Source: Micromonosporaceae bacterium
GTDB taxonomy: Bacteria > Actinomycetota > Actinomycetes > Mycobacteriales > Micromonosporaceae
Reading direction: 5' to 3'
DNA length: 33,204 nucleotides
NCBI GenBank assembly: GCA_009380105.1
Contig: WHSM01000008.1
Span: 1-33,204 of the forward strand
Part shown: positions 1 to 33,204 of the stretch, in pieces
How the letters are laid out: each line of letters begins with the position of its first letter
Numbering within the stretch: the first letter of the stretch is position 1
Notes under the pieces: model-generated
What the model saw: the letters and a program-made list of their open reading frames with translations, nothing else
Told to the model about the DNA's origin: nothing
Database searches by the model: none
Program-made: the position numbers and the translations under genes

Positions 1-1
1 C

Positions 2-376
2 AGCCCAGAACAGCGACAGCTGCTTCTCGACATCGTCGCAGACACTCCTACCGGGCAGCACTCACTTGGCCGCTCCGCCGACTTCCACGGCGCCATCGGG
101 CAGTCCACGGATAGTCACGTCCTCGCCGTCGTCATCGCTTCCATGCACCACGTCCTCGGCTGGCACGCGCCCGGCGAACAGCTGAGCTCCAGCGACATCG
201 AGGCGACGAGACAAGCCCACCGGCGGATCGCCGAGGCCATCAGGGACGGCGACGGTGCCGCTGCCGCCGACGCGATGCGGGTGCACGTGGACGAATTCGA
301 ACGCCTACTGGAGGAACAGGGCAGGCTCGACGAGCCGATCATTCCCCGAACCCGCTGGCTGCAGCGCGGCCACTGA
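2..376 (+). CDS. GntR-family transcriptional regulator, FCD domain (3' part)
   Basis: The frame is open from the left edge to a TGA at 374-376, so only the C-terminal ~124 residues are present and the N-terminal winged-helix is outside the window. The residues look like an all-helical FCD effector domain of the FadR/GntR family: a DFHGAIG segment, then AHRRIAEAI followed by a G-D turn, an Ala-rich helix and RVHVDEF. The His residues in these three helices have the spacing typical of FCD proteins that bind a metal and a carboxylate ligand. The ATG of the ORF-track entry at 143 is internal to this domain and is not the start. The gene lies just upstream of the large operon on the same strand, so it is the natural candidate regulator for the repeated motifs at 831, 24094 and 26981. 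Family assignment is good; the ligand is unknown. Confidence 0.8.
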   Translation, partial: SPEQRQLLLDIVADTPTGQHSLGRSADFHGAIGQSTDSHVLAVVIASMHHVLGWHAPGEQLSSSDIEATRQAHRRIAEAIRDGDGAAAADAMRVHVDEFERLLEEQGRLDEPIIPRTRWLQRGH

Positions 377-830
377 TCTCTAAACCCGGTGCAGCAGATG
401 GTCTGGTGTGGTGGCTGTCGGCGAGGCCGATGTTCGGTCGTCATTGCTGCCCCCAAATGCGGGGCGGGGGTCGCTGCAGGACCGGGACCACACCGCCGAG
501 TCCCGACGGTGGGCGGCGCGCGCCGGCTCGCGGCTCGGCGATCGTCATCTCCCCGGACAACACGCTCAGCACCGATCCGGATCTTGTCCTCGGCGAGGAA
601 CACCGGCGGGCGGCTCGTCGTCATTACCCCCTGGTCAGGAACCTACATAACCTGAGCCACAAAGTCTGACGCGCGACGATGAAACGCGCCCTTGTGCGGC
701 ATCTGCGGCACACACTTGCCAGTCAGTAGCGCGGGAGGCTGGGGGCGGCACCGCTGAGCTTGCTCGCTGGGGCTGCGGGTTCATCGACATAACGGCTGAT
801 TGCCGAGCGGGATCCTTGACTTCATCCTGG
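377..830. other. Intergenic region without an intact gene
   Basis: About 450 bases separate the regulator from the first operon promoter. The ORF-track entries here (389-655, 406-669, 408-650, 635-841) are Arg/Pro/Gly/Ser-rich, mutually overlapping frames with no recognisable domain, and I treat them as chance ORFs. The exception is the minus-strand start at 624, described separately as an IS3-type relic. I see no convincing terminator hairpin after the regulator stop. Confidence 0.6.
500..624 (-). pseudogene. Decayed IS3-family OrfA transposase fragment
   Basis: Reading the minus strand from an ATG at 624, preceded by AGGGGG, gives MTTSRPPVFLAEDKIRI and then GAERVV. This resembles the N-terminus of IS3-family OrfA helix-turn-helix proteins (pattern F-x-x-E-x-K-x-x-I). 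The match breaks at about 562. The next piece of the family pattern, LSGEMTIAE, appears in another frame at about 537-563, and the frame then seems to switch back to RAASRRAPPTVG. At least one frameshift, probably two, and no downstream OrfB mean it cannot make a transposase. I cannot define inverted repeats or target duplications. This is recognition of a short pattern only, so the call is moderate. Confidence 0.45.
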
Positions 831-850
831 ATACGGTACATCGTATTCAG
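816..850 (+). promoter_or_regulatory. Promoter and putative GntR-type operator of the main operon (site 1)
   Basis: A TTGACT at 816-821 resembles a -35 element. It is followed by ATACG-GTACAT-CGTAT at 831-846, an inverted repeat with perfect 5-bp arms and a 6-bp centre that would overlap the -10 region. The -10 is not clear-cut; TCGTAT at 841-846 lies 19 bp downstream of the -35. The ATACGG half (CCGTAT on the other strand) and the following GTA-rich core recur at the two divergent promoters near 24100 and 26985. The site sits 30-50 bp before the first gene start, a position suited to repression by an FCD-family GntR protein. Operator function is inferred from position and repetition. Confidence 0.55.
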
Positions 851-879
851 AGCACTGCTTGCCGGTCTAGGAGTAGATC

Positions 880-2031
880 ATGGTGGTTCGACGTACGACG
901 GTCGTCGCATCCGTGCTCACCGTGGCGGTCAGCCTCGCTGCCTGCGCCAGTTCGGCCGGGCGCGAGGGTCAGGCGCCAACCGAGATCAAGGTTGGCGTGT
1001 CGGCGGCGCTTACTGGCACGTACGCCGATGTCGGGAGGTGGTTCCTGCGCGGTGTCGAGCTCGCGGCGAAGCGTTATGAAGGCCAGCACTTCTCGGATGT
1101 GGAGGTTGTCTCGCTCGACAACAAGGGTGACCCGACGCAGGCGGCGGTCGTGTTCAACAAGCTCGTCGACAATGAAGGGGTCCCGGTCGTGTTCGGCGGC
1201 TTCACGAATCTGTCCGAGCCGGTGGTGCCGATCGCCGCCCGGACGAAGACGGTGTACGTCAACCCGCTCGCACCCGCTGACTCCCTCGGTGGCAAGCCGT
1301 ACGTGTTTAACACGCTTCCGCTGGCCTCCCAGGAGATGGAAGTGGCGGCTCGGTGGATGTACAACGTCGGGCAGTACCGCCGTCTGGGACTGCTGACCTC
1401 GTCGCAGCACGACGGGGTGTCAGCGGGAGAGACCGTTTCGAAGAAGTTCAAAGAGCTCGGCGGCGAGGTGGTGGAGTGGCAGCAGCACCAAGGTGAGCAG
1501 GCCGACTTTTCCACGGCGATCTCGAAGCTCGGGGCGGCGGAGCCGGACGTCATCATGATCCACAACCCGTTTCGCGACTTCGCCCGCGCGGTTCGGGCCG
1601 TCCGCGCCGCCGGTCTGCCCCAACCTATCGTCGGCTACCGCGGCGTCGAGTCACCCGATCTGCTCGAGATGTGCGGCGGCGCGTGCGATGGGGTTGTCTA
1701 CACGATCCCGTACTACGACGCATCGAGCGAGCAGGCTAAGGAGGTCACCGCCGCGTACCAGCAGGAGTACGGCGAGCAGGCGAGCTACTACTTCGGCGTG
1801 ATGTACGACGCCGCGTGGGTCGTGCTCAGTGCGATCGACAAGGCACTCGCGGCGGGAGCGGAGACCATCTCGGGCGAAGTGCTGAAGGACGCGATGGTTG
1901 GCACCCCGTTTGAAACGCCGTTCACCGGTGCCACCGAACTGACCGACGGCGGCGTGCCAACGGGCAAGCCGTTTTTCATCAAGGTCATCAAGGACGGCGA
2001 GTTCGAGATCCAAGACAGGCTCGAGGGGTAA
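880..2031 (+). CDS. ABC transporter substrate-binding lipoprotein, Liv/HAAT type
   Basis: This 383-residue protein is an extracytoplasmic receptor of the leucine/isoleucine/valine-binding family (Peripla_BP_6 fold). It begins with a Sec-type signal of Arg residues, a hydrophobic stretch and the lipobox SLAAC, with Cys22 as the likely lipid anchor. The mature part opens with EIKVGVSAALTGTYADVG, the family's first-strand pattern, and contains the usual two alpha/beta lobes. ATG 880 is preceded by AGGAG at 869-873. It is the first gene of the operon, 3 nt before a CoA-transferase gene and far from any permease, so it probably docks on the permeases encoded at 8513-10329 or on the right-hand transporter. 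The ligand is unknown; the catabolic context suggests an organic acid or CoA-pathway precursor rather than an amino acid. Confidence 0.88.
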   Translation: MVVRRTTVVASVLTVAVSLAACASSAGREGQAPTEIKVGVSAALTGTYADVGRWFLRGVELAAKRYEGQHFSDVEVVSLDNKGDPTQAAVVFNKLVDNEGVPVVFGGFTNLSEPVVPIAARTKTVYVNPLAPADSLGGKPYVFNTLPLASQEMEVAARWMYNVGQYRRLGLLTSSQHDGVSAGETVSKKFKELGGEVVEWQQHQGEQADFSTAISKLGAAEPDVIMIHNPFRDFARAVRAVRAAGLPQPIVGYRGVESPDLLEMCGGACDGVVYTIPYYDASSEQAKEVTAAYQQEYGEQASYYFGVMYDAAWVVLSAIDKALAAGAETISGEVLKDAMVGTPFETPFTGATELTDGGVPTGKPFFIKVIKDGEFEIQDRLEG

Positions 2032-2034
2032 CCC

Positions 2035-3219
2035 ATGAACCTCTTCTCGGCTGTCGAGGTCGGGGCGCTTGCAGGGCTGCGGGTGATCGAGATGGGCACC
2101 ATGATGGCCGGCCCGGTCGCTACCACCCTTTTGTCGGACTTCGGCGCCGAGGTCGTCAAGCTGGAGCCTCGGGTCGGCGATCCACTGCGCGGCATGGAAC
2201 CGCAGATTGAGGGAGTTTCCGCTTACTGGCTTGTCACCGCGCGGAACAAGCGGTCGGTCGTACTGGACGCCCGAGACGAATCCCGCCGGGCGGATTTCTT
2301 CTCGCTGACCGACCGTGCCGATGTTTTGGTGGAGAACTTCCGTGCCGGCACTCTGGAGTCCTGGGGAGTCGGACCTGACGTCTTGCTCGACCGCAACCCC
2401 AGACTCGTCATCGTCCGGGTCACCGGATTCGGGCAGGAGGGCCCCAACGCGTCCCTGCTCGCCTACGACCGCATCGTCCAACTGATGTCCGGTCTCGCCT
2501 CGGTCACCGGCTTCCCCGAGTCGCCACCCACGGTCGCCGGCTTCGCGCTCAGCGACCAGATCGCGGCACTGTTCGCCGCTTTCGGTGCGCTCCTCGGGTT
2601 GGCGGCCCGTGACAGCACCGGCGAGGGTCAGGTCGTCGACGTCGCCTCGCTCGACTGTCTAGTACGGCTCTCGGACGTCATCGTCACCGAGTACGACCGG
2701 CTCGGCATCGTCCGGGAAAGGGAGGGCAACAGCCACCCGTCCGCGGCGCCGATGAACATGTACCAGGCCCGCGACGGCGCTTGGGTCTACACCCAGGCGC
2801 CGACCAACGCCCAGTTCAAGCGGCTGGCGAAGGCGATCGACCGGCCCAATCTTCCGGCCGATCCCAGGTTCTGCGACAACAGCGCGCGCTTCGCCAACCG
2901 CGGCACACTCGACGGGATCATTCAGGCCTGGGTGTCCGAGCGGGACCACGCGGAGGTCCTCCGAACCTGGCGCACCGCCGACCTGCCCGCCGCGCCCGTA
3001 CGCGACGCCCGTGAGGTGGCCGAGGATCCGGGGCTGCGTCTGCGCGGTGCGGTACAACATGTCGACACGCCAGTCGGGCCAACGCTCATGCAAGGGATTG
3101 CGCCCAAGCTGTCCAGAACGCCTGGCGCCGTCAGGGGCGCCGCACCAGCACTCGACGAGGACTCGGTGGCCAGCGTCGTCGCCCGGTGGTCACAACGCCG
3201 AGACGAGGTCACGTTGTGA
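2035..3219 (+). CDS. Class III CoA-transferase (CaiB/BaiF family)
   Basis: The 394-residue protein matches the CaiB/BaiF (formyl-CoA transferase) family over its full length. Visible landmarks are the N-terminal GLRVIEMGTMMAGPVATTLLSDFGAEVVKLE, the ARNKRSVVLD strand, and LAYDRIVQLMSGLASVTG, in which Asp145 aligns with the catalytic Asp that forms the acyl-anhydride intermediate. Unlike the two AMACR-like paralogues later in the operon, it has Tyr-Asp rather than Gly-His-Asp at this point, which favours true CoA transfer over racemisation. It probably moves CoA from a pathway thioester to the incoming acid. ATG 2035 is 3 nt after the binding-protein stop, and the 3' end overlaps the next gene by 4 nt (GTGA). 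Acceptor and donor are not predictable. Confidence 0.88.
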   Translation: MNLFSAVEVGALAGLRVIEMGTMMAGPVATTLLSDFGAEVVKLEPRVGDPLRGMEPQIEGVSAYWLVTARNKRSVVLDARDESRRADFFSLTDRADVLVENFRAGTLESWGVGPDVLLDRNPRLVIVRVTGFGQEGPNASLLAYDRIVQLMSGLASVTGFPESPPTVAGFALSDQIAALFAAFGALLGLAARDSTGEGQVVDVASLDCLVRLSDVIVTEYDRLGIVREREGNSHPSAAPMNMYQARDGAWVYTQAPTNAQFKRLAKAIDRPNLPADPRFCDNSARFANRGTLDGIIQAWVSERDHAEVLRTWRTADLPAAPVRDAREVAEDPGLRLRGAVQHVDTPVGPTLMQGIAPKLSRTPGAVRGAAPALDEDSVASVVARWSQRRDEVTL

Positions 3220-3815
3220 ACGCCGCTGATCAAATCGAGGCAGCGGCGCGGTCGGTCGAGCCGGACCGTCGGGCGGCCTGGGGTTGTACGCTGCCCGACC
3301 ACGTCGACGTCGGCGAGGCGGCGGCCCTGGTGAGCAGACTCGGGTTCGGCGCGGTGTGGCTGCACGACCGCACCTGGGAAGGCGGCCCATGCGGCTTCGT
3401 CGAGGCGGTGGTGGCCGGCGTCGCAGTCCCGGCCACCACCTTCGGCGTGTGGACGCAGGCCGGTCGCGACCATCCCGTCCGGTTCGCCGAGGACGTCGCG
3501 GTCAGCGACCGCCTGCTCGGTGGCCGGTTGCGGGTAGGCGTCCGTGGTCCCTGTCCACCGGCATGGGCATACGCGGTCGCACACGCGTGGGACGAGGAGG
3601 GCTTGGCTGTCGATGAGCCGCTCCGCCTGCCAGCCAGGGACCCGGCGAACCAGTGGATTCCGTCCGGCTGGCGTCTCACCGTCAGCCCTCGGCCGTACTC
3701 GGCATTCGTCCTGCACGTCTCCGATGGCGAGGCCCTGGATGGCGTCGCGACACGCCGGGTGACCATCCGCCAGTCACTCGGCGCTGAACTGGTGCGCGTG
3801 GAGAGGGAGTCATGA
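3216..3815 (+). CDS. Small luciferase-like (LLM) domain protein
   Basis: This 199-residue protein resembles part of a luciferase-like flavin monooxygenase barrel. EAAALVSRLGFGAVWLHDR corresponds to the early 'GF-x-x-x-W-x-x-D' strand, and AEDVAVSDRLLGGRLRVGVRG to the 'lD-x-l-S-G-G-R-l-x-x-G-v-G' strand. Full LLM enzymes have about 280-400 residues, so more than a third of the barrel is missing and the C-terminal half does not look like the family. I chose GTG 3216, which overlaps the upstream stop (GTGA) and has GACGAGG just upstream, rather than the ORF-track ATG 3186 inside the preceding gene. It also overlaps the next gene by 4 nt (ATGA). A similar short protein is encoded at 24137. It might be a subunit or an accessory flavin protein; activity is uncertain. 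Confidence 0.6.
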   Translation: MNAADQIEAAARSVEPDRRAAWGCTLPDHVDVGEAAALVSRLGFGAVWLHDRTWEGGPCGFVEAVVAGVAVPATTFGVWTQAGRDHPVRFAEDVAVSDRLLGGRLRVGVRGPCPPAWAYAVAHAWDEEGLAVDEPLRLPARDPANQWIPSGWRLTVSPRPYSAFVLHVSDGEALDGVATRRVTIRQSLGAELVRVERES

Positions 3816-4960
3816 CGGCAACACAACCTATCGGCATCCTCGGCGCTGCCCGGACTCCTGTCGGCAAGACACCCGGCATCGACTCGCTCACGCTGCATGC
3901 ACAGGCCGCGCATGCCGCGATTACGGATGCGGGCATCGACCCGCTCGCGATCGACGGGATCATCACCTTCGGCTCGTTCACCAGGGACTACGTCATGCAT
4001 TCGGCCGTCGTGGCCGAGTTCCTCGGACTGCGCAGGATCAGGTACGCGGACGTGGTGAGGATTGGTGGTGCCTCGGCCGCGGGGGCGGTGAGCCGGGCGG
4101 TCGCGGCGATCAGCGCCGGCCGGTGCGACACCGTACTGATCGTCTCCGGTGACGACCAGCTCAGCGGCCTCACCCGAGACCTCGCCGTCAAGGGCATGGC
4201 CGAGAACCGCCACTACCAATACGAGGCGCCGTACGGCGTGACGACACCGGCGGCCTTCGCCATGATGGCGCGACTGTACCTGCAACGGCACCACCTCTCC
4301 GAAGAGTTGCTGGCCCACGTCACCGTGCAGAGCCGGCGCACCGCGTCGAAGCTACCCGACGCGATGTACGGCAAGCCGTGCACGGTCGGCGAGGTGAACT
4401 CGTCGAAGCCGATCGCCGATCCCCTGCGTATGCTGCACTGCGCCCCGATCGCGGACGGGGGAGGAGCACTGGTGGCGGGTCGCGGGGCACCCGGCGAGGT
4501 GGTCGAGGTCCTCGGGTCCGGCGAGGCCCACAGCAACGCGCACCTGGTCTTCAACCCGTTCGACGCGAGCAGCGCGGCCGCCGCCTCCGCCGGGCACGCC
4601 TTCCAACAGGCGGGCGTGCGCCCGGCGGACCTGGGAGCGGCGCAGGTCTACGACTGCTTCGCCAGCGTCGTGGCGCAGGTGCTGGAGGAGGCGGGGATAG
4701 CGCCCGCGGGCCGCGCACTGTACCAGTTCGCCGACGGTGAGTACGACGTCGACGGTGGCCTGCCGGTCAATCTCAACGGCGGTCTCCTCTCCGGTGGCCA
4801 TCCCGGGATGCCCGGGGGCTTGTTGCATGTGGTCGAGGCGGCCGAACAAGTGCGGGGCAGCGCGCGGGTTCCGGTCGCGGGCGGCAAGCCGGTGTTCGTC
4901 CACTGTCTTGGAGGCATCATGTCCAACCACGCCACGCTGATCCTGGGAGGAGGGTCATGA
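3812..4960 (+). CDS. Thiolase-fold protein, Ltp2-like (lipid-transfer/SCP2-thiolase type)
   Basis: The 382 residues have a thiolase fold of the SCP2/lipid-transfer subgroup: PIGILGAARTPVGK at the start, IGGASAAGAV near residue 84, YDCFASVVAQVLEEAG, and NLNGGLLSGGHPGMPGG with His330. The position of the nucleophilic Cys of true thiolases (C-A-S-G) is Gly86 here, so classical thiolytic chemistry is unlikely. A later Cys in HCLGG is kept. Members of this subgroup paired with DUF35 proteins, such as Ltp2 of actinobacterial steroid degradation, act as retro-aldolases on beta-hydroxyacyl-CoAs. The next two genes are a DUF35 protein and a MaoC-fold protein, the same three components as that system. 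Start and stop overlap the neighbours by 4 nt each. A substrate-specific aldolase is my preferred reading. Confidence 0.82.
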   Translation: MTATQPIGILGAARTPVGKTPGIDSLTLHAQAAHAAITDAGIDPLAIDGIITFGSFTRDYVMHSAVVAEFLGLRRIRYADVVRIGGASAAGAVSRAVAAISAGRCDTVLIVSGDDQLSGLTRDLAVKGMAENRHYQYEAPYGVTTPAAFAMMARLYLQRHHLSEELLAHVTVQSRRTASKLPDAMYGKPCTVGEVNSSKPIADPLRMLHCAPIADGGGALVAGRGAPGEVVEVLGSGEAHSNAHLVFNPFDASSAAAASAGHAFQQAGVRPADLGAAQVYDCFASVVAQVLEEAGIAPAGRALYQFADGEYDVDGGLPVNLNGGLLSGGHPGMPGGLLHVVEAAEQVRGSARVPVAGGKPVFVHCLGGIMSNHATLILGGGS

Positions 4961-5376
4961 CACTCCCAGGCGCCCCGCGCAGCACCGAGGCCGCCGAGTT
5001 CTGGAACGCACTTGGCGGGGGCGACGGCACGCTGCTGCGGCAGGAGTGCGTCCAGTGCGGACGGTCCCGCCTGCCGCGCACGGCGATGTGTCCGTACTGC
5101 GGCGGCTGGGAGTCGCACTGGCGACCGGTAACCGGCCCGGCTCGTCTGGTTACCTTCACCGTGATTCGCCGCGCCCCGTCTCCCGAGTGGGCTGCGCACG
5201 CCCCGTATGGCGTCGCGATCGTGGAGGTGGCTCCTGGCTGCCGGGTGCTGGTCAACACCGACTGGCTCCCCGAGCACGCCGACCTTGGTCGGCCGGTCGT
5301 GGTGGCGGTAGAGACGGGCGACGGCGGGCCGCGGCTGGTCGCCAGTCGCGGTGGCGACGAGGCGGTGAGCCAGTGA
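4957..5376 (+). CDS. DUF35 zinc-ribbon/OB-fold protein
   Basis: This 139-residue protein has the two-part DUF35 architecture. The N-terminal rubredoxin-like zinc ribbon has Cys31-x2-Cys34 and Cys45-x2-Cys48 (QECVQCG...MCPYCGG) with the typical LPR between the pairs. An OB-fold follows, with VTFTVIRR and APYGVAIVEV strands. DUF35 proteins bind thiolase-fold partners and acyl-CoA and are needed for activity of Ltp2-type aldolases. Here the gene follows the thiolase-fold gene with an ATGA overlap and precedes a MaoC gene with a shared TGATG junction, so the three products are expected to form a complex. A few weakly conserved residues precede the ribbon. The family call is strong, and its role as obligate partner is inferred from order. 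Confidence 0.88.
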   Translation: MTLPGAPRSTEAAEFWNALGGGDGTLLRQECVQCGRSRLPRTAMCPYCGGWESHWRPVTGPARLVTFTVIRRAPSPEWAAHAPYGVAIVEVAPGCRVLVNTDWLPEHADLGRPVVVAVETGDGGPRLVASRGGDEAVSQ

Positions 5377-5810
5377 TGCAGGGTCACGAACACCTTGCCG
5401 GGATCAGTCGGGCGGAGATCCTGGCCTTCGGCCGGCTTACCGGCAACAACCACGACATGCACACCAGCGACGAGGCCGCGATGGCCATGGGCTTTCCAGC
5501 GCAGGTGGTGCAGGGGCCATATGTACTCGCGCGCGGCATTGCGTCGTCGTCGGAGGTCCTTCGCGGACACGGCATAGCACTGCTCGGGGTCTCCTGGCGC
5601 TACACCGGTGCGGCCGTGGCCGACGAGCCGTTGGACCTGGGTTGGGAAGTGACCAGCGTGCGGCGGACCAGTGCCGGCGACCGTGGCGTGGCGGAGATGA
5701 CCCTGACGCTTCAGGCGGATGGCCGCAAGGTGGGCGAGGGGAACTTCACGGTGCTCGTCAGCAAGGATTTCACCGACCGCTTTCTGGCCGATCGGCGGGG
5801 CGAGACATGA
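5376..5810 (+). CDS. MaoC-like hot-dog protein with altered hydratase motif
   Basis: The 144-residue protein is a single MaoC-like hot-dog domain, with FGRLTGNNHDMHTSDEAA followed by GFPAQVVQGPYVLARG. In R-specific enoyl-CoA hydratases the motif is S-G-D-x-N-P-x-H. Here the catalytic Asp position is Asn24 and the N-P pair is His26-Asp27, while His29 is kept. It may therefore be a non-catalytic half of a heteromeric hydratase, a thioesterase-like binder, or a variant hydratase. The start ATG 5376 shares its A with the upstream TGA; GTG 5373 is also in frame. The ORF-track start at 5046 is inside the DUF35 gene. It ends with an ATGA overlap into the ligase gene. It probably works with the Ltp2-like and DUF35 proteins. 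Confidence 0.78.
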   Translation: MQGHEHLAGISRAEILAFGRLTGNNHDMHTSDEAAMAMGFPAQVVQGPYVLARGIASSSEVLRGHGIALLGVSWRYTGAAVADEPLDLGWEVTSVRRTSAGDRGVAEMTLTLQADGRKVGEGNFTVLVSKDFTDRFLADRRGET

Positions 5811-7357
5811 CAGCGCGTCGAGAGACACTGTGGACGCTGCTCGCGCGCCTGGCCGAGGAGGACGCGGACCGAGTCCTGATCCGGACCCGCGCGGGCGACG
5901 TGACGCGTGGTTCGCTGGCGGAGAGCGTGACCCGCTTGTCAGGCGGCCTCGCGGCGCTAGGCATCGGCCCCGGGGACCGGGTGGCGGTGTTCGCGGAGAA
6001 CCGTCCGGAACACTTCACGCTGGCGTTCGCGCTCAACCGAATCGGTGCCGCCTACTCGCCGGTCAACCCACTCTACCGTGGGGACCTCGTCGAGAACGCC
6101 TTTGACGTGCTGCGTCCCGCGGCCGTGGTCGTCGACCGCGCATGTCGCCCAGTGGTTGAGCCGTACCGGGACCGATCCGACCGGTGGGTGGAAATGGACC
6201 GGGGTGTGGGGCTGCCAGGGACGGTCGCCGACTACGCCGAGCTCGAGGCGGACGTTGACACACCGCCGGAAGTGGTCGTGGACCCGGGCAAAGGGGCCGT
6301 CGTGCTGTTCACGTCGGGGACGACAGGCCCCTCGAAGGGCGTCGCGATGAGCGACCGGTTCTGCCTGGAGTTCGGCGCGGCCAACGCGCAAGCCCGTGAC
6401 CTGCGCCATGACGACGTCCTGTACTCGTGTTTCGCGTTCTGTCACGCGAGCCCGATCGGCTATTCGCTCGTGCCAGCTTTACTGTCGGGCGCAGAGATGG
6501 CCTGGGCGCCGCGCTTCTCCGCAAGTGCATTCTGGGCGGATGTCCGCGATCTCGGCGCGACCCAGTTCGCCGCGTTCAGCGCCACGATCCTGATGCTGCT
6601 CGCACAACCCCCTCGCGAGACCGATGCCACACACGGCGCCCAGGTCTGTTTCTCGGTCGGCGCACCGCGGGGTGACGAGTTCTCGCGCCGCTTCGGCGTG
6701 CGGATCATCGACGGGTACGGCTTGTCGGAGTGCGGCGCCCTCGCCTACGACGGCGTACCGGTCGACGGTTGGACGGTCGCGGTGGTCGATGACAACGATC
6801 TGCCGGTGGCGGCTCGGACCATCGGCGAGATCGTGGGGCGTCCGGAGCGACCCGGCATGATCATGGACGGCTACCTGGGCCGTCCCGCCGAAACCCTCGA
6901 CGTATACCGGAACCTGTGGTTCCACACCGGAGACAACGGCTACCTCAACGAGGCCGGCAAGCTGCACTTCGTCGGGCGCAAGAAAGACGCGATGCGCCAC
7001 CGCGGCGAGAACATCTCCGCGTGGGAGGTGGAGCAGGCCGTGCTCGCCACCGGTCTGGTGCACGACTGCGCCGCGTACGCGCTGCCCTCGTCGAGCCTCG
7101 GCGAGGACGACGTCGCCGTCGCCGTCGTGCCGGCGTCGGCGGACTTCGACCCGGCCGCTCTGCTCGCCGCTCTGCCCGACCGGCTGCCCAAGTACGCGGT
7201 CCCGGCATTCGTACGAACGTTGGCCGACCTCCCACGTACCCCTACCGGGAAGGTCAAAAAGCACGAGCTCAGAGCTGCGGGTGCTACCCCAGATACCTGG
7301 AGATCGCCCAGGGCAACGGAACATCTCGTGGAGGGAAATGTCCATGACCACTCATAG
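5807..7357 (+). CDS. AMP-forming acyl-CoA synthetase (CaiC-like)
   Basis: The 516-residue protein is an ANL-superfamily acyl-CoA ligase that adenylates a carboxylic acid and transfers it to CoA. Motifs appear in order: phosphate loop TSGTTGPSKG at 169-178, DGYGLSECG at about 302-310, FHTGD at 372-376, the hinge region GRKKDAMRHRGENISAWEVE at 390-409, and PRTPTGKVKK with the likely catalytic Lys482. GENISAWEVE resembles crotonobetaine/carnitine-CoA ligases. I use ATG 5807 (ATGA overlap with the MaoC gene), not the ORF-track ATG 5642. The 3' end overlaps the next gene by 14 nt. A second ligase of a different subgroup lies at 13039, so two acids, or an acid and a pathway intermediate, may be activated. 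Confidence 0.9.
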   Translation: MTARRETLWTLLARLAEEDADRVLIRTRAGDVTRGSLAESVTRLSGGLAALGIGPGDRVAVFAENRPEHFTLAFALNRIGAAYSPVNPLYRGDLVENAFDVLRPAAVVVDRACRPVVEPYRDRSDRWVEMDRGVGLPGTVADYAELEADVDTPPEVVVDPGKGAVVLFTSGTTGPSKGVAMSDRFCLEFGAANAQARDLRHDDVLYSCFAFCHASPIGYSLVPALLSGAEMAWAPRFSASAFWADVRDLGATQFAAFSATILMLLAQPPRETDATHGAQVCFSVGAPRGDEFSRRFGVRIIDGYGLSECGALAYDGVPVDGWTVAVVDDNDLPVAARTIGEIVGRPERPGMIMDGYLGRPAETLDVYRNLWFHTGDNGYLNEAGKLHFVGRKKDAMRHRGENISAWEVEQAVLATGLVHDCAAYALPSSSLGEDDVAVAVVPASADFDPAALLAALPDRLPKYAVPAFVRTLADLPRTPTGKVKKHELRAAGATPDTWRSPRATEHLVEGNVHDHS

Positions 7358-8516
7358 TCGTCGGGAATTCCTGCGCGACGCCGCTCTTGCCGGTGCGACC
7401 CTCGCGGTGGGCGCCCCAGTCCTCGCCGGCTGTGGCGACGGCGCGGCCACGCCCGCTGCGGGCGACAGCAAACTGACATTCGGTGGCCTGACCGCACTGA
7501 CCGGTGCTGGTGCCGGCTCGGGCATCCCAATGCGGGAAGGCACGATGGTCGCGCTGGACAAGCTCAAGGCCGAGGGACACCGACTCGCCGCCGTCTTCCA
7601 GGATCACAAGGGCGAGCCGAACGCCGGCGTCGGCGGGTACCGCAAGCTTGTTGACGAGCGCAACGTTCCGGCGATTATTCTCGGCTTCTCGTCCGTCATC
7701 TCGGCAACCACCCCACTGGCCGATCGGCACAAGGTCCTGTTGCTGAACCCGAGCGGCACCGGGGCAAACCTGGAGGGCCTCGGCGAGTACCTGCTCAACA
7801 CAGAGGCGCTCGGGTCGCTGCACGCGCGCGCCATGGCCAAGTACGCGTTTGAGCAGGGCAAGCGTCGGGCCGGTCTTCTCATAGTGAACAACGACTCGGG
7901 CACGCCGCAGGCGGACAATTTCATCGAGGTGTTCCAGGGCGCGGGCGGGCAGATCGTCGTGCACGAGAAGTTCGAGCCGAACCAGATCGACTTCGGCTCG
8001 CAGATCGCGAAGATCAAGCCGCGGAATCCCGACGTCATGCTGGTGATCGGCGTGGTGCAGGAGACTTTCTATGGGATTCGCAGGTGCGTCGAGGCGGGCA
8101 TCGACGCTCAGTACATCGCGAACCAGGGCGTCGAGCAGGAGGAGGCTTATGAGATCGCCGGCAAGGCGCTGGAGGGCGTCTGGTATCCCGCGCCGGTCTT
8201 CGATCCGACGTCGAACGAGCCCGCGGTAGCAGAGTTCATCAAGCGTTACAAGGCGAAGTACGACAAGGACCCGATCGTGCTGGCGGCCCAGTGGTATCAG
8301 GCCGTGCACATTCTCGCCGAGGCGGCGCAGGCGGCTCCGGATCTTACCGGCGAGGCCTTACGCGCCAAGATTCTGGAGATCAAGACGTTCGACGGGGTGA
8401 CCGGCAAGACCGTGTTCCAGGAGAACGGCACGGTGCTCAAGCCGCTGCACGTCAAGCAGATCGGATCCGGATTCAGCAAGAACGTGCTGACCGAGCTGCC
8501 GCCGGAGTACGTGTGA
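7344..8516 (+). CDS. ABC transporter substrate-binding protein, Tat lipoprotein, Liv/HAAT type
   Basis: This 390-residue receptor belongs to the Peripla_BP_6 family. It has a twin-arginine signal (SRREFL, Arg6-Arg7) followed by a lipobox VLAGC with Cys30, so it should be exported folded and lipid-anchored. The mature part begins with KLTFGGLTALTGAG and shows the two-lobe pattern of the family. Three in-frame ATGs exist (7281, 7338, 7344). I chose 7344 because GGAGGG at 7330-7335 is 8 nt upstream and the signal peptide then starts cleanly. It is followed by two permeases and two ATPases, so it is the cognate receptor of that transporter. The ligand is unknown, probably the acid or ester degraded by the cluster. 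Confidence 0.88.
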   Translation: MTTHSRREFLRDAALAGATLAVGAPVLAGCGDGAATPAAGDSKLTFGGLTALTGAGAGSGIPMREGTMVALDKLKAEGHRLAAVFQDHKGEPNAGVGGYRKLVDERNVPAIILGFSSVISATTPLADRHKVLLLNPSGTGANLEGLGEYLLNTEALGSLHARAMAKYAFEQGKRRAGLLIVNNDSGTPQADNFIEVFQGAGGQIVVHEKFEPNQIDFGSQIAKIKPRNPDVMLVIGVVQETFYGIRRCVEAGIDAQYIANQGVEQEEAYEIAGKALEGVWYPAPVFDPTSNEPAVAEFIKRYKAKYDKDPIVLAAQWYQAVHILAEAAQAAPDLTGEALRAKILEIKTFDGVTGKTVFQENGTVLKPLHVKQIGSGFSKNVLTELPPEYV

Positions 8517-9409
8517 ACCTCTTCCTTCAACTGCTGGGGAGCGGGCTGGTCGTTGGCGCGATGTATGCTCTCTTCGCGCTGGGGTTCGCCTTCGTGTTCG
8601 CCGTCACCCGCGTGTTCCACCTGGCGCAGGCGGCGACGTACACGCTGGCCGCGTTCGTCTTTTACCTCGTCTACGTCGAGGCCGAGCTCCACCCGGTGCT
8701 GGCGGTGCTGGTCGCCGCCGCCACCGCGATCTGTTTCGGGGTGCTCTGTGAGCTGGTGGTCTACCGTCCGCTGCGACACCGCAGCAACGGCGACCAGATA
8801 TCCACGCTGGTGGTGGCGCTGGGTGTGGTGATCGTCGTGGAAAACGCCGTCGGGCTGTTGTTCGGCACACAGCCGAGGGGCTACAGCTCGTCTGACGTCA
8901 CCAGTTCGGTGCGCTTGCTCGGCATCAGTCTGACCGTGCCACAGGTGCAGATCGTCGTCGTCGCCGTGCTCGTGCTGCTCCTGTCCTTGGCGTTCATCCG
9001 TTACACCCGGCCGGGTCGCGAGATGGCGGCGGTGTCGGACAACCCTGAGCTCGCCGAGCTGATCGGGGTGTCGGTGCGCCGTACGTATGTGTGGGCGTTC
9101 GTGGCCGGCTCGTTGGTCGTGGCCATTGCGGCGCTAATGGTGGGCCGGAACACCGGCATCTATCCGACCATGGGTCTCAACCCGGTGCTGGTCGGTGCGG
9201 TGGCGGTGATCGTCGCCGGTAACGGCCGTCTCCTGCCCGTCTTCGGCAGCGCTGTGGTGATGGGTCTGCTGGAGAACCTCGCCGTGCTCCGGCTCCCGTC
9301 GAGCTGGCAGCCCACTGTCCTGTTTGGTGCGCTCGTCATTGTGCTGCTGGCCCGGCCTTACGGCTTGTTCAGCTCTCGGGAAAGGAGCTTCGTGCAATGG
9401 AGTTCCTGA
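8513..9409 (+). CDS. ABC transporter permease, LivH type
   Basis: The 298-residue protein is a very hydrophobic inner-membrane permease of the LivH family. Its N-terminus (NLFLQLLGSGLVVGAMYALFALGFAFVFAVTRVFHLAQA) is the usual first pair of membrane segments with the family's 'G-a-x-Y-A-L-x-A-L-G' and 'H-x-A' patterns, and RYTRPGREMAAVSDNPELAELIGV is the cytoplasmic coupling loop that contacts the ATPase. About eight membrane segments can be drawn. The start is GTG 8513, overlapping the receptor stop (GTGA); the ORF-track start at 8291 lies inside the receptor gene. It overlaps the LivM-type gene by 13 nt. Substrate specificity follows the receptor, not this subunit. Confidence 0.88.
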   Translation: MNLFLQLLGSGLVVGAMYALFALGFAFVFAVTRVFHLAQAATYTLAAFVFYLVYVEAELHPVLAVLVAAATAICFGVLCELVVYRPLRHRSNGDQISTLVVALGVVIVVENAVGLLFGTQPRGYSSSDVTSSVRLLGISLTVPQVQIVVVAVLVLLLSLAFIRYTRPGREMAAVSDNPELAELIGVSVRRTYVWAFVAGSLVVAIAALMVGRNTGIYPTMGLNPVLVGAVAVIVAGNGRLLPVFGSAVVMGLLENLAVLRLPSSWQPTVLFGALVIVLLARPYGLFSSRERSFVQWSS

Positions 9410-10329
9410 CGTTCCTCGTCTTCCTCGGCTGCATGTACTCGATCCTGACCTCTTCGTTCGGGCTGTTGATGGGGCTGGGCCGGCAGTTCTCCATGGCACA
9501 CGCCGGCATGTGGGGGCTGGGCGCCTATGCCTCTGCGTATGTGACGCTGAAGCTGGAGTGGCCGCTGTGGTGGGGAGTGCCGGTGGCGCTGCTGGCTGGT
9601 GCGCTGGCCGGTGCGTTGGTCGCCATTCCGGCGCTGCGGGTGGGCGTCGGCGTCTACCTCGCGATCGTCACCTTCGCGTTCCAAATGGTATTCGTCAACA
9701 TGCTGAGAAACCTGACCGAGCTCACCGGCGGGTCGCACGGCATGGCGGGCATGCCGGCGTTCCCCGCCGTCGGCACCCTGTCCACCACGCAGACGGTCAC
9801 GCTATACACCGCGATCGCAGCGGCGGCCGCGCTGCTGCTGACACACCTGTGGCGGCACGGTTCCTACGGGCGGGTGCTGCTCGCACTCGGCCGAGACGAG
9901 AAAGTCCTCGAGGGCTTGGGCCGGGACGTCCGCTGGCTGAAGATCCAGCTGTTCGCCATCACCGGCGCGTTGGGTTCGCTGGCCGGCGTCTTTTACGCCC
10001 AGTACCTGAGCTTCATCAGCCCGGACTCCTTCACCGTGCACGAATCCATCTTGGTGATGACCATGCTGCTGATCGGTGGGGCGTTCACCACTCTCGGTCC
10101 GGTCGTCGGTGCCTGGTTCTTCGTCCTGGTGCCGGAGCTGCTCACCCGGCTCGGCCTGCCGGACTCGGTGGCTGCCGCGCTGCAACAGATCCTCTTCGGT
10201 CTGCTGCTGGTCGTCTTCATGATTTTCCGGCCGCAGGGCATCGTGGCACCGCGCCGACGGCGGCAGCGACGCCCGCCCGGCAACGTCGACGCACATTCCG
10301 GCACGGCGACTGTGGGCGCGGCGAGATGA
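9397..10329 (+). CDS. ABC transporter permease, LivM type
   Basis: This 310-residue permease pairs with the LivH-type protein encoded just upstream. It contains SSFGLLMGLGRQFSMAHAGMWGLGAYASAYV, the LivM signature around 'G-x-x-S-x-a-H-A-x-x-x-G-x-G-A-Y', and the coupling loop RHGSYGRVLLALGRDEKVLEGLGRDVRWLKIQLF. The C-terminus is Arg-rich and cytoplasmic. AAAGGAG lies about ten bases before ATG 9397. The gene ends 19 nt before the first ATPase; this gap, the largest inside the operon, contains a mini-ORF described separately. Confidence 0.88.
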   Translation: MEFLTFLVFLGCMYSILTSSFGLLMGLGRQFSMAHAGMWGLGAYASAYVTLKLEWPLWWGVPVALLAGALAGALVAIPALRVGVGVYLAIVTFAFQMVFVNMLRNLTELTGGSHGMAGMPAFPAVGTLSTTQTVTLYTAIAAAAALLLTHLWRHGSYGRVLLALGRDEKVLEGLGRDVRWLKIQLFAITGALGSLAGVFYAQYLSFISPDSFTVHESILVMTMLLIGGAFTTLGPVVGAWFFVLVPELLTRLGLPDSVAAALQQILFGLLLVVFMIFRPQGIVAPRRRRQRRPPGNVDAHSGTATVGAAR

Positions 10330-10352
10330 GCGAGCGAAGCGAGACGGCATGA
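10326..10352 (+). other. Eight-codon mini-ORF with GAGCGAAGCG repeat at a gene junction
   Basis: ATG 10326 overlaps the TGA of the LivM-type gene (ATGA). It reads MSERSETA and stops at TGA 10350-10352, which again overlaps the ATG of the ATPase gene at 10349. The ATPase start has no strong Shine-Dalgarno, so ribosomes could pass from permease to mini-ORF to ATPase by two successive ATGA couplings. A near-copy, ATGAACGAGCGAAGCG, begins the AtuA-like gene at 19597, where it is fused in frame. Translation of the mini-ORF is not proven. Confidence 0.4.
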
Positions 10353-11122
10353 GCGCCATCATCGAGGTGCGTGGGGTCACCAAGCGGTTCGGTGGGATAA
10401 CCGCACTCTCGGACGCGTCGATAGACGTGCCCGAACAGGGCGTGTTGGGCCTGATCGGCCCGAACGGTGCTGGCAAGACCACGCTGTTCAACGTCATCAG
10501 CGGACACCTACGAGCCGATCGGGGCACCGTCACCTTTCGTGGCCAGCGCATCGAGCGGCGCCGGGCCTCCAGGCTGGCCAGGCTGGGTATGGCCCGCTCG
10601 TGGCAGGACGTCGGGGTGCTGCCGGGGTTGACGGTCCTGGACAACGTTCTCATCGGACGGCGTACCCGTCACTCCGAGTATCCAATCTGGGGCCTTGTGC
10701 GGTGGCGAGCCGCCAGGGCTGAGGAGCGGCAGGCGAGATGGCAGGCGCTGGAGGCGTTGCACCGCGTCGGGCTCGCAGACGACATCGCCAGCGCACAGGT
10801 TGACGATCTCGCGTTCGCCGAGCAGAAGCTCGTCGCAATGGCCCGGCTGCTGGTGGCCGAACCCAAGGTGCTGCTGCTCGACGAGCCGGCCTCCGGACTC
10901 GACACGGACAGCGTGGATCGCTTGCTGCGCGTCATCGGGTCAATCGCGGGGGCCGGCGTCCCGGTTCTGCTTGTGGAGCACAACCTGGCGGTGGTCCGGA
11001 AGGTGGCCGACCGGGCGGTGTTCATGAGTAATGGGCGCGTCGTGGCGGTGGACACGCCAGACAACCTGGTCCGGCGGGACGATCTGATCGAGCTCTACTT
11101 CGGGAGCAGGTGGACCACGTGA
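10349..11122 (+). CDS. ABC transporter ATP-binding protein, LivG type
   Basis: The 257-residue nucleotide-binding subunit has Walker A GPNGAGKTT at 37-45, the LivG-type insert rich in Arg after the first strands (RARWQALEALHRVGL), Walker B VLLLDEPASGLD, and a switch His in LLVEHNLAVV. The signature motif is degenerate: DDLAFAEQKLVAMA stands where LSGGQ is expected. Such drift is seen in other LivG-type proteins; in a LivG/LivF heterodimer it would weaken one of the two ATP sites. It acts at the cytoplasmic face of the two upstream permeases. ATG 10349 is chosen for its family-like N-terminus (IIEVRGVTKRFGGITAL). Confidence 0.9.
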   Translation: MSAIIEVRGVTKRFGGITALSDASIDVPEQGVLGLIGPNGAGKTTLFNVISGHLRADRGTVTFRGQRIERRRASRLARLGMARSWQDVGVLPGLTVLDNVLIGRRTRHSEYPIWGLVRWRAARAEERQARWQALEALHRVGLADDIASAQVDDLAFAEQKLVAMARLLVAEPKVLLLDEPASGLDTDSVDRLLRVIGSIAGAGVPVLLVEHNLAVVRKVADRAVFMSNGRVVAVDTPDNLVRRDDLIELYFGSRWTT

Positions 11123-11832
11123 CGACATCGGTGCTGCGCTGCCAGGAGCTCTTCGCCGGCTACCGGCGACGGCCGGTCGTCCGGGATGTGTCGTTTGACC
11201 TCGCCGCCGGCCAGGTGCTCGGGATGCTGGGGCACAACGGTGCTGGCAAGACCACGATCCTGCGCGCCATCATGGGTAGCTGCGAGATCCTCGGTGGAGA
11301 GGTTTACCTCGGCGCAACAGCGATCAGCCGGAAACCGACGTGGCAACGTGCGCGCGCCGGGATCGCGCTCGTACCACAGGAGCGGAAGGTCTTCCGTGGC
11401 CTTAGCGTGGCGCAGAACCTCGAGAACGCCGCGCGTTTCGTCGACTCCAACCGTGCGGCGCAGGCTGGCCGTGTGGAGGAGGCGCTGAGGTGGTTTCCCG
11501 CCTTGAGGCAGCGGTACCAGGTCGTCGCCGGTTCGCTGTCGGGTGGGGAACAGCAGATGCTGGCACTCGCCATCGCGCTGGTACGCCAGCCGAAGGTGCT
11601 CCTGCTCGACGAGCCCAGCTTCGGTCTGGCGCCGCGTATGGCGGAGACGGTCATGGAGACCGTGCGTGCCTTCTGCGTCGAGAGTGACCTCGGCGTAGTC
11701 GTCGTCGAGCAGAGTCCCCGGTACCTCGAGCTCATCACCCCGTGCGCTCTGCTCGTCCGACTCGGCAGCGTGGTACGTGAAGCAGATCTGACGGATCTGA
11801 ACAGCCATGCCGACATTGTGGAGGTGTTGTGA
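11119..11832 (+). CDS. ABC transporter ATP-binding protein, LivF type
   Basis: This 237-residue ATPase is the LivF partner. It has Walker A GHNGAGKTT, a canonical signature LSGGEQQMLALA, Walker B VLLLDEPSFGLAP and the switch region VVVVEQSPRYLE, with Gln where many ABC proteins have His, as is normal for LivF. I chose GTG 11119, which overlaps the LivG-type stop (GTGA) and has AGGTGG just upstream; GTG 11110, used by the ORF track, is the alternative and adds three residues. It completes transporter 1, whose subunits are encoded from 7344 to 11832. The next gene follows after a single base. Confidence 0.9.
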   Translation: MTTSVLRCQELFAGYRRRPVVRDVSFDLAAGQVLGMLGHNGAGKTTILRAIMGSCEILGGEVYLGATAISRKPTWQRARAGIALVPQERKVFRGLSVAQNLENAARFVDSNRAAQAGRVEEALRWFPALRQRYQVVAGSLSGGEQQMLALAIALVRQPKVLLLDEPSFGLAPRMAETVMETVRAFCVESDLGVVVVEQSPRYLELITPCALLVRLGSVVREADLTDLNSHADIVEVL

Positions 11833-11833
11833 C

Positions 11834-13042
11834 GTGGGGGAGGTGGCCGGCGACCGGGAGGCTATGACCGGGTTCCGGTCGGTACTGCGGGAGTATCTCG
11901 ACGAGCGGGTACGGCCGCAGGTGTCGGCGGCGGAGCAGGCGAGACGGCTGCCTTGGCAGATCGTCCGCCAGCTCGGTGAGCTGGGATACCTTTCGGTCGG
12001 GCTCCCCGGGGAGCATGGTGGCGGACTCGGCAAGGTCGGCGACTTCGTGCTGATCGAGGAACTGGCTCGTGTGTGGGGGTCGCTGGCGATGGCCGTCATG
12101 TCCTCTGCGATCATCCCGGCTCGGCTCTGCCTGGAGTCCGGCTCCACCGGGCTGTGGGAGCGGCACGGTCAGCGGGCCGCTCGCGGCGAGGTGCCGGCGG
12201 CGTTCGCGCTCACCGAGATGGACGCCGGATCGGACGCTGGCGCCCTGGTTACCGTCGCCGAGGCGGCGCCCGGGGGCGGCTGGCGGTTGAACGGGCACAA
12301 GGCGTACGTGACCTGCGGGGCCGACGCCGGTTTCGGCATCGTCGGCGCGAAGCTCGAGTCACCGGACGCCCGCGAGATCGGTCTGTTTCTGGTCGCCGGC
12401 AACCCGATGCCGTGGAGGGTCTCCCGGCGGCACGACATGGATTGTCACCGGGCGGTCGATGTGGTCGACGTCGCGCTCTCGGGGGTGAAGGTGGATGCCG
12501 CCGCGCGCCTGGACTCGGAGCACAAGAATATCTGGCGCAGCCTGGCCGGGGAGCGGATCCTGAGTACGGCGCTCGCGGTGGGGCTGGCCCAGGGAGCACT
12601 CGACGCCGGGACTCGGTACGCCTCGCAGCGGCACCAGTTCGGCCGGCCGATCGGCTCCTTCGGCGAGATTCTGCGGATGCTCGCCGACTCCGAGGCGGAG
12701 GTGTCGGCCGCCAGAGCGCTTGGTATGCAGGCCGCGGTCGACTGGGATGCCGGTGACCACGGTGCACTCGGGCCCAGCCGCGCGAAGCTGTTCGCCACCG
12801 AGGTCGCGGTGCGGGTTACCGAGCGGGCGCAGCACGTCCACGGCGGTTACGGCCAGATGTCCGAGTTCGACGTGGGTCGCTTCGCGCGGGACGCGCGGAT
12901 GGGCCCGGTGGGTGGCGGGGTGTCCGAGATCCAGGCCCGCATCGTCGCGCGGGCCATCGGCCTACCCGTGCCCGGCCGGCCCGGCGGGCGACCCGGGCGT
13001 GACAGGCGGCTGCCCGGTGCCGGCGGAAGGAAGATCACATGA
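11834..13042 (+). CDS. Acyl-CoA dehydrogenase family protein
   Basis: The 402-residue flavoprotein would introduce an alpha,beta double bond into an acyl-CoA. The FAD/substrate segment ALTEMDAGSDAGALVT, RLNGHKAYVT, the RHQFGRPIGSF motif and the C-terminal VHGGYGQMSEFDVGRFARDARMGPVGGGVSEIQ are all present. At the MCAD-type catalytic Glu position (the YEGT motif) it has GGG, but Glu240 in LAGERILSTALAVG matches the isovaleryl-CoA/long-chain dehydrogenase position. It should thus be active, with the base on helix G, as in enzymes for branched or bulky substrates. The start is GTG 11834 with GGAGG nine bases upstream; ATG 11864 is an alternative. It overlaps the next gene by 4 nt. Confidence 0.87.
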   Translation: MGEVAGDREAMTGFRSVLREYLDERVRPQVSAAEQARRLPWQIVRQLGELGYLSVGLPGEHGGGLGKVGDFVLIEELARVWGSLAMAVMSSAIIPARLCLESGSTGLWERHGQRAARGEVPAAFALTEMDAGSDAGALVTVAEAAPGGGWRLNGHKAYVTCGADAGFGIVGAKLESPDAREIGLFLVAGNPMPWRVSRRHDMDCHRAVDVVDVALSGVKVDAAARLDSEHKNIWRSLAGERILSTALAVGLAQGALDAGTRYASQRHQFGRPIGSFGEILRMLADSEAEVSAARALGMQAAVDWDAGDHGALGPSRAKLFATEVAVRVTERAQHVHGGYGQMSEFDVGRFARDARMGPVGGGVSEIQARIVARAIGLPVPGRPGGRPGRDRRLPGAGGRKIT

Positions 13043-14613
13043 ACATGCGCGACTACTGGGACCGGGTCACGAGGCGGTACGCCGACCGGCCGGCGCTTGA
13101 ATGTGACGAGCGGGCGATGACCTACGCCGAGCTGGGACGGGAGACGAACCGGTTGGCGAACGGGCTGCTCGGGCTCGGTCTCCAACAGGGCGACCGGGTG
13201 GGCGTGCTGTTCCACAACTCGATCAACTGGGCGTTGGCCGACCTCGCGACGATGAAGGCGGGCCTGGTCCATGTGCGGCTGCACACGAAGCTCACCGTCG
13301 CGGACTTCGAGTATCTGGTCGCGGACTCCGGCTGCCGGGCGATCATCGGTGACGACGACCTCCTGGCACCGCTGAGGGCGGAGGCCGACCGGTTCCCAAG
13401 CGTCAAGTGGTGGATCGGTACGCGGGACGGTGATCTGCGCCTGCCCGCCCTGCTCCGGTCTGGCTCCGCGGGCCGAGTCGACACCGACGCCGTCACCCCG
13501 TCGTCGTTGTGCAGCATCCGCTACACCGCGGGTACCACCGGACGTCCGAAGGGAGCGACATTCACCCACGCCCGCCGCGCTCTCGGCATCGGCGTCTACC
13601 TCGCTGAGGAGAGTTGGACGCGGTCCGCCCCGTCCGGCGGTATTGGCCGGCCCGAGTCGACGTTGATCGTCTCGCCGCTGACCCACGCTGGCGCGAGCTA
13701 TCTGTACTGGACGTTGACGACCGGTGGCGTCACCGTGCTGCTGAACCGGCCCTCGTTCGACCCAGAGCTCGTCACCCGGACCTTGCGCGAGCGGCGGGTG
13801 ACCCACACGTTCCTCGTACCCACCATGATCCACGACCTGATCTCCTCGTGCGGCGACATGATGCGCGGCAGCGTCCTTCCACTGAGGACGCTCATGTACG
13901 GTGCGGCACCCATGCCCCCGCCATTGCTCGAGGACTGCAGAGAGCGGTTTGGCGAGATCGTCATCCAGAGTTACGGGCTGACCGAGGCCAACGGCGTTCT
14001 CGCGCTGTTGCACAAGGAGGACCACCGGGTCGCGCCGACCTCGGTCGGTCGCGCTACCGCACAGACCGGCATCGCGGTCGTGGATCCCGAGGGGAACCGG
14101 CTACCACCCGGCGAGGCGGGAGAGATCGTCGGTTGGGGACCGCATGTCGCTACCGGTTACCTGGACCGCCCGGAGGCGACGGCCGAGAAACTGGGTGGCG
14201 GTGTCGTACGTACCGGGGATGTGGGCGTACTGGACGAGGACGGCTATCTCTACCTGAAGGACCGGATGGACGACATGATCATATCTGGTGGCCTGAACGT
14301 GTACCCGAGCGAGGTCGAGGGAGTGCTCGCGGGGATCAGCGGCGTCGCCGAGGTTTCAGTGGTGTCGCGGCCCCATCAACGCTGGGGCGAGGAGGTGGTG
14401 GCGGTCGTGGTCCCGGTCCCGGGGGGGTCGGTCGATCCGGGCGCCGTGCAACACGAGGCTCGCGACCGGTTGGGCGGCTACCGCCGCCCGAAGACCTTTT
14501 TCACCGCGGACGCCCTACCCAAGAGCCAGAGCGGCAAGGTACTCCGCCGTGAGGTACGTCAGCGGCTGGCCGCCGGCGAGTATCGGTTGCTCGCCGAGGA
14601 GGGTGTGTCATGA
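13039..14613 (+). CDS. AMP-forming acyl-CoA synthetase (fatty/cinnamoyl-CoA ligase-like)
   Basis: This 524-residue ligase has the ANL motifs in order: YTAGTTGRPKG at 162-172 (Ala replaces Ser in the loop), QSYGLTEANG, VRTGDVGVLDEDGYLYL, KDRMDDMIISGGLNVYPSEVE, and the C-terminal PKSQSGKVLRRE bearing the catalytic Lys. The GGLNVYPSEVE hinge is typical of medium/long-chain and aryl acid CoA ligases, whereas the ligase at 5807 has GENISAWEVE; the two are not recent duplicates. It lies between two acyl-CoA dehydrogenase genes with ATGA overlaps on both sides, so it probably activates an acid oxidised directly by them. The exact acid cannot be predicted. Confidence 0.9.
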   Translation: MNMRDYWDRVTRRYADRPALECDERAMTYAELGRETNRLANGLLGLGLQQGDRVGVLFHNSINWALADLATMKAGLVHVRLHTKLTVADFEYLVADSGCRAIIGDDDLLAPLRAEADRFPSVKWWIGTRDGDLRLPALLRSGSAGRVDTDAVTPSSLCSIRYTAGTTGRPKGATFTHARRALGIGVYLAEESWTRSAPSGGIGRPESTLIVSPLTHAGASYLYWTLTTGGVTVLLNRPSFDPELVTRTLRERRVTHTFLVPTMIHDLISSCGDMMRGSVLPLRTLMYGAAPMPPPLLEDCRERFGEIVIQSYGLTEANGVLALLHKEDHRVAPTSVGRATAQTGIAVVDPEGNRLPPGEAGEIVGWGPHVATGYLDRPEATAEKLGGGVVRTGDVGVLDEDGYLYLKDRMDDMIISGGLNVYPSEVEGVLAGISGVAEVSVVSRPHQRWGEEVVAVVVPVPGGSVDPGAVQHEARDRLGGYRRPKTFFTADALPKSQSGKVLRREVRQRLAAGEYRLLAEEGVS

Positions 14614-15791
14614 ACCCGGCCGCGCCATTTGTCGCCGGCCCGCCGCTGAACCAGGCCGCCGACTACGCCGAGAAGCGCCGGACCGAGCTGCGCGGGATGG
14701 TCGAGGAGCGAATCGCCCCGCTGGTGCCAGAGGCCGAGGAGCACGAGAGCTTCCCGCTCGACGTGCCGAAGATGCTCGGCGAGGCGGGCTTCCTGAGCGT
14801 TGGTGCACCGGTCCACGACGGGGGAGCCGGCGCCGGCCGCACGGCCGAGTCGATGGTCGTGGAGGAACTGACCCGCGCGTCGGCCGGGATCGCGATGTCG
14901 ATCATGCCGTACTTCATCGTGCGCGTCGGGCTCTCGGAGTTCGGCACAATCCAGGCGCGCGACGAGGTCGGCGAGCCGATGCTGCGCGGAGAGCGGATAG
15001 TGGGCATCTCGATAACCGAGCCCGACGCCGGCTCCGACGCCGGCTCGCTATCGACGACCGCGACGCCGGACGGCACTGGGTTCCGGTTGTCCGGCAACAA
15101 GATCTTCACCACCAACGGCACCATCGCCACCGACCTGCTGGTGGCGGCACGGGTCGCCGGACACACCGGCATCGGCGGCATCGGGCTCTTCCTGGTGGAG
15201 ACCGACCAGCCAGGGTACGAGGCGAGCAAGCTCCGCAAGGAGTCGTGCCGCAGTTCGGACACCGCCGCCGTGCACTTCGACGGCTGCTACGTACCCGGGC
15301 ATCGGGTCGTCGGTGATGCCGTCGGAGGCTTCAAGTCAGCGATGCACGTCCTCAACGGCGAACGCGTCATCTCCATCTCTCGGGCGCTGGCGCTCGGCGA
15401 GAGCTCCTGGGAGGACGCGGTCGACCACGTTCAGGGTCGGCGGCAGTTCGGCGCGACGATCGCCTCATTTCAACAGGTGCAGGCACCGCTGGCCCAGGCG
15501 GCGGCCCAGCTGTGGCTGATCCGTACGGCGCTGCGCGAGGTCTGCCGTGGCTGGGACGCTGGCGAGGACATGGTCGCGCAGATCGCGATGCTCAAGTCCT
15601 TCTCAGCAGAGTGCGCCGTCGACATCACACGCACCTGCCAACACGTCATGGGCGCCCGCGGCCTGCACAGGCTCAGCCGCGTGGCACGCAACGCCCGCGA
15701 CGCGCGGCTCGGCCCGGTGGGGGCGGGCAGCGTGCAGGTGATGCACCGAATACTGGCGAAGCGCTTCGGATTCCCGGTGGCTGTCGAATGA
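14610..15791 (+). CDS. Acyl-CoA dehydrogenase family protein
   Basis: The 393-residue second dehydrogenase of the operon shows SITEPDAGSDAGSLSTT, FRLSGNKIFTTNG, RRQFGATIASFQQ and a C-terminal HVMGARGLHRLSRVARNARDARLGPVGAGS. As in its neighbour, the MCAD-type Glu is replaced (GAGS), while Glu251 in LNGERVISISRALALG stands at the isovaleryl-CoA-dehydrogenase position. Similar gene pairs in actinobacterial steroid degradation form alpha2beta2 heterotetramers in which one subunit lacks the base. Here both keep a candidate Glu, so two separate homotetramers or an unusual heteromer are equally possible. ATGA overlaps link it to the ligase upstream and the AMACR-like gene downstream. Confidence 0.87.
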   Translation: MNPAAPFVAGPPLNQAADYAEKRRTELRGMVEERIAPLVPEAEEHESFPLDVPKMLGEAGFLSVGAPVHDGGAGAGRTAESMVVEELTRASAGIAMSIMPYFIVRVGLSEFGTIQARDEVGEPMLRGERIVGISITEPDAGSDAGSLSTTATPDGTGFRLSGNKIFTTNGTIATDLLVAARVAGHTGIGGIGLFLVETDQPGYEASKLRKESCRSSDTAAVHFDGCYVPGHRVVGDAVGGFKSAMHVLNGERVISISRALALGESSWEDAVDHVQGRRQFGATIASFQQVQAPLAQAAAQLWLIRTALREVCRGWDAGEDMVAQIAMLKSFSAECAVDITRTCQHVMGARGLHRLSRVARNARDARLGPVGAGSVQVMHRILAKRFGFPVAVE

Positions 15792-16840
15792 GCGGCCCCC
15801 TGGACGGCGTGTACGTCGTGGAGCTTGCCAGCCTGCTGCCCGGGCCCTACTGCACGGCGGTCCTGCGCGGCCTCGGTGCCCGGGTGGTCAAGGTGGAGCC
15901 GCCTGGTGGAGACCAGCTACGGGTGATGCAGGCGGATATGCACGAGTTCGTGAACCGCGGCAAGGAATCCGTGACGCTGGACTTGAAGTCGCCCCTGGAC
16001 CGGCGTACCCTCGATGCTCTCTTGGCCGCCGCCGACGTTCTGGTGACGAGCTTTCGCCGCACCACCCAGCGTCGGCTGCACATCGACCGGGAGACCGTCA
16101 GTGCCGCGCATCCGCATCTCATCTATGTTGCTCTGGCCGGCTTCTCCGACGAGGAGGACTCCCGCGCCGGCCATGACTTGAACTACCTCGCCGAGGCCGG
16201 CGTGGCGGAGCTGTTCGGACTGGGTCGCAGCGCGGATCATCCCGTGCTCGCGGTGCAGACCGCGGATCTCTCCGGGGCGCTGTTCGCGGCGCTCGCGGTG
16301 ACCGCGCGCCTGTTCGCCCAAGCGCGCGGCGCCACATCCGACAGCTCGGCGGCGGTGGTGAGTCTTGAGGACGCCGTCGTGGCGCTGACCCGGCCGCGCG
16401 TGGCGGAGCTGCTGGCCCGGGACCCGGACAGGTCCGTCCCAGACACCATCGCCAAGCCAGGGTATGGCACGTTCCGCTGTGCGGACGGCCGCTGGGCGGC
16501 GATCGCGGCGCTAGAGGAACCGCTGTGGCGGGCGCTGGTGCGGGTGCTGCGGCTCGACCGTGAGGCACCCGGCATCGCGGCGCTGGACTATCAGGGGCGG
16601 CGGCGACAGGTGCGTGCGGTCAACGAAGCCGTCGAACAGGCGGTGGCACGGATCCCGTCCGCGGTGCTGCTCCGCCCCGACGTGTCAACCGCGATCGCGG
16701 CGAGCGAGGTACGCCCGCTGGACGCGCACCCGCTGACTCTGCGAGTGCCCGGCGAGTCGGTGGCGGATCTGCCGCCCGCGCCGGTCGCGGGCGCGGACAC
16801 CGAGCGGGTATTGGCGGAACTAGCGGGGGTGGGGCGGTGA
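15788..16840 (+). CDS. Alpha-methylacyl-CoA racemase-like protein (CaiB/BaiF superfamily)
   Basis: The 350-residue protein has the class III CoA-transferase fold (VYVVELASLLPGPYCTAVLRGLGARVVKVEPPGGDQLR). Its active-site landmarks are those of alpha-methylacyl-CoA racemase: AGHDLNYLA with His129-Asp130, QTADLSGALFAALA with Asp160, and AALEEPLW with Glu243. These correspond to His126, Asp156 and Glu241 of the M. tuberculosis enzyme MCR. It would interconvert 2R and 2S methyl-branched acyl-CoAs so that the dehydrogenases can act. The start is ATG 15788 (ATGA overlap); the ORF-track start 15512 lies inside the preceding gene. A CoA-transferase role remains possible because the two activities share a fold. 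Confidence 0.8.
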   Translation: MSGPLDGVYVVELASLLPGPYCTAVLRGLGARVVKVEPPGGDQLRVMQADMHEFVNRGKESVTLDLKSPLDRRTLDALLAAADVLVTSFRRTTQRRLHIDRETVSAAHPHLIYVALAGFSDEEDSRAGHDLNYLAEAGVAELFGLGRSADHPVLAVQTADLSGALFAALAVTARLFAQARGATSDSSAAVVSLEDAVVALTRPRVAELLARDPDRSVPDTIAKPGYGTFRCADGRWAAIAALEEPLWRALVRVLRLDREAPGIAALDYQGRRRQVRAVNEAVEQAVARIPSAVLLRPDVSTAIAASEVRPLDAHPLTLRVPGESVADLPPAPVAGADTERVLAELAGVGR

Positions 16841-17613
16841 CCGATCCGAACGTGCGTACCGACCGAGACGGCCAGGCGGCGGTCCTGACTCTCGACCATC
16901 CTCCGACTCGCAATGGTCTGAGCCCTCGAATGCGGGAACTCCTCATGGACGCCTTCGCCGTGGCTATGCGCGACCCTGACGTGGGCGTCGTCGTCATCAC
17001 GGGGGCGGGGGGCAACTTCTCCGCCGGTAGTGATCTGACCCGTGTCGCCGAGCAGGACACGCCGGCGCGGGTGGAGCGCATGGCACTGTTCCAGCGGTTC
17101 GTGCTCGGCTGGCGAGACGCGCCCAAACCCGTGATCGTCGCGGTGGAGGGCTCCGCCGCCGGTGGCGGCCTGTCGATGGCCCTGGTCGCCGACTGGGCTG
17201 TCGCCGCCGAGGATGCGTTCTTCCTGCCTGGCTGGCTGCGCATCGGTCTGGTCCCGGACGTCGCGTGCGTATGGCTGCTGAGCCGGGTGCTGGGTGAGAA
17301 ACGCGCGTGGGACTGGATCGTGCGTGGTGGCCGGATGGACGGCGCCGCCGCCGCCGAGGCCGGTGTGGTGACCGACGTCTGTGAGCCCGGCGATGCCCTG
17401 ACGCGGGCGCTGCGCATCGCGGATTCCGCGGTGGAGTTGCCCACGCACGCGCTAACCGCGACCAAACGGTTGTTCCGGCTGGCCCTCGCCAGCCATCCGA
17501 GCGACTTCCTACTGGGAGAGCTGTACGCGGAGGCGTACCTGTTCGGCACCGCCGACCACCGGGAAGGAGTCGCCTCATTCCTCGAGAAGCGGCACCCGGA
17601 CTGGAGGACGTGA
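16837..17613 (+). CDS. Crotonase-family enoyl-CoA hydratase/isomerase
   Basis: This 258-residue crotonase has the oxyanion-hole segments NFSAGSDL and EGSAAGGGLSMAL. The two Glu residues of classical hydratases are absent: the first position is Leu in WLRIG, and the second is Asp159 in RAWDW. Instead it has GLVPD with Asp141, a feature of delta3,delta2-enoyl-CoA isomerase/PaaG-type members that use an Asp there. Isomerisation or another enolate reaction is therefore likelier than plain hydration. The ending SFLEKRHPDWR is typical of the family. GTG 16837 overlaps the upstream stop. It sits between two AMACR-like genes, consistent with handling of methyl-branched enoyl-CoAs. Confidence 0.82.
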   Translation: MTDPNVRTDRDGQAAVLTLDHPPTRNGLSPRMRELLMDAFAVAMRDPDVGVVVITGAGGNFSAGSDLTRVAEQDTPARVERMALFQRFVLGWRDAPKPVIVAVEGSAAGGGLSMALVADWAVAAEDAFFLPGWLRIGLVPDVACVWLLSRVLGEKRAWDWIVRGGRMDGAAAAEAGVVTDVCEPGDALTRALRIADSAVELPTHALTATKRLFRLALASHPSDFLLGELYAEAYLFGTADHREGVASFLEKRHPDWRT

Positions 17614-18659
17614 TGAGGCCGTTGACCGGGATACGCGTGCTGGACCTCACTCGATACCTGCCGGGCGGGTACGCCACGTTCCTGCTGCGCTCCCTCGGAG
17701 CCGAGGTGATCAAGGTGGAGCCGCCCGGCGGGGACCCGATGCGGCAGGTACCGCCATTGGACAGAACAGGAACGTCGCGCCTGTTCGCGCTCGTGTGTGC
17801 CGGCAAGAAGAGTGTCACCGCGGATCTGCGGGATCCTGGTCAGCTGCGCCGGATCGTTGGGCTGGCGGCGTCGGCGGACGCCGTGGTCGAGAGCTATCGG
17901 CCGGGCGTCGCGGACCGGCTCGGGGTGGGGTACCCGGCCCTGCGTGCGGTGCGGCCGAGTCTCGTGTACTGCAGCCTGCGTGGGTTCGCACCCGGCACTG
18001 CGCGGGAACAGGCGGCCGGGCACGACCTGAACTATCTGTCCCTGGCCGGCTGGGTAGCCGCCGCCGACGGTCCCGCTATCGCACGGCTGGCCCCGGGCGA
18101 TCTGCTCGGCGGCTTGTTCGCCGCGTTCGGTGTGGTCGCCGCGCTGGGAGAGTCGCCGCGGGGACGGCATGTGGAGACCTCGGTTTACGGCGCTGCGCTG
18201 TCCTGGCTAATAGTGCACGCGGCGGCCGGTGACGGATCGATACCAAGCGAAGGGGCCGGTTACCGCACGGTGGCGACGAAGGATGGACCAGTGAGTCTCG
18301 GTGCTCTGGAAACGCCGTTATGGAACCGGCTGTGCGGCGCCTTGGACATTCCCGGGGCCAGGTACGAGTCCTCAGATACTTTCGTACCAGAGGAACACTT
18401 CCGATCTACCCGGGCCGCGGTAGACAGTGCGTTCGGGGGCCTGAGCCGTGCCCGCGTCGAGCAACTCATGCGCGACGTGGGCGGGGTGGCGCCTGTGCTC
18501 ACGCCAGCTGAGGCGCTACATGACGAGGACGCGGTGCTTTCGGGTGTCCTCCGGGTGGTGGGGGACCTCACACTGCTGGCGCCACCGCTGCCGGTGGAGC
18601 TGGACGACGGCCATGTCGCCGCCATGGGTGAGCACAACGACCTGCTGGACCCGGCATGA
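17613..18659 (+). CDS. Alpha-methylacyl-CoA racemase-like protein (second copy)
   Basis: The 348-residue protein is a paralogue of the product of the gene at 15788. It has the CaiB/BaiF N-terminus (GIRVLDLTRYLPGGYATFLLRSLGAEVIKVEPPGGDP) and the three racemase landmarks AGHDLNYLS (His137-Asp138), PGDLLGGLFAAFG (Asp163) and GALETPLW (Glu233). The last strongly resembles the AMACR pattern G-A-x-E-P-x-F/W. Two racemase-like genes flanking a crotonase suggest two chiral alpha-methyl centres or two chain-shortening rounds. I chose ATG 17613, five bases after GGAGG and sharing its A with the upstream TGA; GTG 17610 is in frame. It ends with an ATGA overlap. Confidence 0.82.
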   Translation: MRPLTGIRVLDLTRYLPGGYATFLLRSLGAEVIKVEPPGGDPMRQVPPLDRTGTSRLFALVCAGKKSVTADLRDPGQLRRIVGLAASADAVVESYRPGVADRLGVGYPALRAVRPSLVYCSLRGFAPGTAREQAAGHDLNYLSLAGWVAAADGPAIARLAPGDLLGGLFAAFGVVAALGESPRGRHVETSVYGAALSWLIVHAAAGDGSIPSEGAGYRTVATKDGPVSLGALETPLWNRLCGALDIPGARYESSDTFVPEEHFRSTRAAVDSAFGGLSRARVEQLMRDVGGVAPVLTPAEALHDEDAVLSGVLRVVGDLTLLAPPLPVELDDGHVAAMGEHNDLLDPA

Positions 18660-19600
18660 GGGTCGGCGCAGGCTTCCTCACGTACCAGCAGGGCGTGGCG
18701 GCGGACGGCGACTTCGAGCGGATCATGGCACGGCGGGCCGGCGAAGCTGGCTTCCATGCCGTGTGGTTCAGCGAGCACCACTTCGCTCCGGACGGTTACC
18801 TGCCCTCCGCCGTGCCGGCGATGGCCGATGTCCTCGCGCGTACGAACCGGATCGGGGTGGGTGTCGGGGTCGCGCTGCTGCCGTTCCACGACATCCCGCG
18901 GCTGGACGCGGGCCTGCGCGGGTTGGAACGCTTCGGTCGCCCGGTCGTCTACGCGGCAGCGGTCGGCTACCGGGACGAGGAGTTCGATGGGTTCGGCGTG
19001 CGCCGGCGGGACCGCGGCCGGTTGTTCGAGGCCCGGCTCGGAGAGCTGGTGACGCGGTTGCGCGCCCGCAACTCGGCGGTGGAGCTTTGGGTCGGGGCCG
19101 TAGCCGGCGCGGCCGTGGACCGTGCTGCTCGGTTCGGCCTGCCCGTCTTGTTCCCGCCCGGCTCCAGCCCTGAGGAGCTACGCCGGCGCATCCAGCGGTA
19201 CCGGTCAGTCGCCGGTCGACCGGGTGCCTTCGGGGTGGTGCGCGATGTCGTACTGGGCGGCGAGCGACCCTCCGACGTGGAAGAAACCGTCGAGCGTCTT
19301 GTGGTGCCGATGTACCGGGACTACCTGCACCGTATGGTCGTGTCCACGCCGCACGGCCCGCGGTGGGGAGAAGCGCTGGGCTCGGCGGACACGGCGGCCT
19401 ACTACGCACGCATGCGCGCGACGATGCTTGCCGGCGAGGGGCCGGTGGTCGAGACAGAGCTCGACCGGTTGGACGCGTTGGGTATCGACCTCGTGGTGCT
19501 GCGGTGCTGGTACCCGGGCTCGAGCCGCGACGAGGGCCTCAGGGCCCTCGACCGCCTGACATCGGCGGTCGCGCCGCGGCTGGCTCAGGGGCGGTCATGA
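18656..19600 (+). CDS. LLM-class flavin-dependent oxidoreductase
   Basis: The 314-residue protein is a luciferase-like TIM-barrel flavoenzyme. AGEAGFHAVWFSEHHFAPDGYLPSAVPAMADVLARTNRIGVGVGVALLPFHDIPRL matches bacterial luciferase-type members closely, including the E-H-H-F motif and the strand before the L-P-x-x-x-P turn. The second half is shorter and more diverged than in long-chain alkane or limonene monooxygenases. It may use FMNH2 or F420 with oxygen or as a reductase; the cofactor cannot be told. No flavin reductase gene is visible in the window. It is overlapped by 4 nt on both sides, between an AMACR-like gene and the AtuA-like gene. Confidence 0.82.
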   Translation: MRVGAGFLTYQQGVAADGDFERIMARRAGEAGFHAVWFSEHHFAPDGYLPSAVPAMADVLARTNRIGVGVGVALLPFHDIPRLDAGLRGLERFGRPVVYAAAVGYRDEEFDGFGVRRRDRGRLFEARLGELVTRLRARNSAVELWVGAVAGAAVDRAARFGLPVLFPPGSSPEELRRRIQRYRSVAGRPGAFGVVRDVVLGGERPSDVEETVERLVVPMYRDYLHRMVVSTPHGPRWGEALGSADTAAYYARMRATMLAGEGPVVETELDRLDALGIDLVVLRCWYPGSSRDEGLRALDRLTSAVAPRLAQGRS

Positions 19601-20997
19601 ACGAGCGAAGCGCTGGCGGTATGAGCGCGGCAGTGGTACGCCTTGGCGGATGCCTGGCCGGTTGGGGTGATTGGCCGGGTGGCGCCGTACCCATGGTCGA
19701 GCGCGGCGGCGTGGACTATCTCGGCTACGACTTCCTCTCCGAGCTGACCATGACGATCCTCGCGAAGCGGCGCGCCCGGCTCGGGCCGCACGAGGGCTAC
19801 GTACCCGATGTCGCCCGTATCCTGGCGCCGGTACTGCCTGCCGCCGGTGAGGGACGCACCCGGGTGGTGACGAACGCCGGTGGGATGTACCCGCGGGGTG
19901 CTCTGCGGAAGGTTGCCCGTGCGCTGGTGGAGGCGGGGTTTCCGGACACGCCGGTGGCCGAGGTTACCGGGGATGACGTTCTCGGCCGGCTGGACACCTT
20001 TGTCGCCGAGGGTGTGGAGCTGACCGATCACGCGACGGGGATGCACTTCAGGGAGTACGCCGACCGGGCCGTGTTCGCGCACGCGTATCTGGGCGCGCGT
20101 CCGGTCCAGGAGGCCCTGGCCGCTGGCGCGCACGTGGTAACCGCAGGCCGGGTGACCGACGCGGCGCTGTTTCTCGGACCGATCCTCCATGAGACTGGTT
20201 GGCGTGACCTCGACCGGCTCGCCACCGGTCTCGTCGTGGGACATCTGCTGGAGTGCTCCGGGATGGTGACCGGCGGCTCCAGTAACTTTTGGCGCGATGC
20301 GGTCGATCCGTGGAATCCGGGTTACCCCGTGGCGGAGGTCGGCCGGGACGGCTCGGTGGTGATTACGAAGACGCCCGGAACGGGTGGCCTGGTCAGCCGC
20401 GGGACGGTCATCGAGCAACTGCTGTACGAGATACACGACCCGGCCGCGATCGTGTCACCCGACGTCGTAGCGGACATCACCGCGGCGCATGTCGGCCAGG
20501 TGGGTCGTGACCGGGTCGCGGTCAGCGGTGTGCGCGGCACACCCGCGCCTGACACACTCAAGTTGCTCATCGGCTACCGCGACGGTTGGACCGGCGAGGG
20601 CACGATCATGTTCAGCTGGCCAGAAGCCCTGGACAAGGCGAGGCGCGCCGAGCAGATCCTCCGCCACCGGATCGACGCCGAGGCGTTGCCCGTGAGGGAG
20701 CTGCTCTTCGAGTACATCGGCGTCAACGCGCTGCACGGACCGACGGCACCGATTCCGCCGGACCCCAACGAGGTGATGCTGCGGGTGTGCGGAAGGTTTG
20801 ACCGGGCCGAGCCGGCTCGCGCACTCTTCGAGCTCATCCTGCCGCTGTTCTCGATGGCCCCCGCGACGCCAGCCGGGTTCGCCGGGCGGCCCGCGGTCCG
20901 GGAAACCGTGGCGCTCGCCGTCACCGCGCTGCCCGCCGCCCTCGTTTCTCCCCGGGTCGACTGTCTGCCGGCGCGCGAGGCCGCAGAGGAGGAGTGA
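19597..20997 (+). CDS. AtuA-like acyclic terpene utilisation protein (DUF1446)
   Basis: This 466-residue protein matches the main DUF1446/AtuA domain: DYLGYDFLSELTMTILAKRR, TNAGGMYPRGALRKVA, HVVTAGRVTDAALFLGPI, LLECSGMVTGGSSNFW, and KTPGTGGLVSRGTVIEQLLYEIHDP. AtuA is required for growth of Pseudomonas on citronellol and geraniol, but its reaction is not established to my knowledge. Full AtuA proteins carry an extra C-terminal ferredoxin-fold domain, which here is a separate gene starting at 20999. The start ATG 19597 overlaps the LLM stop and begins with MNERSAGG; ATG 19621 (MSAAVV) is the alternative. The ORF-track start at 19363 is inside the LLM gene. No geranyl-CoA carboxylase genes are in the window. 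Confidence 0.85.
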   Translation: MNERSAGGMSAAVVRLGGCLAGWGDWPGGAVPMVERGGVDYLGYDFLSELTMTILAKRRARLGPHEGYVPDVARILAPVLPAAGEGRTRVVTNAGGMYPRGALRKVARALVEAGFPDTPVAEVTGDDVLGRLDTFVAEGVELTDHATGMHFREYADRAVFAHAYLGARPVQEALAAGAHVVTAGRVTDAALFLGPILHETGWRDLDRLATGLVVGHLLECSGMVTGGSSNFWRDAVDPWNPGYPVAEVGRDGSVVITKTPGTGGLVSRGTVIEQLLYEIHDPAAIVSPDVVADITAAHVGQVGRDRVAVSGVRGTPAPDTLKLLIGYRDGWTGEGTIMFSWPEALDKARRAEQILRHRIDAEALPVRELLFEYIGVNALHGPTAPIPPDPNEVMLRVCGRFDRAEPARALFELILPLFSMAPATPAGFAGRPAVRETVALAVTALPAALVSPRVDCLPAREAAEEE

Positions 20998-20998
20998 G

Positions 20999-21310
20999 AT
21001 GACATTGCTCGTGGAGCTGGCTGTGGCGCGGTCCGGGGACAAGGGCGACATCGTCAACATTGCCGTGATCGCACACGACGACGCCGCCTACCAGCGTGTG
21101 GTCGCGGCCGTTACGGCGGCGCGGGTCAAGACCTACTTCCGGGATTGGGTACGTGGCCCGGTCGAACGCTACGAGCTGCCGAACCTTGGCGCGGTCAACT
21201 TCGTACTCCACGGCGCTCTCGGTGGCGGCGTGGCGCGAACCCTACGGATCGACTCGCTCGGTAAGGCGATGGGGCTCGCCGTACTGCGAATGGAGGTGCC
21301 GCAGGAGTGA
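20999..21310 (+). CDS. AtuA-like ferredoxin-fold domain protein (split C-terminal partner)
   Basis: The 103-residue protein corresponds to the C-terminal domain of full-length AtuA proteins. Family hallmarks are ARSGDKGDIVNIAVIA near the start, WVRGPVERYELPNLGAVNFVLHGALGGGVARTLRIDSLGKAMG in the second half, and a final strand. Together with the preceding 466-residue protein it makes about 570 residues, close to an intact AtuA, so the two should associate. The start ATG 20999 lies one base after the upstream TGA and behind AGGAGGAG; the ORF-track start 20798 is a read-through into the preceding gene. The end overlaps the next gene (GTGA). Confidence 0.8.
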   Translation: MTLLVELAVARSGDKGDIVNIAVIAHDDAAYQRVVAAVTAARVKTYFRDWVRGPVERYELPNLGAVNFVLHGALGGGVARTLRIDSLGKAMGLAVLRMEVPQE

Positions 21311-22149
21311 GACCACCGTTCGAGGTGCTGGGCGCCGGACTGCCGACCGTACTCGTGCACCGAGGCATGTCGCAGGTCGAGCTGAGGGACGTGACGCAGG
21401 CGGTCGAGGAGCTCGGCTACTCAACCGCCTGGACCGGGGACCATCTGCTGCTCGGCAAGCCCATTTTGGAACCCGTCTCCACCATCGCCGGGCTCGCTTC
21501 GGCGGCCAGTCGGATCCGGTTCGGGACCGGGGTGCTGCTGGCCGGGCTGCGGGAGCCGACCCGGCTCATCCGCGAGGTCCGGACGATGGTGGCGGTGACC
21601 GGCGGGCGGCTGGTGCTCGGCGTCGGTGCTGGTGGAGACTGGCCAGCCGAGGTCACCGCGTCGGGTGTACGGGGGCGCCGCGGCGCCGCGCTCGATCGCG
21701 CCATCGACGATCTGCGGACCGAGTTGGGCGGCGACTGCCCGGCACTGTGGGTTGGTGGACGGTCACCGGCGGCTCTTCGCAGGGCCGCCACCCGCGGCGA
21801 CGGCTGGCTGGGCTATCTCGAGTCCCCCCGTACTTACGACTCGAAGCGGTCGGAACTGATGGCCCTAGCCGACGGTTGCCTGCCGGCGCTGGTGGTCTTG
21901 GTCGCCGTGGTGGATCGCCGGCGAGACGCCGACGAGGCCGAGCACTACATGGCGGTCCAGTTCCGCGGTGCCATCGACGCGCTACGCCGTCTGGCGGTGA
22001 TCGGACCCGCCGAGGACGTTGCGGCACGGCTCAACGAGTTCCTGCGCGCGGGGTGCAGGCATCTGTTGCTCCAGCCGCTCACGGCCGACCCGACCCGCCA
22101 GTTCCGTCTGCTGGCTGAGCAGGTGGCTCCAATGCTGGCTGCGGCATGA
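21307..22149 (+). CDS. LLM-class flavin-dependent oxidoreductase (F420-type likely)
   Basis: The 280-residue protein has a luciferase-like barrel: VTQAVEELGYSTAWTGDHLL, IAGLASAASRIRFGTGVLLAGLREPTRLIREVRTMVAVTGGRLVLGVGAGGDW, and LWVGGRSPAALRRAATRGDGWLGYLESP. The D-H after the second strand and the V-G-A-G-G-D-W segment resemble F420-dependent members, common in actinobacteria. It is somewhat shorter than typical LLM enzymes (about 300-340). The C-terminus contains the usual GPAEDVAARLNEFLRAGCRHLLL. GTG 21307 is coupled to the upstream stop, and ATGA 22146-22149 links it to another LLM gene, suggesting that these two work in the same step or as partners. Confidence 0.83.
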   Translation: MRPPFEVLGAGLPTVLVHRGMSQVELRDVTQAVEELGYSTAWTGDHLLLGKPILEPVSTIAGLASAASRIRFGTGVLLAGLREPTRLIREVRTMVAVTGGRLVLGVGAGGDWPAEVTASGVRGRRGAALDRAIDDLRTELGGDCPALWVGGRSPAALRRAATRGDGWLGYLESPRTYDSKRSELMALADGCLPALVVLVAVVDRRRDADEAEHYMAVQFRGAIDALRRLAVIGPAEDVAARLNEFLRAGCRHLLLQPLTADPTRQFRLLAEQVAPMLAAA

Positions 22150-23318
22150 CGGCCAGCCAGGCATGGGAGCCTGCACTCGGCGTGATGGTCGCGCCGCCCC
22201 GTGTGGAGACGCCCGCAGCCCTCAGCGACGCGGTGCGGAGCGGGAACCTGCACGGGCTGTGGTGGCCTGACCACTGGATGGGGTGGGCACCGGCTGCGGC
22301 GTGGGACAGTGCCGGGCTGATCGCCTCGGTATGGGAGTCCCCCGACCTGTACGCCGATCCGTTTGTGGAGATGGTCACCCTCGGAGCCGCTGTGCGCCCG
22401 CCGCTGGTCGGCACGGCGGTGACCGACGTGGTCCGTCGTCATCCGGCAGGGCTGCTGCAGAGTGCCGAGTCGGTGCTGAGGGCCCTGCCTGACACGCGAC
22501 TCGTTCTCGGTCTGGGCGCGGGCGAGCGGGCCAATCTAGAGCCGTACGGGTTGCGGCGGGCTCCTGTCGGCCGAATCGGTGAGACCCTCGACGTGCTGCG
22601 CCAGCTACGGGACAGGGGTCAGGTCTCCTTGCAGGGCGAGCATCTCACGATGGACCGTGCGCCGCTGCCCGCGCCGTTGTGCCGCGAGTGGCTCTCGGTG
22701 TGGCTCGGCGCGCACGGGCCCCGTACCAAGGCCCTCGCGGCGGGGGTCGCCGACGGCTGGTTGCCGGTCGGTCTGTCACCGCGGCACATTCGCGAGTCGC
22801 TTGTCGCGATGGGCCGCTGGCCGCCTCCGGCGGCTGAGTCCCACGGTGGGCCTCGCAGGGACCCCGGTAAGCGGGTGTGGACCCCCGCCGCACTTGTCCC
22901 TGTCGGCATTGTGGAAAGCGATGCCGAGCGCGCGCGGATGTGCCGGTCGAATGCGCTCAAGATGTTGGCGTTGTCGTGGGACCCGGCCGTCTTCCGCCGG
23001 GTCGGCGCTGCGCACCCGCTGGGTGACTCGGCCGACCCGTTGCGCGACTTCGTGCCCGGGTGGCTCGATCGTACGGCTGCATTGCGGCTATTGTCCGCTG
23101 TGCCGGACGAGGTGGTGGGCCGGTTCATTCGCTGGGGTACGCCGGAGGCCACGGCCAAATTGTTCGGCGACTACACGCGCGCCGGTGTGCGGCACGTCAT
23201 CGCGTGGGAGGTGACCCACCTCGCCGAGCCCGGTCGGCGGAGCCGGTCACTGGAGCTGCTGGCTCAGGCATGGTCGATGACGCGGCGGCACCGGACCGGC
23301 GGGCCAGAAACGTCTTGA
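22146..23318 (+). CDS. LLM-class flavin-dependent oxidoreductase (F420-dependent reductase-like)
   Basis: This 390-residue member is longer than its neighbour. It has GNLHGLWWPDHWMGWAP at the second strand, PFVEMVTLGAAVRPPLVGTAVTDVVRRHPAGLLQSAESVLRALPDTRLVLGLGAGERANLEPYGL, and WLSVWLGAHGPRTKALAAGVADGWLPVG. These resemble methylenetetrahydromethanopterin-reductase/phthiodiolone-ketoreductase-type F420 enzymes. It is the last gene of the 23-gene run. Its 3' 122 bases overlap, in antisense, the 3' end of the crotonase gene on the minus strand, leaving no room for a classical terminator. Role in the pathway is unknown; reduction of a ketone or enone is one possibility. Confidence 0.82.
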   Translation: MTASQAWEPALGVMVAPPRVETPAALSDAVRSGNLHGLWWPDHWMGWAPAAAWDSAGLIASVWESPDLYADPFVEMVTLGAAVRPPLVGTAVTDVVRRHPAGLLQSAESVLRALPDTRLVLGLGAGERANLEPYGLRRAPVGRIGETLDVLRQLRDRGQVSLQGEHLTMDRAPLPAPLCREWLSVWLGAHGPRTKALAAGVADGWLPVGLSPRHIRESLVAMGRWPPPAAESHGGPRRDPGKRVWTPAALVPVGIVESDAERARMCRSNALKMLALSWDPAVFRRVGAAHPLGDSADPLRDFVPGWLDRTAALRLLSAVPDEVVGRFIRWGTPEATAKLFGDYTRAGVRHVIAWEVTHLAEPGRRSRSLELLAQAWSMTRRHRTGGPETS

Positions 23319-24072
23319 GCGCCTCCTGGAACTCCGGTTCCTGCAGCAGCACGGCCTGGGTGGCCGCCATCTCGTTCGCCTGCGCGATGCCAGCCACCAC
23401 GTCCTGGCGGACCAGTGCGTCCTTGCAGCGACCCAGCGCGTACGGCGTCGACTCGGCGACGGCGTCGAGGAACGGTCGCGCGACAGAGCTGACGTCCCCG
23501 CCCAGCGCGTCGACAAGTCCGATCCGGTGGGCCTCGCGCCCGTCGATGACCTCACCGGTGAGCGCGAGCCGCGCGGCCACCGGGTACCCCACCGTGCGCC
23601 GCAGCAAATACAAACCACCGAGGTCGGGGACGAGCCCACGGCGGACGAAACTGGCGGCGAGCTTCGCGTCCGGCGTCGCGACCCGGATGTCACAGGCCAG
23701 CGCGAGGTCCAGGCCGCCACCAGCGGCAGCGCCGTCGATGAGGGCGATGGTGAGCACCGGCAGCGCGACGAGGTCACGGATAATCGCCTGTTCGCGCCGC
23801 AACAAGTCGAGGACGTGCCGCCCGGAGCCCGTCGCGTGGCTGGTACCGGAGGAGAGGGCCTTGAGATCGCCGCCAACAGAGAAGTCGCCGCCTTCGCCGC
23901 GCAGCGTCACGGCCTTGAGTCCCGCTTGGTCCCGTACCGCGGCTATCGCCGCCGCTAGACCGTCCCACAACGCGGCACTGAGCGCGTTTCGCCGGTGCGG
24001 TCGGTCGAGGACGACCTCGAGCACGTCGCCACGGCGGTGGGTACGAACCCGGCCGTCCGAGACCTCCACCAC
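23197..24072 (-). CDS. Crotonase-family enoyl-CoA hydratase/isomerase
   Basis: The 291-residue crotonase has oxyanion-hole segments DFSVGGDL and DGAAAGGGLDLALACD. It lacks the two hydratase Glu residues (Val in SFVRRG and Arg/Leu in AARLALTG) but has GLVPD with Asp150, as in PaaG-type isomerases. The family normally ends near FLARR (about residue 258). Here about 33 Ala/Pro/Ser/Arg-rich residues follow, encoded entirely opposite the 3' end of the LLM gene, which looks like stop-codon loss. The start is GTG 24072, eight bases after GAGGAGG; GTG 24069 is adjacent. It is transcribed divergently from the small LLM-like gene and shares the operator-like region near 24100. Confidence 0.82.
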   Translation of the reverse strand: MVEVSDGRVRTHRRGDVLEVVLDRPHRRNALSAALWDGLAAAIAAVRDQAGLKAVTLRGEGGDFSVGGDLKALSSGTSHATGSGRHVLDLLRREQAIIRDLVALPVLTIALIDGAAAGGGLDLALACDIRVATPDAKLAASFVRRGLVPDLGGLYLLRRTVGYPVAARLALTGEVIDGREAHRIGLVDALGGDVSSVARPFLDAVAESTPYALGRCKDALVRQDVVAGIAQANEMAATQAVLLQEPEFQEALKTFLARRSGAAASSTMPEPAAPVTGSADRARRGGSPPTR

Positions 24073-24091
24073 AAGCCACCCCTCCTCAGGG

Positions 24092-24113
24092 ACCGTATTC
24101 GGTATACGATACT
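24092..24113. promoter_or_regulatory. Divergent promoter region with putative operator (site 2)
   Basis: The 64-bp space between the minus-strand crotonase and the plus-strand LLM-like gene contains CCGTATTCGGTATACGATAC. CGTAT (24094-24098) and ATACG (24104-24108) are perfect inverted arms around TCGGT, and GTAT/ATAC arms nest further to the right. The arrangement CCGTAT-YCKGT-ATAC is the same as in site 3 near 26981. TACGAT (24105-24110) on the plus strand and TAGTAT (24114-24109) on the minus strand could serve as -10 boxes, so a bound protein would block both directions. Operator function is inferred. Confidence 0.55.
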
Positions 24114-24136
24114 ACAGGGTCTCTTGGAGGTGGTGC

Positions 24137-24673
24137 GTGCAGGTGACGTTGGTACCGCCCGGCCACTCGGCCGGTGCGAGGGAGCTGGTCAATGCGATGG
24201 TGGCTCTGGAATGCACGGGCGCAGACGCCGTCTGGTTCGCCGGAACGCCGACGTGGGCCGACGAGACCGGCGTGATCGCGGCGGCCTTCACCCGGACCGC
24301 AACGCTACGGCTGGGCGTGCCCGTAGGGGTGGCCGATAACGTCTTCTGGGCGGCACGGCGGATCGGCACGCTGAGCTGGGCGGCACCCGGACGCTTGGAC
24401 GTGGTATTCACCGTCGCGCGCCCGGCCGACGAACCGGTGATGCTGGCGCACCTGATGCTGTTGCGGCAAATGTGGTCCGATCCGGCCTTTGCGGAACGGG
24501 TTCAGGTCCGGCCCGCCGGGACCGGCGACCAACTGCGACCGGTGGTATTCGGGCCGGATGCGGAGGCAATCGCGACGTCGGTCCGCGCCACCTGGGCCGC
24601 CCCCAGGAACGACGGGATCCGCGGCGGCGCACCGGACGGCACCCGGTTGGAGGTCTCGTGGCTGCCCACGTGA
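24137..24673 (+). CDS. Small luciferase-like (LLM) domain protein
   Basis: The 178-residue protein looks like a reduced LLM barrel. ELVNAMVALECTGADAVWFAGTPTW mimics the second-strand region, and TATLRLGVPVGVADNVFWAARRIGTLSWAAPGRLDVVFTVARPADEP matches the 'l-x-G-v-x-V-x-x...l-D-x-x-s-x-G-R-l' strands. The substrate half and the C-terminal barrel strands are largely absent. I chose GTG 24137, six bases after GGAGG at 24126-24130; GTG 24143 is an alternative. The ORF-track start 23060 is a read-through antisense to the crotonase and is not real. With the protein encoded at 3216 this is a second mini-LLM in the cluster. Flavin binding is doubtful. Confidence 0.6.
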   Translation: MQVTLVPPGHSAGARELVNAMVALECTGADAVWFAGTPTWADETGVIAAAFTRTATLRLGVPVGVADNVFWAARRIGTLSWAAPGRLDVVFTVARPADEPVMLAHLMLLRQMWSDPAFAERVQVRPAGTGDQLRPVVFGPDAEAIATSVRATWAAPRNDGIRGGAPDGTRLEVSWLPT

Positions 24674-25452
24674 GCCCGCCGGCCAGCCCGAGCGGCGCCG
24701 CTGCGCGGCGGTTCGACGGGCAGGTGGCACTCGTAGCCGGTGGGGCAGGCGGCATCGGTGCCGAGACCTGCCGCCTGCTCGCGGAGCTGGGCGCGATCGT
24801 GTGGGTGCTGGACCAGCATTCGACGGCGGCCGACGACGTCATCGGGCAGATCCGAGTGGATGGCGGCATCTGCTACGCCTGCAGGGCGGACGCGACCGAC
24901 CGCGCGGAGGTGCACCGGGCAGTGGCCGATGTCGTCCGCACCTCAGGCCGGCTGGACGTGCTGGTGAACACGATCGGGTGGACGATGACGCGTCCGTTCA
25001 TCGAGGAGGACGAAGAGTACTGGCAGACGGTCGTAGCCGTGAACCTGCTCGCGCACATCTACCTGTGCCACGCCGTGCTCGGACCGATGGCCGCGCGTGG
25101 GTACGGCCGGATCGTGGGGGTGTCCTCGGACGCGGGCCGGGTGGGCACGCGCGGCGAGACCGTCTATGCCGCTGCCAAGGCCGCGGTCATTGGATTCACC
25201 AAGTCCCTCGCCCGTGAGGTCGCCCGCCACGGCATCCTCGTCAACGCCGTGTCACCGGGACCGACCCGCACGCCGTTGCTCGACCATCAGGACCAGAACG
25301 CCGTGGCGGCGATGATTCGCCACATCCCGGTGCGCCGGCTGGGCACGGCCAGCGAGCAAGCGGCGGCCATCACGTTTCTCGCCTCGCCGGCCGCGTCGTT
25401 CATCACCGGTCAAGTGCTGTCGGTCAGCGGCGGCCTCACGATGGTCGACTGA
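24658..25452 (+). CDS. SDR-family NAD(P)-dependent oxidoreductase
   Basis: The 264-residue classical short-chain dehydrogenase has a glycine motif AGGAGGIG (about 28-34), Asp52 after the second strand (WVLDQH) favouring NAD over NADP, an N-T-I-G variant of NNAG, catalytic SSDAG (Ser156/157) and Tyr170-x3-Lys174 in VYAAAK, and the tail SFITGQVLSVSGGLTMVD. It probably oxidises a 3-hydroxyacyl-CoA or an alicyclic alcohol. GTG 24658 follows GGAGG by four bases; GTG 24670, which overlaps the upstream stop (GTGA), is almost as likely and removes four residues. The ORF-track start 24472 lies inside the preceding gene. It is co-transcribed with the small LLM-like and hydrolase genes. Confidence 0.85.
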   Translation: MAAHVSPPASPSGAAARRFDGQVALVAGGAGGIGAETCRLLAELGAIVWVLDQHSTAADDVIGQIRVDGGICYACRADATDRAEVHRAVADVVRTSGRLDVLVNTIGWTMTRPFIEEDEEYWQTVVAVNLLAHIYLCHAVLGPMAARGYGRIVGVSSDAGRVGTRGETVYAAAKAAVIGFTKSLAREVARHGILVNAVSPGPTRTPLLDHQDQNAVAAMIRHIPVRRLGTASEQAAAITFLASPAASFITGQVLSVSGGLTMVD

Positions 25453-25462
25453 GGACGGTGAG

Positions 25463-26476
25463 ATGGTGACCGGGGTGAGCTTGCGGGCGGTGCCGTCCGT
25501 GTCGTGGGTGCGCAATGTCCGCCTGCCGATGCAACCCCACGCGGCAGGCACCATCAACGCATACCTGGTGGACACGGGCGACGGACCGGTCCTGATAGAC
25601 ACCGGATTCCACAGCACGGCGACGATTCTCACCGACGCCCTCGCCGCGTCCGGTGTAGCGCGCGGGACGCTCCGCGCGATTCTGATCACCCACAACCACG
25701 CCGACCACATCGGTGCGTCACGCTGGCTGCGCGCCCAGGAATGGCTGGCGCCCGGCGGCGAACTGGTCCTGCACGAGCTGACCGACCAGGTCGGGCGCGG
25801 AATCTTCGTCGATCTCGACCAACGACAGCGGCGGCAGTTGGTGGACAACGGGATCGACCTCGAACAGGTCCTCGAGTGGGAAGCCGACCTGACGGCTATG
25901 GCCCGGCTCGCCGACTGGCCCCGCGCCGATCGCCTGGTGCGGGACCGCGACCGGGTGGAGCTCGGGGGCGTGCCGTTCACGTTCCTGCACACCCCCGGCC
26001 ACAGCCCCGACCACTGTGCCATCCACGTATCCGCCGACAGCGAGCCGGTGGTGTTCCTCGGTGACCTGACCCTCGGTCGCGAGATGCCTCGGGTGGGCGT
26101 ACGGGACTGGTATCGCGCCGACCCCGTCCAGGATCTGCTCGACAGCTGGCTGCGGGTACGGGACCTGGACGCGCGCGTCGCGTTGCCTGGCCATGGTGGC
26201 CCGGTCCACGATCTGCGGGCCCTCGATGCCGCCATTCGAGCGGCTTACCATGCCGAGCGCCGCGAATTCCTGCGTCGCTACCAGGGTCGACTGGTCTCGG
26301 CCGCGGACGTCATGGACGAGCTGGTGTCCGCCCAGCCGGGCGCCACCTTCGGAGTACGACAGTTCGTCTTCTACGGTGCCCTGGCGATGCTGACCCACCT
26401 CCACAACCTGGGACTCGCCCGGCGGGTTCCCGGCCGTCCGGTGCGTTACGAGGTGGGAGCCGCCGTCTTGGCCTGA
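25463..26476 (+). CDS. Metallo-beta-lactamase-fold hydrolase
   Basis: The 337-residue protein has the full metal-binding pattern: HNHADH (His77, His79, Asp81, His82), HTPGHSPDH, the bridging Asp in FLGD, and PGHGG. After the catalytic domain, DVMDELVSAQPGATFGVRQFVFYGALAMLTHLHNLGLARRV looks like the winged-helix tail of LACTB2-type MBL proteins. It could hydrolyse a CoA thioester or a lactone, the latter being attractive if an LLM enzyme performs a Baeyer-Villiger step. ATG 25463 lies ten bases after the SDR stop, behind GAGGACGGTGAG. The 3' 31 bases overlap the convergent MaoC gene. Family is clear; substrate is open. Confidence 0.85.
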   Translation: MVTGVSLRAVPSVSWVRNVRLPMQPHAAGTINAYLVDTGDGPVLIDTGFHSTATILTDALAASGVARGTLRAILITHNHADHIGASRWLRAQEWLAPGGELVLHELTDQVGRGIFVDLDQRQRRQLVDNGIDLEQVLEWEADLTAMARLADWPRADRLVRDRDRVELGGVPFTFLHTPGHSPDHCAIHVSADSEPVVFLGDLTLGREMPRVGVRDWYRADPVQDLLDSWLRVRDLDARVALPGHGGPVHDLRALDAAIRAAYHAERREFLRRYQGRLVSAADVMDELVSAQPGATFGVRQFVFYGALAMLTHLHNLGLARRVPGRPVRYEVGAAVLA

Positions 26477-26946
26477 GCTTCGGGGCGTTTGGCGATGAGG
26501 AGCTTGGCGTGGCCGGTCTGCACCACCTCACCCCGCTGGTTGACGATCTCCACCTTCCGCTGTAAGACGCCACGTTCGCCATCGCTGGTTTCCCGTAGCT
26601 CGACGATGGTGACGCGCGAGTGGATCGTGTCGTTGAGCCGGATCGGCCCCTTGAAGACCCAGTGGTGCTCCAGCGCCGCGAGGGCGCTTCCCTCGAAGAT
26701 ACCCAGCCGGACCAAGAGGCCACCGGAGATCACCGCCCCCAGCGGCCCGTGGGCGATCCGCTCCCCGAAGATGGTTCCTTTCGCGTACTCCGCGTCCGTA
26801 TGCAGCGCCGTGTGATCGCCGGAGAGATATGCGTAGGTCAAGATGTCGGTTTCGGTGATCGTGCGGGCGGCTGTCACGAAGACCTGACCCAGCGAGAAGT
26901 CTTCGAAGTACATCGTCGCGGTGCGTGGCACGTCTGGCTCGGGCAT
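26446..26946 (-). CDS. MaoC-like enoyl-CoA hydratase
   Basis: The 166-residue hot-dog protein carries the canonical hydratase motif YLSGDHTALHTD, with Asp44 and His49 as the catalytic pair, then GERIAHGPLGAVISGGLL. It should hydrate a trans-2-enoyl-CoA to a 3R-hydroxyacyl-CoA. The motif is intact here, unlike in the MaoC-like protein encoded at 5376. The true start is ATG 26946, preceded on the minus strand by GAGGAGG; the ORF-track start 27270 runs antisense through the SDR gene. Its promoter lies in the divergent region with operator-like site 3. The 3' end overlaps the hydrolase gene by 31 nt. Confidence 0.85.
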   Translation of the reverse strand: MPEPDVPRTATMYFEDFSLGQVFVTAARTITETDILTYAYLSGDHTALHTDAEYAKGTIFGERIAHGPLGAVISGGLLVRLGIFEGSALAALEHHWVFKGPIRLNDTIHSRVTIVELRETSDGERGVLQRKVEIVNQRGEVVQTGHAKLLIAKRPEAQAKTAAPTS

Positions 26947-26976
26947 CAGGTTCGCCTCCTCGACGAGTAGTCTCTC

Positions 26977-26997
26977 ATACCGTATCCTGTATACTGC
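26977..26997. promoter_or_regulatory. Divergent promoter region with putative operator (site 3); leaderless start
   Basis: ATACCGTATCCTGTATACT contains CGTAT (26981-26985) and ATAC (26991-26994) arranged as in site 2, plus ATAC-c-GTAT at 26977-26985. TATACT at 26990-26995 is one mismatch from the -10 consensus, and the GTG of the SDR gene starts seven bases after it. The transcript would thus begin at or next to the start codon, a leaderless arrangement common in actinobacteria. No SD precedes that GTG. The operator overlaps the -10, so binding would occlude RNA polymerase; it also lies 31-51 bp before the MaoC start on the other strand. Confidence 0.55.
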
Positions 26998-27001
26998 ACC
27001 C

Positions 27002-27781
27002 GTGAGAAGCCCGATCATCATTACCGGCGCCGCGAAGCGGCCGGGGGAGAGCCCTGGCATTGGGTTCGCCACCGCTCGTGAGGCGGCCCGCCGAGGGTAT
27101 CCGGTGGGGCTACTCGATGTGAGCGCACGGGGGCTAGCCGGAGCACAGGACGCGCTGGGCGGCGACGGCCTCAACTGCAGGACGGCAGTGGCCGATGTGG
27201 GCGATCCCGAATCGGTACAGCGCGCGGTGGACGTACTCACGGCGGGCTCGCCCCCGAGGGCGGTGGTCAACGCCGCGGCGCTGACCCGTACGTCTCAGTC
27301 ATTCGTCCCGTTCGTCTCGCTGGGTCCGGCCGACATCGACGCCGCGGTACGAGTCAATGTCCTTGGGATGCTCAATGTGGTCCGCGCGGCCCTGCCGCTC
27401 TTCCTGGCGCGGGGCGGGGGAGTCGTCGTCAACCTGGGCTCCATCGCCGCCTCCTACCCGGCCAGCGGGCTCGCGGTTTATGCGATGACGAAGGCGGCCA
27501 TCGGCTCGGTGACCAAGTCGCTCGCCGCCGAGTACGGTTCGCGCGGTATCCACGTGCAGGGTCTGGCTCCCGGCGCGGTCAGCACCGGGTTGTTCGGCCT
27601 GGTGCCCGACCACTACCGGCGGATGTTGGTCGACCGGTCCATCGCCGGCCGGCTCGCCGAGCCCGAGGAGATCGCCCGGGAGATCCTCGCCGTCGTCGAG
27701 CGTCCGCAGCCACTGTTGGCCGGGCACATGGTGCCGCTCGACGGCGGCCTGAGCCCGTTCGGAGTTCACCGACCAGTCTGA
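27002..27781 (+). CDS. SDR-family NAD(P)-dependent oxidoreductase, extended glycine loop
   Basis: The 259-residue short-chain dehydrogenase has Ser147 (NLGSIAA), Tyr160-x3-Lys164 (VYAMTK), Asp39 after the second strand (NAD preference), V-N-A-A-A in place of NNAG, and the tail LLAGHMVPLDGGLSP. Its cofactor loop TGAAKRPGESPGIG (8-21) is several residues longer than the usual T-G-x3-G-x-G, but keeps the final G-I-G. The start is GTG 27002, directly downstream of a -10-like TATACT and without an SD; the ORF-track start 26921 lies within the promoter and MaoC region. It is followed after 22 bases by the BadI/MenB-like crotonase gene, so it may make the beta-keto acyl-CoA which that enzyme cleaves. 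Confidence 0.84.
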   Translation: MRSPIIITGAAKRPGESPGIGFATAREAARRGYPVGLLDVSARGLAGAQDALGGDGLNCRTAVADVGDPESVQRAVDVLTAGSPPRAVVNAAALTRTSQSFVPFVSLGPADIDAAVRVNVLGMLNVVRAALPLFLARGGGVVVNLGSIAASYPASGLAVYAMTKAAIGSVTKSLAAEYGSRGIHVQGLAPGAVSTGLFGLVPDHYRRMLVDRSIAGRLAEPEEIAREILAVVERPQPLLAGHMVPLDGGLSPFGVHRPV

Positions 27782-27803
27782 TCGAGGAGTGTGAGGACCG
27801 CAG

Positions 27804-28610
27804 ATGCCCGAAGACCACACGTTCACCGACATCCTCTACGACGTTGAGGGAGGAGTTGCCCGGATAACGATCAACCGGCCCGACAAGCTGAACGCGTTCA
27901 CACCCCACACAGTCAGGGAGTTGACGGTCGCCTTCGAACGGGCCGGCGACGACGCGCGCGTGGGTGTCGTGGTGCTGACCGGTGCTGGCGAGCGCGCCTT
28001 CTGCGCCGGCGGAGACGTGAGTACGGAGAACGAGGAGAGCTATCTCGCGGGAGCCGACTCCTTCGACAACCTCGTCAAGGGGCTCTATCGCGCCATCCGA
28101 GACTGTCTCAAGCCGACCATCGCCCGGATCAATGGATACGCCATCGGCGGAGGGCACCATCTGGCGTACGTCTGCGACCTGAGCATCGCCGCTGAACACG
28201 CCATCCTCGGGCAGAACGGCCCCCGGGTCGCCAGCCCCGCGGAAGGGTGGATCGTGAGCCACCTGTGGACGGTCATCGGCATGAAGCGGGCCAAGGAGAT
28301 GTGGCTCCTCTGCCGCCGCTACAGCGCGGCGCAAGCTCTCCAGTGGGGTCTGGTCAACGCCGTGGTGCCGATGGAGGACCTGGACGCCGAGGTCGCCAAC
28401 TGGGCCGATGAGCTTCTCGCGCTAAGCCCTACGGTGCTCAAGCTGCTCAAGAAGTCCTTCGACGACTCATGGTCGTGGCTGCGGGAGCAGCAGGATCGCT
28501 ACAGTATTTTGAACCAGGTCAATCCCGGCTTCTTCGAGTCGGGTGAACAGGCCGAGGGGGCCGCTGCGTTCCTCGAGAAGCGTAAGCCCGACTTCTCGGG
28601 GTGGCGCTAG
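27804..28610 (+). CDS. Crotonase-family hydrolase, BadI/MenB-like (putative ring-opening)
   Basis: The 268-residue crotonase differs from the other two. GYAIGGGHHLAYVCDLSIAAEHAILGQNGPRV, KRAKEMWLLCRRYSAAQALQWGLVNAVVPMEDLDAEVANWADELLALSPTVLKLLKKSF and the ending FLEKRKPDF resemble 2-ketocyclohexanecarboxyl-CoA hydrolase (BadI) and naphthoate synthase (MenB) more than fatty-acid hydratases. Glu165 in AKEMW is present, as is Glu147 in SPAEGW. BadI-type enzymes open a beta-keto-acyl-CoA ring by a retro-Claisen/Dieckmann reaction, so this gene hints at an alicyclic intermediate. GAGGAGTGTGAGG precedes ATG 27804. Its TAG stop interleaves with the TAG of the convergent permease gene through a CTAG palindrome at 28607-28610. 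A plain hydratase is the alternative. Confidence 0.8.
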   Translation: MPEDHTFTDILYDVEGGVARITINRPDKLNAFTPHTVRELTVAFERAGDDARVGVVVLTGAGERAFCAGGDVSTENEESYLAGADSFDNLVKGLYRAIRDCLKPTIARINGYAIGGGHHLAYVCDLSIAAEHAILGQNGPRVASPAEGWIVSHLWTVIGMKRAKEMWLLCRRYSAAQALQWGLVNAVVPMEDLDAEVANWADELLALSPTVLKLLKKSFDDSWSWLREQQDRYSILNQVNPGFFESGEQAEGAAAFLEKRKPDFSGWR

Positions 28611-29602
28611 CCCGGATCCCGCCGGCCCGGCGCCGGTTGCCGCGAGCGCCACAGCCGCTTCACGCCACCGGCGATGCCTTCGCCGAGGAAGTAGGCCACG
28701 AGCGCGATGACCGCGGCCGTAACCAGTGGCGGGACCGCGGTCAGCGCTGGTCCTTCAAGTGGGAGCTGGCGGAGGTAGAACGTCAGCACTGACACGAAGG
28801 CGGCGCCGAGTACCGGTCCCCATACAGTTCCGATCCCGCCGAGCAGGGTAGCCAGAAGGATCTGCAGCTGCAGGTCGAGTCCAAAATGCAGATCGGGCGA
28901 GAAGTACAACAGGTAGACAGCGTTGAACCCGCCGGCGAATCCGGTGAGCGCCGCACTGAGCGTCAGCGCGCTGAGCTTGTGGCGCAGCGGCGGGATGCCG
29001 ACCGCCTGGGCCGCCCGCTCGTTCTCGCGCACCGCCCGCCAGCGGTAGCCCAAGCGGGAACGGTTGATCCGCCACACGAGTGCGACGACGCCGGCGGTCA
29101 GGGCCAACATCACGTAGAAGTAGATCTCACGGCGGTCGAAGATGAACATGACCGGATCGTCGACGACTGGGAAGAACGCGCCGGACGTGCCCTTCAAGAC
29201 CGGAGCCTGCCGGGCGAACCCGAGAGCCAGAAAGCCGAACGCCAGCGTCAGCACGGCGAAGTAGAGACCGGTAACCGCGCGCCGAAACGCGACGTAGCCG
29301 ATGAGCGACGCATATGCCGCGGCCGCCCCGGCACCTAGCGGCATGCCGGCGTACGGCGTCACGCCCCAGTCGATCGCCGCCGTTGCGGTCACCAGTGCGC
29401 CGATGCCGTAGAAGGCACCGTGCGCGAGGGAGAGCTGCCCGGTGAAACCGGCGACGAGGTTCCACGCCGAACACAGGAACGCCAGCAGCAGCGTGTTGAA
29501 GATTAGGTCCACGTACACGCTCTTGAGCGTGGCCGGCACCACTGCCAGCGCCACCACCCCGGCTAGCATGAGGGCGCCAACGACGACGCGGCCACGGTTC
29601 AC
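28607..29602 (-). CDS. ABC transporter permease, LivM type (second transporter)
   Basis: The 331-residue permease has the LivM pattern LVAGFTGQLSLAHGAFYGIGALV near residues 49-71 and the coupling loop NRSRLGYRWRAVRENERAAQAVGIPPLRHKLSALTLSAALTGFAGGF. About nine to ten membrane segments can be drawn. It ends in a basic tail (GVKRLWRSRQPAPGRRDPG). The start is GTG 29602, overlapping the LivH-type stop on the same strand. It is the last gene of the right-hand minus-strand operon and converges tightly on the BadI/MenB-like gene, without a terminator-like hairpin between them. Confidence 0.88.
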   Translation of the reverse strand: MNRGRVVVGALMLAGVVALAVVPATLKSVYVDLIFNTLLLAFLCSAWNLVAGFTGQLSLAHGAFYGIGALVTATAAIDWGVTPYAGMPLGAGAAAAYASLIGYVAFRRAVTGLYFAVLTLAFGFLALGFARQAPVLKGTSGAFFPVVDDPVMFIFDRREIYFYVMLALTAGVVALVWRINRSRLGYRWRAVRENERAAQAVGIPPLRHKLSALTLSAALTGFAGGFNAVYLLYFSPDLHFGLDLQLQILLATLLGGIGTVWGPVLGAAFVSVLTFYLRQLPLEGPALTAVPPLVTAAVIALVAYFLGEGIAGGVKRLWRSRQPAPGRRDPG

Positions 29603-30459
29603 GCCGTCCTCCCGGCGAACAGGCCGCGTGGGCGGAACAGAAGCACGGGGATGATGGCGAGGTAGATCACCGAGGTCGCGATCGACTGGGGCAGGTAGCT
29701 CACCCCAACCGTCTCGAAGACACCGACGGCGACCGCCGTGGCGAGAATACCTCCCGTGCTGCCCGGGCTGGCGATGATGACGATGAGGAACGCGCGCACG
29801 GTGAGGTCGAGCCCGTGGTGCGGCTCGGTAGGGGTGAACGGCGCGATCAGCACGCCGGCCGCCGCCGCCAGTGCGGCCCCCACGACAAAGGCTCTCGCGG
29901 CTGTGCGCCGCGAGTCCACCCCGGTCACCTCCGCACCGAACGGGTTGGCCGCCATCGCCCGCAACGACCGGCCGAAAGTAGTCCTCGCGACCAGGACGGC
30001 GACGGCGACGACGAGCGCCACCCCGACCAGCCCGGCGATCAGGCGTGCTCGCAGGATGCGCGTGCCGAACACCTCCACGACCGCGGTCTGCCCCAGTTGG
30101 CTCGACTGTGCCTCGGGACCGAACACGAGCAGGTAGGCGTTCTGCAATACCAGGACTATCGCGAAGGTGACCACGATCTGGAGAAAGTGCGAGCGGCGGG
30201 CTATGAATCGGAGTCCTCCGCCGTACATCGCCATCCCGAAGGCTGTGGCCACCCCGAAGCCGACAAGACCGCTGAGGAGATAGCTGTCGAACACCGCGAA
30301 GGCCGTCACGGTGACGTAGACAGCCACCGCCACGACTTCGCCGTGCGCCAGGTTGACGAAGTTGAGCACTCCGAACACCAGGCCCAGGCCGAGTGCGAGC
30401 AAGGCGTACACGGTCCCGACCGCAGTACCTTCGAGCACCAGGCGCCAGACGGTCTCCAT
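29599..30459 (-). CDS. ABC transporter permease, LivH type (second transporter)
   Basis: The 286-residue LivH-type permease begins METVWRLVLEGTAVGTVYALLALGLGLVFGVLNFVNLAHGEVVAVAVYV, the family's first two membrane segments with N-L-A-H-G-E. The coupling loop RTTFGRSLRAMAANPFGAEVTGVDSRRTAARAF faces the ATPase. ATG 30459 lies nine bases after the receptor stop, and the 3' end overlaps the LivM-type gene by 4 nt. It pairs with that permease and with the ATPases at the right edge. It is not a close copy of the LivH-type protein of the first transporter. Confidence 0.88.
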   Translation of the reverse strand: METVWRLVLEGTAVGTVYALLALGLGLVFGVLNFVNLAHGEVVAVAVYVTVTAFAVFDSYLLSGLVGFGVATAFGMAMYGGGLRFIARRSHFLQIVVTFAIVLVLQNAYLLVFGPEAQSSQLGQTAVVEVFGTRILRARLIAGLVGVALVVAVAVLVARTTFGRSLRAMAANPFGAEVTGVDSRRTAARAFVVGAALAAAAGVLIAPFTPTEPHHGLDLTVRAFLIVIIASPGSTGGILATAVAVGVFETVGVSYLPQSIATSVIYLAIIPVLLFRPRGLFAGRTA

Positions 30460-30468
30460 CGGTCCGGG

Positions 30469-31776
30469 CTACTTCCGAACAGGCCAGTTCGGCCCGGCGG
30501 TGGCGTACTGTTCAGGGTAGATGACCCGCTGTACCCCGTCCTGCCACTGGCTGACCAGGTAGACCTGGCGCGTGTTGTGATTGCGTTCGTCGAACTCGCA
30601 CCCTTCCGGGATGATCCAGTAGCCGTCGCCCACCTGCAGGTCGGTCTGCTCCAAGGCATCCCGCAGCGCGTCCCGGCTCGCTGACCGGGTTCGCTGGAGT
30701 GCATCCACCACCACCGCAGCCGCCGTCAGGTTCGTCCCTGACACGTGGTCCAAGTCGGCACCGGTTCTCGTCTTGTACATGTCGTTGAGCTCTTTCGCCC
30801 GCGGAATCTTCGCGGCCACATCCGGAACGAAGTACGACGTGTTGATGGTGTTGTCGGCCAGGTCCCCCAACTCCTTTCCGTAGCTGGCGCTCGAGTGCCC
30901 GCCGGTCGCCGTCACCACGCCGAGCGGCTCGTACCCGACCTCTTGGAACACCCGGCGAACCGCGATGGCGTTGGCCGGCGTGTACGCGTGCTGGACCACC
31001 ACGTCGATGTTCTCTGCCTTCGCACGCCGGACGAGGGTGCGCGACGCCTTGGGTTCACGTGCCGGGTAGGTCACCCGGTCAACCACGGTGAACCCTCTGT
31101 TCTTCGCCTGCGCCTCCAATGCATTGGCCAGCTCCACGGCCACCGCGGCGTCTTCGGTCATCACCATGATCCGCTCTGCCCTGACACCGGTCTTGTCGCC
31201 GATGAAGTCCAGCCACTCCACGGCGGCGTCCGCGGCTCCCGTGGTATAGGCGGCCGGCTGGAACACATAGCGGAAGCCGCGACTGACGATCTTCCGCGCA
31301 CCATCAGAGGTACAGATCCACGGCACCTTGGCCCGGTTGGCGATGGGTGAGGCCACCGCGGTCGCGTCGGACTGGATGCTGCCGAGGATGGCGAGAACGT
31401 CCCCGCCCACGAGCTGCTGTGTCTGGCTCGCCGCGGTCTGTGCATCGGTCTGGCTGTCCTTGAGGACCGGGACCAGCTCGGCGCCGCCGAGGTTGTCGAT
31501 GCCACCATTCGCGTTGACATCGTCTAACACCATCTTGATGGCCTCGTACGCGGACTTGCCGTATGCGGCCGCCGCACCCGTCATCGGCAGGACGAGCCCG
31601 ATCCTTACCTCGGATACCTGTGCCGGTCCGCCGGCCTCGTCGTCTCCGCTGGCGCACGCGGCAAGCAGCCCCGGGGCCATGACGGCACCGGCCACGAGCG
31701 CCGAGTCCCGAAGGAACCCGCGACGGGAGTGGCCTGTCGCGATCGCCGGGTCGGTAGCGTTGCTTGGTTCGCTCAT
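30469..31776 (-). CDS. ABC transporter substrate-binding protein, Tat lipoprotein (second transporter)
   Basis: The 435-residue receptor of the Peripla_BP_6 family carries a twin-arginine signal (HSRRGFLRDS, Arg18-Arg19) and a lipobox LLAAC with Cys41. The mature part starts VRIGLVLPMTGAAAAYGKSAYEAIKMVLDDVNANGGI, then has LKDSQTDAQTAASQTQQLVGGDVLAILGSIQSDATAVASPIANRAKVPW, close to the amide/branched-chain binding protein pattern. The start is ATG 31776 with AAAGGCA upstream; the ORF-track start 31941 lies inside the neighbouring ATPase gene. A 55-bp spacer separates it from that gene, the longest gap in this operon, so extra ribosome loading or a separate start is possible. The ligand is unknown. 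Confidence 0.88.
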   Translation of the reverse strand: MSEPSNATDPAIATGHSRRGFLRDSALVAGAVMAPGLLAACASGDDEAGGPAQVSEVRIGLVLPMTGAAAAYGKSAYEAIKMVLDDVNANGGIDNLGGAELVPVLKDSQTDAQTAASQTQQLVGGDVLAILGSIQSDATAVASPIANRAKVPWICTSDGARKIVSRGFRYVFQPAAYTTGAADAAVEWLDFIGDKTGVRAERIMVMTEDAAVAVELANALEAQAKNRGFTVVDRVTYPAREPKASRTLVRRAKAENIDVVVQHAYTPANAIAVRRVFQEVGYEPLGVVTATGGHSSASYGKELGDLADNTINTSYFVPDVAAKIPRAKELNDMYKTRTGADLDHVSGTNLTAAAVVVDALQRTRSASRDALRDALEQTDLQVGDGYWIIPEGCEFDERNHNTRQVYLVSQWQDGVQRVIYPEQYATAGPNWPVRK

Positions 31777-31809
31777 CTGACGATCTGCCTTTCGCAGGAT
31801 AGGAGGGGG

Positions 31810-31826
31810 CCGGCCGCGAGGGCCGG
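31810..31826. other. Short GC-rich hairpin between ATPase and receptor genes
   Basis: CCGGCC-gcgag-GGCCGG forms a 6-bp all-GC stem with a 5-base loop in the 55-bp spacer of the minus-strand operon. It has no U-run on either side. It might temper read-through or protect the receptor part of the mRNA, which is often needed in excess, but in DNA this GC-rich such a stem can arise by chance. Confidence 0.25.
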
Positions 31827-31831
31827 GGTCG

Positions 31832-32581
31832 CTATGCCGGTGATCGATCGGAGTCGCTTCCGGTCGAGTCCGAGCCCAGGTACGCCTCACGAAGCCGCAG
31901 GTCGCGGCCGATGTCAGTGGGCGAGCCGCGGAGCACCACACGACCGTTCTCCAGAACCAGCGCGTCGTCGGCCCACCGCAGGGCGAGAGAGGCGTTCTGC
32001 TCGGCGAGCAGCACCGGTGTCCCCGCGTCGGCGATGCGGCGCGCGGTGTGGAGAACGCTCCCCACGATCAAAGGGGCGAGACCCAGGGAAGGTTCGTCAA
32101 GGAGAAGGACGGCCGGACGTTGCACGACCGCTCGCGCGATGGCGAGCATCTGCTGCTCGCCGCCGGAGAGCGTGCCGGCGGACTGGCCCGCCCGGTCGCG
32201 GAGGACGGGGAACATCTGGAGGACGTAGTCGATCGGGTGGCCGTTGTCCACCACCCTGCTGGCCAGTTGCAGGTGTTCGGCCACCGACATGTCGGGGAAC
32301 AGCTGCCTCCCCTCGGGGACTACTCCCAGCCCGGCCCGAACCCGAGCGTCCGCGCGCCTGTTGGTGACATCCTGCCCCCGCAGCCGGATGCTTCCCGCGC
32401 GCGGACGAACCCAGCCGCCGATCGCGCCGAGAGCGGTGGTCTTTCCGGCGCCGTTCGCGCCGAGCAGGCAGGTGATCCGTCCGGGGACCAGCCGCACCGC
32501 AAACCCCCGGAGTGCGATGGTCCCGCCGTAGCCGGCGTCTATGTCGACTGCTTCCAGAACGGCCTCAGTCATCGTGGTCAC
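31832..32581 (-). CDS. ABC transporter ATP-binding protein, LivF type (second transporter)
   Basis: The 249-residue ATPase has Walker A GANGAGKTT, signature LSGGEQQMLAIARA, Walker B VLLLDEPSLGLAP and the LivF-type VLLAEQNASLALRWAD switch. The C-terminus ends in a Ser/Asp-rich tail of no known function. GTG 32581 has GAGG nine bases upstream; ATG 32572, three codons later, is an alternative. Either overlaps the LivG-type gene by 8-17 nt. It energises the second transporter together with the partial ATPase at the edge. Confidence 0.88.
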   Translation of the reverse strand: MTTMTEAVLEAVDIDAGYGGTIALRGFAVRLVPGRITCLLGANGAGKTTALGAIGGWVRPRAGSIRLRGQDVTNRRADARVRAGLGVVPEGRQLFPDMSVAEHLQLASRVVDNGHPIDYVLQMFPVLRDRAGQSAGTLSGGEQQMLAIARAVVQRPAVLLLDEPSLGLAPLIVGSVLHTARRIADAGTPVLLAEQNASLALRWADDALVLENGRVVLRGSPTDIGRDLRLREAYLGSDSTGSDSDRSPA

Positions 32582-33204
32582 CCAGATACACCTCGATCAC
32601 CTTCGGATCGCGACGAACCTGCGCTGCTGTCCCGATCGTGACTGCCGCACCGAAGTTCAACACCAGGACGGTGGCGCACAGGGAGAAGACGGCCGCTAGG
32701 ACGTGTTCGATGATCAGGACCGTGGTGCCGGCGGCGGAGATTTCGCGCAGCAGCCCGATCGCCTCCTCGAGTTCGGGTTCGGTCAGTCCGGCCACCGGTT
32801 CGTCCAGTAGGAGCAGGCGGGGGTCGGTGGCTACCGCCCGCGCCAGTTCCAGGCGTTTCCCGTCGGCCGTGTTCAACCTGCTCGCCGGCGCATCGGCGAG
32901 CCCCGCTAGTCCGAACCGTACGAGCAGCTCGTCCGCGACCCGGCGAGCTGATCGAAGGCGGCGGCGCAACAGTGCCCCGACGAGCACGTTCTCACGTACG
33001 GACAGGTCACCCAGCGGCTCGGGGAGCTGAAACGTGCGGGCCAGGCCCTGCTGCGCACGCTGTGCCGCGCTGTGGGTGGTGACCCGCGTGCCGAACATCG
33101 TTATGTCGCCGCGATCCGGCTGGCTGTCCCCGGCGATCAGGTTGAAGGTGGTTGTCTTGCCAGCGCCGTTCGGCCCGATGATCCCGAAGACCGACCCCTG
33201 CGGC
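32565..33204 (-). CDS. ABC transporter ATP-binding protein, LivG type (5' part cut by window edge)
   Basis: The frame is open to the right edge, so the first few dozen residues are missing. Just inside the edge it reads GSVFGIIGPNGAGKTTTFNLIAGDSQPDRGDI (Walker A), upstream of the ORF-track ATG 33098, which is therefore internal. QRAQQGLARTFQLPEPLGDLSVRENVLVGALL is the LivG Q-loop region, LNTADGKRLELARA the degenerate signature usual in this subfamily, LLLLDEPVAGLTEPE the Walker B, and LIIEHVLAAVFSL the switch His. It is the most upstream gene of the minus-strand operon seen here; the operon promoter lies outside the window. Confidence 0.88.
   Translation of the reverse strand, partial: PQGSVFGIIGPNGAGKTTTFNLIAGDSQPDRGDITMFGTRVTTHSAAQRAQQGLARTFQLPEPLGDLSVRENVLVGALLRRRLRSARRVADELLVRFGLAGLADAPASRLNTADGKRLELARAVATDPRLLLLDEPVAGLTEPELEEAIGLLREISAAGTTVLIIEHVLAAVFSLCATVLVLNFGAAVTIGTAAQVRRDPKVIEVYLGDHDD

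Follow-up and report, generated by a model that had tools for sequence, protein, structure and literature searches.

A cysteine-less thiolase-fold protein with DUF35 and MaoC-like neighbours points to a probable third branch of acyl-CoA aldolases beside Ltp2 and Sal

The 33,204-nucleotide stretch of Micromonosporaceae DNA analysed here (the window) encodes, at positions 3812-4960 of the plus strand, a 382-residue thiolase-fold protein that lacks the nucleophilic cysteine of thiolases. It is followed on the same strand by a 139-residue DUF35 protein of the ChsH2 zinc-ribbon, OB-fold type (4957-5376) and by MaoC1, a MaoC-like hot-dog protein of 144 residues (5376-5810). Judged by its sequences, this module falls into a third branch of Cys-less thiolase-fold aldolases that has received little study, and not into the cholesterol branch. 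The thiolase-fold protein together with the DUF35 protein probably makes up a retro-aldolase for acyl-CoAs, within the Sal/Ltp2 superfamily, and would split a beta-hydroxyacyl-CoA so that a short acyl-CoA is left and a ketone or aldehyde comes free. This reading is based on the fact that CtSal and TcLtp2, homologues that likewise lack the Cys and bind DUF35, are characterised retro-aldolases, on the presence of the Sal Tyr/Cys pair, and on the recurrence of the gene set at other loci. Motifs, clade and gene order can be read directly from the DNA, and the roles given to individual residues are carried over from CtSal and TcLtp2.

Both Thiolase_N (PF00108) and Thiolase_C_1 (PF22691) are above the Pfam cut-off in the thiolase-fold protein. 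Its Gly86 aligns to the nucleophilic Cys of the thiolase 7yvy, both in an HMMER comparison with solved structures and in a multiple alignment. An earlier note on this DNA had claimed the loss of the nucleophile and had taken a Cys aligned to that position as its refutation; the alignment bears the claim out, with Gly86 and no Cys there. A canonical or SCP2 thiolase was rejected as the identity of the protein, since Gly86 replaces the nucleophile. For a wider comparison, 52 aligned rows were drawn from the window's own genome, relatives and plasmids, with four PDB rows. Gly86 and Tyr280 are found in 45 of the 52, and every row with Gly86 has Tyr280 (45/45). Cys86 and His280 are found in five, again without exception (5/5), and of the remaining two rows one has Ala/Asn and one lacks the stretch. 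On this alignment, Gly86/Tyr280 versus Cys86/His280 is an inherited active-site switch and not a chance event, and because residues 86 and 280 co-vary, loss of the nucleophile appears tied to the replacement of His by Tyr in the xDxF motif. A fold model of the protein, made from a two-row alignment, reached a pLDDT of 37.6 and was not used.

The pairing of Gly with Tyr is already known as the mark of the Ltp2 and Sal aldolases. For instance, the retro-aldolase CtSal has Gly at the nucleophile position and requires both Tyr302 and Cys304 in the motif YDCY, the C304S and C304A variants being dead (PMC12329534). The window protein has the motif Y280-D-C282-F, with Tyr280 and Cys282 aligned to CtSal Tyr302 and Cys304. 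TcLtp2, also a retro-aldolase, uses Tyr294 of YDHF and Tyr344. At the position of TcLtp2 Tyr344 and Sal Gln352 the window protein retains the GHP histidine of thiolases as His330; Leu stands at the position of Sal Gln347, and Cys365 lies in a CxG-like loop. Across the 52 rows, the residue at position 330 separates three signatures: Gly, Tyr, His, Tyr in Ltp2; Gly, Tyr, Cys, Gln in Sal; and Gly, Tyr, Cys/Ser/Ala, His in a larger third group, where the thiolase GHP histidine persists. In most members of the window protein's own clade, the Cys that Sal requires is replaced by Ser or Ala. Because these members lack the thiol on which CtSal depends, the general acid of the third group is probably not Cys alone, and His330 is a candidate.

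The DUF35 protein matches OB_ChsH2_C (PF01796, E 4e-10) and zf-ChsH2 (PF12172, E 6.5e-6), and its zinc ribbon is intact, as the earlier note had stated, with C31, C34, C45 and C48 forming a C4-type site. It also matches the DUF35 chains of 6ok1 (TcLtp2), 9myr and 6esq (an archaeal thiolase complex), and is proposed on sequence grounds to be the partner of the aldolase. At the aldolase/DUF35 and DUF35/MaoC1 junctions the start codon overlaps the preceding stop, and the same is true at the junction of MaoC1 with an AMP-binding acyl-CoA ligase (5807-7357, plus strand; PF00501, with NF004808 the best NCBIfam model, below cut-off). The end of a gene for a short luciferase-like protein of about 209 residues (3186-3815, plus strand; partial, sub-threshold match to PF00296) overlaps the aldolase start codon, and a CaiB-type CoA-transferase gene lies upstream of the module (2035-3219, plus strand; PF02515, E 3.5e-117). 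Such overlaps imply co-expression of the module genes. The separation of DUF35 and MaoC into distinct genes, which had been remarked upon before, was seen but is not unusual; it is the rule within the clade of the window protein, and in Mycolicibacterium neoaurum the partner proposed for the retro-aldolase Atf1 is ChsH4, a DUF35 protein that stands alone (PMC10398937). Atf1 itself differs from the window protein in being of the Sal type, 56% identical to Sal1 and sterol-specific.

The third gene of the module does encode a hot-dog protein, as had been claimed, but one with defects that were overlooked. MaoC1 scores 23.2 bits against MaoC_dehydratas (PF01575), under the 27-bit cut-off, and is missing about 15-20 residues at its N-terminus, including the first strand. 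In place of SGDxxxxH it has TGNNHDMH, with Asn24 instead of the catalytic Asp and His29 retained, and VQG stands for AHG, keeping the oxyanion Gly. The Asp/His dyad and AHG-type Gly that define the (R)-specific MaoC hydratases are thus not both present. In this dyad, the Asp positions water (PMC11321319). A weak model of MaoC1 (pLDDT 60.9) matches MaoC hydratases and dehydratases, HadAB and the ChsH1-ChsH2 chains, and supports the hot-dog fold only.

A second MaoC protein, MaoC2 (26446-26925, minus strand; PF01575, E 1.7e-19), has an intact Asp/His dyad in the alignment (SGDHTALH, AHG). It resembles the aldolase-adjacent MaoC proteins of Salipiger, Celeribacter and Sinorhizobium (118, 118 and 88 bits; loci L017, L018 and L025), and may be the true hydratase. 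The aldolase-DUF35 pair of Azospirillum, Roseovarius and a Paracoccaceae strain is accompanied by a short dyad-less hot-dog-like protein and an intact MaoC, an arrangement that recalls ChsH1-ChsH2, where one subunit only is catalytic. Given the degenerate MaoC1 and this parallel, hydration is proposed to fall to MaoC2 or a crotonase, with MaoC1 probably a weak or non-catalytic hydratase partner. It is unlikely, if conceivable, that MaoC1 is itself a working hydratase that tolerates Asn24: it retains His29 and the oxyanion Gly and its gene adjoins those of the aldolase-DUF35 pair, but all dyad-bearing relatives aligned with it have Asp at the dyad site, the start of the MaoC fold is missing, and the aldolase-adjacent MaoC proteins of sister loci are like MaoC2. 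Of the sequence suggested in the earlier note, hydration followed by retro-aldol cleavage, the reaction class therefore stands, in keeping with CtSal and TcLtp2, the Tyr/Cys dyad and the recurrence of the genes, whereas hydration by the adjacent MaoC1 is doubtful because the Asp is absent.

In a maximum-likelihood tree, the window protein falls in a 10-row clade (support 95/94) made up of plasmid proteins of Alpha- and Betaproteobacteria, proteins of actinobacterial genomes, and a sister from Mycolicibacterium chubuense (96/81). Ltp2 and Sal form separate clades of 100/100 each, with the window protein outside the Sal clade in the best tree; a single branch sets off the wider His group, without support (67/57). 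The closest PDB match of the window protein is 9myr (E 9e-47), whose YDCY motif and DUF35 partner chain led us to take it for CtSal. The next is 4u4e, deposited as 'Thiolase' and known from its structure only, which we take to come from Sphaerobacter thermophilus. It shares the Gly-Tyr-x-His signature with the retained histidine, but has YDSF rather than YDCF and belongs to another subclade of the His group.

One alternative is a Sal-type aldolase acting on a longer, C5-like side chain, possibly of a sterol or terpenoid. CtSal-CtShy of Comamonas testosteroni resembles the window module in its thiolase fold, in Gly for Cys, in the Tyr-Asp-Cys dyad and in having DUF35 and MaoC partners, with 33% identity over the aligned part; a grouping of the window protein with Sal is not rejected by the AU test (p 0.27), and CtSal is the best PDB match. 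However, CtSal has Gln347 and Gln352 where the window protein has Leu and His330, and CtShy is a DUF35-MaoC fusion with a C3H1 zinc site and an active MaoC, whereas the ribbon in the window is C4 and the genes are separate. Together with the position outside the Sal clade in the best tree, these differences leave a Sal-type enzyme quite improbable.

We give equally little credence to the idea that this Cys-less thiolase fold serves a decarboxylase, or an enzyme of the Claisen type, with malonyl- or beta-ketoacyl-CoA as substrate. TbSLP, which has the same YDCF motif, does decarboxylate malonyl-CoA, but at only 0.005 per second, and the window protein retains the GHP histidine and Cys365 as in working thiolases. 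Against this, CtSal is without such activity, and the dehydrogenases and hydratase fold of the operon would yield hydroxyacyl-CoAs rather than malonyl substrates. Least credible of all is an aldolase of the Ltp2 type, the assignment made in the earlier note, that would remove a steroid C3 side chain in a pathway for cholesterol or bile acids: the protein is of the same superfamily, with an adjoining MaoC gene and, like TcLtp2-ChsH2 of Thermomonospora curvata (6ok1), no nucleophilic Cys, a Tyr (Tyr294 there) at position 280 and a C4 DUF35, but YDHF (YDCF here) and the Tyr344 equivalent are absent, the AU test rejects a grouping with Ltp2 (p 0.001), the same genome has a true Ltp2 elsewhere, and no steroid-ring gene was recognised in the window, where uptake is of the Liv rather than the Mce type. 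The true Ltp2 (locus L014) has YDHF and AYIH and sits in the Ltp2 clade of the tree, which makes the window protein a distinct enzyme.

For the preferred retro-aldolase, a course of reaction can be outlined. The ligases and acyl-CoA dehydrogenases nearby would make an enoyl-CoA, and MaoC2 or a crotonase would hydrate it to the beta-hydroxyacyl-CoA, which would bind the putative aldolase-DUF35 complex. Tyr280 may act as the base on the beta-hydroxyl, which the main chain would hold at Gly86, the place of the Cys in a thiolase, whereupon the bond between the alpha and beta carbons would break and the ketone or aldehyde would be released. Cys282, tuned by His330, may then protonate the acyl-CoA enolate to give acetyl- or propionyl-CoA. 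DUF35 would shape the pocket and dock the hydratase, with MaoC1 as the presumed non-catalytic or weak partner subunit.

Some observations do not fit this scheme easily. The clade members with Ser or Ala imply either that the acid varies across the clade or, perhaps, that the reaction does; where Sal has Gln352 and Ltp2 has Tyr344 there is His330; MaoC1, next to the pair, is without the catalytic Asp; and two loci (L017, L018) have no nearby DUF35 gene.

The gene set recurs at other loci of the same clade or class. Among 14 such loci, read over several kb each, about ten have the DUF35 gene beside the aldolase gene or close to it; L017 and L018, where DUF35 was not seen nearby, are both clade members. 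Genes for MaoC, crotonase, acyl-CoA dehydrogenase, ligase and CaiB proteins recur as well. The search for a close orthologue gave none, the best identity being about 41%, in plasmids. At strict cut-offs, matches were present in two of 299 genomes of the same order and three of 397 of the same phylum, the window's own genome included in both counts, and a scan of the genome collection with the aldolase protein gave one distant Cys-bearing thiolase only.

The module strand also carries CaiB transferases, crotonases, luciferase-like proteins, an AtuA homologue and a Liv-type ABC transporter set, as well as a second acyl-CoA ligase (13039-14613) between two acyl-CoA dehydrogenases (11807-13042 and 14610-15791), all three on the plus strand. 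A second Liv set lies at the right end of the window on the opposite strand. An SDR dehydrogenase (24703-25452, plus strand) is nearest to BadH, and a crotonase-fold protein (27804-28610, plus strand) to MenB/BadI, both far under the NCBIfam cut-offs. BadH is the 2-hydroxycyclohexanecarboxyl-CoA dehydrogenase and BadI the 2-ketocyclohexanecarboxyl-CoA hydrolase, and the two matches hint at a route for breaking down alicyclic acids (pathway in PMC9795900). Given the Liv-type transporters, the BadH/BadI-like genes and a window with no recognised steroid-ring gene, the most likely substrate is a small acid, either branched or alicyclic, and not a steroid. An isolated frame at 23315-24673 (plus strand) was discarded, as a crotonase gene occupies the minus strand there.

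One specific version of this proposal, which we regard as a long shot, is that ligase, dehydrogenase, hydratase and Cys-less aldolase convert a ring-acetic or branched acid to a ring ketone and acetyl-CoA, with an active site of a third design that has the thiolase GHP histidine where Ltp2 has its second Tyr and Sal its Gln. Ougham and Trudgill reportedly described such side-chain removal biochemically for cyclohexaneacetate in Arthrobacter, giving the ring ketone and acetyl-CoA, and we know of no gene assigned to it.

Thiolase-fold retro-aldol cleavage is known for steroids and, by proposal, for ibuprofen. In the latter case, IpfD is the proposed retro-aldolase, acting on a non-steroid hydroxyacyl-CoA (PMC9195938), so that the chemistry would not be confined to steroids. 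IpfD-IpfE of R. wittichii pIBU218 (locus L066) resembles the window in its Cys-less thiolase-fold protein, whose gene has a DUF35 gene beside it, and in its CaiB and crotonase genes, but IpfD is of the Ltp2 type by motif, with YDHF and Tyr. The enzyme type is already known and, as far as the papers searched show, the clade, its signature and its substrate are uncharacterised. The sequences indicate a third group in Actinobacteria and Proteobacteria that is wider and has a distinctive signature, and whose members are commonly annotated as thiolases or acetyl-CoA acetyltransferases, yet lack the residue for thiolysis. Should this be confirmed, many of those annotations are in error, and the group would offer catalysts that cut or form C-C bonds in branched and cyclic acids.

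Most of the plasmid AtuA matches that can be compared by position do not lie near an aldolase gene, so that an association between the two is a lead only; AtuA does occur near the aldolase at three loci (L022, L028 and L069), and within the same window.

At two of the related loci, from Salipiger and Celeribacter, the aldolase belongs to the same clade as that of the window and is adjoined by a MaoC gene with an intact Asp/His dyad; no DUF35 gene was found near the aldolase at either locus. In M. chubuense NBB4, four MaoC-type genes follow one another (positions 9631-11502 of locus L022), with one of the four annotated as a dihydroxy-acid dehydratase, and with the dyad clear in only one (10086-10511).

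The window aldolase carries a cysteine, Cys365 (codon 4904-4906, + strand), in a CxG-like loop, VHCLGG; a single distant relative in the alignment, L019, has this cysteine too. Between the CoA-transferase and aldolase genes, and overlapping both, is squeezed an ORF for a very short luciferase-like protein (3186-3815, +; about 209 aa, of which about 80 residues match).

The window also encodes an AtuA homologue (19624-20997, +), and an AtuA gene lies within a few kb of Cys-less thiolase and DUF35 genes in M. chubuense NBB4, Comamonas endophytica and Methylobacterium aquaticum.

The presence of a BadH-like SDR gene (24703-25452, +) and a BadI/MenB-like crotonase gene (27804-28610, +), both matching below model cut-offs, is suggestive of alicyclic acid ring opening. 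Both acyl-CoA dehydrogenases (11807-13042 and 14610-15791, +) lack the usual YEGT glutamate and possess a glutamate within a GER motif, the position at which isovaleryl-CoA dehydrogenase has its glutamate. Liv-type or branched-chain-type ABC transport genes occupy 880-2031 (+), 7281-11832 (+) and 28607-33203 (-), amounting to three Liv-type substrate-binding proteins and two branched-chain-type transporter gene sets within 33 kb.

Follow-up and report, generated by a model that had tools for sequence, protein, structure and literature searches.

The window analysed here, that is, the whole stretch of 33,204 nucleotides, contains an SDR gene followed by a crotonase gene, located among catabolic genes that are flanked by two ABC transporter sets. 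The features considered are listed below; the assignments of the ABC transporters and of the luciferase-type monooxygenases were read directly from the sequence.

824..837, unstranded: operator-like site, third copy, preceding the first transporter gene at 880
880-11832, plus strand: branched-chain-amino-acid-type ABC transporter set
2035-3219, 15788-16840 and 17610-18659, plus strand: three family III (CaiB/BaiF) CoA-transferase-like genes, one of them confirmed by Pfam
3812..5810, plus strand: genes for lipid-transfer/thiolase-like, ChsH2-type OB/Zn-ribbon and MaoC-like proteins, a trio also found with an SDR and a related crotonase in locus L179
16837-17613, plus strand: crotonase
18656-19600, 21307-23318 and 24139-24673, plus strand: luciferase-type (LLM) monooxygenase-like genes
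19597-20997, plus strand: AtuA-family protein (acyclic terpene utilisation; PF07287, 410 bits)
~23200-24072, minus strand: crotonase, antisense to a long spurious plus-strand open reading frame
24092..24105, unstranded: operator-like site, second copy, in the region between the divergent minus-strand crotonase and a plus-strand flavin monooxygenase-like gene
24676..25452, plus strand: BadH-like SDR (48% identity to BadH; TIGR03206), candidate maker of the beta-keto substrate
25463-26476, plus strand: hydrolase with a metallo-beta-lactamase fold, flanked by the BadH-like SDR and MaoC genes
26446..26946, minus strand: MaoC-type hydratase, from profile matches, divergent from the SDR
26976..26994, unstranded: operator-like site ACCGTATYCNGKAT, in the promoter region between the MaoC-type gene (minus) and the SDR (plus), overlapping TATACT
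27002..27781, plus strand: SDR-family dehydrogenase, 259 aa, GTG start at 27002 and TGA ending at 27781
27804..28610, plus strand: crotonase of the MenB/BadI lineage, 268 aa, ATG start, in a separate 'SPA-x-G' clade with an altered active site; putative beta-ketoacyl-CoA C-C hydrolase
28607-33098, minus strand: branched-chain-amino-acid-type ABC transporter set, following the crotonase on the opposite strand

The SDR and the crotonase lie on the plus strand, 22 bases apart, and both their spacing and their coordinates agree exactly with the initial annotation. G+C content at the third codon position is 0.83 for the SDR and 0.84 for the crotonase, and the products match the Pfam SDR models (3e-36) and ECH_1 (1.7e-66), respectively. 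The SDR shares with the MaoC-type gene of the minus strand a divergent intergenic stretch of 55 bases; in this stretch a -10-like TATACT stands only a few bases 5′ of the GTG start, and because of this proximity the SDR message may be leaderless.

The pattern ACCGTATYCNGKAT, with at most one mismatch, has three matches in the window versus 0.06 expected, and the whole 4.65 Mb genome contains the same three copies only, all on this contig, while the reversed control pattern gave no match in the whole-genome search; the pattern was written from the same three sites, and the counts are thus a support and not an independent test. A strict 19-base pattern, allowing up to three mismatches, matched only itself, whereas a shorter consensus recovered the three sites. 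The operator-like site noticed ahead of the pair is thus real by the measure of its three genomic copies and of the empty control. The copies appear clustered, which does not imply binding, and they support a putative single regulon that would take in the SDR-crotonase pair.

Among the NCBIfam models, the crotonase scored best with MenB (272.7 bits) and BadI (259.3 bits), and the matches span its full length; the likeness to these families that had been noticed at first was found, but its restriction to the mid and C-terminal segments was not. Identity to MenB and BadI is 43-45%. The seven best matches in a sequence search of the PDB were MenB, and a fold search with a structure model of the crotonase (mean pLDDT 84.9) returned MenB structures for all of the best 50 matches listed. 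In a maximum-likelihood tree of 71 rows, a branch supported at 100/99 separates MenB, BadI, an actinobacterial group and the window crotonase from the ordinary hydratases. The other two crotonases of the window have different best models and are placed outside this branch, with the ordinary hydratases, confirming that the crotonase of the pair is unlike them. A second crotonase of the MenB/BadI lineage (48% identity) is encoded in the same genome, on the minus strand (G000:C200:5124-5906, L002); it keeps the active-site Asp and lacks Tyr258, belongs to the actinobacterial group and scores below the MenB and BadI cut-offs.

Inside the MenB/BadI branch, the window crotonase and a Mycobacterium homologue (75% identity) fall in a 23-row clade of their own (support 100/100), which is weakly supported (82/41) as the sister of BadI. 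The clade comprises sequences from Nevskia, Burkholderiales, Enhydrobacter, Sphingopyxis, Leisingera, SAR11, Chloroflexi and actinobacteria; identity to the window crotonase is 50-62% for the homologues in Nevskia, Burkholderiales, SAR11 and Chloroflexi, and 50-52% for those of SAR11. The clade is widespread but sparse, since a close copy occurs in only three of the 369 genomes from the class of the L034 genome, itself counted. Crotonase fold, oxyanion-hole glycines and tree placement concur: next to MenB and BadI, the crotonase belongs to a third branch of the lineage, so far undescribed. The phylogeny with BadI and MenB therefore bears out the lineage first proposed, and the placement among fatty-acid hydratases that would have spoken against it is absent.

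The active site was compared using the residue numbering of E. coli MenB (Gly86, Tyr97, Gly133, Gly156, Ser161, Asp163 and Tyr258), with the roles of Tyr97, Tyr258, Ser161 and the glycines taken from the literature (PMC3637252). In the window crotonase, the alignment places the relevant codons as follows.

28149..28160, plus strand: codons 116-119 (G-G-H-H), with the oxyanion Gly116 and His119
28233..28241, plus strand: codons 144-146 (S-P-A), the Ser161 equivalent being retained and Asp163 lost (Ala146)
28533..28535, plus strand: codon 244, Phe in place of MenB Tyr258

The clade retains Gly86 and Gly133, which form the oxyanion hole, and Gly156, the bicarbonate site of type I MenB, while the Ser161 equivalent is kept in 19 of 20 clade rows. 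Asp163 is replaced by Ala and Tyr258 by Phe, each in 19/20 rows, and Tyr97 is lost, whereas Asp163 and Tyr258 are present in all of the nine BadI-clade and ten MenB-clade rows. The SVDPG motif of BadI reads SPAEG in the window crotonase, which hence has neither the MenB residues Tyr97, Asp163 and Tyr258 nor the SVDPG Asp and the Tyr258 of BadI. Also the two hydratase glutamates, Glu144 and Glu164 in the numbering of the rat hydratase, are absent, their positions being occupied by His119 and Gly139. His119 was found in all of the 18 core clade rows scored, while Val is the commonest state in every comparison group (BadI, MenB and others). Further residues specific to the clade are Tyr122, Asn138, His153 and Pro241. 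Because the catalytic residues of both types are lost, the crotonase cannot be a standard hydratase, and it cannot be a standard BadI or MenB either; an ordinary hydratase is ruled out by the tree and by the loss of both glutamates.

That the gene codes for an ordinary BadI or MenB is very improbable: these are the best-scoring families, with 43-45% identity to both, but the scores remain far below the curated cut-offs, both for BadI (2-ketocyclohexanecarboxyl-CoA hydrolase; TIGR03210, 259.3 bits, or 258.8 in the genome search, versus 467.6) and for MenB (TIGR01929, 243.5 versus 342.7; PRK07396, 272.7 versus 380), the catalytic Asp and Tyr are absent, the clade is separate at 100/100 and no men genes were seen beside the crotonase. 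BadI or MenB proper was discarded on these cut-offs and residues. With BadI the window crotonase shares the lineage, 45% identity, an SDR upstream, the oxyanion glycines and the equivalents of Ser161 and Gly156; with MenB, its best structural and sequence match (42-45%), it shares Gly86, Gly133, Gly156 and Ser161.

It is scarcely credible that the crotonase is a steroid-ring hydrolase of the EchA20 kind or a 6-oxocamphor hydrolase. Both are crotonase ring hydrolases, EchA20 (HIEC-CoA hydrolase) being proposed to open a ring by a reverse Dieckmann reaction (PMC5380842), and the window holds thiolase/ChsH2-like genes; but the identity of EchA20 is no higher than 28% to MenB and 24% to BadI (PMC5380842), versus the 43-45% of the window crotonase, and EchA20 would represent a much more remote line, judging from the published identities. 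6-Oxocamphor hydrolase has no entry among the best 60 PDB sequence matches or the best 50 fold matches listed, and a literature search on 6-oxocamphor hydrolase or on retro-Claisen crotonases yielded no usable information.

The SDR adjacent to the crotonase has the catalytic Ser and the Tyr-x3-Lys motif (VYAMTK), and an Asp at the end of beta-2 suggests that it may use NAD. Its identity to BadH is 28%, with a very long tree branch, and the BadH model (TIGR03206, cut-off 431.2 bits) is absent from its best 25 models; BadH was rejected as its identity on account of the low identity and of the long branch. No relatives of this SDR were found at E<=1e-40 in 150 related genomes, nor among plasmids at the thresholds used. 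Located 1.5 kb upstream of it, the SDR at 24676-25452 has TIGR03206 as its best model, with 252 bits, below the cut-off. Either of the two SDRs could supply the substrate of the crotonase. Of the dehydrogenase and BadI-type pair proposed in the initial annotation, the crotonase lineage and the pairing stand, while the identity with BadH and BadI does not, given an adjacent SDR unlike BadH and a crotonase devoid of the BadI Asp and Tyr; the arrangement also differs from that of BadI in that the gene directly upstream is not BadH.

The order SDR then crotonase is recurrent: an SDR is found directly upstream of the clade crotonase, on the same strand, in seven of the 16 non-SAR11 loci examined (the window, L032, L034, L037, L049, L179 and L180), and relatives occur in alicyclic or benzoyl-CoA contexts, in agreement with the original proposal. 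One SDR orthologue group (support 100/100, 73-78% identity) has members directly upstream of the clade crotonase in L034 and L037, and of a true BadI, carrying the SVDPG and YY motifs, in L157, L163 and L164; the clade crotonase and BadI thus interchange beside one SDR, suggesting that their substrates are related. In L034, the SDR-crotonase pair follows the benzoyl-CoA reductase genes bzdN (778 bits, cut-off 453.8) and bzdO (855.3 bits, cut-off 448.6), and the locus also codes for a MaoC protein and for a ferredoxin/NAD(P) oxidoreductase. In the L034 genome, whose completeness is not established, no Oah, Had or Dch scored over cut-off; a BadI-type gene is present elsewhere in it. More generally, 8 of the 11 genomes with a clade crotonase have a second gene of the MenB/BadI type, which is of BadI type in seven of these, and in three genomes (G157, G158 and G159) BadI lies 31-49 kb from the clade crotonase on the same contig. 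The hypothesis of a simple replacement of BadI by the clade was abandoned, as most genomes with the clade crotonase also hold a BadI-type gene.

Locus L179 shows the order acyl-CoA dehydrogenase, ChsH2-type OB protein, thiolase-like protein, MaoC, hydratase, SDR and crotonase, and these protein types recur in the window. Relatives of the window MaoC-type hydratase (26446..26946), with 40-41% identity, lie within about 8 kb of the clade crotonase in three Burkholderiales loci. In SAR11 and Leisingera, the neighbours of the clade crotonase are acetate-/acetoacetate-CoA-ligase-like genes and transporters, and there is no sign of a ring pathway among them; in these organisms a ring is not indicated, and the substrate could be a beta-ketoacyl-CoA. 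A route to a beta-ketoacyl-CoA is what the neighbourhoods have in common, through an SDR in many and possibly through a ligase in SAR11 and Leisingera.

These neighbourhoods, together with the MenB/BadI ancestry, are the reason for considering C-C hydrolysis by a rebuilt site. The reading adopted here, held with a confidence just short of even, is that the crotonase hydrolyses a C-C bond of a cyclic beta-ketoacyl-CoA, a retro-Claisen or retro-Dieckmann ring opening. In its favour are the lineage, the absence of both glutamates along with the conserved oxyanion glycines and Ser161, the interchange of the SDR partner with BadI, bzdN and bzdO in L034 without Oah, Had and Dch, and the gene set common to the window and L179. 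Against it, Asp163, Tyr258 and Tyr97, which act on the ring keto group in MenB and BadI, are gone, and therefore a site built anew would be required for the same chemistry; moreover, SAR11 and Leisingera lack signs of a ring pathway, BadI often co-occurs and the adjacent SDR is not of BadH type. As for the ring that the initial annotation had proposed in the substrate, it is only the neighbourhoods of the relatives that point to it.

In the proposed route, a CoA ligase or CoA transferase would activate the acid, an acyl-CoA dehydrogenase and a hydratase would yield the beta-hydroxy thioester, and one of the two SDRs (27002-27781 or the BadH-like 24676-25452) would oxidise it with NAD+. The oxyanion hole of the crotonase (Gly70, Gly116) would then hold the thioester carbonyl, with Ser144 orienting the keto group, and water would attack the ketone; in place of the lost Asp/Tyr pair, the role of base might fall to the invariant His119, to His153 or to an anion bound near Gly139. 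The product would be an open-chain acyl-CoA with a free carboxylate, to be degraded by ordinary beta-oxidation.

The same His119, acting as acid/base in place of Glu144, could instead serve a different crotonase-type reaction on substrates of the same sort, such as hydration, dehydration, a double-bond shift or retro-aldol cleavage. This is considered somewhat unlikely: it would fit the loss of Asp163, Tyr97 and Tyr258, the occurrence of His119 at the Glu144 position in every row scored and the many relatives in beta-oxidation clusters that need a hydratase step, but a further crotonase and a MaoC hydratase are usually present in these clusters as well, the lineage is that of MenB/BadI and the SDR partner interchanges with BadI. 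Quite unlikely is the hydrolysis of acyclic, probably 2-branched, beta-ketoacyl-CoA substrates with no ring. It would account for the SAR11 and Leisingera homologues beside the ligase-like genes, with no ring pathway evident, and for the thiolase-like/ChsH2-OB genes of the window, typical of chain shortening; the bzd cluster and the SDR orthologue shared with BadI point instead to rings in Proteobacteria, and SAR11, at its low identity to the window crotonase, may differ in substrate.

Ring opening by the clade crotonase would have parallels in two known pathways. In the monoterpene ring cleavage of Castellaniella defragrans, a pathway acting on a terpenoid ring, MrcE and MrcD likewise combine an SDR with a hydrolase of BadI type (PMC4109377); MrcE shares 88% identity with the Azoarcus sp. 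KH32C BadI (PMC4109377), whereas the window crotonase lies outside the BadI clade. The bad-ali cyclohexanecarboxylate pathway (AliA, AliB, BadK, BadH and BadI), which in Aromatoleum runs with oxygen too (PMC9795900), has counterparts in the window in a ligase, acyl-CoA dehydrogenase, hydratase, BadH-like SDR and BadI-lineage crotonase; however, identity to AliA/AliB is only 26-28% for the ligases and acyl-CoA dehydrogenases of the window, and no curated bad or ali model was over cut-off among the window proteins scanned. The AtuA-family gene and the LLM monooxygenase-like genes give no more than a hint of a terpenoid substrate; the three LLM monooxygenase-like genes tested had no curated NCBIfam match at E<=1e-45. 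A short open reading frame after the AtuA-family gene (~21000-21310, plus strand) may be its small partner, and the metallo-beta-lactamase-fold hydrolase might cleave a lactone or a thioester in the same pathway.

Members of the clade are annotated merely as 'enoyl-CoA hydratase-related protein', although they cannot use the hydratase mechanism and are devoid of the residues of their nearest characterised relatives. Should ring opening hold, the degradation of alicyclic compounds, terpenoids and benzoyl-CoA would gain an enzyme, and the clade would illustrate how a C-C hydrolase site is rebuilt in crotonases; otherwise, automated BadI/MenB calls would be misleading for the whole clade. An unlikely extension of the ring-opening reading is that the clade forms a separate family, with a histidine-centred site replacing the Asp/Tyr of BadI and MenB, serving aerobic alicyclic catabolism and, in bacteria that lack Oah/BamA, also an alternative ring opening downstream of benzoyl-CoA reductase.

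Some minor observations concern the other members of the clade. SAR11 retains the crotonase despite very small genomes; in two of its loci (L043:8092-10762 and L038) the gene overlaps an acetate-CoA-ligase-like gene, and a nearby open reading frame may code for an enolase-superfamily protein. A sub-branch from Celeribacter and Salipiger (L115:12001-12774 and L117:12001-12771) carries the motif AYPTSG where SPAGG would stand, with a Glu at the position of Gly139 and a Tyr at 258, and represents another version of the active site.
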